IMG/VR virus record: IMGVR_UViG_3300009370_000088 | Coordinates: 1 to 35,332 of that record | Origin: a virus | DNA: 35,332 nucleotides | Direction: 5' to 3' (one strand) | Shown here: positions 1 to 35,332 of the stretch, piece after piece | Layout of the letters: every line of letters starts with the position of its first letter | Position numbering within the stretch: position 1 is the stretch's first letter | Position numbers and translations under genes: made by a program | Notes under the pieces: generated by a model | Database searches by the model: none | What the model saw: only the letters and a program-made list of their open reading frames with translations | Told to the model about the DNA's origin: nothing

Positions 1-11
1 CCGATCCCTCC

Positions 12-239
12 CTAAAGGTGCTCACCCAAGAAGTTGTGGAAGGCGTCCCGTATGCGCTCCACCGTGTCCAAGTCATACATGGGCTTGCCGTTCATCCTCG
101 GGCTTTCGTGGATTACAAGCTTGCGCAGGTAGGCGTCGAAGACGCGCGCGCCCTTGCTTACCTCGACGGCGGTCGCATGGAGCTTGACCTCATCCTCGGT
201 GTAGGCGTGGAAGGTGGCCAACGGCTTGGGGTCACTCAT
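12..239 (-). CDS. Hypothetical 75-aa phage protein
   Basis: I do not recognise this family. It is a small, charged, soluble protein with no membrane segment, no cysteine cluster and no clear DNA-binding motif. It starts with ATG one base downstream of the stop of the preceding 84-aa gene, so it looks like part of the same polycistronic unit. The ribosome site is weak, and translation is probably coupled to the upstream gene. It is the last gene before the window edge. The unit likely continues beyond it. Confidence 0.6.
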   Translation of the reverse strand: MSDPKPLATFHAYTEDEVKLHATAVEVSKGARVFDAYLRKLVIHESPRMNGKPMYDLDTVERIRDAFHNFLGEHL

Positions 240-494
240 CTAGCTTAACTCGTACGTGTGGTCTCCAATCCTCAACAGCGCATCCTTTATATTTTTGAGG
301 TGCAAGTTAACGGAATTGAGGTCGCAATAATCAGACATTTCTTGAATCTCACTCCAATCGGACACCGGAATCTGGTATGCGTCGCCATTGCTCATCTTGA
401 CCCGCAATTGCGTCTTGTCTTCAACGTCATCCTCAATCGAAGATATATGGTTCACGTTCAGCGTAAGTGTACCTTCCTTTAGTTCTACTAGCAT
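240..494 (-). CDS. Hypothetical 84-aa protein, weakly FlbD-like N-terminus
   Basis: The ATG start is preceded by a strong Shine-Dalgarno (AAGGAGA, about 5 nt spacing), which supports this start. The N-terminal half (LKEGTLTLNVNHISSIED, then a pattern ending in NGDAYQIP) resembles the small beta-rich FlbD-type or 'host-regulatory' folds in which a short strand-turn-strand is followed by a nucleating NG.xY motif. This is only pattern similarity. The C-terminal part is predicted helical with a final strand. The role is unknown. It probably works with the neighbouring micro-genes in the early or DNA-metabolism module. Confidence 0.65.
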   Translation of the reverse strand: MLVELKEGTLTLNVNHISSIEDDVEDKTQLRVKMSNGDAYQIPVSDWSEIQEMSDYCDLNSVNLHLKNIKDALLRIGDHTYELS

Positions 495-511
495 CTTAGT
501 CTCCTTTTGGG

Positions 512-655
512 TTAATGGGTTTCATCCTCATCGTCAGGCAGGGTCTGCGAACATTCGCATAGGTCGGATGCGGATTTGGTCTCGGGGCCATAGAACCACT
601 TTCCGCACTCCGCGCATTGAATCCACGTCCAGCGAACCGTGTCGTCGTCAGTCAT
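512..655 (-). CDS. 47-aa zinc-ribbon-like micro-protein
   Basis: This is a short gene with one of the best ribosome sites in the region (GGAGGAAAGG about 3 nt before ATG). The product has four cysteines in two pairs, CAEC near residues 14-17 and CEC near residues 33-35, with aromatic residues (W, F, Y) between them and an acidic tail (DDEDETH). This is the usual layout of a tiny zinc ribbon or knuckle. Such proteins in phages often bind nucleic acid or a host enzyme, but no specific function can be assigned. TAA ends the gene shortly before the 84-aa gene. Confidence 0.65.
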   Translation of the reverse strand: MTDDDTVRWTWIQCAECGKWFYGPETKSASDLCECSQTLPDDEDETH

Positions 656-734
656 TGTCCTTTCCTCCATTCAAACGGGTAATCGAAGTTGTTGTTCTCG
701 GGGTCGTCCCATAAATATGCCAAGCCCAAGCAAG

Positions 735-821
735 TCAGGGTCTCGGCGGATTCCGGTATAACACGAAGATCAGGGCCATCCCGATCACCGCTGCCCAAAA
801 CAGGTAAGTCACGTATTCCAT
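735..821 (-). CDS. 28-aa single-pass membrane micro-protein
   Basis: An ATG with GGAG about 9 nt upstream opens a 28-codon frame. The product has a single hydrophobic helix from about residue 6 to 22 (YLFWAAVIGMALIFVLY) followed by a short basic, proline-rich tail (RNPPRP). Its start lies inside the end of the 57-aa gene (13-nt overlap), as in coupled phage micro-genes. It could be a holin-like, superinfection-exclusion or host-takeover peptide. Nothing in the sequence distinguishes these. A longer frame (652-873) overlaps it in another phase and is an alternative reading. Confidence 0.45.
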   Translation of the reverse strand: MEYVTYLFWAAVIGMALIFVLYRNPPRP

Positions 822-982
822 CCGTCCGGTCTCCACTTGGTTTCGTCTTCTCTGGTGTCTGGTCTTTTCTCATAAGTCTGCATGATCGCTCCCGCCTTGA
901 TCGCCTTGCGCTCGGAGCGGAGTCGCCGTAAACGGCGCAAGCGCTCGATGCGCCGGAACAAGCGGTGAAAAGGGTTCTTCAT
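809..982 (-). CDS. 57-aa basic micro-protein
   Basis: This frame starts with ATG in a 4-nt ATGA overlap with the stop of the upstream PD-(D/E)XK nuclease gene, which suggests translational coupling. Residues about 6-30 form a strongly basic helix (RLFRRIERLRRLRRLRSER) that would suit nucleic-acid or acidic-protein binding. The C-terminal half is charged and polar. I recognise no family. The position directly after the nuclease could make it an accessory of that cassette, but the second cassette copy near 29.8 kb has no equivalent. Confidence 0.5.
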   Translation of the reverse strand: MKNPFHRLFRRIERLRRLRRLRSERKAIKAGAIMQTYEKRPDTREDETKWRPDGWNT

Positions 983-1404
983 TCATGGAATCCGCCGTTT
1001 TCATATACGCTCCAGGCGTCCTTCCAGACCTCGTACTTGGCGCGACTGTCGCCGAAGGATGGACTCAGGTAGAGCGATCTCGCGCCCTCCAGGCGCCTTA
1101 TGGGGATGTGGTAGAATACGTCGGCGGGAACGACGTATGCAGCCAATACGTCGACCAAATCGGGATCAAGGGGCGCTTTCGTCTTGCCGCACCCGGCCAG
1201 CAGGCGGTGAGCCTTGCTTCCCTTCGCCCGGTAGCTGGTGCCCTTGACCTGTACCCGAATCTTCGTTCCCTCGCCGTTCACCACCATGACGTCGTAAGGC
1301 AAATAGTCGCCCTCGGGGACCAACACGTCCAAGCCGCGCTTCAGCGCCTCGCTCTTAAAACGCGCCTCGTGGCTGGTTCCCTCGCGCTTTACGTTAATAG
1401 CCAT
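979..1404 (-). CDS. PD-(D/E)XK nuclease (QxK variant), cassette copy A
   Basis: The predicted 141-aa nuclease has an E13 / D38 / Q52-x-K54 catalytic pattern (context VPEGDYLPYDV followed by RVQVKGT). That is the E-D-QxK version of the PD-(D/E)XK fold known from the homing endonuclease I-Ssp6803I and related PDDEXK_5-type proteins. The expected activity is Mg-dependent dsDNA cleavage, but the target is unknown. The ATG at 1404 is chosen because GAGGAGG lies about 5 nt upstream. A longer frame would only add low-complexity residues. The gene overlaps the preceding small-protein gene by 11 nt. It is clearly paralogous to the gene at 29850-30263: both share VPEGDYL-YDV, QVKGT, a VD-LAAYV block and a C-terminal LYP/LYL-type strand. 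It could be a free-standing homing endonuclease, a Holliday or branch nuclease, or an anti-host nuclease. Confidence 0.75.
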   Translation of the reverse strand: MAINVKREGTSHEARFKSEALKRGLDVLVPEGDYLPYDVMVVNGEGTKIRVQVKGTSYRAKGSKAHRLLAGCGKTKAPLDPDLVDVLAAYVVPADVFYHIPIRRLEGARSLYLSPSFGDSRAKYEVWKDAWSVYENGGFHE

Positions 1405-1585
1405 CGTCGTCCTCCTCGTCCCCGATTGGGAAGTCCGCCTCGAACTCGACGTCGGGCGCATCGCAGAAGTCGTTGATTACCGTGCTTATCACTTCCAGTA
1501 CCGCAGTCGGGCCAAGGTCGCTCTCCTCAAGCCAGCGGTTGAGGACGACGTTAAGCTCACGTCGAAGTTGCTCGCGTGGCCCCAT
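1394..1585 (-). CDS. Small acidic partner protein of nuclease cassette A
   Basis: This is a 63-aa protein with a helical N-terminus (REQLRRELNVVLNRWLEESD) and a very acidic tail (GDEEDDDGY). It is paralogous to the protein at 30256-30438 through the shared core LNRW[LV]EESDL and a conserved spacing of acidic residues. Both paralogues lie directly upstream of, and overlap, a paralogous PD-(D/E)XK nuclease gene. The start could be either of two ATGs two codons apart; 1585 gives a 1-nt TGATG overlap with the preceding gene. I infer a cofactor, inhibitor or specificity subunit of the nuclease. It has no recognised domain name. Confidence 0.7.
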   Translation of the reverse strand: MGPREQLRRELNVVLNRWLEESDLGPTAVLEVISTVINDFCDAPDVEFEADFPIGDEEDDDGY

Positions 1586-1791
1586 CACCATTGCCCGAAG
1601 TCCGTTTGCTTGGGAACCCGCCGCGCCTTGCGGGTGCGTACCTTCTTCCCGTTGAAATACTTTACTTGCGTGCTCCCCCAAAAACGAAGTACGGCCAAGT
1701 CGAACTTGCGCTTGTCGAGCACCGTCATCCTCGGGCCGGGACTCCAGGGAACCTCGTCCAGCCTGCGCTTGGCTTCACCCGCGATCCTCAC
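1585..1791 (-). CDS. Hypothetical 68-aa basic protein
   Basis: This small, strongly basic, aromatic-containing protein sits between the methyltransferase and nuclease cassette A. It overlaps the methyltransferase end by 17 nt and abuts the next gene as TGATG, so an internal ATG at 1728 (MTVLDKRKFDL...) is an alternative start. The C-terminal third (KYFNGKKVRTRKARRVPKQT) looks like a nucleic-acid-binding tail. No family is recognised. The tight packing and the plausible composition are the main support. Confidence 0.55.
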   Translation of the reverse strand: MRIAGEAKRRLDEVPWSPGPRMTVLDKRKFDLAVLRFWGSTQVKYFNGKKVRTRKARRVPKQTDFGQW

Positions 1792-3268
1792 GCAAATACT
1801 CCCCCAGAGTCTTAGGATAAGTCGTGCCCACGCCCAGTTCTTCCAGCTCCTCGGGGGTATAAGTCGCTTGCAGGCGCTTCAGGCGCCGCCCGATCCACTC
1901 GGCCACGTTTACGGTGACGGCGTTGCCGCAGGCGCGGTATCTGGGACCGTCCGCCTGCTTGACCACCTTGCCCGTAGCCTTCCATTCGTTGCCTTCGAGT
2001 TCCAGTTCCATCTTCTCCAAGGTCCAGTCGTCGGGGAAGCCTTGAAGGCGTTCGCATTCGCGACAAGTCAGGCGGCGCACGGTGAGGTTGCTCGCCACCC
2101 CCACGCCTTCCCCGCCTTGCTGCGAGCGCAGGGTTACCGAGACGTCCTCGCTCGCCTTGGGGGTGGTGTCTCCGTTCCATGAGCAGACTACATTAGAGGG
2201 GCGACTAGGACGATTCTCACCCTCTGCTCGCAAGCACCCCGAATGCTCGCCTTCCTGCCAATAGCCTTGACCGGTCTCATACATCACCTTCGGCCCGCTC
2301 GCATTTGCTATCCCCGTGGCAGAGGTTACCGTGGCGGCGGTATCGCCCGTCTCCTCGCCGTTGTAGACGTCGCAGCCTTGGGCGATAATTTGTCCGCCTA
2401 CTCCATGATTGCAGTTAAGCGTCGAAGCTTGGTTTACCAATGTTTCGGCGTTAGCTTGGTTTACCAATGTTTCGGCGTTAGCTTGGTCGCTTGCTCGGCA
2501 TATTACGGTCTCGCTGCCCCCGCCTAGGTCTCCTCCTTGACTTCGGAGGGTTCCGACTCCTTCTTCGTATCCGCCGAAGCTACCCGGCGTAAAGCCGCCT
2601 CCAGCATCGGCGGGAGAGTCTTGCCCCGCTTCTCGGCTCGGCGCAGGATGCCGGCGCAGGCGCGACTGCTGAGAGAATATTTCTCCGGCGGCTCCCTCTC
2701 CAAAATGTCCGAAAGTCGCAGATATAAAGACCCGTCGACGTCGCTGGGGAGCGGCTCGCACGACTCGTCCGCAGGGGGAACGCCATCCCACGTGCTGAGT
2801 GTCGAGTACCGTCCATCCGACCTCACTAGCCCCGATGTCGAGTAACTCTCGGATGCACCCCGCAAAATCGAGGCCATTTCCGCTTGAGAAGATTCCGGGC
2901 ACATTCTCAGCCAACGCGAGGAACCTACCTCCGCCAGTTCCTCCTCGCCGAATAGCTCGCTCTGCGAGTCCCTTGATGATTCTGCACGCCTCGAAGAACA
3001 ATCCGCTTCTTTCACCTTCCAATCCTTTCCTTTTGCCGGCTACGCTCAAGTCCTGACAGGGGAAGCCGTACGTTATAAAATCGCAGTCGGGTAAGTCGTC
3101 CGCAGTAACCTTGCTCACGTCGCAGAACAACGGGACGTCCGGCCAACGGCGCTTCAGCACGCCGGCGGCGTTCTTGTCCCACTCCACTTGCGCCACGCAC
3201 TCATGCCCGGCGCGTTCCATTCCTTCGTCAAACCCGCCCACCCCGGCGAATAATGAGATGAATTTCAC
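1775..3268 (-). CDS. C5-cytosine DNA methyltransferase (Dcm-like)
   Basis: This enzyme transfers a methyl group from S-adenosylmethionine to cytosine C5 and probably protects phage DNA from host restriction. The motifs appear in order: I FAGVGGFDEG (7-16), IV GFPCQDLS with catalytic C71, VI ENVPG (121-125), VIII QRRRRVF (175-181), a long variable target-recognition region (about 190-405), IX with RLQGFPDDW, and X GNAVTVNVAEWIG. All key residues are present, so it should be active. The start is GTG in a GTGA overlap with the coiled-coil gene, with GGAGGGG about 6 nt upstream. The 497-aa length exceeds a minimal Dcm because the recognition region is expanded. It contains Gly/Ser/Asn-rich segments and a 9-residue tandem repeat. 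No cognate endonuclease with a restriction-type layout is adjacent, so it is an orphan or anti-restriction enzyme unless the downstream nuclease A is its partner. Confidence 0.92.
   Translation of the reverse strand: MKFISLFAGVGGFDEGMERAGHECVAQVEWDKNAAGVLKRRWPDVPLFCDVSKVTADDLPDCDFITYGFPCQDLSVAGKRKGLEGERSGLFFEACRIIKGLAERAIRRGGTGGGRFLALAENVPGIFSSGNGLDFAGCIRELLDIGASEVGWTVLDTQHVGWRSPCGRVVRAAPQRRRRVFISATFGHFGEGAAGEIFSQQSRLRRHPAPSREAGQDSPADAGGGFTPGSFGGYEEGVGTLRSQGGDLGGGSETVICRASDQANAETLVNQANAETLVNQASTLNCNHGVGGQIIAQGCDVYNGEETGDTAATVTSATGIANASGPKVMYETGQGYWQEGEHSGCLRAEGENRPSRPSNVVCSWNGDTTPKASEDVSVTLRSQQGGEGVGVASNLTVRRLTCRECERLQGFPDDWTLEKMELELEGNEWKATGKVVKQADGPRYRACGNAVTVNVAEWIGRRLKRLQATYTPEELEELGVGTTYPKTLGEYLREDRG
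2426..2479. repeat. 27-bp perfect tandem repeat within the methyltransferase
   Basis: Two identical 27-bp units lie head to tail, followed by the first 8 bases of a third. In the methyltransferase frame each unit encodes nine residues (core NQANAETLV), so expansion or contraction keeps the frame. The repeat falls in the variable region between motifs VIII and IX, where target specificity is set in this family. It probably arose by replication slippage. Confidence 0.95.
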
Positions 3269-3945
3269 TTGATCCCCTCCAAGACGTCCTGAACGTTACC
3301 GCACATTAAGTTGGTCAAAGCCTCCACCCGGCGCTCCACCAGAGCCTCGCGCTTCCTAACCTTCGCCAATTCGTCCTCCAAGTGTTTGAGGACGGCCTTA
3401 GCCTTGTCGCGAGTCTCTTGGGCCTCGTCGCGCGCTCGCTTTACCGCCCTCTTCAACTTACCTTCCACCCGACTGCGAGCAGCGGCATCGGCGTTCTCCA
3501 TGTCCGCTCGCGCCTTACGAGTCAGTTCGCGAGCCTTCTCTAGGGCCATGTACCCTCGGTGCGCCTTGGCCGATGCCGACGAAAGCTTGGAGCCTACCGA
3601 TTGCTCGCGCTTCTCAACTTCCTCCTCGCGCCTCTTCAGATTCTGCTCCCAATTCGCCGCCTGCATCAGCTTACGTGAGCGGCGCTCGCGCTTCTTCAGG
3701 TTCTCCTCCTTGAGCTTGAGGCTCTCCTCAAGCTCCGTCAGACGCTCCCGGCGCTCCTCTAGCCCAGCCTCCAATATGGACGCAGCATCTTCCCGTTTGA
3801 GCAACTCATGCTCGACGCCTCCCCCAAGCTTCTTTGCGGGTCTGCGATCAAAATTCCCAAAGGCGTAGAGGTCGTTACCCACCCTAACCATCGCATGTAG
3901 GGTGCCGTCGATCCGCTCTGTCCATGCGGTTACGTTGTCTCCCAT
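3265..3945 (-). CDS. 226-aa coiled-coil protein
   Basis: After a short globular N-terminus (residues 1-45) the protein becomes a long charged helix, about residues 50-215. It has heptad-like runs rich in E, K, R, A and L (for example ERRERLTELEESLKLKEENL), a predicted coiled coil. No catalytic motif or membrane segment is visible. The ATG lies in a TAATG overlap with the RHH gene, with GAAGGAG about 2 nt upstream. Its position between a recombination-type exonuclease and a methyltransferase suggests a DNA-metabolism accessory or structural role, but I cannot name a function. The long plus-strand frame opposite it is a shadow of the charged repeat composition. Confidence 0.8.
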   Translation of the reverse strand: MGDNVTAWTERIDGTLHAMVRVGNDLYAFGNFDRRPAKKLGGGVEHELLKREDAASILEAGLEERRERLTELEESLKLKEENLKKRERRSRKLMQAANWEQNLKRREEEVEKREQSVGSKLSSASAKAHRGYMALEKARELTRKARADMENADAAARSRVEGKLKRAVKRARDEAQETRDKAKAVLKHLEDELAKVRKREALVERRVEALTNLMCGNVQDVLEGIK

Positions 3946-4136
3946 TACTCCTTCAACTCCTCCAGCTTCTCCTTAGCCATCCGCCTCAACCATTCAGACG
4001 CCGAGAGGTCGGAAAGCATGGCGGCAATCCTAATCTCTCTACGCATTCGAGGGGTGACGGCGAACGCAAGGAGAACTCCCCTAGCATTCACCTTCTCCCC
4101 CTTGAACCCGGTAGCCGTGTAGTTCTTGGCTTTCAT
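3945..4136 (-). CDS. 63-aa ribbon-helix-helix-like DNA-binding protein
   Basis: A short strand-forming segment (GVLLAFAVTPRMR) is followed by two helices (EIRIAAMLSDLS and ASEWLRRMAKEKL). This is the strand-helix-helix order of Arc/CopG-type ribbon-helix-helix repressors, with the usual 'T/S-x-x-x-R' turn before helix A. Such proteins bind DNA as dimers and often autoregulate their operon. The start is an ATGA overlap with the exonuclease gene. It is a plausible regulator of this early operon. The target site is not identified. Confidence 0.7.
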   Translation of the reverse strand: MKAKNYTATGFKGEKVNARGVLLAFAVTPRMRREIRIAAMLSDLSASEWLRRMAKEKLEELKE

Positions 4137-4951
4137 GCGTCCTGCAATTCCCCCCGTGGGTCATACTTTTTTAAGCTACGCCAAAGTTGGCAGGCCGCTT
4201 TGAAATCCTCCCATGCGGAGGCTAAGACTTCCGGAGCATACGAGCATACCTCGAACCTCCCCGGCTCCGTGGACGAAATGTAACAGTTAGCTCCGAAGAC
4301 TCTCCCGTTCTTGATTGCTTCCGGCCCCCAATAGGTAGCGGCATAAGCTGCAATCTGGTGGACCTGAAAGTCGTAGGGCGTGACCTTCACCTTTTCCCTA
4401 GTCTTGCGAGTCTTCCAATCAATGACTCCGTTCTGTCCATCCGGCCCCGTGCAAACGATGTCCACCATACCCGCAAACCCGTGCCTCAGGTTCACCACCG
4501 TTTCCTCCCTTTCGATGAATCGAAGCTGCTTTTCCTGCTTCCATGCGAGGGCGGGTTGAACGTATGGGAGAAGCTCGTCCTCCACGGGATGCCCGTCGAA
4601 ATACTTCTCAATGGCATCGTGGATTCTGGTCCCGAAGTCAGCCGCCTCTTCGACAGGCTCACTCTGCTTGATCAAGCACCTATCCGCAAACTGGTCGGAA
4701 GTCTCGCCTTCGATTCTCGGCAGGTCGAATGCGACCTCCGCCAGAGACTTCAGCTTCCAGCGATCCAGACCGGGTTTGGCGAAGATGTTGAGTATGGTCG
4801 TGACCGATGGGACGAGCTTCTGCTTCCTCGCATCCCTAAGAGTCGTATTTCGCTCATGCCCGTCTTTCGTCTGCTGAGTGTGGCGAGGGCTGCCCCCCGA
4901 AGTATACCAATGTCCTCCGGAGGGAGACTTCTTTCTTAATAGAAGAGCCAC
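4133..4951 (-). CDS. PD-(D/E)XK exonuclease (RecB/Cas4-like, PDDEXK_1 type)
   Basis: The 272-aa protein shows the RecB-type nuclease layout. GTRIHDAIE carries the N-terminal histidine (H111). GFAGMVDIV carries the metal-binding aspartate (D164). VIDWKTRK is motif II/III (D178, K180). QVHQIAAYA (about 196-204) is the downstream QxxxY motif. It is predicted to degrade or resect dsDNA ends during phage recombination or replication, acting with the SSB-like and RuvC-like proteins encoded just upstream. The start is GTG, two bases after the stop of the SSB-like gene. No iron-sulfur cysteine cluster is evident, which argues against a true Cas4. No annealing protein (Redbeta/RecT-like) was recognised next to it. 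Confidence 0.85.
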   Translation of the reverse strand: MALLLRKKSPSGGHWYTSGGSPRHTQQTKDGHERNTTLRDARKQKLVPSVTTILNIFAKPGLDRWKLKSLAEVAFDLPRIEGETSDQFADRCLIKQSEPVEEAADFGTRIHDAIEKYFDGHPVEDELLPYVQPALAWKQEKQLRFIEREETVVNLRHGFAGMVDIVCTGPDGQNGVIDWKTRKTREKVKVTPYDFQVHQIAAYAATYWGPEAIKNGRVFGANCYISSTEPGRFEVCSYAPEVLASAWEDFKAACQLWRSLKKYDPRGELQDA

Positions 4952-4952
4952 T

Positions 4953-5621
4953 TCAGAACGGGTTCGTCGGTGGAGGAGTCACCCCTGTTCCGGCGATGGT
5001 CGTTTGAGTCGAAGTCGAGAAAGGAACCGTTCCCTCCGTACTTGTCGCAGGCTGGGCCTGCGGCTGTGGTGAGTGGGCTAATGGATCGGAAGGAACGGTT
5101 GAAAAGGTTTGAGTTGGGGGAGGCCCGTCCACGGTGGCCCCCTGTACCAAAGCGGCGAAAGTTTCCTTCGGCGGCACTTGATCGGCGAGTTGAGCCATGA
5201 CGGGTGAGACGGCCTGGACGTCGGCGTATTGACGACCTCTCTGGCTTGTCTTCTGGGTGATGGTCAAGGTGGCGGGTTGGCCCTCCATGACGCAGTAGTC
5301 CCATGAGCCGTCCATTACGGGAGGCTGGCCCAGCCAGCCCGTTAAGATGGCGACTAGCTTCGACTTCTCATGCCCTGAAATCTTCATCTCGGAAGTCTGG
5401 ACGAGCATGGGCTGACCGAGGGCCATAATACCGAAGAGGAAGCGGGTGAGGTCTACCGTCTCGGTGACGGCTGGATTTTCGTAAGTAGGGCGGGTGACTC
5501 CCATAGAGTCCTTTACTCCGAGGCAAACCGCTAGGTGTTGTCCTGTTGGGGCGACGACGTCGCCGAGGTGCCAGCCCGTAATTGGTCCGTCCGTAGACGT
5601 GGATGCTGTTAATATAGCCAT
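4953..5621 (-). CDS. Single-stranded-DNA-binding protein-like (OB-fold candidate)
   Basis: The 222-aa protein has a beta-rich N-terminal domain (about 1-145). Short segments (KLVAILTGWLGQPP, then TLTITQKTSQRGRQYADV) fit the pattern of phage SSB-like OB folds: partner strand, 'GKPxxL' turn, and 'GkxYAnV' strand. The C-terminal 75 residues are disordered (Pro, Thr, Gln) and end in PPPTNPF, which recalls the aromatic C-terminal tip of SSB proteins but lacks their acidic cluster. It is probably a ssDNA-coating protein serving recombination. Neighbours are a resolvase and an exonuclease. No Shine-Dalgarno is seen before the ATG, and a TATAAT lies only a few bases upstream. I am moderately sure of the fold and less sure of the activity. 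Confidence 0.6.
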   Translation of the reverse strand: MAILTASTSTDGPITGWHLGDVVAPTGQHLAVCLGVKDSMGVTRPTYENPAVTETVDLTRFLFGIMALGQPMLVQTSEMKISGHEKSKLVAILTGWLGQPPVMDGSWDYCVMEGQPATLTITQKTSQRGRQYADVQAVSPVMAQLADQVPPKETFAALVQGATVDGPPPTQTFSTVPSDPLAHSPQPQAQPATSTEGTVPFSTSTQTTIAGTGVTPPPTNPF

Positions 5622-5636
5622 AGTATTATATCCGTA

Positions 5637-5654
5637 GTTAGTTAGTTAGTTAGT
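5637..5654. repeat. Tetranucleotide (GTTA/TAAC) microsatellite
   Basis: About 4.5 copies of GTTA (TAAC on the coding strand) span the stop codon of the RuvC-like gene and the gap before the SSB-like gene. Because the unit is four bases, TAA appears in all three frames, so the tract is an all-frame translational stop. Slippage would not alter either protein substantially but would change the spacing between the two genes. Confidence 0.9.
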
Positions 5655-6124
5655 GAAAGATGGTGCCTGAGAATCAATAAAGCGTCACAGGTTTTTAGGG
5701 TGAGTCCCTTTATTCTCGGAAACAGCCGGGAGGCATGGTCTCGCAGGGCTTTCTTTCGAGGTTGGCCCTTCAGACCCTGCAAGCCCGGAAGTCCTTTTTG
5801 CCAAGCTTGCGGGCGGACGAGTTCCATAGGTATCTTGTTGGCTCGAATGGAGCCTCGTATGAACCCGTAACTATCGCCCAATTTGAAAGAGGTGGACGAG
5901 GGAATCATTTTCCCTGCGAAGGGCGGAACGAGTTCCACGACTGCGGTCAGGCTCGAGGCGTCCTCATGATTTGCTAGCCAAGAGAGGTACTCGAGCCACT
6001 CGGTTTCATCGGTCCACGGGTAAAGCTCGACTCGCTCGAGGCCGCCCCATTTTCCCGCCTCTTGCTCGAATGCCACCGCATACCCGCCGCTCATTCCGGG
6101 GTCTACTGCGAGAGTGATCCTCAT
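5642..6124 (-). CDS. RuvC-like Holliday junction resolvase
   Basis: The 160-aa protein has an RNase H-fold nuclease signature: LAVDPGMSGG (D8) on the first strand, AVVELVPPF (E64), and a C-terminal helix with CDALL (D147). Between them is the GFIRGSIRANKIPMELVRP/W segment typical of phage RuvC-like proteins. It should cut four-way junctions or branched DNA before packaging. The start at 6124 is an ATGA overlap with the 50-aa gene. A longer frame would add an unconserved Arg/Gly-rich extension. It lies in one operon with the integrase and the SSB-like protein. The start is less certain than the family. Confidence 0.85.
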   Translation of the reverse strand: MRITLAVDPGMSGGYAVAFEQEAGKWGGLERVELYPWTDETEWLEYLSWLANHEDASSLTAVVELVPPFAGKMIPSSTSFKLGDSYGFIRGSIRANKIPMELVRPQAWQKGLPGLQGLKGQPRKKALRDHASRLFPRIKGLTLKTCDALLILRHHLSLTN

Positions 6125-6273
6125 GCGGCCTTCTCCACCGTCTCCGCGCGAAGCGCCAAGGTTGCCAGTAGTTCCTCCAGCGTGCCTTCCCACTCCCCGC
6201 CCTGAGTGTCCAGAGTAACTTTCCCATCGTCCTCTAGTCGGACGATCAAATTGCCTAAGTGAATTACTTTCAT
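6121..6273 (-). CDS. Hypothetical 50-aa protein between integrase and RuvC
   Basis: This small acidic protein starts in an ATGA overlap with the integrase stop and ends in an ATGA overlap with the RuvC-like start. That double coupling is strong evidence that it is real. It begins with a beta-like segment (KVIHLGNLIVRLEDDGKVTL) and ends in a helix (LEELLATLALRAETVEKAA). No family is recognised. A role as an excisionase is possible from its place next to the integrase, but it lacks the basic winged-helix pattern expected of Xis. Confidence 0.7.
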   Translation of the reverse strand: MKVIHLGNLIVRLEDDGKVTLDTQGGEWEGTLEELLATLALRAETVEKAA

Positions 6274-7295
6274 ACCTCCATGTCGTTTTTATGTTCGATT
6301 AAATCCGCATAGTATTTCTCGGTAGTGGTCACCGAACTATGCCGCAAAGTTTTGCTGGCTGCGAAAATGCCGTGAGTGGTCGCCATCCTCGCTCCCAAGA
6401 TTTTCCGCAGACGGTGGACGGGCTTCCTGTCCTCTATCCCCACTTCCTCCCGAAGGAACCCGACGAACTCCCGCTGGACGAGCTTCGGGCGATTCGCCCC
6501 CTGAACGATAAACTCGTTCGAGTCGTCTCCCTCATAGCTTTTCAAAAGATGGTAGACTCGCTTGGGGATTCCCGTCTTCTGCTTCTTTTTCGATTTCGTC
6601 CGCTCGAGGAAAACGTAGTGGTTGCCGGAAAGCTCGCGGAGGTCGGAAAACTTTGCCCGGAGGATCTCCGAGGATCGAAGACCGCATCCCATAGCCAAGA
6701 GGTAAATCTTGTGGAACTCCGGGTTCTCTTCGGGCAGGGCGTTGCACCGCTCGATTATTCGATCCACCTCCTCGGTGGAAGTGGAGAAAGGTTCGAGGAC
6801 GGCCTGCTTCGGAGTGAAGGCTACGAAATGGGAAAAGGTCGAAGGCGGAATCCCCGCTCTTTCATATATGCGGACGGCGCGCTTGGAAAACATGGCGCGC
6901 GCCAAGCGCAAGACGTGGGGCGATCCGCCCGAACGCTCGTACCGCTCGGGAATCGAATAGCCGTCCTTCAGCGAGTTGAGAACGTTGATCGACTCGTCGT
7001 CGCCGATTCCGACGAAACCTAAAACGGTGTGCAACTGCTGAGAATACGTCAGGTAAGTCTTCGCCTGACCCGCCAGTTCGCCGGCATCGAGAGCTTCCTC
7101 GAGGAGTCCGAGAAGATCGGAAATCCATATGGCTCTCTTCGCTTCCCCCGCGATTGCCTGCTCCACCATTTTCGGGGCTACAAATTGCGCCTGCTCGGCC
7201 GGGACTGAGGCGTGAAGGATAAATTCTACTCCGGAGTGGACGAATCTTATCATGCACTTCCGGCCCTTCGGGGTTACTTGGAAGTTTGGGAGCAT
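6270..7295 (-). CDS. int: Tyrosine recombinase / phage integrase
   Basis: The 341-aa site-specific recombinase has the catalytic set visible in the C-terminal domain: R207 (CGLRSSEIL), a lysine in the KSKKKQK beta-hairpin (about 236), H294 and R297 (HRLRK), H319 (TLRHSS), and the nucleophile Tyr at 328/329 (EKYYADL). An alpha-helical core-binding region precedes it (about 55-150). It should integrate and excise the phage at the attP-like tRNA-Lys fragment that lies about 120 bp upstream of its start. It is the first gene of the leftward operon, with a G-rich ribosome site (AAGGGGGGGAG) before the ATG. Palindromes upstream could carry arm-type sites or an operator. Confidence 0.93.
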   Translation of the reverse strand: MLPNFQVTPKGRKCMIRFVHSGVEFILHASVPAEQAQFVAPKMVEQAIAGEAKRAIWISDLLGLLEEALDAGELAGQAKTYLTYSQQLHTVLGFVGIGDDESINVLNSLKDGYSIPERYERSGGSPHVLRLARAMFSKRAVRIYERAGIPPSTFSHFVAFTPKQAVLEPFSTSTEEVDRIIERCNALPEENPEFHKIYLLAMGCGLRSSEILRAKFSDLRELSGNHYVFLERTKSKKKQKTGIPKRVYHLLKSYEGDDSNEFIVQGANRPKLVQREFVGFLREEVGIEDRKPVHRLRKILGARMATTHGIFAASKTLRHSSVTTTEKYYADLIEHKNDMEV

Positions 7296-7330
7296 TAGAG
7301 ACTCCCCCCCTTAGAATAGTCCGAAAAAAT

Positions 7331-7353
7331 AGTGTAAAGGTGTATTTTACACT
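7331..7353. promoter_or_regulatory. AT-rich dyad, candidate operator upstream of integrase
   Basis: AGTGTAAA and TTTACACT form a perfect 8-bp inverted repeat around a 7-bp centre. A second, overlapping dyad (GTGTA-TTT-TACAC) shares the right half, so GTGTA occurs as closely spaced direct and inverted copies. It is 36 bp from the integrase start. On the minus strand it is followed by ATTTTTT, so a weak terminator or attenuator is an alternative. Repressor or integrase-arm binding is inferred only from symmetry and position. Confidence 0.5.
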
Positions 7354-7415
7354 TATTGAACTTTTTTCTTTTTAACCTATGCATCTCTCGAAATTTTCAT
7401 CGAGAGGCGCTGGCT

Positions 7416-7470
<55 letters not shown>

Positions 7471-7517
7471 GGTCCAAGTTAGCGTCTCTCATCGGTGGGC
7501 AGTTCTATGAAGAAAGA

Positions 7518-7540
7518 TTGGCTTCGGTCAACTTTTTTTT
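7518..7540 (+). terminator. Intrinsic terminator, plus strand (UUCG loop, U8)
   Basis: TTGGC-TTCG-GTCAA forms a 5-bp stem (one G-U) with a UUCG tetraloop. One C and then eight T's follow. This is the classic order for Rho-independent termination of a plus-strand transcript. No plus-strand protein gene precedes it, so the likeliest transcript is the structured RNA at 7402-7490 or read-through from the host side of an integrated prophage. Confidence 0.65.
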
Positions 7541-7565
7541 CGTAAAGCCACCTATACGGGTTCCA

Positions 7566-7585
7566 CCCTTATATTTATATAAGGG
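7566..7585. promoter_or_regulatory. 20-bp AT-rich palindrome
   Basis: CCCTTATA-TTTA-TATAAGGG is a perfect 8-bp inverted repeat with a 4-bp centre. Neither strand has a T-run directly after it in the right place for a terminator. The symmetry and the GC-capped AT core are typical of a dimeric-repressor operator or a promoter-overlapping site. It lies 49 bp beyond the last structural gene and about 270 bp upstream of the integrase. Confidence 0.5.
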
Positions 7586-7633
7586 AAAAATGAAAGAAAA
7601 TCGTCCAGCGGATAAAACGGGCGGGACGGTGGA

Positions 7634-7822
7634 CTATCGTTTCGACTTTATGAAGCGATTTTTGGGCTTGGCGGCTTCAGTCTTCTTCCGCTCGTCTCGC
7701 GCTTTTTTCTGATCTAGTCGGTCCAGAGCAGCAATAAAGGCATCCCCCTGTTTATCCGACATTTGAGAGAAGATGCCATCGGGGTGACTGAAATTGTAGA
7801 CTTCGGGTTTCTTATCTGGCAT
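7634..7822 (-). CDS. Hypothetical 62-aa basic protein at the end of the structural operon
   Basis: This small lysine-rich protein has a helical middle (SDKQGDAFIAALDRLDQKKARDE) and a basic tail ending FIKSKR. It overlaps the end of the giant polyvalent gene by 11 nt and has a GAGAAAATACGAG-type ribosome site, so it is probably co-translated. No family is recognised. Its place makes a minor virion or packaged DNA-binding protein plausible. Confidence 0.6.
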   Translation of the reverse strand: MPDKKPEVYNFSHPDGIFSQMSDKQGDAFIAALDRLDQKKARDERKKTEAAKPKNRFIKSKR

Positions 7823-10800
7823 CTCGTATTTTCTCCATAGCTTGGTCGTAGGACATATTCAAGGCGTCTGCCTTATCTCCCTTGAGGAAGGACCAAATGT
7901 CCTTTTCAGGATACCAGAGAGTGGCCTGAAGGTCTGCCGGCGTCAAGTCATATCCCTTCTCCCTGAGCTTCGCCAAAGCCTTGTTGAAAGCCTGAACGAT
8001 GACCGTACGTTCCTGTGGGGTAGGAATGTCAATGGGCTTCAGTTTCCCGCTGATGGAAGTGGCTGCATAGGCCCAGTACGGCTTCTCCGCCTGTATCTTA
8101 GCCTTCTCCGCCTCGGCTTTGGAAAGTCGAGCCGAAGCTTGCTTGGTTGGCCTTCCCGCTTTCTTCCTCCCCTGTAAATCCGCCTTGGCTTTCGTAACGC
8201 TTCTCCCCGCTGCCGCAAACCTCCGCTCCCATTCCTTGGACAGTCGCCCCGCCAGCTTGAAGACGGCATCGGCATTCGCAGCACCCTTCTCATGTTCGCC
8301 GAAGAGCCTCTCGAAAGTCTTATCCGAGATTTTGAAATTCATTTTGCCGTCCTTGGCGATTGATCCTGAAATCTTCAAGCCTCTCAGAAACTCAGGAAGC
8401 TCGAAGTCGGTCTTCCGCCTCCCCGTGTTTTTGCGGTGGGAATAAATCAACCTCCCGATTGCTTGTGGAGAAAGGCTGACGTCCACCGACCTACCCGTGA
8501 GCCTGCCGAAGGTCCGCCTCAACCACAGGTCAATGGTTACGGGATCGTAGTTGCCCTTGAGGTTCTGGAAAAAACCTTGTCCAATCTTCGGGCCGAAGAC
8601 TGCGGAACCTTTCACTACGTCGTCCATTCTGCCGTCGATGGCAAACTTCTCGTCGCCAAAGAACTTTTTGCCGAACTGAGTTAACTCTCGGACGGTGTAA
8701 TCTCTGTCGAGGAAACCGTGGAAGTCAGTCATCCCCGATTCCATCTTGTCGAATGCTCGCAAGTTCTTGGTGATGGCCGGAGCCTTGCCCCCGTGATCGA
8801 TTTCGTAGTCGAATTTCCCGTGCTTGGCCTTGTACTCGTATTGGTAGACTGCGGCCTTGGCATTATCGAGGACGCGCATGTTCTGGCTGGTGATTGCCAA
8901 CGCTCCGAGAAATCGGTCTTTCGCTTGTTTGGAAGTTTTGATTTCGGGAAAGATTTCTTCGGCGATGGACATGGCCCTCTCGACGGCAGTCGTGTACCAA
9001 TCGACGGCGCTGCCCGTCCTCTGTAGAGCCGCCTCCCCTTCGCTCGCAACCATGTCAGCCAGCCAATCCAAGGTTTCGGGTCCGTAGTCGTAAGGATCGA
9101 TAGGCTCGCCGTACCGCTCGACGTACTTCTCCTGAAAAAGCTTCGCTACCTCCTCATTGGACGGGGCCTGACCTCGTCGGTATCCTGCGGGGAAGCTTGG
9201 GGAGTCGCCGTCCCCCCAAGAAGAGACGGTATTGGGCGAGGCGTCCTCCGGGGCGGCAGGCATAAAGAGTTTGTCGGTAATCGTGACGTCGCCCTCGTCG
9301 AAGATGACGTAGTTGTAGTCGCCCTTGCCCTTGGCCCGTGACGCTCCTTCCAGGTACTTGATTCCGGGTATGCCTGCTTCGAGGAGGGCGGCGCTTGCGG
9401 CGGGATCGCCTTTGATAACTTGAGATAATCCGAGATAGAGATCAGCACCCTCCTCTTGGTACTTCCAATCCTCGCCTGAAATCCCTGACTCAAACCTATC
9501 TCGGAGAGTTGTCCCATAATGCTCTTGGTCAATTATCTCCTCCAACTTCTCCCTCACCCCCTTGGGTTGCTCGCTCAAGGGCTTATCCCATAGCAGATAC
9601 TCGTTCTCCTTCGGGGCTAGTTTGACTTTGTAGAGACTGCCGGGAGGTCGTTCATAACTAATCTTTGCATCTTTCCATTCGTCAATCCTAGACAAAATCT
9701 TTGGGTCGGAGGTTAGTTTTTTGGCATAATATGCTTTGTTGTGCTTGAACTCTCCTGCCTGCTTTTCACCAATTTCCAAAAACTTAACTGCTTCTAATCC
9801 GACTGGATCAATTTCATCACCCCTTGCGATTATTTTACTACCCTTCTTAATTGTTAGGAGTTCTCCTTGGGACAACTCTTTCCGATAATGCTCCGCCACT
9901 TCCCTCTTCCCCGCAAAGTAAAGCCCATGCCCATAAGCCTGTGCGCCCTCGCCAGAACCGATCTGCGCCGACCGAAAACGACCTAATGGAGCGCCTTCCT
10001 CCGCCTTGAAAGTGTGCGGAGTCCCGTGGTAGGCCGCAGGCATGAACAGCCTGCCGGGGCTTCTGGGGTCATAGGCTCCTCTGGTCTCCCTCGGAGTCCC
10101 TCCCTGCCAGCCCTTGGGCGGGTCTGGGATCTCCCCGGTTCCTACCTTCGGAGTACCCGTCCTCTCGGCATCCTCGTTCCAGATTCTGGCAAATTCGGTT
10201 TCCTCGCGGGGAGTCTTGGCAAATGGAAGTGTCGTCTGTCCCTTCGGATCTTTCTTGAAGATTAGCTCGGGAGGAGTCGAATCCGATGGGGCTTTCTCGG
10301 CAGGCATATAGAGCCTGAGATTCTCGACGGCCTGCGGATTCTTCGGGAGGTCGAGGACGTGGGAGCCGAACTCCCTTGACCTCTCCAATGCGGGAATTTT
10401 CCTTAGATTCTCCCGCCTGACCTTCCCCCCGCCTATCTTCTTTGAAATCTTGTTTGCGATGGAGACGAGTTCGCGGTCATAGAATGCCTTCATTCCCTCG
10501 CCGCCGACCTTCAGGTCGAGGCCCTCTAGGTGGGCAAGGGGCATCTCTTCCCCTTGCTTTTTCTCAAGCTCTATCTTTTCCAAAGCTTTCTGGGCCGGCT
10601 CCTTCCCAATGTGATCCGCCAGCTTTTCCTTTGGGACTTTGGTGGCAAGCGTTCGGTACTCGCCGCCCATTTGATCTACGAGGCGAGCCGTGATTTCGTA
10701 AGTGCCATCGGGTTCGGGAAATACTTCGATGGCGACCACGCGCTGGCTCAAATCATACCTCGCCGCCTGCCCCTCGCCGTCCAGCCATGCGACACGGTCA

Positions 10801-13800
10801 TAGCCGTTTTCGAGGGCTTCGCGGATTACCCGCTTGAGGCCGAGGGCGGGCCAGTTCTTCTTGAACGGGGCGTCTGGGACCAGAGTGGTATCTATGTAGT
10901 CTAGCCCTCCTTGGGCTTCAAGTTCTGCGACAATCTCCCCTCTCCTCCGATTCGCCCTTGGATTAGTTGACCCGTATTTCGCCAAATCTGCAAATTCCTG
11001 TCGCAGGGCATTCTTTTCCCTTTCGCTCAACCGATACCCATCCTTCCGCCCCTTCTGATGCCAGTCGGATTGCAGTTCCTCGATGAACAGAACCTTCTTG
11101 CCGTCCGCATCGATCCGGTCATTCAGGCGAAGGTGGAGGAGGACGTTTCCCTCGTTGAAGTGGGGGTCGTGGTAGACTTTGGATTCGGCTTCGGGTGACG
11201 GGACGTCGCGCCTCCCGGCATAATGCCAATCGGGGGGAGGCAACTTCACCAGCACCTCCCGGTAATTCGTCCCGCCGGGTTCTTGGTATTCGGAGAATTT
11301 AGTCATGGAGGAACTAGGGATAATCCGCCCTCCGGGCAAACGCCCTGATATGCCCCCCAGCACCTTCTCCTCCAGCCGGGGAGCGTTCGCATCGACGAAA
11401 GCATCCACCTCGGCCTTGGTCACGCTCTTGCGGTCCTTCAGCCAATCGATCAGGCCGATCTCGTCGGCGTATGCCCTGGCCCCGGCAGTCTTCCCCAGGG
11501 CCGCCTCGAGTTGGCCGCGACTGAACTTATCTTGCTTGATGCCCGGAAGGACGACGTCGCGGATGTTGTCCGACAGACCGAGGGGGCTTTCGGCAGGCAT
11601 GAACCTGACGTCACGTCTCCTCTCGGACGGTCCCATCGCGCTCATTCTTTCGCTCGGCAGGGGTCTGCCGAACAGCCCGGAGACTCTCCCGAATGCTCGA
11701 TCCTTCGTGAAAAACTGTCCCTCCCCCGCTTGGTCGGAAATCAGCTTTACTCGCTTCGCGTCGAAAATGGCGTAACCGTCCGGAAGCTTGTAGCCGTGCC
11801 ACCCCGCTTCCCGTAGTAAGTTTTCATACGAAAAGACGTCTTCCGGGTTCCTCTCCAATTGGTAAACGACGTCCAGGTCGGGAGACTTCGGATCATCCTT
11901 TCGGATCGAGTCCGCCAGCATGGAAACATGCTCGATGGACGATGGATCGAATATGAACTCGGCGTTGGTCGCGAACTCCAGCGGCTTGACGCCGGGGGCC
12001 GATGCCTTCTGCTCCGCTATGGCGAGCTTTCTGTCGGGAGTGAGTTCTATCGTCCGGCTGGTCGAGTAGCGTTCTTCACCCTGCCGAGTCACTCCCTCGG
12101 CATAGTCGGGTTTCCGAATGGCGTCGAGGATGGCGCCGGGTTTGAATCCCGGTCGCCGGCCCGTACCCAACGGGCCACCGTAGTAAAGTTTTACCGGTAC
12201 GAAAATTCCTTCCTTCTCGACGGCTAATGCGGGACTACCGTTATCCCCTTTAATCCATGCCTGAAAGTTCCCGGCCTTGAAACCGTTTTCAATCCAATCC
12301 TTCCTCGCCCTGGCGATGAGGAGCTTGTCGTCTTGAACGGCTTGCCGGAATTGCCTTCCGTACTTCGACGCCTTCCTCTGCTCGATGCTCTCGGCAGGCA
12401 TGTAGAGTCTGCCGCCCTCCGTAAATTCCCCGCTGACGGGGACTTCGTGGTCGGAGGCCAGCTTGACGTTTTTCCCGTCGAATATGACGAGGCTCGTCTC
12501 CCTCTCGAAAAAGTCGGAGTCGTCGGCGAGACGCTTGGCGTATGCTTCCGGCGAGCCGTCCTCGCCACGGTACTGAGTCTCCCAGATACCGTCGAATCCT
12601 AGCGACTCCAGTTCCTTGGCGAAACTCAAGGCCGGGTCGCCCATGATTCCCTTATAGCTTAAAGTCGGGTCGGCTGCGACCTTTTTGCCCAAGGCCCGTT
12701 CCAGTTGCCGGCGATGACTTGGGTCGGCGGCGTTGAAAATCTTCTTGGCGCGGGTTACGAGGGCAAGAGGCTTTCGGCCTGCCGGAGAATACTCCATCGC
12801 GAACCATTCGTTGCGAGCCAGCCATACCGGCTTTTTCGGATCGAACGTCCAGCGGCCTTCCTCATCCGAAGTCGGTTTGAAGCCTTCGGTTTTTCGACTG
12901 CCTGCGGTGGGAGCTTCCCTGCCGACGTCGCCACCGTGGAAGAATACGAAAGGCTCGAACTTATCCCCGACTTTTACGGCTAGTTCGGGGGTCTGTTTTC
13001 CGCCCTTAGTCACCCACCTCTGGAATCTCGGAGCGGCGAATTTCCGACGCTCGAAATCCAACCTCGCATTCGAGGCGGGCATGAATAATTTCCCCTCGTT
13101 TTCGACGCCTAAGTCTCGGTAGGCTATCCGCTTCTTTTTCGCCATCGCCGCCCGATATGCTTCCGCCTCGGCGGGGCCGATTTTAGTCTTGGCGAGGAGA
13201 GCTTCCTCCTTTGGCGTCAATTTTAAGCTGATATCACCTTCGCCCTGCTTGTCTACTGGAGTTTTACCGGCTAACAGCGACTCCTCCAGGGCGACGTTCA
13301 GGGCATCGTTCATGGAAATTCCACGCTCCTTCGCCACCTCTTTCGCCCTAGCCTTAACTTCGGGGCTGGTTCGCAGTAGGATTTTCTCCGGTCGGCCCTT
13401 TGATTCGGCAGGCATGTAGAGCCTGTCGTGTGGGAGGTAGTTGTACTTGATGTTGTCCCAATTGAACCCGATGCCGACCTTGCCCGTGGGGAGAGGCGCG
13501 GCTAAAGACCCGACGTGATATGAGCGGTAGGAGTCCTGAAGCTTTCCATCCTCCAGCAATTGCCTGAGTTTTGGGTCTCGAATGGACGGGGCGGACTCCT
13601 TATGCCCCATCGCCGCCGTAACGATTTCGTTCTCGTATCTACCTTCCGGATTGATCCTCCCCTCCGGGTCTTCGGAAGCCCTCTCGGCAACCTCTCTAGC
13701 TCTACGAATGAAGGCGTCCGGGTCGCTGATTAAACCTTCCCTCACCAGCACCTCGATGTTGTTTCTGAGGTAGGCTTCGTCTATGGCCTGCAAATACAGG

Positions 13801-16331
13801 CCCGGAGTCTTCCCCTGAATCCCTCGTATCGCCAGCCCTACCGGCGACACTACCCTGACTTTCAGTTCATTGTTACTATACTTGCTGGGTTTCCCCGAAC
13901 GGTAGTAGAAATTCAACTGGAGGCCGCTGGCGATTGCCTCCTCGAGGTCGTTCAGGGCGATGCGGATTGATCCGCGAGTGTCCAAACGCTCAAAGATTTT
14001 TCTCATTTCAGGAGTAAGTCGCTTCCCGTAAAGTTGCTTTTTTATCACCACCCAGCCACCCTCGGACTGTCCTTCGATTCGGTCGCGAATCTTCCGTAGT
14101 TCGTTGGTGATTTGCTTATTCCGAATGATGAATTTCCCGGCATCCTTCAGGCTTATGCCCTGCGCGCCGAATAACCTTTCCACGCCTTGATCGGCAGTCT
14201 CCCCTTTCTTCAACTCGACGGAGGTTCCCTTTTTCGCATGTTTCACTTTATCGACTGCGGCCCGTTCTCGCTGTTTAACGTAGTTTCGGAACAGCTTTCG
14301 GACGGTGGGAGACCTTTGAGCCATTGGGTTCCCCTTCTTGTTCCTTATGGTGATCGTAAGCGGGTTTCCGAGGTTATCCACTACGCCGAACAACGAAAGG
14401 ATTTTACGACCGGATTCCACTACCTTCTGGCGGACTGACGGGTTAATGTGCCGGAACAAGTTCGGATCGTCCGCCATCATCATGGCAAATTGATCCGCCG
14501 CTATTTCATGAGCCAGCTTCTTGGCGTTGTCGCCGACCCCAATTCCGGGGTCGTCTGAGATCGAGGAATAGGCATCGGCGAAATCCTTCCCCTCTTGGTT
14601 GACGTCTACGTAGTCGATGGGGTTGCCGTCCCGGTCTTTCGTGAACGAAAAGCGATACGACTTCTCTCCGGGTTCCGCTTCGTACTCGGTTAGGATTGAC
14701 CGGAGGAAAAACGGATCGTCCTTCGCGGCTTGCGCGGTAAAGGTGTGACCTAGTTCGTGGAAAAGGATTTCCATAGCCTCTATGGAGCCTTTTTTCATAC
14801 TGCCGTCTCGGTTTACGTAGATTCGATAATTGGTCTCATCCCAGAAAGCGTTCTGAGGTTCCCTCGAGTTCGGATCGTCCTGGCGCTGTAATTCCAGCAT
14901 AATCTTCTTATCCACAAAGGTGACCCCCGGCGCCCGGATTCCCGCTTCCTCCGACGTGGCAAAAGCGAGTCTGGCTTCGGGAGTCATCCCGCGAAAGTCC
15001 TTTAATTGGTCGGACGCCCACTTTGCCTCGAGATAGTTTATACTGGTGGCTTCTCTGGACGTCTGGGCCTTCCCTCCCACTTGTCCGGGTTGCCCGAACG
15101 GCATTACCCCACCCATAACCGCACCCGCTCCCACAGCTTGCCCAATGCCCTCGGCCCGCTCGCCGGATGCGTATGCAAGCGCGGCGTTCAACGTCCCTAC
15201 CGAAACTCCATTGACGAGCATATTGAATGCGGCGTCACCCGCTCTGGTAAATCCCATCTTATGCGCAAGCAGGGCAAGTTTTCGCCGCCGGGGTGTTTCA
15301 GCTGTCCGGGCCAAACGCTCAAGAAACCTGACTTGTCCGGAAGGCTGCGACAGGGTGGACAATACCTTTTCCAAGCCTCTGCCCGTTTTGTTGGCGATGA
15401 GACCCGCGACCTCGACGGCGCCAAACGATGAAACAAAAGGCAGTCCCGCAATTGCTCCCGAAATCTGTCCGGCGATTAATGCTCCGCCAATATCCCTCTC
15501 CATGCCAAGTTCCTTTGCGACCCGTGAGGTGATGGTCCTGGGAAGCGCCGCTGCTTTTGCAGCCAGCCCTCCGGCTCGACCCCCCACACCCGCCAATTTG
15601 CCCGTTACCGCAGCCGTTCCCTTGATGGCCTTGCGGGTCACCGCAGCAGTACCTCTTGCGGGCATGGATACAATCTCCGCAGACTTGTCCAAGGCTTTGG
15701 AGAGCTTCGCGAGTCTGGCGCTTTTCGTTGCGGCGGCGGCAACCTTCAGGGTCGGCCCAGCTATGGGAATTATCATCGTCGGATCGGTAAACTCCCCCAA
15801 AGTACGGACAAGAGCCTTTGCCTTGGTTCCGGTTGCCTCGACTATAGCGGGTCTTACCTTCTGGTAGTAGTCGAAGTTTTCGCGGTAACGTTGGTATTCT
15901 CGCCTCCCCTCCGCCTCGGCCCCGGTTCCCCACAGTTTGTCCATTGCGGCGCCACCCAAGGTTTCTGCGAACCTCCAAAAATCGTGCCTGCCCAAGTCCC
16001 AAACGCCACGCTTTACGTCTTTCCACTCGGCCTTGCCCCCGACGACTTCTCCGACTGCTTTCTTCCCCTCGTCCAACATTGCGTTGGCTCCGGTCAGTAT
16101 ATTGGATGCGAAAGTCTTAGTGGCCTGCCACGCAGACCTCTTGTCTTTCTCCCTCTCCTCCGCCAACCATTCGTCGTAGGTCTGGGGGAGCATGGCAAGC
16201 TCTCGACTTAAAGCTTCATATTCGGCGTCCACCGGGCTTCCAAGACCATCAAATTCCGGCAAGCCTAGTTGTAGGTTTGTGGAACGAAGCTCCTTCGACA
16301 AGGCTTCGTATTCTTGATCGAGGTCGGGCAT
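7812..16331 (-). CDS. Giant 2839-aa polyvalent internal virion protein (zincin, RHH, ART-like and LPD domains)
   Basis: This protein is probably packaged in the capsid and injected with the DNA, as inferred for phage polyvalent proteins. Visible regions, in order: a Gly/Ala-rich, partly amphipathic N-terminus (1-470); a zincin-like metalloprotease with H525-E-L-G-H529 and a possible third ligand E609; a WYL-like beta segment (about 785-880, FYYR, then PVGL and LYLQA); a ribbon-helix-helix segment (about 983-1020); two related ADP-ribosyltransferase-like (ART-PolyVal) domains (about 1095-1300 and 1330-1560); a large-polyvalent-protein domain with EELQSDWHQ (W1757); a third ART-like domain (2098-2350, YHGTPH, then GHGLYFA-REVAEHY); and a C-terminal region with a HhH-glycosylase-like segment (about 2575-2612, ending TIDLWLRR). 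Seven copies of R/K-(L)-[FY]-MPA separate these units. It overlaps the next gene and starts one base after the preceding stop. Domain names beyond zincin and ART are tentative. Confidence 0.85.
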   Translation of the reverse strand: MPDLDQEYEALSKELRSTNLQLGLPEFDGLGSPVDAEYEALSRELAMLPQTYDEWLAEEREKDKRSAWQATKTFASNILTGANAMLDEGKKAVGEVVGGKAEWKDVKRGVWDLGRHDFWRFAETLGGAAMDKLWGTGAEAEGRREYQRYRENFDYYQKVRPAIVEATGTKAKALVRTLGEFTDPTMIIPIAGPTLKVAAAATKSARLAKLSKALDKSAEIVSMPARGTAAVTRKAIKGTAAVTGKLAGVGGRAGGLAAKAAALPRTITSRVAKELGMERDIGGALIAGQISGAIAGLPFVSSFGAVEVAGLIANKTGRGLEKVLSTLSQPSGQVRFLERLARTAETPRRRKLALLAHKMGFTRAGDAAFNMLVNGVSVGTLNAALAYASGERAEGIGQAVGAGAVMGGVMPFGQPGQVGGKAQTSREATSINYLEAKWASDQLKDFRGMTPEARLAFATSEEAGIRAPGVTFVDKKIMLELQRQDDPNSREPQNAFWDETNYRIYVNRDGSMKKGSIEAMEILFHELGHTFTAQAAKDDPFFLRSILTEYEAEPGEKSYRFSFTKDRDGNPIDYVDVNQEGKDFADAYSSISDDPGIGVGDNAKKLAHEIAADQFAMMMADDPNLFRHINPSVRQKVVESGRKILSLFGVVDNLGNPLTITIRNKKGNPMAQRSPTVRKLFRNYVKQRERAAVDKVKHAKKGTSVELKKGETADQGVERLFGAQGISLKDAGKFIIRNKQITNELRKIRDRIEGQSEGGWVVIKKQLYGKRLTPEMRKIFERLDTRGSIRIALNDLEEAIASGLQLNFYYRSGKPSKYSNNELKVRVVSPVGLAIRGIQGKTPGLYLQAIDEAYLRNNIEVLVREGLISDPDAFIRRAREVAERASEDPEGRINPEGRYENEIVTAAMGHKESAPSIRDPKLRQLLEDGKLQDSYRSYHVGSLAAPLPTGKVGIGFNWDNIKYNYLPHDRLYMPAESKGRPEKILLRTSPEVKARAKEVAKERGISMNDALNVALEESLLAGKTPVDKQGEGDISLKLTPKEEALLAKTKIGPAEAEAYRAAMAKKKRIAYRDLGVENEGKLFMPASNARLDFERRKFAAPRFQRWVTKGGKQTPELAVKVGDKFEPFVFFHGGDVGREAPTAGSRKTEGFKPTSDEEGRWTFDPKKPVWLARNEWFAMEYSPAGRKPLALVTRAKKIFNAADPSHRRQLERALGKKVAADPTLSYKGIMGDPALSFAKELESLGFDGIWETQYRGEDGSPEAYAKRLADDSDFFERETSLVIFDGKNVKLASDHEVPVSGEFTEGGRLYMPAESIEQRKASKYGRQFRQAVQDDKLLIARARKDWIENGFKAGNFQAWIKGDNGSPALAVEKEGIFVPVKLYYGGPLGTGRRPGFKPGAILDAIRKPDYAEGVTRQGEERYSTSRTIELTPDRKLAIAEQKASAPGVKPLEFATNAEFIFDPSSIEHVSMLADSIRKDDPKSPDLDVVYQLERNPEDVFSYENLLREAGWHGYKLPDGYAIFDAKRVKLISDQAGEGQFFTKDRAFGRVSGLFGRPLPSERMSAMGPSERRRDVRFMPAESPLGLSDNIRDVVLPGIKQDKFSRGQLEAALGKTAGARAYADEIGLIDWLKDRKSVTKAEVDAFVDANAPRLEEKVLGGISGRLPGGRIIPSSSMTKFSEYQEPGGTNYREVLVKLPPPDWHYAGRRDVPSPEAESKVYHDPHFNEGNVLLHLRLNDRIDADGKKVLFIEELQSDWHQKGRKDGYRLSEREKNALRQEFADLAKYGSTNPRANRRRGEIVAELEAQGGLDYIDTTLVPDAPFKKNWPALGLKRVIREALENGYDRVAWLDGEGQAARYDLSQRVVAIEVFPEPDGTYEITARLVDQMGGEYRTLATKVPKEKLADHIGKEPAQKALEKIELEKKQGEEMPLAHLEGLDLKVGGEGMKAFYDRELVSIANKISKKIGGGKVRRENLRKIPALERSREFGSHVLDLPKNPQAVENLRLYMPAEKAPSDSTPPELIFKKDPKGQTTLPFAKTPREETEFARIWNEDAERTGTPKVGTGEIPDPPKGWQGGTPRETRGAYDPRSPGRLFMPAAYHGTPHTFKAEEGAPLGRFRSAQIGSGEGAQAYGHGLYFAGKREVAEHYRKELSQGELLTIKKGSKIIARGDEIDPVGLEAVKFLEIGEKQAGEFKHNKAYYAKKLTSDPKILSRIDEWKDAKISYERPPGSLYKVKLAPKENEYLLWDKPLSEQPKGVREKLEEIIDQEHYGTTLRDRFESGISGEDWKYQEEGADLYLGLSQVIKGDPAASAALLEAGIPGIKYLEGASRAKGKGDYNYVIFDEGDVTITDKLFMPAAPEDASPNTVSSWGDGDSPSFPAGYRRGQAPSNEEVAKLFQEKYVERYGEPIDPYDYGPETLDWLADMVASEGEAALQRTGSAVDWYTTAVERAMSIAEEIFPEIKTSKQAKDRFLGALAITSQNMRVLDNAKAAVYQYEYKAKHGKFDYEIDHGGKAPAITKNLRAFDKMESGMTDFHGFLDRDYTVRELTQFGKKFFGDEKFAIDGRMDDVVKGSAVFGPKIGQGFFQNLKGNYDPVTIDLWLRRTFGRLTGRSVDVSLSPQAIGRLIYSHRKNTGRRKTDFELPEFLRGLKISGSIAKDGKMNFKISDKTFERLFGEHEKGAANADAVFKLAGRLSKEWERRFAAAGRSVTKAKADLQGRKKAGRPTKQASARLSKAEAEKAKIQAEKPYWAYAATSISGKLKPIDIPTPQERTVIVQAFNKALAKLREKGYDLTPADLQATLWYPEKDIWSFLKGDKADALNMSYDQAMEKIRDAR
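9252..13424 (-). repeat. Seven dispersed copies of an [RK]-(L)-[FY]-MPA-[AES] linker motif
   Basis: Inside the giant protein the same short peptide recurs with Met at residues 973, 1084, 1311, 1578, 2009, 2097 and 2357 (Met codons at 13413-13415, 13080-13082, 12399-12401, 11598-11600, 10305-10307, 10041-10043 and 9261-9263). The variants are RLYMPAE (three copies), KLFMPAS, RFMPAE, RLFMPAA and KLFMPAA. Each precedes the start of a recognisable or domain-sized unit of 88 to 482 residues. Codons differ between copies, so the peptide rather than the DNA is conserved. A processing site or a modular joint is inferred. Confidence 0.9.
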
Positions 16332-16332
16332 T

Positions 16333-17850
16333 TCACTTGGGGACGCCGAAACCCGTTCGGGGATCGACGCGCACTTCCGGCGGCTCTACTTCCTCTTCTT
16401 CAAATACCACCATCGGGATGGTCTTTCTTTCCGCCTGCCTTCGACCCCCTAAAGCATCTTTTCTTCTCTCTACCTCCGTCCTTAGCGCTTCAACTTCTTC
16501 AGGTGTGCGCCGCGAGGGGGAGGCATCATCAGTCGCCGAGGCTCCCGCAGCTTGCTCGTTTTCTCGGATATATTCCAAAGCGTCCTCTTCCGTTTTGAGA
16601 ACGATACCTTTTCTGTAAGCTTCGCGTTGAGCGTTTACGGCATTCACGGCATCTTTATATTGCTTGCGGATAGTGTTTAGATTTTTAATCAACTGGCCCT
16701 CCGATTGAAACTGGTCGATTGCGCCAAGTGATGCGTTCAGTTGACTCAACTCTCGTTCCGAAACCTGACCCAAGGCGCCGCCCGTGGGAGACTCGTCCCT
16801 CATCTTCTGTAACCGGTCGAACCCTATCGAGGAAGTAATCGTCTGCAACGCCGCCTGCAAGTTTCTCGCAGGGGTTCCCCCGATACCCGACGTCATCTGT
16901 CCAATTGCCCCGGTAGTAGTGTAGCCTTTGGCTAGTTTAATGGCGTCATCTATCGCCGAAAGGGCGGCTTCCTTATAGACGGGGTCGGAGGGAGGTCTAC
17001 TAAGTTGCTCTTGCTCTTGATCGAACTTTATTTGATCCCGCGTTTCCTTATTGGTTGCGATCTGATCCACTAGATTACGCCTATTGGCCTCTCGCTCCGC
17101 AATTGCCTCCGCCTTGAGTGCGTTGATTGCATCGAGTTGGAGCCGGGGATCGAGGTGTCGCTCGTCCACGATAGCTTTCGCTCTAGGTCGGAATCTTTCG
17201 GGGAGTCCCATTTCGGCGGGAGATAGAGTCGGATGCCGCATATTTTCCAACTCCTTGGCGCCGGCAGAGAATTGGTCGCCGATGACTTGCCGGTATTGCT
17301 CCGGGGTTATTTCTCTCCCCCCAATCCGTTGTAAAAACCTCGACATATCGGGAGCCATCCGCTCCGCTGCTTCCATGCTCCTCGCGAATGCCTGACCTTC
17401 TTTAGTGAGCGGCCCTTCCGGCCTAGTAGTCATGAAGTCCGCAAACTTCCACTTTTGGTTAAACTCCTCTATCTCCAATTCCCGATCTTCTTTCTCCCAT
17501 TCCTGCTTATCCTGCAATGCCCGAAGGTTTGCGGCGCTGTACTGCCTCGCCATGTTTGCCTGAGCCATTTGAGCCTGCCTGAGAGCTTGCTGCTCCTGTA
17601 GGGTCTCGTTGGCTCGCTCGACCTCCATCCTCTTTACGAAGGCATTCAGGTCGTCGTAGGAAAGCGACTCGGCTGCGGCTTTGGAGATCCCGTATGCCTG
17701 GGCGATTGACTTGAGAGACTTTAGCTCGGTGAGTCTTTGCTTCTGGGCTTCGTTCTTGTCGATGGTTTGACCGACGAACTGACGGAAGTCCTGAAGCTTT
17801 GCCCGTGCAACGGGAATAGGTGATGCGAAAGGTATAGGTGCTTGTGCCAT
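16333..17850 (-). CDS. Internal virion / DNA-ejection protein (505 aa)
   Basis: The N-terminal 150 residues are charged and helical (likely coiled coil). The central segment, about residues 305-400, has a Gly-rich stretch followed by a GFDRLQKMRDESPTGGALG core and then VSERELSQL. This signature recurs in ejection proteins of podovirus-like phages. The C-terminus is disordered and acidic (FEEEEVEPPE). It overlaps the upstream gene as TAATG and is one base from the giant polyvalent gene, so the four proteins from 20602 to 7812 look like one internal-protein block. It probably forms part of the channel or pilot complex that leaves the capsid with the DNA. No peptidoglycan-hydrolase motif is seen. 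Confidence 0.75.
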   Translation of the reverse strand: MAQAPIPFASPIPVARAKLQDFRQFVGQTIDKNEAQKQRLTELKSLKSIAQAYGISKAAAESLSYDDLNAFVKRMEVERANETLQEQQALRQAQMAQANMARQYSAANLRALQDKQEWEKEDRELEIEEFNQKWKFADFMTTRPEGPLTKEGQAFARSMEAAERMAPDMSRFLQRIGGREITPEQYRQVIGDQFSAGAKELENMRHPTLSPAEMGLPERFRPRAKAIVDERHLDPRLQLDAINALKAEAIAEREANRRNLVDQIATNKETRDQIKFDQEQEQLSRPPSDPVYKEAALSAIDDAIKLAKGYTTTGAIGQMTSGIGGTPARNLQAALQTITSSIGFDRLQKMRDESPTGGALGQVSERELSQLNASLGAIDQFQSEGQLIKNLNTIRKQYKDAVNAVNAQREAYRKGIVLKTEEDALEYIRENEQAAGASATDDASPSRRTPEEVEALRTEVERRKDALGGRRQAERKTIPMVVFEEEEVEPPEVRVDPRTGFGVPK

Positions 17851-19238
17851 TATGATCCGAGTCCCACTAGTTTATCGATTGCCGCCTCCAAGGCCGTGGT
17901 CTTGTCCGCCAAGGTCTTTCTTCCTTGCCACCCAGCCAACTGCGTCTGCTGCTCCATTGCGGGGAAGCTAGAGAAGAAAGGCCCGGTCGGGTCCATCGGT
18001 TGGATCGACCCTACGGGCATCCTGCCGACGTTGGAAATGGCGAGCGGGTCGGCGCCTCTGGACATCTCAAAAAGGTGAGGCTGGTAAGCCTGTTTCCTAC
18101 CGACGAACTGATGGGCCATCGAGGCTCCCTGTTGCTGGCGTTGCCGCTTGGCGGCTTCGGTTCCCAATAAAGCTTGTCCAAGCCCGTGAGTCGTCGCCTG
18201 CATGGACTTGTCGAGGTTGCCAAACAAATCCTGTCGGAGTTCTCGGTAGTATTCCGGGCTGTACTCGCCTTTCAGTTCATCTCCGATGTAACCTCGTAGT
18301 TGAACGTCCAGCGGATCGTCCTGAAGCTGGGTGGCATAAGCCAGAGCGGACGTCTGTTCGGGAGACATGAACGACGAGGCATCGTAAGTGTCGTAAAAAT
18401 GTTTAGCTTCGGTCAGTCGGTCTCCCCGTCCCCGCTGCTCCAGGGCGAAGGGATTCGTCAGGTCGTTTATGACTTGTCCGGCGGCTGATCCTGAAGCCAG
18501 TTCGCTCCTGAGCCATGCCCCGAAGTCGGATTGACCGGATTGCTCGAAGGCGGCCCGGAGTTGTTCATTGTTCAGAAGGTCGGTTATCCCGTACTTCCCT
18601 GCATACTCGGCAATCTGACGATTAGCCTGAACTCCCGTGTCGGCTGCTACGTCGGAAAGTTCTCGATAGGTCTCGCCTGCCGATTGCGCTGCGGGTGGGT
18701 CGTCTTTGGCGAGGGCGGAGTAAATCAAGGCTGCTGCACCAACGTATTTCGCCCCAGCCTCTAGATTTTCCCTACTCAAGCCCTTACTCTTGGCATCCTC
18801 GACGGCGGCGTCTCGCACTTTCCCAGTTACGATTAGCTGTTTCCTTTCGGTCTCCACTTCCGCATCCAAAAAGGGTTGATTCTCACGGAGCCGTTCCCGT
18901 TCCTCCGGGTTGGCGGACGCAAGGAATGCCTGTCCATTTTCCCTCGCGGCTGTCTCCGCCGCCAAGTATTTCGCCTCTTGATCCTCAACTGCCTGTTGCG
19001 AAGAAGCGACCTTGTCGGCGACTTTTGTGACTTCCTCGGCGGGAGGCGCGCCGGAGGGTGTTCCGACTCCGGGGTACTGATGACCCTTCGCCGCCGCTTC
19101 GGCTTTCTTCCTCTTCTTCTCGGCTAAAGCCCTCTCGAGCCTAGACATATTTGAACTAAGATTACCGGAAGCGGCTTGCCCCGACCCTGTTCCACTCCCC
19201 GACCACCTTGTGGGTTCTGTTTCATATTGATTGGTCAT
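17850..19238 (-). CDS. Internal virion protein (462 aa)
   Basis: This is a mostly helical, alanine- and charge-rich protein with a Gly/Ser-rich N-terminus and a lysine-rich helix (residues about 33-50). No enzyme motif or membrane span is evident. It overlaps its upstream neighbour by 4 nt and lies between two other predicted internal proteins, so I infer a capsid-internal or ejection role. The local sequence QSGQSDFGAWLRSELASG and a conserved-looking SPEYYRELRQDLF segment might serve for family searches. No name is assigned. Confidence 0.65.
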   Translation of the reverse strand: MTNQYETEPTRWSGSGTGSGQAASGNLSSNMSRLERALAEKKRKKAEAAAKGHQYPGVGTPSGAPPAEEVTKVADKVASSQQAVEDQEAKYLAAETAARENGQAFLASANPEERERLRENQPFLDAEVETERKQLIVTGKVRDAAVEDAKSKGLSRENLEAGAKYVGAAALIYSALAKDDPPAAQSAGETYRELSDVAADTGVQANRQIAEYAGKYGITDLLNNEQLRAAFEQSGQSDFGAWLRSELASGSAAGQVINDLTNPFALEQRGRGDRLTEAKHFYDTYDASSFMSPEQTSALAYATQLQDDPLDVQLRGYIGDELKGEYSPEYYRELRQDLFGNLDKSMQATTHGLGQALLGTEAAKRQRQQQGASMAHQFVGRKQAYQPHLFEMSRGADPLAISNVGRMPVGSIQPMDPTGPFFSSFPAMEQQTQLAGWQGRKTLADKTTALEAAIDKLVGLGS

Positions 19239-20602
19239 CGCCTCGTTCCTCCCGTAAGTCCGTAAAATCTCCTCCTGTCATAACTGGTGCTTCCGAAAGT
19301 TCTTCGTGGCCCCGTCTCCAACTTGGGAGCCGGCTGGGAGGGGGCAAAAAATCTACTGGGTCCGGGGCCTCCAGCCTGAGTCTTCCTTATGGGGGTAGAC
19401 TTAATGATCGGCGAGGCTTTCGCCTCATCTAGAACCCCACGAAGCTCCGCCAGCCTTTCGAGGGGCGTTAGCGCGGGTTGAGCGGGTGCGGGAGTGGTTA
19501 CTGAAGCAGGCGGCATAGCAGGCTGGGTTCGGATCGGGTTCAACGGGTCCACGGGTTCTCCCGTCATGGCATCGTAAGTGCCATGTTCATCTGAGTAGGC
19601 CGTACCTATCCCCAAGTCGACGTAGTCGTCGTAGGACTTGATGTTGTGCATGGGCGTCTCACCCGTGTACGGATCGGTGGACATGATGTCCTGCATGAGG
19701 GCGTTCTCCTCCGCCTCGATTCGAGCGACGTCCTGACTTCCGGAAATCTCTTGGGACAAGTCCGCCAAAGCTGCTTCTCCTTCGGGCGTCTGCCGCAACT
19801 CACGAACCGTCATTCCCTTATAATCATGGAAAGTGGAGGCGGCTTGGAAGGAAGGCATATCTCCATGCTCCGGCAAACCCCGAAGGTATCCGATCTCTCC
19901 AAGCTGGTAATCCTCGGTAAGTTGGTTATTGAGAATCAAAGGTCTCAAGTAGTCTTTTAAAGCGGCTACCCTGTCGGCATACTCGCTCTCCCTAGCGGTA
20001 GACGAAAAGGGTGATTTGGCGGCTTCCTTAATTGTATGAAAAATTGTTTTGGGCATACCCCCCGTGACGGACAAGGCTTTCCCCGTTGGGACCGCTCCGG
20101 GTACTTTTCGGATAAGCTTGTTGGTCCCTTCGATTAAAGGGTCCACGACCTTGCCCACGGTTGCTCCCGTCACCTTACCGGCCCCCTTGGCTAAGTATCT
20201 CAGCGGATCATAATCCCCTGCCCCTGCCTTATCCATTGCCCAGCTTGCCAAAGACCACGGGCCGGCGGCTGAGTAAACGGCTCCAGAGGCGAAAGTCCCG
20301 CTGTCGGGGATTTTTCCCTGAAAGAAATTACCTGCCTCTGTCAACCCGCGTGAGATGTTTGAAACTTCCCCAACGGTCTGGACTTTTTTGTGAATATTCT
20401 GCGCGCGTTTCGCTTTCTCCAGCGTGGATTCCATTTCCTCAATGGTGGCCCCGCCGTCCATCAACACATTTAGAACCTCTTGGTTTACTTTTTCCAAGTT
20501 TCTATTGTCTAGTAAGCCGCCAACCGCAGCGCCAGCGTCAAGAATCGAAGGCCCATCACTATTCAGGGCCGCTCTGGAAGCGCTTTGGAGGTTAGTTGCC
20601 AT
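19235..20602 (-). CDS. Internal virion protein (455 aa)
   Basis: The N-terminal region is helical and partly coiled coil (about 35-75). A Gly/Ala segment with possible weak membrane affinity (SGAVYSAAGPWSLASWAM) follows, and the C-terminal third is proline-rich and disordered. It starts inside the last 11 nt of the fibre gene. Its place directly after the fibre and before two further internal proteins resembles the ejection-protein gene block of P22-like phages, but no P22 protein is recognisable in the sequence itself. Function is inferred from context only. Confidence 0.6.
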   Translation of the reverse strand: MATNLQSASRAALNSDGPSILDAGAAVGGLLDNRNLEKVNQEVLNVLMDGGATIEEMESTLEKAKRAQNIHKKVQTVGEVSNISRGLTEAGNFFQGKIPDSGTFASGAVYSAAGPWSLASWAMDKAGAGDYDPLRYLAKGAGKVTGATVGKVVDPLIEGTNKLIRKVPGAVPTGKALSVTGGMPKTIFHTIKEAAKSPFSSTARESEYADRVAALKDYLRPLILNNQLTEDYQLGEIGYLRGLPEHGDMPSFQAASTFHDYKGMTVRELRQTPEGEAALADLSQEISGSQDVARIEAEENALMQDIMSTDPYTGETPMHNIKSYDDYVDLGIGTAYSDEHGTYDAMTGEPVDPLNPIRTQPAMPPASVTTPAPAQPALTPLERLAELRGVLDEAKASPIIKSTPIRKTQAGGPGPSRFFAPSQPAPKLETGPRRTFGSTSYDRRRFYGLTGGTRR

Positions 20603-22064
20603 TCTTCAATGCCTCCACTTCGGCGGATAATTCCTGTACTGCCTTTATGAGAATAGAAATGAATTGATCGTACCGAAGGCCGAGTCCTTCTCCACCGGCA
20701 TTGACCGAGGTATCGACGTAGCCTGCGAAATCGACGTCGCCCAAGGCTTCCTTTACCTCCTGGGCGATCAGTCCGTAATGAGTGCGGGAGTGACTGGTTG
20801 CGGGTTGAACGACTCTATCTTCCTCAGTCCCGTTGGGGAGAGTTACTTTCTCGGTCTTCTCCTCGACGTCCTTAAATTTGAACTTGCGAGGAAGGAGTCG
20901 CTTGATGAACTCGAGGCCCAAGTCGGTATCCTCGATATCTTCCTTGGCGTCCCTGTCGGAGGTGTTGATTGAACCCGTCCCGGCATACACTACGGCATAC
21001 CTCTTTGATGCCGAACCTAGGTCGCATGAATTATCCGACCCGGATCGGATCACGGTTAGGTTGGCGTCACCTATGACCGCTTCATTCGATGCCGCCGTTT
21101 GGGCATTGTAGCCTAAGGCCGTGGAGTTAGTGTATGCCGCCGATCCGCTGGTCGTGTTCGCCCCCGATCCGAGTGCGGTATTCTGGGCGGCGGTCACGTA
21201 GTATCCTGCGAAATCTCCCACGAAGGTGTTATCGTCTCCGGTCGAGTTAGTGTAGCCTGCTTGGTTTCCGACTAAGGTGCAATTGGTGGCTGTGGAATTA
21301 GTGTAGCCTGCGGCGTATCCAAGAGCGGTGTTGTCGTTCGGAGTCGTCTGACTCGTCAGGGCATTCACCCCAAGGGCGGTATTGGAATATCCGGTCGTAT
21401 TCGATTGCAAAGCCCCGGAACCTATCGCCGTGTTGTAGCTTCCTTCGGTACCTGTCGTATATTCGGCATTTTTCAGGGACTCATATCCGACTGCCGTGTT
21501 TTTAGTCACTACTCTACTGGCATCCTCCATCGCAGACTTCCCGACTGCCACGCATTTGTCCGGGTTTTCGCATGAGTGGCCCGCCAGCGACCCGATGAGG
21601 ACGTTGTCGTCTCCGTTTCCGTTGGAGTATCCGGCTTGATAGCCGAGATTGACGTTATCGTTTGCGGCGGCGGTCTGGGCATAGGCCGCTTGATGACCGA
21701 CTGCCGTAGAGTTCGACCCAGTATTCTGAGCCGTAAGAGCCTGCTTGCCCACCGCCACGTTTCCGGTGCCGCTCGAAATGCTCGCCAATGCGTTGCTTCC
21801 GACTGCCGTGTTGTCGGCGCTTTGAGTAAGTCCTATTCCTCCGAGGAGGTTGGAAACCGCCACTTTTCGGAGGATGTCGGTCCCGCTGACGTCCTGTATT
21901 AGGAGAAAGTCATCGCTCGCTACAGAAGTCTCCTCGGTTTGACCGCCTATGGCTCCCGTACTTTCGGAGGTTCCGAGGGTGGCGTTGTCCACCAAGTTGT
22001 TCAGGTCGTTGTGGTCAACCGATTGACCTGAAGAAAATGTCGTTCCCTTTGAAAGTTGTCCCAT
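20592..22064 (-). CDS. Tail fibre with beta-roll repeats and S74 intramolecular chaperone
   Basis: Residues about 85-335 are built of about a dozen degenerate repeats of the type NTALGxxAGYxN-TGxxN. These resemble the trimeric beta-roll heads of YadA/Hep_Hag adhesins, so this part likely forms a trimeric shaft or receptor-binding head. The C-terminal about 120 residues are a peptidase S74 (endosialidase-type) chaperone: SDRDAK provides the Ser369/Lys374 self-cleavage pair with the known 5-residue spacing, followed by HYGLIAQEV and a terminal coiled coil (QELSAEVEALKNG). The chaperone directs trimerisation and then cuts itself off. The gene follows the nozzle gene by a few bases. It is a strong candidate for host-range determinant. 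Confidence 0.88.
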   Translation of the reverse strand: MGQLSKGTTFSSGQSVDHNDLNNLVDNATLGTSESTGAIGGQTEETSVASDDFLLIQDVSGTDILRKVAVSNLLGGIGLTQSADNTAVGSNALASISSGTGNVAVGKQALTAQNTGSNSTAVGHQAAYAQTAAANDNVNLGYQAGYSNGNGDDNVLIGSLAGHSCENPDKCVAVGKSAMEDASRVVTKNTAVGYESLKNAEYTTGTEGSYNTAIGSGALQSNTTGYSNTALGVNALTSQTTPNDNTALGYAAGYTNSTATNCTLVGNQAGYTNSTGDDNTFVGDFAGYYVTAAQNTALGSGANTTSGSAAYTNSTALGYNAQTAASNEAVIGDANLTVIRSGSDNSCDLGSASKRYAVVYAGTGSINTSDRDAKEDIEDTDLGLEFIKRLLPRKFKFKDVEEKTEKVTLPNGTEEDRVVQPATSHSRTHYGLIAQEVKEALGDVDFAGYVDTSVNAGGEGLGLRYDQFISILIKAVQELSAEVEALKNGN

Positions 22065-22066
22065 AG

Positions 22067-23722
22067 CTATGCGTAGTTAAATCGTTGCCTTGATGATTCG
22101 TGACCCTCGACGGTCACGTCACGAAGTTCCCATCGACCTGCGGGGGTGGCCCCGTTGTCAATGGTAAGTTGAATCCCGTTCCCTCGGCTTCTGACGCCAA
22201 GGCGGCGGAAGTCTTCCTCCAGGGCGGAAGTGGTAAATTCTCCAAGTTCGACGGTTCCCGAATCGGGTTCCCTTGTGTTTGCCTGTACCCGAAACTTAGT
22301 TGAGGAAGTGGTCTTTACCGTGCTGGATACGGAAGCCAGTTTCCAACTCTTGACGGAGGCGGGGTTTTTGGCTCGGTAAACCCTTGTGACTGCCTTGGCG
22401 TCCACGCCGATGGACATGTCCACCCCGTTGCCGTACTCGTCGAGTCCATCGGAGTTTTCCTCCAGAAGCAAAGCCTTGCCCGAATCACAAATGGCCACGA
22501 CCCGCTGCCGGTTGTTGTATATGACCCGGATCAAGTTGTCGACGTAGACGCTGGAGTGAAAGGTATCCACGCTCTCCCACGCGTTTAGCACTAGGTTGAA
22601 GACGTAAATCTTGTCGTTGCCTGAAGCTGAAGTCGGAACCGCTAGAAAGTAGCGATTGTCGCTTACGACTGCGCAAGCCGGAGCTATCCCCGAAGTCAGC
22701 CCCGCCGCAGTCGTGAAATCGATGTCGGCGATCTTATCCTCGATGTCCGCTGAAATGGGGTCGTCGGTAATCTGGAGATAGGCCAACGGGGTGCCGACCT
22801 TGCTCGTTCCACGGACTCCTGCATTGACTGAGTAAACTCCGGAGTCCGAGAGGAAGAAAAGAAGTCCGCCGACGTGTTGAACGGTGTTTCTGGCGACTAC
22901 TCCGAACTGGTTGGTAACCTCGCTCTGGACGTAGTCGGCGCCGCTCAAATCATCGATGGAAGTGAGGACGTGAAGCCCTCGCCTCTTCCCGACCAGCAAA
23001 GCCGCTCCCTCCAGAGAGGTGAGGCTTTGTATGACGTCGGAATTTCCGGGATCAATTTCGATCCGATTGGCTCGGTCGAAGGTGGAGGGGTCAAGGATAT
23101 CCGAAAAACGAATCTGATCTCTACCGCTTGGAACGCACAGCCTGTTGGCTGAGTAAATGGCGAAGGTCGCCGGAGGTATGGTGGAAGTCTCGGCGGGTTT
23201 GTCGAAGGTTCCCGTCTCGGCAGAAAGTCCCGAACCGTCATAGACCATAGGATATTGACCGAGGGTGACGTTGAGCGTAAAGGGTAAGCTCGGCGCTGCC
23301 GTCCTCCAGATATAAAGGCTATGAAAAGCCTGCATAATGGAGCATCCTGCGGCGGCTCCCGAACTTGAGCCGTCATATTCAACACCTGAAAAAAGGATGG
23401 TTTTCTTAGTCCCGTCCGCCGGGTTTACGAAGTAGGCCCGGTCGGAAGCTACGAGGACGATCCATTCGTTCCCCGCTTCAGGGTCACGGTAGAAAGTGGA
23501 TGCGAGTATGGTCGCTCCCAAGACGTCGGTATCGTCGGTGAGGCGTTTTGTGCCTTTCCTAATTTGGGCCGTGTGATTCTCAAGCCTCAAGTTCTCCGAC
23601 TCGGACAGGAAGTTTTCTGGCAAGGATGCGGGATCTCTGAACGAACCGAAGCCCAGGAAAGCCCGGTCGCCGTCCATAACAGGCGGGTCATCGAGGTTTC
23701 CATACGAGCGATAACTACTCAT
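22067..23722 (-). CDS. Tail hub/nozzle beta-propeller protein (P22 gp10-like)
   Basis: The 551-aa beta-rich protein begins with a segment (LPENFLSESENLRLENHTAQIRKG split by short loops) of the kind found at the start of the P22 gp10-type tail-needle-hub and podovirus nozzle proteins. Repeating strand blocks suggestive of a propeller follow (for example RLCVPSGRDQIRFSD and YFLAVPT). The ATG at 23722 overlaps the 48-aa membrane-protein stop as ATGA, and a longer frame is not needed. It should form the distal end of the short tail beneath the adaptor. The fibre gene follows at once. Confidence 0.8.
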   Translation of the reverse strand: MSSYRSYGNLDDPPVMDGDRAFLGFGSFRDPASLPENFLSESENLRLENHTAQIRKGTKRLTDDTDVLGATILASTFYRDPEAGNEWIVLVASDRAYFVNPADGTKKTILFSGVEYDGSSSGAAAGCSIMQAFHSLYIWRTAAPSLPFTLNVTLGQYPMVYDGSGLSAETGTFDKPAETSTIPPATFAIYSANRLCVPSGRDQIRFSDILDPSTFDRANRIEIDPGNSDVIQSLTSLEGAALLVGKRRGLHVLTSIDDLSGADYVQSEVTNQFGVVARNTVQHVGGLLFFLSDSGVYSVNAGVRGTSKVGTPLAYLQITDDPISADIEDKIADIDFTTAAGLTSGIAPACAVVSDNRYFLAVPTSASGNDKIYVFNLVLNAWESVDTFHSSVYVDNLIRVIYNNRQRVVAICDSGKALLLEENSDGLDEYGNGVDMSIGVDAKAVTRVYRAKNPASVKSWKLASVSSTVKTTSSTKFRVQANTREPDSGTVELGEFTTSALEEDFRRLGVRSRGNGIQLTIDNGATPAGRWELRDVTVEGHESSRQRFNYA

Positions 23723-23865
23723 TTGCTGACGGCCTGAACGATCTTTATGGAGAGATAAATGCAGGTAAGCGCCCCGGCGATAATGCCGAGAATGTCCGAC
23801 CATTGGCTTAGGCCGATGGTGGCGACAGTCCCGCCAATCCCCGTAAGTGATACTCGATCTATCAT
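23719..23865 (-). CDS. 48-aa membrane protein, holin candidate
   Basis: After a short polar N-terminus there are two hydrophobic stretches (GIGGTVATIGL and ILGIIAGALTCIYLSIKIV). The second is long enough to span the membrane. The tail is short and positively charged. It overlaps both neighbours by ATGA. The size, lack of other motifs and place beside a lipoprotein-type membrane gene suggest a small holin or pinholin, but this is inference. It could be another structural membrane peptide. Confidence 0.55.
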   Translation of the reverse strand: MIDRVSLTGIGGTVATIGLSQWSDILGIIAGALTCIYLSIKIVQAVSK

Positions 23866-23978
23866 TTGATTAGTTCCAGAATGCCGATGACAACGACGAT
23901 TACGCCTAACCAGCACAACGCCTTCCCACGCCTCGAAAGCCCTAAATAGTAGTCGGAAAGTAGTTTTAAATTCTTCAT
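23862..23978 (-). CDS. 38-aa single-pass membrane protein
   Basis: An ATG in ATGA overlap with the lipoprotein-like gene opens a 38-codon frame that itself ends in ATGA with the next gene. Residues about 21-36 (LCWLGVIVVVIGILEL) are a transmembrane helix. A basic segment (SRRGK) precedes it, which predicts a cytoplasmic N-terminus. The double coupling makes it very likely to be expressed. It probably functions with the other two membrane proteins of the trio (holin, antiholin or spanin component). Confidence 0.6.
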   Translation of the reverse strand: MKNLKLLSDYYLGLSRRGKALCWLGVIVVVIGILELIK

Positions 23979-24403
23979 TTTTTAACCGGTTTGAAAGGTG
24001 AACGAGTTAGTTTCTCCGCCTCCGATTTGCTGCATTGTCTTGCCACGAAGATCGGGACCAAGAGGTAAAGTCCGAGACAGCAGGCCGCTACGGTTAGGAT
24101 TTTCTTAATGGTGGAGGTAAACTCATCAAACCCGGTTTGATGGGTTTGGAGTCCTTGCTGGACTAAAGCCGTAACGTCGCCGTGACTCAAAGCCTCGATG
24201 GTTTCCTTGGCTTGCTTGACCTCGGCGTTTCCCTTTACGACTTCTCCGGCCAAGGCTCCGCCTCCGCCTGCCAATCCGATTGCCAATGGTCCCGCCCCCA
24301 AGGCACCTGCCGTTGCAGCCCCTGCGGTGGCTCCCAAGGTCGGATACCATTGCTTCATGGAGCAACCTGAAGAGAAGAAGGCTATGGTGAGGATTAGTTT
24401 CAT
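23975..24403 (-). CDS. Putative lipoprotein with C-terminal TM segment, unimolecular-spanin candidate
   Basis: Starting at the ATG at 24403 (1-nt TGATG overlap with the LamG gene), the protein has a short signal (MKLILTIAFFSSGC) whose Cys14 could be lipidated. A Gly/Ala-rich 'glycine-zipper' stretch follows (about 22-54), then a soluble helix, then a transmembrane helix at about 102-121 and a basic tail. An outer-membrane lipid anchor at one end and an inner-membrane span at the other is the plan of T1 gp11-type unimolecular spanins, which fuse the envelope membranes at lysis. The lipobox is imperfect (S at -3), so a plain signal-anchored protein is the alternative. Two small membrane genes follow. 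Confidence 0.5.
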   Translation of the reverse strand: MKLILTIAFFSSGCSMKQWYPTLGATAGAATAGALGAGPLAIGLAGGGGALAGEVVKGNAEVKQAKETIEALSHGDVTALVQQGLQTHQTGFDEFTSTIKKILTVAACCLGLYLLVPIFVARQCSKSEAEKLTRSPFKPVKK

Positions 24404-25371
24404 CACCAATCGCCTGTCCCGCTGCCGTAGCAAAGCCCGACGTCGCTATCGGTAAGAGCTACGTCGTAAAAACGCGCATCGTCAATCCTTCCGGGCCAAG
24501 GCCATTCATGAAGGCCACCGGAGCCGGCGAGGGGTTTCTTCTCGACCCCCACGTAAAGACCATTTGCCTCTTGATCTTCGAGGTCTCCGGTTACAGTCGC
24601 GTCTCCCAAGTCCACTCCATCCCAATAAAGGGTGACCGTATTCGACGAGGAGGTATACACCATCATAACATGGTGCCACGTGTTAAGCGTTGGCGAAATG
24701 GATTGTGAGTACGCGCTGCTTAGGATATCAGTCGTCCCGTCTTGGGCGAAAAAGTTAAGTGTCGGAGAGGCGCCGCTAATATCGTCCACCCTCACGCACC
24801 AGTTCCCGGTTGCCTGCGAATAGCCTCCCGTCGAACATATGGCTTGGTTTGCGGTAGCGGGAGATGGACTGTCCCAGTAAACCCACATCCCTATCGAAAA
24901 ATCGGAGGCGGTGGGATATGACGCATGGCCCGGCACTATGACGTTTCGGTAGCCGTTCCCGAATGCGAAAGATTTATTGTTTATTCCTGCAAGTCCCGTA
25001 ACTGCGTTGCAGGTGGCAACGTTCCCGGTGCTGGTCGAATCGGCGGCTCCACTCACCGCCACACTATCATCGAACTTCCACCAGCCTACTAGGTCCGACT
25101 GTCGGGTCACGCTACTCGCCGCCCCCGCGCTTTGATAACATAAATAGAGTTGAGCGCTCCCCGAACTTAACTTTATGTAATCGAAGCGTCCAAAAATCAC
25201 GTCGCCTTTATTGAACGTTTCCGTAGGGGTTCCATCCATATTTCCCGTTAGGGTGCCAATCACCGAATCGCTCAAAAACTGAACGGCGAAGAAGTTCGCA
25301 GTAGTTCCCGCCGTAGTAATGTATTCGGAGCCATTCCCTCCGGATAAATCATATATGCTTACTTGACTCAT
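24403..25371 (-). CDS. LamG/ConA-like lectin surface protein
   Basis: The 322-aa protein has two parts. Residues 1-70 form a small beta domain shared with the separate 78-aa protein at 26433-26669. Residues about 95-320 are a concanavalin-A/LamG-type jelly roll: GWWKFDDS at its start, FSIGMWVYWD, TWHHVMMVYTSSSN, VTLYWDGVDLG, and PGRIDDARFYDVALTD at its end. Such domains bind glycans or assist adhesion. ATG at 25371 is preferred because the shared MSQVS start then aligns with the paralogue and it overlaps the preceding gene as ATGA. It is probably a capsid or tail decoration that binds host surface sugars. Confidence 0.82.
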   Translation of the reverse strand: MSQVSIYDLSGGNGSEYITTAGTTANFFAVQFLSDSVIGTLTGNMDGTPTETFNKGDVIFGRFDYIKLSSGSAQLYLCYQSAGAASSVTRQSDLVGWWKFDDSVAVSGAADSTSTGNVATCNAVTGLAGINNKSFAFGNGYRNVIVPGHASYPTASDFSIGMWVYWDSPSPATANQAICSTGGYSQATGNWCVRVDDISGASPTLNFFAQDGTTDILSSAYSQSISPTLNTWHHVMMVYTSSSNTVTLYWDGVDLGDATVTGDLEDQEANGLYVGVEKKPLAGSGGLHEWPWPGRIDDARFYDVALTDSDVGLCYGSGTGDW

Positions 25372-25619
25372 ACTTCCGGAGTTTGGAACCATGAGCGATC
25401 CCACGCCTCCAAGCTGGGTGATGAAAAGAGGTGGTCGGTAGAGTCCGACCGGTCAGTCTCAATCGGCAGGACGTACTTCCCAAAGTCAGCGTGATCGGGA
25501 TTGTCAGTCTGAAGATCGACGTCGACGGTATAGTTGTTGCCGACGTGATCCCTGCAAAGTTGAAGCGCTTCTCGATAGTCGTCGAGGTCGGTGAACAAAA
25601 CTGCATGTGTGGTAGCCAT
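25368..25619 (-). CDS. Hypothetical 83-aa protein in adhesin cluster
   Basis: This small acidic alpha/beta protein begins MATTHAVLFTDLDDYREALQL and carries a central strand pair. There is no signal or membrane segment. It overlaps both neighbours (TAATG upstream, ATGA downstream) and so is surely in the adhesin operon. Function unknown. It may be a small virion or assembly protein for the LamG proteins on either side. Confidence 0.65.
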   Translation of the reverse strand: MATTHAVLFTDLDDYREALQLCRDHVGNNYTVDVDLQTDNPDHADFGKYVLPIETDRSDSTDHLFSSPSLEAWDRSWFQTPEV

Positions 25620-26431
25620 TAGAAATCGGTGTGGGAATTGCCGCCGGACGTCAGTTGATACTTATTGTCTAACTGATCTAAAACGACGTTCAACTCAGAG
25701 GTGCTTAACTGGCTATCCCAAAGGATGACTTCATAGATGTCGCCATCCGTTCGAATCGATCCAGATTTTCGAGTGCCGAGGTGTTTATAATCGAGCGTCG
25801 AAACGGCACTCCACGTCCGACTATCCAGTTCGGTGCCGCCATCTCGTTCGTACATCTTTAGGACGTCCGAGGAGTCTCGCATTTGCCATGCGAAATCAAA
25901 CGACGTGAGGTCGTTGCTGAATCCGGTGACGGAAAACGCCGCAAATTCGTACAAACCGAGGCTGGTGTAGTAACCCCAGTAGTAATTATACGTGGTGCTA
26001 TCTGTCGAAATGGGTATGTAGCTGCTACTCGTGGAAGCGCGCTTGCCGACTACCACCAGCGTGAAATCGTCACTAACGGAACCCCCGGTGGCGATATCCA
26101 TTAAGTCTCCGCCGTCCCACTCTAGGTATGGCCTAGAGTTCTGACCCGACGAACGGTAGGTAGGCTGGTTCGAGGAAGAAGTTTGCGTGGCGTCATACCC
26201 ATTTCCGGAACGATCCTCCCACTCGTCGCACGCATCGCCATCGGATAATCCCGTTATACGATAGGCATCAAAGTGGAGGACGGGCGTGGAACTGATTACG
26301 TAGTTCGTTCCTGAAGCCGGAGTACCGGAGGGATACGCCAGATCGTCGGCGCCTAGGCCGGGTGGGGACGTGGAAGCGGAGGAGCCGACCCTCCCAACGC
26401 CAAGGGAAATATTTGAGACCCCGAGTGGCAT
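25619..26431 (-). CDS. LamG/ConA-like surface protein (270 aa)
   Basis: Residues about 48-255 show the pattern of a ConA-like fold common in environmental phage and bacterial surface proteins: LHFDAYRI, WEDRSGNGYDA, RPYLEWDGGD, a central FTLVVVGKR strand, and IYEVILWDSQLSTSEL followed by a closing helix. This repeat order (W-D-S-G-N, then W-G-D) is typical of LamG-like domains that recognise carbohydrates. The gene follows the 78-aa protein by one base. It is likely a second receptor-binding or decoration protein. The N-terminal 45 residues are Gly/Ser-rich and may be a tether. Confidence 0.75.
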   Translation of the reverse strand: MPLGVSNISLGVGRVGSSASTSPPGLGADDLAYPSGTPASGTNYVISSTPVLHFDAYRITGLSDGDACDEWEDRSGNGYDATQTSSSNQPTYRSSGQNSRPYLEWDGGDLMDIATGGSVSDDFTLVVVGKRASTSSSYIPISTDSTTYNYYWGYYTSLGLYEFAAFSVTGFSNDLTSFDFAWQMRDSSDVLKMYERDGGTELDSRTWSAVSTLDYKHLGTRKSGSIRTDGDIYEVILWDSQLSTSELNVVLDQLDNKYQLTSGGNSHTDF

Positions 26432-26432
26432 C

Positions 26433-26669
26433 TTAGCTGTTTTTGTATAGGAGAGCGGTGCCGGAAATGGTGATCGCGGAGAAGCGCCCGTAGATAACGT
26501 CTCCTTTCGAGAAGGTCTCCGTAGGAGTGCCTTCCATGTTCCCGGTGATCGACGTAATGGTCGTGTCGCTCAGAAATTGAATGGCGAAAAAGTCGCCCGT
26601 TGCAGCCGTACTCGATATGTATTTGGAGCCGTTGCCCCCGCTGAGATTATATACGCTTACTTGACTCAT
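26433..26669 (-). CDS. Small 78-aa protein sharing the N-terminal module of the LamG protein
   Basis: The whole protein is homologous to residues 1-70 of the LamG protein at 24403-25371. They share MSQVS[VI]Y, LSGGNGS, FFA[IV]QFLSD, TGNM[ED]GTPTETF and KGDVI[FY]GRF. It appears to be a free-standing beta module, perhaps the attachment domain that docks decorations to the head or tail, with the LamG protein being a module-lectin fusion. No enzyme motif. I do not recognise a named family. Confidence 0.7.
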   Translation of the reverse strand: MSQVSVYNLSGGNGSKYISSTAATGDFFAIQFLSDTTITSITGNMEGTPTETFSKGDVIYGRFSAITISGTALLYKNS

Positions 26670-26673
26670 ATTT

Positions 26674-27306
26674 TTATGTGGTTTGAGAGATTTTCAAAGT
26701 AGGCCAAGGCGATTGATATTGCCCGACGACTACTTTGTTTTGCTGTTGAAGTCGTTCCGCCCGGTCGATCTCCCGAAGCAGGTATTCCTCCGCACGCGCC
26801 TCCTCGACGACTGCCTTTTCATTCATCCCTCCTGAGCGGTAATAGTCAGCTAGTCCGGCTGCGAGAAGGTAATGCTCGAAAATAGCCGGAACCGTTGTGC
26901 CGAGGGATGTTGGAGGTACTTGCGAGCCGAAAACGTAAACCGTGGTCTCTGTCGTGTCAGGCGGCAAAACCAGATAGAAGTTAATAAGAGAAAAATCGAT
27001 CCTCCGCGCGGACGGCTCCTCGTATGGGGGCTTGTCGAACACGGCATAAACGTCGAAAAGATCGGTGGCGGAGTCGATTATAACCGCTCTATCCGCTTTA
27101 AGGGTTGAAACGTCTACCGCCGCAACGGTCTTTGGGACAATCCACGTCAATTCAGGCCACTTCGCTCGCGTCCATGCGCTGCGTATGCGAGCTAAGAGAG
27201 ACCTTTTGAAGGCGTCCGTTTCGGCAGTCAGAATCGCCGTGTCGGGGGCGACTCCAATCGCTGAAATGAAGCGATCCTCCATCTCGCTGTAAGCTACAGT
27301 CCGCAC
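26674..27306 (-). CDS. Head-tail adaptor/connector protein
   Basis: The 210-aa protein has a helical N-terminal region (RSLLARIRSAWTRAKWPEL) typical of adaptor proteins that ring the portal, such as P22 gp4-like and lambda/SPP1-type connectors. A beta-rich middle and a helical C-terminus (NEKAVVEEARAEEYLLREIDRA) follow. It starts with GTG one base after the preceding stop. Position between capsid and tail genes supports the role: it would bridge the portal to the nozzle and keep the DNA in. Confidence 0.7.
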   Translation of the reverse strand: MRTVAYSEMEDRFISAIGVAPDTAILTAETDAFKRSLLARIRSAWTRAKWPELTWIVPKTVAAVDVSTLKADRAVIIDSATDLFDVYAVFDKPPYEEPSARRIDFSLINFYLVLPPDTTETTVYVFGSQVPPTSLGTTVPAIFEHYLLAAGLADYYRSGGMNEKAVVEEARAEEYLLREIDRAERLQQQNKVVVGQYQSPWPTLKISQTT

Positions 27307-27307
27307 G

Positions 27308-27607
27308 TCAGTCTAGCCTGCATTCGGGATTGTCACGGCGTAGTTCACGCATGTAGGTCGGGTCCGAGGTACTGCCCGGATTTTCCTGCTCATGACGAAT
27401 AAGCATCTCGGCATCGTAGACCGCCACAGGTCGGAAGTCCTTGCTTCCCTTTATCCGTTCGGCGGCTTTCCTGGCCTCACGTGCGCGCGACTTATAATTA
27501 TGTTTGTGACGGGCGACGTCCCGTTCGATCTTTCGGGCGAGGACTTCTCCCACGTCGCCTGCCGAAACTTCTCCCCCGCCCTTTTTTACGATTATGTTCA
27601 AACTCAT
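27308..27607 (-). CDS. Hypothetical 99-aa head-region protein
   Basis: This basic, mostly helical protein (VLARKIERDVARHKHNYKSR) starts with ATG just after the terminator that follows the capsid gene. The C-terminal part is polar with RELRRDNPECRLD. It could be a minor head, decoration or completion protein, inferred only from its place between the capsid and adaptor genes. No family recognised. Confidence 0.6.
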   Translation of the reverse strand: MSLNIIVKKGGGEVSAGDVGEVLARKIERDVARHKHNYKSRAREARKAAERIKGSKDFRPVAVYDAEMLIRHEQENPGSTSDPTYMRELRRDNPECRLD

Positions 27608-27618
27608 TTTCTGAAAGT

Positions 27619-27656
27619 TAAAAAGGAGGCCGGCCCCCCATGTAAGACCGACCTCC
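27619..27656 (-). terminator. Intrinsic terminator after the major capsid gene
   Basis: On the minus strand GGAGGTCGG (27656-27648) pairs with CCGGCCTCC (27633-27625) over 9 bp including one G-U. The loop is 14 nt. Five T's follow at 27624-27620. It sits about 20 bp past the capsid stop. Such a terminator within a late operon usually acts as a partial attenuator so that capsid mRNA exceeds downstream mRNA. Confidence 0.8.
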
Positions 27657-27676
27657 GAATCCCAATCCTAAACTAA

Positions 27677-28723
27677 CTAAACTATCGAACCTAGCGCGCG
27701 GGGGTTTGCCACGCAGAGAGTAAGCATTGCCTCCACGAAGGCTCTTGGGCCTCCGGCGAGGTCGGGCAGGTTCTCGGAAGTGATCGACTCGAGGAACTTC
27801 AGCTGGACGGTATCGTCGCCCGGAATCAAGTAAGCTCGATTCGAGTTAAGCGTGCCTTCGGCGGTATCCGGGGATGATGCGCTGCCATTTACGCGACCTA
27901 GGAATAAATCAGGTATGACCTTGATGAGACCATAGTCACTCACGAACTCCACAACGCTCAGGCGAAGCTTTCCGCCTCCCACGTCCTGCTCGAAGTTGTA
28001 AGCGGCGTTGCTGACCGCAGCCCTCGAGAAGTCGGTGACCGCATTGACGACGGCGGGGCCGCTGAAAAGACGGTAATCGGTCTTCGAGCCACTTGCCTCG
28101 TAAACGGCCTGGATGACGCTGCGGAGGTTGGCCTCGGTGAGAGTCCCTGCCGAGGTGAAGTCGTAACGACTGTTCGTGACCGAACTCATAGTTACCTTCG
28201 CGGCGGAGTTAAAGGTGTTCCCACTTGTTGACGACAACGGCTCCGTCCACGTTCCGAGGCCCGCAAGGGTCGCAGCCGTGCCGGACGCTCCGGCGACTTG
28301 ATCGTTTCCTCCGCCGATTGCCGTCTCGATGTCGCGCTTCAACTCGATAAGGCTTTTGGCCTTGGAGGCGGCGAGGAGATTTTCCCCGGGGGCCACGTCG
28401 ATGAGTTGAGCTTGTCGTGAGACCGCATAAGCCCTGCGGATGGTCTGGACGCGATTGCCGAATCGGACGCGAGCGTTGATCTGGTCCGTGAAGTCCGTAC
28501 TAGCGGCCCCAAATGTAAGATCGAGCGCGTCCTCCACGCCACCAATCTCGGGATCTGAAAGTGTATCCGTGAGCCACTCGTTGAGTACGGCCTTGGGCGC
28601 GGCGCCTTGTTTAAGTGTCGCGTATAAAGGCGTCGTTTGTGGTTCGACCACACGTAAAAGGTTTTCTAGGTTTTCCCTAGCCCCCTGCACGCTGGTTACG
28701 TTGTATGAAGTTGCTACAGCCAC
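27677..28723 (-). CDS. Major capsid protein (SU10/DUF5309-like)
   Basis: The 348-aa shell protein has the layout of the SU10-type (DUF5309) capsid family. TTPLYATLKQGAAPKAVLNEW and LTDTLSDPE open the N-terminal arm. An RVQTIRRAYAVSRQAQ segment, then LIELKRDIETAI for the spine helix, lead to a variable Ser/Thr-rich insertion and a conserved C-terminal RAYLIPGDDTVQLKF strand. It forms the T-number icosahedral HK97-fold shell. The start is GTG, chosen because a near-perfect Shine-Dalgarno (TAGGAGG) lies 9 nt upstream. A terminator follows. No N-terminal cleavage peptide is obvious. Confidence 0.85.
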   Translation of the reverse strand: MAVATSYNVTSVQGARENLENLLRVVEPQTTPLYATLKQGAAPKAVLNEWLTDTLSDPEIGGVEDALDLTFGAASTDFTDQINARVRFGNRVQTIRRAYAVSRQAQLIDVAPGENLLAASKAKSLIELKRDIETAIGGGNDQVAGASGTAATLAGLGTWTEPLSSTSGNTFNSAAKVTMSSVTNSRYDFTSAGTLTEANLRSVIQAVYEASGSKTDYRLFSGPAVVNAVTDFSRAAVSNAAYNFEQDVGGGKLRLSVVEFVSDYGLIKVIPDLFLGRVNGSASSPDTAEGTLNSNRAYLIPGDDTVQLKFLESITSENLPDLAGGPRAFVEAMLTLCVANPRALGSIV

Positions 28724-28732
28724 TTGTTTTTT

Positions 28733-28738
28733 CCTCCT
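28733..28738 (-). promoter_or_regulatory. Strong Shine-Dalgarno of the capsid gene
   Basis: AGGAGG, 9 nt before the GTG start of the capsid gene, is among the closest matches to the consensus in the window. It decides this non-ATG start and fits the high expression expected of the shell protein. Confidence 0.85.
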
Positions 28739-28756
28739 AATGTATATGATTTAAAT

Positions 28757-29746
28757 TTAATCCGCTAGATACGCGGTCAACTGATCGACGGTTACGTTGC
28801 TACCTCCGAGGATCGCATCCTTTCGTTTTTTCTGACGTTGCTTCGAGGTTGCCGCCGGGACTGCCGCATCTCCCTCCGAGGTCGGAGGTGGCGACTTGGC
28901 CTTCGCCTTTGTCTTCGGCTTTTGAGCCGCAGCTTGGTCCGCTTTGATTGCCTCGACTCCTCGAGCCAACGTGGCGGCTACGAAATCGGCGTTTGGTAAG
29001 CTTTCCAAAAGAGATGCGTACTGGACTCCGTTCCTAATGCTTACGAAAGTCTCGTACATTTCTCCTTCCTGTTCCACCAACCAAGGAAAGGTGGAGGAGG
29101 TGTCCTCGTCCCATCTCTGCTTCTGTTGGAGAAACTGCGCTCTTTGAGGGATTTTCTCGCTGAGGTAGTCTTCCGCCTGAGTCAGGATGTTACGAATTTC
29201 GTCTCCTTCGTATTCCTTGCCGTCCGCTTCGACGTAGTCCTTTCCAACGTGCATCAATGCCCATCTCTTGGCGGCTAGAGCTTCCTGCCTTAATTTATTA
29301 AGGCTCTGGAAATCCTTAACGTCGTCCAAGTCCGGTTGCCCGGTCGGTTCGGCCTGCGTTTCCACCGGCTGCGACTTGAGGTCGTGAATCTCGGCTTTCA
29401 TGGCTTCCGCCGCCTCTTCGGCTGCTTTCGCCCTAGCAGTCAATTTATTGACTTGCTTCAAAAGCTTCCCCACGGCCTTCGGAGGTTCGTCCTCCACCGC
29501 TTCGGATTCAGCTTCCTCGCTCGCATCGTCTAAATGAGAAAGATCGCTTTCCTGTTCCTCCGCCGCTTCTACGGGTTCGGGTGTCGAGTCCTCCGCCGCC
29601 TCGGTTTCGGTTGGCTCGCTTTCCGGAGATTCTTCCACTCGCTCCGCAAAGGAAGCGGCGAGGTCGTCCACGGTCAGGTTGCCGTCAGGTGTTTCGTCTG
29701 CTCCCGTAATTTCGCCCGGAGCCTCGGCGATAGTATCTTCTGCCAT
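28757..29746 (-). CDS. Capsid scaffolding protein
   Basis: The 329-aa protein lies just upstream of the capsid gene. The N-terminal 90 residues are very acidic and disordered. A coiled coil follows at about 93-122 (GKLLKQVNKLTARAKAAEEA). The middle is helical, and the C-terminus is basic (KQRQKKRKD) before a final hydrophobic helix. Acidic disorder, central coiled coil and a basic capsid-binding tail are the standard features of phage scaffolds. It would assemble with the shell protein and exit before packaging. No protease motif is seen. Confidence 0.8.
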   Translation of the reverse strand: MAEDTIAEAPGEITGADETPDGNLTVDDLAASFAERVEESPESEPTETEAAEDSTPEPVEAAEEQESDLSHLDDASEEAESEAVEDEPPKAVGKLLKQVNKLTARAKAAEEAAEAMKAEIHDLKSQPVETQAEPTGQPDLDDVKDFQSLNKLRQEALAAKRWALMHVGKDYVEADGKEYEGDEIRNILTQAEDYLSEKIPQRAQFLQQKQRWDEDTSSTFPWLVEQEGEMYETFVSIRNGVQYASLLESLPNADFVAATLARGVEAIKADQAAAQKPKTKAKAKSPPPTSEGDAAVPAATSKQRQKKRKDAILGGSNVTVDQLTAYLAD

Positions 29747-29849
29747 ATCTGCGTTTTCCGTGAGTTCGCACTCTCACTACGGCTTGCGCCGCCGGTTTTG
29801 ATAGTAGCAGAATTGGAGTCGGATATACTCTACAGTCAAAAGCGGAACC
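29747..29849. promoter_or_regulatory. 103-bp gap between nuclease B and scaffold
   Basis: This is one of the longer gaps in the head operon. It contains a small stem-loop with a GTGAG/CTCAC stem and an isolated TTGACT hexamer on the minus strand, but no matching -10 at proper spacing. It is either the scar of nuclease cassette insertion or a weak regulatory spot. No promoter can be claimed. Confidence 0.35.
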
Positions 29850-30263
29850 CTAGCCCAGCAGATGAAATGCATGGCGATATGACTCGAATCTTCCCCTCGA
29901 GTTGGGGTTGGCCGGGTAAAGCTTGATCGAGCTAACGTTGCCGATCTCGGCCCGTGGAATGACGTACCAGCTACGGACGTCGGGGTAGTCGACGTATGCA
30001 GCCAGAAAATCAACCTGGCCCAAAGGCTTTTTCCTCCCCGAACCTCGATTTAGGGTGATGGCCCAACGGTTGCTTGGATCGAGGCTTCGGGTGCCTTTGA
30101 CCTGACAAGTACGGAGCAAGCCTCCCTTCGACTCGACTATTACGTCGTAGCCGAGATAATCGCCTTCGGGAACGGATACGTTGAACCCTCTGTTCAGGCA
30201 CTCGGTCCTGAAGAGAGACTCGTAGTAAGTTCCTCGAACCTTGTTTTCGGCTGGTTCATCCAT
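29850..30263 (-). CDS. PD-(D/E)XK nuclease (QxK variant), cassette copy B
   Basis: The 137-aa nuclease is paralogous to the gene at 979-1404. A conserved Glu in the N-terminal helix (YYESLF), the D of VPEGDYLGYDV and CQVKGT give the E-D-QxK triad. A VDFLAAYV block and a terminal LYP strand also match. Residues around these motifs are conserved while the rest has diverged, so the copies separated long ago but kept the active site. It overlaps the preceding small-protein gene by 8 nt. Its place between portal and scaffold is unusual for a replication enzyme and suits a homing-type insertion or a late packaging-related nuclease. ATG at 30263 is preferred over a longer basic extension. Confidence 0.75.
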   Translation of the reverse strand: MDEPAENKVRGTYYESLFRTECLNRGFNVSVPEGDYLGYDVIVESKGGLLRTCQVKGTRSLDPSNRWAITLNRGSGRKKPLGQVDFLAAYVDYPDVRSWYVIPRAEIGNVSSIKLYPANPNSRGRFESYRHAFHLLG

Positions 30264-30438
30264 CTTCTTTGGGGTCAAAATCCGGGTCGAATCCCAAAAC
30301 CGGCTCTTCCGCCCAACCATCCACGGCTTGGTCGGCGATTTCGTAAATGACGTCCGTGTCGAGGTCGGACTCTTCCACCCAGCGGTTTAATAAAATCCGG
30401 ACTTCCCGCGCCAGTTTTTCATGCGGGGTCAGGGACAT
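30256..30438 (-). CDS. Small acidic partner protein of nuclease cassette B
   Basis: The 60-aa protein begins MSLTPHEKLAREV. It shares LNRWVEESDL and an acidic C-terminal half (FDPDFDPKED) with the cassette A partner at 1394-1585. It overlaps the preceding 73-aa gene by 20 nt and the nuclease by 8 nt. The repeated pairing of the two gene families in the same order indicates that they act together. A helical cofactor or an inhibitor of the nuclease is a reasonable guess. No domain name applies. Confidence 0.7.
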   Translation of the reverse strand: MSLTPHEKLAREVRILLNRWVEESDLDTDVIYEIADQAVDGWAEEPVLGFDPDFDPKEDG

Positions 30439-30640
30439 TCGACAGTTCGTTGAAAGATCGTAAAAGCCTGTCCAGAGCGGCGATTTCGCCACCCAATCGA
30501 GCGAGGCGTTGGGGGTTGTCCAGAAGCTCGTAGTCCTGAAAATCGGACAGGGCCGAGTCGCGTTCGGTCTCGAGGTGTCCCAACACGGCCTCCCATGCAG
30601 GCAACCCGGACAGGTGGGGTATGGCTTCCCGAAGAGTCAT
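30419..30640 (-). CDS. Hypothetical 73-aa helical protein downstream of portal
   Basis: This is a small helical protein with two likely amphipathic helices (AWEAVLGHLETERDSALSDF and LGGEIAALDRLLRSF). It starts in an ATGA overlap with the portal stop. Small proteins of this kind, with an HLE-ERD...LGG-IAALRxLL-like pattern, often follow portal genes in podovirus-like phages. Probably a minor head protein. Function unknown. Confidence 0.65.
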   Translation of the reverse strand: MTLREAIPHLSGLPAWEAVLGHLETERDSALSDFQDYELLDNPQRLARLGGEIAALDRLLRSFNELSNVPDPA

Positions 30641-32691
30641 GCCGCGCTGGCGGGGACGTTTCCGGGGGCGGCGCCTAACTGACCGATCAAAGCGTTGCGT
30701 TGTTGCTGCTGCTGAAATTCCAACTGCTGGACGTAGCCCTGAAGTCGGGCTGCAAACTTCTCATCCTGCTGGAGTCTGGACTGAACGTCCTCGGCGGGGA
30801 TCTCCTCGGTGCCTTGGACGTATTGCTGGATGACCTGAAGCCTCAACTGCGAGTTCGACTCTTTCGGAGCGTTCACGACCTGACCGGAGTAAATCTTCGC
30901 CAAGTCCTGCGAGGTCTCTATGATTTCCTTCGAGGTCGCCTCCTGTTGAGGCATGATGAGCTTGCTCGCCAAGTTCGGATCAACTGCCTCGAGAAAGGTC
31001 CGCAAGAACTGATCGTAGCGGGCCTGGCCTTGCCGATCATACTGGGCTAAAATGGTGCCAACGGTCTCCAGCTTCTTCAACACCTTCTCCTCATCGGCGT
31101 TCTGGCTGTTCCACGCTAGGTTGAAGTCGTAGACGTCGGAGGTCTCGTCGAGCAGTAATTGAACTCCCTGCTCGTTGCCGCTGACTCGAAACCAGATTTC
31201 GGGTCCGCCGTACATCCGCTCGAGCGACCATACTTGGCTCAAGACTTGTTTCCACCCGTCCAGCCAGACGTTCACCAGATTCTGCCTGACGATTCCCGCA
31301 TCCACCGCATTTTCGGGATCGGTTGCCCTGCCCGTCATGCGATCAGCCAAGGCTCGAAGCTCCAGTTCGACTCCCATGCTGGCGGGGGATTGGCGAGGGA
31401 TCTCCATGTAGCCGACCTCTCCTCTTCTACGCACGGGAACCTGCGCTCCCGGCCCAAGCTTCTCGGGTCGCCTCCCGACCATGTATTCGACAGGGGGAAC
31501 GGTGGACAGGCTGGCCCGATCCCTTCGAGCGTCCATTTCGGCCTTAACGGCATCTTGGTAAGATTTGAGCAAGTAGGGATAGCCTCGAGTGTCGAGGAGC
31601 CTGCGGGACAAGTGTTCTCTGGTGATTGCCACGAAAGGATAATGACCGGGATCGTATTGACTTGGACCATGCTTCCCGTAGCCGTCCACTCCTGGGCAAA
31701 ATACGGTAGTCGAGCAAATGGGAACCCCGTCCTCGTCCAACTCCTTTCGATAAGCCGTGATCACCTGCGTCAATCCCTCGAAGGACTCACGCATTGGTTC
31801 CTCTAGGTCGTAGCGGTTCGACAGGTCGAGCGGCTGATTGGCCTTCTCGACGCAAGCGTCCACGAAGTCGTCGTCCCAGCCCTCGGTAAAGACTTTCTCT
31901 CGAAGGGCTTCCGGGCTGTAGTAATGCACGCAATAAATCGCTCTCGCCGACTGAAGATCCAAGACGTTCGAGTCGAGGATTACGTCCCGTCCGAGTTCAT
32001 AGGCCCGAACGGCGGGGCGGTTCATGGTAACTTTTTCCTGCGGAACGTCGGCAACGCCTTCCTCCCGCAACGCCTTTAGCATCTTGTTGAGGCGCTTCTT
32101 CTTCAGGTTCGGGAACACTCCCGCCAGTACGTCGATCACGCCTTCCTTCAAATCCGGGTCTTGGATGGCGGTAGCCAGTTCGGGCGACTGAGAGGCTATA
32201 TCCTCCAAGCTGATCGGCTGGTAAGTCCTCCGAACTTCACGCTTCCAATAAACCCCCAAGACGCAAAGTCCCTGCTCGAGCAAATAGTTGGCTGCGACTC
32301 CCGCCTCCCGCTGCAATTCAATCATGGAGTCCATCCTCCACCGCATGAAGTCAGTTACCGTCTTGGCAGTAGAAATGTCCCCGCTTTCCACGGGAGCGGC
32401 AATCAGGTTGGCCTTGTTCAGGCTGCTTTTGAGGAGGGCCACGTCGCCGTCGATCAATGGAGATACGAGGTTAGGCTCCAGGTCGGAGGCGCCGTCCCAA
32501 GGAAAAGCCTCGGGGCCGGACTTCCTGCCCTCCCTCGTCTTTCCGGGCCATTCGTTTCGGCGAACGTCCCTCGCTTCCTCCGCCAAATCCAGCCAGAAAC
32601 CCAGGTTGTTCCTACAGCGTTGGAAGTCGTGAACGAGGTCGTCCACGTTCGGTTCGTCCATATCGAATTTCTGTACCTTTTCTTCGTCCAT
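30637..32691 (-). CDS. Portal protein
   Basis: The 684-aa protein lies between packaging and scaffold genes. The N-terminal part is helical, with an FPWDGASDLEPNLVSPLIDG segment characteristic of short-tailed-phage portals. A central wing region and a stem/crown helix (VNVWLDGWKQVLSQVWSL) follow, with an extended Gln-rich helical C-terminus (about 640-680, QQLEFQQQQQR) that may form the portal barrel. Twelve copies should form the DNA entry ring, bound by terminase and later by the adaptor. The ATG has AGGGGG about 6 nt upstream. Length is in the usual 600-750 range. Confidence 0.85.
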   Translation of the reverse strand: MDEEKVQKFDMDEPNVDDLVHDFQRCRNNLGFWLDLAEEARDVRRNEWPGKTREGRKSGPEAFPWDGASDLEPNLVSPLIDGDVALLKSSLNKANLIAAPVESGDISTAKTVTDFMRWRMDSMIELQREAGVAANYLLEQGLCVLGVYWKREVRRTYQPISLEDIASQSPELATAIQDPDLKEGVIDVLAGVFPNLKKKRLNKMLKALREEGVADVPQEKVTMNRPAVRAYELGRDVILDSNVLDLQSARAIYCVHYYSPEALREKVFTEGWDDDFVDACVEKANQPLDLSNRYDLEEPMRESFEGLTQVITAYRKELDEDGVPICSTTVFCPGVDGYGKHGPSQYDPGHYPFVAITREHLSRRLLDTRGYPYLLKSYQDAVKAEMDARRDRASLSTVPPVEYMVGRRPEKLGPGAQVPVRRRGEVGYMEIPRQSPASMGVELELRALADRMTGRATDPENAVDAGIVRQNLVNVWLDGWKQVLSQVWSLERMYGGPEIWFRVSGNEQGVQLLLDETSDVYDFNLAWNSQNADEEKVLKKLETVGTILAQYDRQGQARYDQFLRTFLEAVDPNLASKLIMPQQEATSKEIIETSQDLAKIYSGQVVNAPKESNSQLRLQVIQQYVQGTEEIPAEDVQSRLQQDEKFAARLQGYVQQLEFQQQQQRNALIGQLGAAPGNVPASAA

Positions 32692-32700
32692 AACAGCCCC

Positions 32701-32925
32701 CTACCTTATCATAATTTTCTTAACTTTACTCATGACCTCCGACTCCATCCTGCGGAAGGTCTCGAAACCTATTCCCGTATACTCCGCCACTTCGGTCAGC
32801 GTAAACGACCTCGGTGGCCTGTCCTCCTCCATCGCCAGCAACGCCTCCTCCACGACCATGTCACGCAAAAGCGCGTCCACCCTCCGATCCCGCTCGTCAG
32901 GCGATTCGGTAAAGAGACTCCCCAC
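32701..32925 (-). CDS. Small 74-aa HTH-like protein
   Basis: The C-terminal half (FTLTEVAEYTGIGFETFRRME) resembles a helix-turn-helix of the sigma-4/MerR-like type ('LTEVAExTGI' turn, then recognition helix), followed by KVKKI. The GTG start overlaps the preceding gene by 29 nt. An internal ATG at 32859 would give about 52 aa. It may be a regulator or a terminase small-subunit-like protein. Confidence 0.5.
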   Translation of the reverse strand: MGSLFTESPDERDRRVDALLRDMVVEEALLAMEEDRPPRSFTLTEVAEYTGIGFETFRRMESEVMSKVKKIMIR

Positions 32926-33256
32926 GATCTACCAGCCGGACCCTGACTTTTGCGTTCGGACGCCAGTTCAGCCCCGCCCGGACGACCAGCTTTCCCCGCT
33001 CCGCAGTCCCACGATTGTCGCCGAAATAGATGGCGACGAGGCGCGGGTTGGGGTAGGGGCGGAGGATGCGGGCCTCGCGCACGCTTCCCTCTTCCAGCTT
33101 TGCAGGCTCAGGCGGCGAGGCGGACGACTCCTTCACGATCTTCTGCACCGTGGGATACGACGAGCCAACGGCCTTCGCAATCTTCTTCAGCGACATCCCG
33201 TCCTCCCTCAAGGCGAGGATTCTGTCGCGCTTTTCCTTACTTGTCTTTGCTCCCAT
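32897..33256 (-). CDS. 119-aa HTH DNA-binding protein
   Basis: Residues about 7-43 form a resolvase/homeodomain-like helix-turn-helix (RILALREDGMSLKKIAKAVG followed by PTVQKIV). The C-terminal 55 residues are beta-rich (LVAIYFGDNRG, LVVRAGLNW). The ATG at 33256 is preferred; the upstream extension is not protein-like and only AGAG is seen before the start. It overlaps the zinc-cluster gene by 49 nt. Its position after terL and before portal fits a displaced small terminase or a late regulator, which I cannot separate. Confidence 0.6.
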   Translation of the reverse strand: MGAKTSKEKRDRILALREDGMSLKKIAKAVGSSYPTVQKIVKESSASPPEPAKLEEGSVREARILRPYPNPRLVAIYFGDNRGTAERGKLVVRAGLNWRPNAKVRVRLVDRGESLYRIA

Positions 33257-33429
33257 AAATTCACTATCTCTTCGCGTTGGTCCGCCATGTCGAAAATTCC
33301 CGTGCGGCAAGTGCAGCAAAAAGCGACCGGAATGATTCCAATATATCCGCGAGTTACGATCTCAGCTTCATCATCAAGTTCAACCTCGCATATAGTGCAT
33401 TCCTTCACGTCCATAGCGTCCAAGCTCAT
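33208..33429 (-). CDS. 73-aa zinc-binding-type small protein
   Basis: Cysteine pairs CTIC (about 11-14) and CCTC (about 38-41) suggest a zinc knuckle linking strands (EIVTRGYIGIIPVAFC). The rest is charged. It starts 23 nt after the terL stop. No family name. A small regulator or virion assembly factor is plausible. Confidence 0.55.
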   Translation of the reverse strand: MSLDAMDVKECTICEVELDDEAEIVTRGYIGIIPVAFCCTCRTGIFDMADQREEIVNLWEQRQVRKSATESSP

Positions 33430-33452
33430 GCCAATCTACCCTCCCCTCGTCA

Positions 33453-35063
33453 TCAATAGCCGCCCGTCCCGGTTGCGACGAAAGACGTCTCGTCCAGGTG
33501 TTCGTAATTACCCACCGCAAAGTAGCGGCAGCAATCGACCAAGTCCTTGGCCGGGTGCTTCAAGTCGCCCGTCTCGTATTCCTGCATACAGGCTACGAGG
33601 TTCTGACATTCACTCGAAAACATGAGCTTGGGGTGGTTTTCGAGGCCCATAGGCTCGGAAGGATTCCATGCCAACAGGTTGTTTATGGCCTGAAGACCCG
33701 TGTCGATGTCCAAGGCTTCCGCAGGGTAGACGACCACGTCTTCGTCCGCGAGGTCGTCGATGATGTTGCTGCTGCCCTCGGCCTTCTGATAGGAAGCCGC
33801 TCCCAATCGAGGGTCGATTATCCGCAGGCAATCCCTGCCTTTCTCGAGGCGGCGGATGACTTCCACGTAGTCCAGAATGCCGTAACCGTTCGGTTGAGCC
33901 GCCTCACCGGGTCGCCCCTTGTCCCCCTTGCTCATGTCCATCCACGGGCCGAAGGTATCGAAGTCGGGGAACTCCGAGACTGCCCAAGCGACCCCGTGAG
34001 CGTCGATGCCGAACAAGACCATCGTCCACGGCTTCGCCCCGGCGGGGTCGATGCTCAATATCCACGTGGCGGGGTTTTGCTTCGGATCGGTCAGGATAGG
34101 TACGTCGGAAGGATCGACCAAGTTCCGGTCGCCAAGCTGCGGAAATACCGTTTTCGAGGCTTTGGTCGGCACCCCGTAACCTCGGCAAAGAATAACGTCG
34201 CGCTTCTCCCCCTCCAGTTGACGCCGCATCGCCTCGTAGCCGCCGAACGGGTTTTCGGCGATGTGGAAGTAGACGACACTCGAGGCTTTGCGAAGGGGTT
34301 GCTGGACGAGGGGAACCCGTTCGCCACCCAATAACTCGGCAGGCGTGTCCTCCACCGTTCGGGCGCCGGTGAGGAGAGACTTTACCACCGGGTTCCAGCC
34401 GTCCACCGCAGTAAAGGTAATTATGCCCTTGGCGGACCTCGTCAAATTTCTGTACCGGATGGTCTCCAACCACGGGAGCGGAATTAGCTCGTCGGCCCAG
34501 AAGCCTATATTGTGGGTTCCCTTGGCTGGGGCGGCGGGTGACCCTATCTCGCCTCCCTCGATGGTCGAGATGTCCTGAGACCAGTTTCGGAATATCGCCT
34601 CGCTTTTGTTCGGCAGGCTGAACTTCGAGGCCGTGAATCCGTTTCTTAAACTATATACGACGTATCCGACTTTTCCGCGCCCTAAGCTTTTAAACTCTTT
34701 CGGCAAATACTTAAAAACGAGTTTCTGTTGGAACTGTATACTGTTTGCGCTCGTTTCAGTTAAACACCATATGATCGTTCCGGGGTTTTCGACCAGACAT
34801 TGCACAACCCGTTTCGCAGCCCATTCGGATTTGCCGGCTCGGTTCGATCCCATTACGAGGATCTCCTCATGCGAGGACAACTGCTCGTCGGCCCTCGCCC
34901 AGGTCGATAGCTCGAACCCATGCCTGAACGGATCGTCCTTCTCGTTCTCGATGGCCTTCTCGCGGGTGTTGAAATAGTCGAAGACCTTTTCCGCAGGCAG
35001 GGACTTCATTTCGCTCTCGGTGAGAGGCGGTAGGGCGGGATGCGGTGTCCACTTCAGAGCCAT
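33453..35063 (-). CDS. terL: Terminase large subunit
   Basis: The 536-aa packaging motor-nuclease has Walker A G72-SNRAGK-S79, Walker B/catalytic Glu at ADE (D191, E192), and an RNase H-like nuclease with IDP (D339), IID (D417) and a C-terminal DLVD acidic site. It cuts concatemers and pumps DNA into the prohead with the portal encoded downstream. The ATG at 35063 sits 8 nt after a TATAAT, so an mRNA from that promoter would be leaderless. An internal ATG at residue 19 is an alternative start. No terS gene is seen upstream within the window; small HTH genes lie downstream. Confidence 0.9.
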   Translation of the reverse strand: MALKWTPHPALPPLTESEMKSLPAEKVFDYFNTREKAIENEKDDPFRHGFELSTWARADEQLSSHEEILVMGSNRAGKSEWAAKRVVQCLVENPGTIIWCLTETSANSIQFQQKLVFKYLPKEFKSLGRGKVGYVVYSLRNGFTASKFSLPNKSEAIFRNWSQDISTIEGGEIGSPAAPAKGTHNIGFWADELIPLPWLETIRYRNLTRSAKGIITFTAVDGWNPVVKSLLTGARTVEDTPAELLGGERVPLVQQPLRKASSVVYFHIAENPFGGYEAMRRQLEGEKRDVILCRGYGVPTKASKTVFPQLGDRNLVDPSDVPILTDPKQNPATWILSIDPAGAKPWTMVLFGIDAHGVAWAVSEFPDFDTFGPWMDMSKGDKGRPGEAAQPNGYGILDYVEVIRRLEKGRDCLRIIDPRLGAASYQKAEGSSNIIDDLADEDVVVYPAEALDIDTGLQAINNLLAWNPSEPMGLENHPKLMFSSECQNLVACMQEYETGDLKHPAKDLVDCCRYFAVGNYEHLDETSFVATGTGGY

Positions 35064-35071
35064 CGCCGTCG

Positions 35072-35100
35072 ATTATAACAGACTTAGGGCGAGGGGGCAA
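35072..35100 (-). promoter_or_regulatory. sigma70-like promoter upstream of terL
   Basis: On the minus strand TTGCCC (35100-35095) and a perfect TATAAT (35077-35072) are separated by exactly 17 bp. The terL ATG follows 8 nt after the -10, so initiation is expected at or within a base or two of the ATG. It would drive the packaging/head operon. Confidence 0.6.
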
Positions 35101-35140
35101 CCTGCCCATTTGCCAAAATTTTTATATGCGGCACAATCGG

Positions 35141-35163
35141 TTGCGGTCCCGGCGGGGCCGCAA
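35141..35163. other. GC-rich hairpin upstream of terL
   Basis: TTGCGG and CCGCAA flank CCC/GGG with one bulged T, giving a 9-bp stem and a GGCG loop. No T-run follows on either strand, so it is not a standard terminator. It may be part of a packaging (pac/cos) signal or an RNA control element. Confidence 0.5.
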
Positions 35164-35165
35164 AT

Positions 35166-35185
35166 CCACCCCCCCTCCCCCCCCC
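35166..35185. other. Homopurine/homopyrimidine G-C tract
   Basis: On the plus strand seven C's, one T and nine C's are preceded by CCA. The minus strand is therefore G9-A-G7-T-GG. This has G-quadruplex potential and lies about 100 bp upstream of terL. It may be a packaging or replication signal, or an assembly-prone homopolymer. Confidence 0.6.
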
Positions 35186-35303
35186 TAAACAGAGCGTACA
35201 ATTTTCTTGAAGGGCATCTATATTTCCCTAAGTAGCTGGTAACCAACAAAAGTTACTTCGCAGAAGAGGGATTATGTCTAATTGGGGGTTGCGGTTTTCC
35301 TTT

Positions 35304-35319
35304 TGAGAATTTATTCTCA
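35304..35319. promoter_or_regulatory. 16-bp palindrome near the right edge
   Basis: TGAGAAT-TT-ATTCTCA is a perfect 7-bp inverted repeat. It is of operator type and lies in the gene-free leader upstream of terL. The next gene to the right is not in the window. Confidence 0.45.
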
Positions 35320-35332
35320 TCCACCTACACCG

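Follow-up and report, generated by a model that had tools for sequence, protein, structure and literature searches.

A PD-(D/E)XK nuclease gene exchanged at a fixed seat behind a small acidic protein gene in phage head operons

Why does one phage contig carry the same kind of gene pair, a small acidic protein followed by a nuclease, near both of its ends? The question is raised by IMG/VR virus record IMGVR_UViG_3300009370_000088, whose 35,332 bases were analysed as a whole and are called the window here. Pairs A and B (Table 1) lie at opposite ends of this marine phage contig, both on the minus strand. In each pair the small gene comes first and the reading frames overlap, by 11 bases in pair A and by 8 bases in pair B. 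Identity is 41% between the nucleases (131 positions, E 4e-22) and 37% between the small proteins (54 positions, E 3e-14); this likeness is therefore not due to chance. The original prediction, made from the window alone, that the same two families recur in the same order with the same type of overlap is borne out by these coordinates and identities, and the LNRW[LV]EESDL motif is kept in the small proteins as stated there.

Table 1. Features of the two gene pairs and their surroundings in the window.
Feature	Position	Strand	Description
Nuclease A	979..1404	-	141 aa; PDDEXK_5; E13-D38-Q52-K54
Small acidic protein A	1394..1591	-	65 aa; other possible ATG at 1585
68-aa ORF	1585..1791	-	between methyltransferase and small protein A
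C5 DNA methyltransferase	1775..3268	-	upstream of pair A; Pfam DNA_methylase, 168.6 bits
Major head protein	27677..28723	-	phrog_1328, E 4e-34
Scaffold-like protein	28757..29746	-	downstream of nuclease B; named from place before major head protein and composition
Nuclease B	29850..30263	-	137 aa; PDDEXK_5
Small acidic protein B	30256..30438	-	60 aa; counterpart at same seat in relatives
73-aa ORF	30419..30640	-	between portal and small protein B; kept in relatives
Portal protein	30637..32691	-	named from homology and place
Terminase large subunit	33453..35063	-	Walker-A-like motif GSNRAGKS (by eye) and place

The portal of the window has relatives that are 34-70% identical, and three distant matches (21%) are annotated 'portal protein'. 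A homologue of the window terminase precedes the portal in relatives. No family match was found for the scaffold-like protein, and no Rfam family was found in the window at gathering score. The 68-aa ORF gave a weak two-motif match (E 2.6e-4, one-sequence search) to the gene at the same place in methyltransferase-context relatives, which was not significant in a wider search. A short tandem direct repeat lies within the methyltransferase frame (2409-2490), and a single 2839-aa ORF (7812-16331) takes up almost 1/4 of the contig. Given an integrase-like protein (6270-7295; phrog_1, E 8e-17), the phage may be temperate.

Both nucleases matched Pfam PF11645 (PDDEXK_5) when the longer frames were searched, with 49.3 bits for nuclease A and 40.1 bits for nuclease B (cut-off 26.1). 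Residues E13, D38, Q52, and K54 are present in both copies; in an alignment of 22 sequences, the first three are invariant and K54 is kept in at least 90%. These columns align with the catalytic columns of I-Ssp6803I (PDB 2ost), a PD-(D/E)XK enzyme of a cyanobacterial group I intron, which has the same fold, size, and E-D-QxK arrangement. We take the catalytic residues of I-Ssp6803I to be E11/D36/Q49/K51, and the Q at the first catalytic position of the 2ost crystal chain is presumably an inactivating mutation. The 22-sequence profile found chain 2ost among PDB chains with E 4e-16, the next chain having 0.59, and nuclease B alone matched it in phmmer (E 2.9e-5). An AF2 model of nuclease A (pLDDT 84, pTM 0.82) placed E13 in helix 1, D38 immediately before a strand, and Q52 and K54 in the next strand, which is the residue order of the PD-(D/E)XK core. 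The top fold match of this model was again 2ost (Z 18.2, rmsd 2.7, 138 aligned, 22% identity in the structural alignment), followed by archaeal Holliday-junction resolvases with Z 11.4 or less. The PADLOC 'HEase' model matches 18 of the 22 sequences. The predicted QxK PD-(D/E)XK nuclease of the I-Ssp6803I kind is thus supported by residue columns, family, and fold, and on its fold and active-site residues the protein is very probably a DNA nuclease. The nuclease is under purifying selection: six of seven comparisons gave dN/dS values of 0.04-0.20, and the seventh, where changes are few, gave 0.44.

Relatives were sampled in several ways. A portal-based search, which selects by neither gene of the pair, gave 294 relatives, and the best 80 were taken; ten of these loci stop short of the small gene and three stop at it, so that 67 are readable. 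The order at this seat is portal, 73-aa protein, small protein, nuclease, and scaffold. The nuclease lies directly behind the small gene in 65 of the 67 readable loci (best 80 of 294), the two others being the related loci L206 and L219. In the nuclease-based sample (best 80 of 211, rich in near copies), the small gene is present in 79 of 80 loci, and the exception follows a DNA polymerase. The same pair therefore occurs in other phages, as a check proposed with the original prediction was meant to establish. Orthologues of nuclease B hold the same seat in L003 and L004. The nuclease ORF sits between conserved genes, outside any recognised intron or intein.

The seat without the nuclease was found only in the more distant L027/L029, L063, and L083, as well as in L206/L219. 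In L083 (5165-6631), the place of the nuclease is taken by two genes on the reverse strand whose starts look signal-peptide-like by eye, showing that this seat takes other cargo. In L219 (7748-9896), MerR-like and RuvC-like resolvase genes and further early-type genes replace the nuclease (names by eye). All of 18 long records contain a single small gene and all but one a single nuclease; one of these 17 nucleases is split over two frames and another contains an internal TAG. The split gene (L270, record G043:5865-6277), whose intact near relative is L256, reflects either decay or an assembly error. No second pair was found in the 18 long records, and the window is therefore unusual among them.

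Distance correlations were computed over loci whose portals have at least 600 aa (68, dereplicated to 36 lineages). Nuclease distances follow portal distances with r 0.78 and small-protein distances with r 0.82, and much is therefore inherited together. With the portal taken out, a residual correlation of 0.25 remains between small protein and nuclease (0/2000 permutations, the permutation ignoring relatedness). Co-inheritance had been claimed from the high divergence of the two pairs; that inference does not follow, and co-inheritance itself, once tested, holds partly, at the portal seat.

Exchange of the nuclease was observed between close relatives. Portals are over 93% identical in 185 locus pairs, which are not independent of each other because loci recur among them; in these pairs, the nuclease falls under 70% identity in 70 and the small protein in only 6. 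The small protein stays at 85% or more in 29 of the 70 swap pairs, and swapped nuclease alleles are 55-65% identical between near-identical phages. For example, L239 and L240 share 99% identity in the portal, 93% in the small protein, and 56% in the nuclease, and L266 carries the nuclease of L240 at 98% on another background (portal 95%). In 31 independent pairs, formed from 68 loci with every locus used once, synonymous third-position identity of the nuclease is below that of the portal in 24 (p 0.0033); it is below that of the scaffold in 23 of 28 pairs (p 0.0009). DNA profiles of L243/L240, L246/L266, and L255/L262 show an island of divergence at the nuclease ORF, with conserved DNA on either side: identity drops from ~80-100% to ~35-75% around the tail of the small gene, and is back to 87-100% in the last ~45 bases of the nuclease. 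The swapped stretch includes the acidic tail of the small protein because the genes overlap, and the small proteins of L246 and L266 differ only in this tail. The L240/L239 profile has no right flank, as L239 ends there, and the edges are less sharp in L253/L246. In AU tests, whose p values are optimistic here and below because most clades were named after viewing trees or identities, the nuclease data reject the portal clade L239-L240-L241-L243 (p 0.00018), and the portal data reject the nuclease clade L240-L241-L266 (p 0.006). Duplicates and repeat loci (L001, L002, L008-L011, and L090) were left out of the trees. One gene is exchanged at a fixed place, with its flanks kept.

The small protein is predicted to be a two-helix hairpin with an acidic tail, the AF2 model of copy A (pLDDT 86) having helices at 5-23 and 28-44. 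No convincing Pfam or PHROG family was found for copy A, no PDB fold match had E under 0.001, and the best profile match in the PDB had E 0.04. Four queries found no small protein in 50,697 records of named phages. A 64-aa acidic ORF in L006/L007 (L006:4682-4876), which follows a basic HNH-like ORF and resembles the small protein by eye, was tried as a distant homologue and not accepted (E 0.4). A small-protein scan with RWxEESD[LM] and a second motif gave 152 relatives, of which the best 80 were taken; the conservation of both motifs among these loci is partly selection, because they were the search query. The nuclease is directly behind the small gene in 14 of the 80 (best 80 of 152, as for all counts of this sample). 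Four others are portal-scaffold seats without the nuclease (L027, L029, L063, and L083). Ten small genes come after a short FW-motif gene and/or a methyltransferase, or before a window-type terminase, and two are near a methyltransferase only. The remaining 50 lie upstream of a second-type terminase, none with an adjoining nuclease. Terminase and portal names in these loci rest on homology and place. The small protein is common to the packaging modules of three phage groups, and these contexts therefore assign it to packaging or head modules, with no need of the nuclease.

These results bear on whether the small protein acts as a cognate inhibitor of the nuclease, a DNA mimic or immunity protein whose overlapping gene is translated first. 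Gene order, overlap, the acidic hairpin, the residual correlation of 0.25, and the presence of two such pairs in the window would fit this explanation. However, the small gene has no adjoining nuclease in 66 of the 80 small-selected loci (best 80 of 152), its sequence features are the same with and without the nuclease beside it, and it does not swap along when the nuclease of near-related phages changes, even the L246/L266 difference being confined to the tail. The obligate linkage and co-variation of toxin-antitoxin or nuclease-inhibitor systems were not found for it. The original prediction had itself named small proteins unlinked to nucleases in most genomes as grounds against the pairing, and this is what the 66 loci show. 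A dedicated partner or inhibitor is thus not supported by the distribution, and we regard this explanation as decidedly improbable.

The two pairs had also been described as a duplicated cassette, which was not shown. A recent A-B duplication was rejected, since the AU test does not allow nuclease A to group with nuclease B and the closest kin of B (p 0.0027); nuclease A is therefore no recent copy of B. Its placement with the L015 group is not rejected (p 0.35). For small protein A, both the portal-seat group (p 0.45) and the terminase group (p 0.37) are unrejected. Two further groupings were tried and rejected: a single origin of all small-adjacent nucleases (p 0.00018), and the nuclease of L092 with those of L022/L025, as grouped by portals (p 0.0035). 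Pair A follows the methyltransferase gene, which is the place of the small gene in relatives of another portal type. In L116, the one record of that portal type that was read on, no small gene was found in the portal-scaffold gap. Either a resident small gene gained its own nuclease, or the pair moved in from elsewhere.

The nuclease family also occurs outside the portal seat. It lies beside a DNA polymerase in L005 and beside a primase/helicase-like gene (named by eye) in L118-L120. The PHROG 5018 nucleases of Bruynoghevirus (Pseudomonas phages) belong to the same PHROG, are 34-36% identical, and stand beside a split DNA polymerase gene; unlike in the window pairs, no small protein was found with them. 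Members on the opposite strand were seen in L077, L078, L079, L085, and L088, about 1-4 kb from the small gene, and those of L078 and L088 are behind a 170-aa terminase-small-like gene (by eye). In L050 (2623-3069) and L078 (5579-6025), a 148-aa protein encoded two or three genes further on from the small gene has what looks by eye like a D...ExK motif and is possibly another nuclease.

The exchange with kept flanks, the other positions beside conserved genes, the homing-type fold, and the absence of a recognised intron make a homing-type nuclease the best reading. It is moderately probable that this is a free-standing homing-type PD-(D/E)XK nuclease at a fixed seat, for which the small protein is the landing neighbour and not an immunity protein. 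Because the genes overlap, the two proteins are probably translated from one message. In a mixed infection, the nuclease would probably cut, at or near the seat, the DNA of relatives with a different allele; the cut allele would then be replaced through repair from the genome of the cutter, and the flanking genes would stay. The small protein would be the seat, with its own job in packaging or head assembly, and pair A would be a second nuclease behind a second small gene, beside the methyltransferase. The cutting, the target, and the gain from co-infection are the parts of this mechanism that we infer. Of the functions originally proposed, homing and inter-phage exclusion are still the best readings, and the inhibitor pair is not.

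Several findings speak against the homing reading. A purely selfish gene should be spread sporadically, whereas this one is near fixed (65/67, best 80 of 294) and follows the portal with r 0.78; the residual correlation of 0.25 also has to be accounted for, as does the inclusion of the small protein's acidic tail in the swapped stretch, and two pairs in one genome would be a coincidence. Near fixation and the low dN/dS (0.04-0.20 in 6/7 comparisons) suggest that the nuclease also pays its phage, e.g. by marker exclusion or interference. A stronger version is rather unlikely: the seat may be a polymorphic weapon locus, where almost every phage of the group has one of many old alleles that differ in specificity, where each allele, on co-infection, cuts carriers of other alleles and so fixes its own head-gene neighbourhood, and where the acidic tail of the conserved small protein tunes whichever nuclease allele follows it. 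If true, a homing enzyme would here have given rise to a system of alleles that is mating-type-like or colicin-like.

A comparably low probability is given to a domesticated late nuclease, which would aid packaging or clear branched DNA first, with the small protein as adaptor to the portal or terminase. This is modelled on the proposal in PMC10448857 for the HNH protein beside the HK97 terminase. It would account for the near-constant seat between portal and scaffold (65/67, best 80 of 294), the small protein in packaging modules of three phage groups, the purifying selection, and the resolvases as second-best folds. However, alleles of 55-65% identity swap between near-identical phages, seats without the nuclease exist (L027, L029, L063, L083, L206, and L219), the family also lies beside replication genes, and the window has a second resolvase-like gene (5642-6193, phrog_1770).

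An exclusion or defence nuclease directed against unrelated superinfecting phages or satellites, with an arms race in place of homing, would agree with old, swapping alleles under purifying selection, and a table in PMC10952713 includes PF11645 among defence-system nucleases. Such a nuclease would be expected as an early or lysogenic gene, not in the head operon, and its nearest structure is a homing enzyme. We consider it very unlikely.

The homing-type nuclease can be compared with known systems. The best-studied free-standing homing nucleases of phages are the GIY-YIG and HNH enzymes of T4-like phages. Like the seg, mob, and hef genes of those phages, the window nucleases are small genes between essential genes that replace each other at one site. 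They differ in being PD-(D/E)XK enzymes, in being nearly fixed, and in that the genes exchanged are alleles of a single family. They also differ from I-Ssp6803I, which is intron-borne, in being free-standing behind an overlapping gene, with no recognised intron. Likewise, the HK97 nuclease beside the terminase is part of a packaging module, but it is HNH and not PD-(D/E)XK. To our knowledge, no allele swapping has been described for it. Interference of the kind suggested above is described for another phage in PMC11620839. That phage is presumably a jumbo phage. For T4-like phages, PMC2988022 cites work on Hef/SegH replacing mobE/mobC and describes marker exclusion in T4; the free-standing enzymes listed there are GIY-YIG or HNH. 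The HK97 HNH nuclease works with the terminase, and the survey in PMC10448857 reports homing-type nuclease genes close to those for terminase, capsid, and replication, with HK97 as a counter-example. PD-(D/E)xK homing enzymes are reviewed in PMC3943268, and LUZ24 has an intron-borne nuclease (PMC6083498). A limited literature search found no printed account of a free-standing PDDEXK homing endonuclease.

In summary, a nuclease of the PD-(D/E)XK type holds one head-operon seat in most of the members sampled from a marine phage group, and the replacement of one allele by another has left direct traces at this seat. The analysis also brings out a family of small proteins that is common to the packaging modules of three phage groups and has no convincing match in Pfam or PHROG. 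These loci form a natural data set for asking whether it is homing that keeps such nucleases in place or the help they give their phage in beating its relatives.

What the first reader, a model, noticed from the sequence alone, without database searches (positions are those of the whole stretch)
9252..13424. Seven R/K-(L)-[FY]-MPA linkers partition a 2839-aa polyvalent protein into domain-sized units
Seen: the short peptide recurs at Met residues 973, 1084, 1311, 1578, 2009, 2097 and 2357 with varied codons, each time at the junction before a recognisable or domain-sized unit (RHH, ART1, ART2, LPD, a disordered 88-aa unit, ART3, C-terminal HhH-like unit). Known: phage polyvalent proteins are injected and carry fused effectors. 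Inference: the motif is a cleavage site that frees single effectors in the virion or cell, possibly cut by the zincin (HELGH at 525-529) in the same protein, or it is a recombination joint for domain shuffling. I know of no described viral polyprotein signal of this form.
Basis: partly seen in the sequence, partly recalled or inferred. Interest (0 to 1): 0.85.

Follow-up and report, generated by a model that had tools for sequence, protein, structure and literature searches.

The report
Phage effector polyprotein with repeated joints
A giant phage protein, probably injected into bacteria, is a string of interchangeable effector domains separated by one short repeated peptide; related phages use different peptides in the same places, so the peptide is probably where a built-in metalloprotease cuts the string apart, which would make it a bacterial-virus polyprotein.

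Summary
The 2839-aa protein has [FY]MPA at exactly the seven stated positions and nowhere else (0.02 expected, maximum 1 in 2000 shuffles). In relatives, blocks of homology begin and end at these joints far more often than by chance, and modules between joints are whole domains (ART-PolyVal, GNAT, ASCH) that swap order. The finding goes further. Other polyvalent-protein lineages carry their own repeated joint peptide: VAPRQQ, RFALD, TRARR, TSFGD, ATQFG, QFSRR, EASLR, FMP variants. Homologous domains are followed or preceded by whichever peptide their lineage uses. Joints lie almost always C-terminal to a zincin (HEXXH plus Glu), recur in no other sizeable protein of the phage, and four tested joints fall in predicted disordered linkers. 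Best explanation: sites cut by the in-cis zincin, and also the junctions where modules are exchanged. Cleavage is inferred, not shown. Motif and zincin co-vary, but so do motif and C-terminal module, so shared descent is not excluded. Zincin processing of polyvalent proteins was proposed in 2017 (PMC5512222); in the passages read I found no joint peptide described.

The parts
7812..16331 (-). gene of the 2839-aa polyvalent protein
14412..15059 (-). zincin-like metallopeptidase region (residues 425-640; HELGH 525-529; downstream conserved Glu in the (A/R)E(I/L)xA(E/D) stretch)
   Evidence: HE..H invariant in 17 relatives; weak profile hits, mostly to zinc peptidases
13407..13424 (-). joint 1, RLYMPA, Met 973
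   Evidence: pLDDT about 24
13074..13091 (-). joint 2, KLFMPA, Met 1084
   Evidence: pLDDT about 34
12393..12410 (-). joint 3, RLYMPA, Met 1311
11592..11606 (-). joint 4, RFMPA, Met 1578
10299..10316 (-). joint 5, RLYMPA, Met 2009
10035..10052 (-). joint 6, RLFMPA, Met 2097
   Evidence: pLDDT about 23-33
9255..9272 (-). joint 7, KLFMPA, Met 2357
   Evidence: pLDDT about 29-35
13425..16331 (-). N-terminal region with the zincin, no joint motif
13083..13415 (-). module 973-1083, ribbon-helix-helix-like
   Evidence: exchanged as one block with L005 residues 1494-1602
12402..13082 (-). module 1084-1310
   Evidence: no Pfam hit
11601..12401 (-). module 1311-1577, paralogous to 1084-1310
   Evidence: cluster M3; no Pfam hit
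10308..11600 (-). module 1578-2008 (M4)
10044..10307 (-). short module 2009-2096 (M5)
9264..10043 (-). module 2097-2356, ART-PolyVal-like (YHGTPH)
   Evidence: sub-threshold Pfam hit; occurs with other neighbours in L003, L008, L124, L138, L149, L155
7815..9263 (-). C-terminal module M1
   Evidence: alignment A1; marginal DUF7178 hit

Best explanation
The joint is a sequence-specific processing site of a phage polyprotein. The protein is made as one chain: N-terminal region, zincin metallopeptidase, then a series of effector domains. Each domain is separated from the next by the same 5-6 residue peptide in a flexible linker. The zincin in the same chain recognises this peptide and cuts there, during assembly, in the virion or after injection, releasing single effectors. 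Because every module ends in the same short peptide, modules can be inserted, lost or swapped in frame at joints by recombination and are immediately processable. Shown: the repeats, their place at module boundaries, exchange at the joints, lineage-specific joint peptides, protein-level conservation in several lineages, a HEXXH-bearing zincin-like region before the joints. Inferred: that the peptide is cut, that the zincin does it, and when.
For: (1) Seven sites against 0.02 expected. (2) Homology blocks end within 5 aa of a joint in 18% of cases against 3.6% for random points, and DNA blocks within 15 nt in 28% against 3.7%; module exchange is visible base by base. (3) Modules between joints are whole domains: ART-PolyVal 1-140/140, GNAT, ASCH; in L201 and L180 Pfam domains fit between two joints of a different sequence. 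(4) Dispersed peptides with unrelated flanks, 4 or more copies: 9 of 58 M1-bearing proteins, 0 of 62 other ORFs of 900 aa or more, 0 of 120 shuffled; lineages differ in the peptide. (5) The same domain carries a different joint in different lineages: M1 after KLFMPA or MAPRQQ; ART-PolyVal ending DTRFALD, GVAPRQQ or DIRFMP. (6) Joints lie C-terminal to the zincin: every KLFMPA-type joint counted in zincin cluster 0, and all but a few in other lineages. Zincin clusters map onto motif families. (7) The peptide recurs in no other sizeable ORF of the same contig; only two short antisense ORFs match. (8) Four of four joints modelled have pLDDT below about 36. (9) In L026, L175, L176, L177 and L191 the peptide is kept while synonymous codons vary freely; in the KLFMPA set L and P third positions carry about 0.4 bits against 1.4-2.0 at first and second positions.
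Against: No cleavage data. Motif similarity follows zincin similarity after controlling for M1 (partial r 0.24), but equally follows M1 after controlling for zincin (0.33), so common descent explains the pairing as well. KLFMPA stays constant while its zincins diverge widely. Many zincin-bearing polyvalent proteins have no detectable joint repeat, and the L188/L196 lineage has a TLSVG repeat without a recognisable HEXXH. The zincin model was poor (pLDDT under 35 there), so the fold is not confirmed. Some sites lie N-terminal to the zincin (L191, L192, L193). Synonymous codons are homogenised in the window, L201 and the APRQQ lineage, which a DNA-level process would also give.
Confidence: 0.58

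Rival explanations
1. Recombination joint only: the repeated DNA is a short homology tract that lets the phage shuffle domains in frame; the peptide is a by-product with no function of its own beyond being a tolerated linker.
For: Exchange happens at the joints; synonymous codon identity between non-homologous joints is 0.52 within proteins against 0.32 expected and 0.41 between proteins against 0.28; ATGCCTGCC repeated in the window; the phage carries exonuclease, Holliday resolvase and integrase-like genes.
Against: In L026, L175, L176, L177 and L191 copies share the peptide but not the codons; first and second positions are much more conserved than third; the aromatic position is F or Y only, which points to protein-level selection; the peptide differs between lineages but is uniform within them.
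Confidence: 0.2
2. Docking motif: each domain carries a short linear motif that binds a partner in the virion (portal, inner core, chaperone) for packaging or ejection, and lineages differ because partners differ.
For: One copy per domain, flexible context, lineage-specific sequence, protein-level conservation.
Against: The motif is not found in any other sizeable protein of the same contig; it lies at module boundaries; a zincin accompanies every KLFMPA protein whose N-terminus is held.
Confidence: 0.12
3. Cleavage by a protease other than the in-cis zincin, from the host or from the phage head-maturation machinery.
For: Some joints are basic (TRARR, QFSRR, APRQQ); in one lineage (L188/L196) no HEXXH is recognisable.
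Against: No peptidase family was found among the window proteins scanned with PHROGs; joints are absent from other sizeable ORFs, capsid genes among them where present; joint sequence differs between phages.
Confidence: 0.08
4. Internal translation starts at the in-frame ATG of each joint.
For: Met is present in KLFMPA joints.
Against: Relatives have I or T at that position (KLFIPA, KAFIPA, KLYTPA) and other lineages have no Met (RFALD, APRQQ, TRARR); the codons just upstream are pyrimidine-rich.
Confidence: 0.01

Closest known systems
Phage polyvalent proteins with zincin-like metallopeptidase (Iyer et al. 2017, PMC5512222)
   Same: Giant multidomain protein with zincin, ART-PolyVal and other effector domains; autoprocessing by the zincin proposed there.
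   Different: In the passages read I found no joint peptide described (the words 'linker' and 'inter-domain' do not occur). Here a lineage-specific repeated peptide marks the joints and would be the substrate signal that hypothesis lacks.
P1 DdrB and DarA processing (as cited in PMC5512222)
   Same: Phage internal proteins cleaved before packaging; DdrB carries a zincin.
   Different: No repeated interdomain site is mentioned in the passages read.
Viral polyproteins of eukaryotic RNA viruses (own knowledge)
   Same: In-cis protease and a short repeated recognition sequence between mature domains.
   Different: dsDNA phage; effectors rather than replication proteins; module order is reshuffled between relatives.
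MARTX toxins (PMC6315884; details from own knowledge)
   Same: Exchangeable effector domains in one chain released by an in-cis protease.
   Different: Cysteine protease, not a zincin; no uniform six-residue joint known to me; secreted by bacteria.
CdiA with VENN motif (PMC9424206, PMC3150448; details from own knowledge)
   Same: A short conserved peptide marks the point where toxin modules are exchanged and near which cleavage releases them.
   Different: One variable module per protein, different motif and secretion route; no VENN in this protein.

Membership tests
Phage polyvalent protein | Several unrelated domains, including catalytic ones, in one large chain | tested here: met
   Family modules match ART-PolyVal (E 1e-14 to 1e-29), GNAT (5e-6), ASCH (0.001, just below cut-off) in L004, L008, L011; window modules themselves only weakly
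Phage polyvalent protein | Zincin-like metallopeptidase with HEXXH and a downstream Glu ligand | tested here: inconclusive
   HE..H invariant in 17 relatives and a downstream conserved Glu in most; profile hits weak; structure model too poor to confirm
Phage polyvalent protein | Encoded among virion genes | tested here: met
   Gene follows head, tail and virion-structural genes on the same strand
Phage polyvalent protein | Protein enters the host with the DNA | not testable with these tools
   needs virion proteomics and an injection assay
Polyprotein with in-cis protease | One repeated short sequence at each domain junction | tested here: met
Polyprotein with in-cis protease | Junction sequence cut by the protease in the chain | not testable with these tools
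   needs a cleavage assay
Polyprotein with in-cis protease | Protease and site co-diverge between lineages independently of the rest of the chain | tested here: inconclusive
   motif-zincin partial r 0.24, but motif-M1 partial r 0.33
MARTX toxin | Cysteine protease domain and RTX repeats | tested here: not met
   no such domain in the Pfam scan of the window protein
CdiA | VENN motif before the variable module | tested here: not met
   absent from the translation

The most novel reading that the evidence does not exclude
Phages that inject polyvalent proteins use a polyprotein code: each lineage pairs one zincin specificity with one joint peptide repeated at every domain boundary, and the joints serve both as cleavage sites and as plug-in sites for exchanging effectors. 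The joint peptide can then be used to read off effector boundaries in unannotated giant phage proteins.
Probability: 0.5. Interest if true: 0.88.

Novelty: new variant of a known kind. Interest (0 to 1): 0.73.

Why it matters
Zincins are reported as the most common domain of phage polyvalent proteins (PMC5512222), and their role has been only proposed. A repeated, lineage-specific peptide at the domain boundaries gives a concrete candidate substrate, so the hypothesis can be tested in one expression experiment. It also gives a way to parse giant uncharacterised phage proteins into single effectors without domain models, and may show how phages keep a plug-in store of effectors against host defences.

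Tried and rejected
Internal translation starts: rejected (Met replaced by I or T; other lineages lack Met). Motif as part of a domain fold: rejected (same domains without it or with another peptide; low pLDDT). Motif as a general virion signal: no support. Separating zincin-motif coevolution from shared descent by partial Mantel: inconclusive. A first test of repeats in the zone just before M1, using a permissive reduced 5-mer, showed no clear excess over control zones and was replaced by the stricter test. Fold of M1 against PDB: nothing significant. Structure of the zincin: poor model from a 9-sequence alignment. Named phages with a joint repeat: examined vir555, Tunturi_5, Dfl-JY45, DC33, ctEw122 and MinM2 and a Flavobacterium elemo phage; none shows a convincing one. 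PF18760 in 289 bacterial genomes: 3 matches, the two checked not useful here. Literature for the motif: nothing relevant.
Full report
1. Observation. The minus-strand ORF 7812-16331 encodes 2839 aa. [FY]MPA occurs exactly seven times, at Met 973, 1084, 1311, 1578, 2009, 2097 and 2357; shuffled copies of the protein have 0.02 on average and never more than one in 2000 trials. The spacing gives units of 111, 227, 267, 431, 88, 260 and 483 aa. None of the other window proteins examined carries the motif.

2. The joints are module boundaries. A search of IMG/VR found relatives. BLAST blocks against them begin and end at the motifs: L008 matches residues 14-975, then 2094-2359, then 2340-2839; L005 matches 971-1089, 1569-2054 and 2354-2839, with its own joints at the block ends. 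Cutting the proteins at the motif and clustering the pieces gives a set of modules in different orders. Taking all alignment ends, 18% lie within 5 aa of a joint against 3.6% for random points, and for DNA 28% within 15 nt against 3.7%; in the joint-rich part alone the excess is about threefold. At base level, 45 nt of identical DNA can follow the joint while the DNA before it is unrelated. These pairs were chosen for differing on one side of a joint, so searches are the less biased tests. Modules are complete domains: ART-PolyVal covering 1-140 of the 140-position profile, a GNAT acetyltransferase, an ASCH-like domain. In L006 and L010 a module has been lost together with one joint, leaving a SEAGAGK scar.

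3. DNA or protein level. Synonymous codons of non-homologous joints agree more than codon usage predicts, both within proteins (0.52 against 0.32) and between proteins (0.41 against 0.28), and in the window, L201 and the APRQQ lineage. Joints therefore partly spread as DNA. But L and P third positions carry about 0.4 bits against 1.4-2.0 at first and second positions, and in L026, L175, L176, L177 and L191 the peptide is shared while codons vary as freely as expected. Variants KLFIPA, KAFIPA and KLYTPA exclude an internal start codon as the function.

4. The phenomenon is wider than this motif. Looking without any motif in mind for dispersed short repeats with dissimilar flanks, 9 of 58 M1-bearing proteins have four or more copies of one reduced 5-mer, against 0 of 62 other ORFs of 900 aa or more from the loci then in hand and 0 of 120 locally shuffled sequences; with exact 5-mers in three or more copies the numbers are 14 of 58, 1 of 62 and 1 of 120, and the one outsider belongs to the KLFMPA family. 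The peptides differ by lineage: VAPRQQ (L020, L021, L024), RFALD (nine or ten copies in L201), TRARR (L026), TSFG (L193, L204), ATQFG (L175), QFSRR or QFSRA (L192, L219), EASLR-like (L191, L194, L200), FMP variants (L173, L176, L180), PKSKQQ (L177), DIRYQP (L233). Some of these have only three or four copies and are less certain than KLFMPA, VAPRQQ, RFALD, TRARR and TSFG. The same domain takes the lineage's own joint: M1 is preceded by KLFMPA in the window and MAPRQQ in L020, and ART-PolyVal ends in DTRFALD, GVAPRQQ or DIRFMP. In L201 ART-PolyVal (1272-1417) and a DNA methylase (1470-1766) sit between RFALD copies at 1231, 1443 and 1821; in L180 an ART sits between FMP sites at 2691 and 2865. 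Not all polyvalent proteins have such joints: about two of the ART-PolyVal proteins in a second set do, one of them the query's own phage, and none of the named-phage proteins examined does.

5. The zincin. Every KLFMPA-type protein whose N-terminus is held carries a zincin of one cluster, and all its counted joints lie after it, the first usually 450-620 aa after HEXXH. HE..H is invariant across 17 divergent relatives and a Glu follows in most. Profile hits are weak and mostly to zinc peptidases. Zincin clusters map onto joint families: cluster 0 with FMP and GQAMP, cluster 1 with QFSR and EASLR, cluster 2 with ATQFG and TSFG, cluster 3 with APRQQ, TRARR and PKSKQ. A partial Mantel test supports motif-zincin association beyond M1 (r 0.24), but also motif-M1 association beyond zincin (r 0.33), so shared descent is not excluded. 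A few sites lie N-terminal to the zincin (L191, L192, L193), and the L188/L196 lineage shows a repeat without HEXXH.

6. Structure. Models of residues 2075-2839 and 440-1100 place the four joints covered in stretches with pLDDT below about 36. M1 is well folded but unmatched in the PDB. The zincin itself was not modelled reliably.

7. Mechanism and prior work. The best-supported explanation is processing of a polyprotein by its own zincin at the joints, with the joints doubling as exchange points; the cut itself is inferred. Iyer et al. proposed zincin autoprocessing of polyvalent proteins and noted that P1 DdrB is processed while N4 virion RNA polymerase is packaged intact (PMC5512222). A term search of that paper found no 'linker' or 'inter-domain', and the Peptidases section names no joint peptide; I did not read the whole paper or its supplement. 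As a working parallel, CdiA uses a VENN motif at a point of exchange and release, and MARTX toxins release exchangeable effectors (abstracts; details from own knowledge).

8. Verdict. Observation confirmed; interpretation partly supported; new variant of a known kind. The most useful addition is that the joint peptide is a lineage-specific signal, which makes the 2017 hypothesis testable.

Noticed in passing
window 6270-7295, 5642-6193, 4133-4951: Integrase-like recombinase, Holliday junction resolvase and exonuclease genes lie just downstream of the polyvalent gene; they could supply the recombination that shuffles modules.
   Followed up: partly
window 1775-3268: DNA methyltransferase gene (PHROG 116, E 4e-73).
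   Followed up: no
window 24403-25404 and 26433-26669: Two genes share a near-identical N-terminal stretch (SQVSxYxLSGGNGS), apparently paralogous small proteins.
   Followed up: no
L201, residues about 1231-3918: 5222-aa open frame with RFALDV repeated about ten times, several copies followed by DDTRY; a C5-methylase domain sits between two joints.
   Followed up: partly
L191, L192: A copy of the joint-like peptide also lies 130-140 aa before HEXXH, so the zincin itself may be cut out on both sides.
   Followed up: partly
L006 1300, L010 199: Scar of a deleted ART-PolyVal module: KLFMPASEAGAGK fused directly to the start of M1.
   Followed up: partly
L188, L196: TLSVG/TLSVE repeat without a recognisable HEXXH; either another protease or a different role.
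   Followed up: no
L223 (PQ492659): Limnohabitans phage DC33 is classed as Inoviridae although its 39-kb genome has a 9.4-kb gene related to tailed-phage polyvalent proteins; the taxonomy line looks wrong.
   Followed up: no
L155: The only close relative of the M1 module found in the genome collection lies in a Verrucomicrobiota MAG contig, a hint at the host.
   Followed up: no
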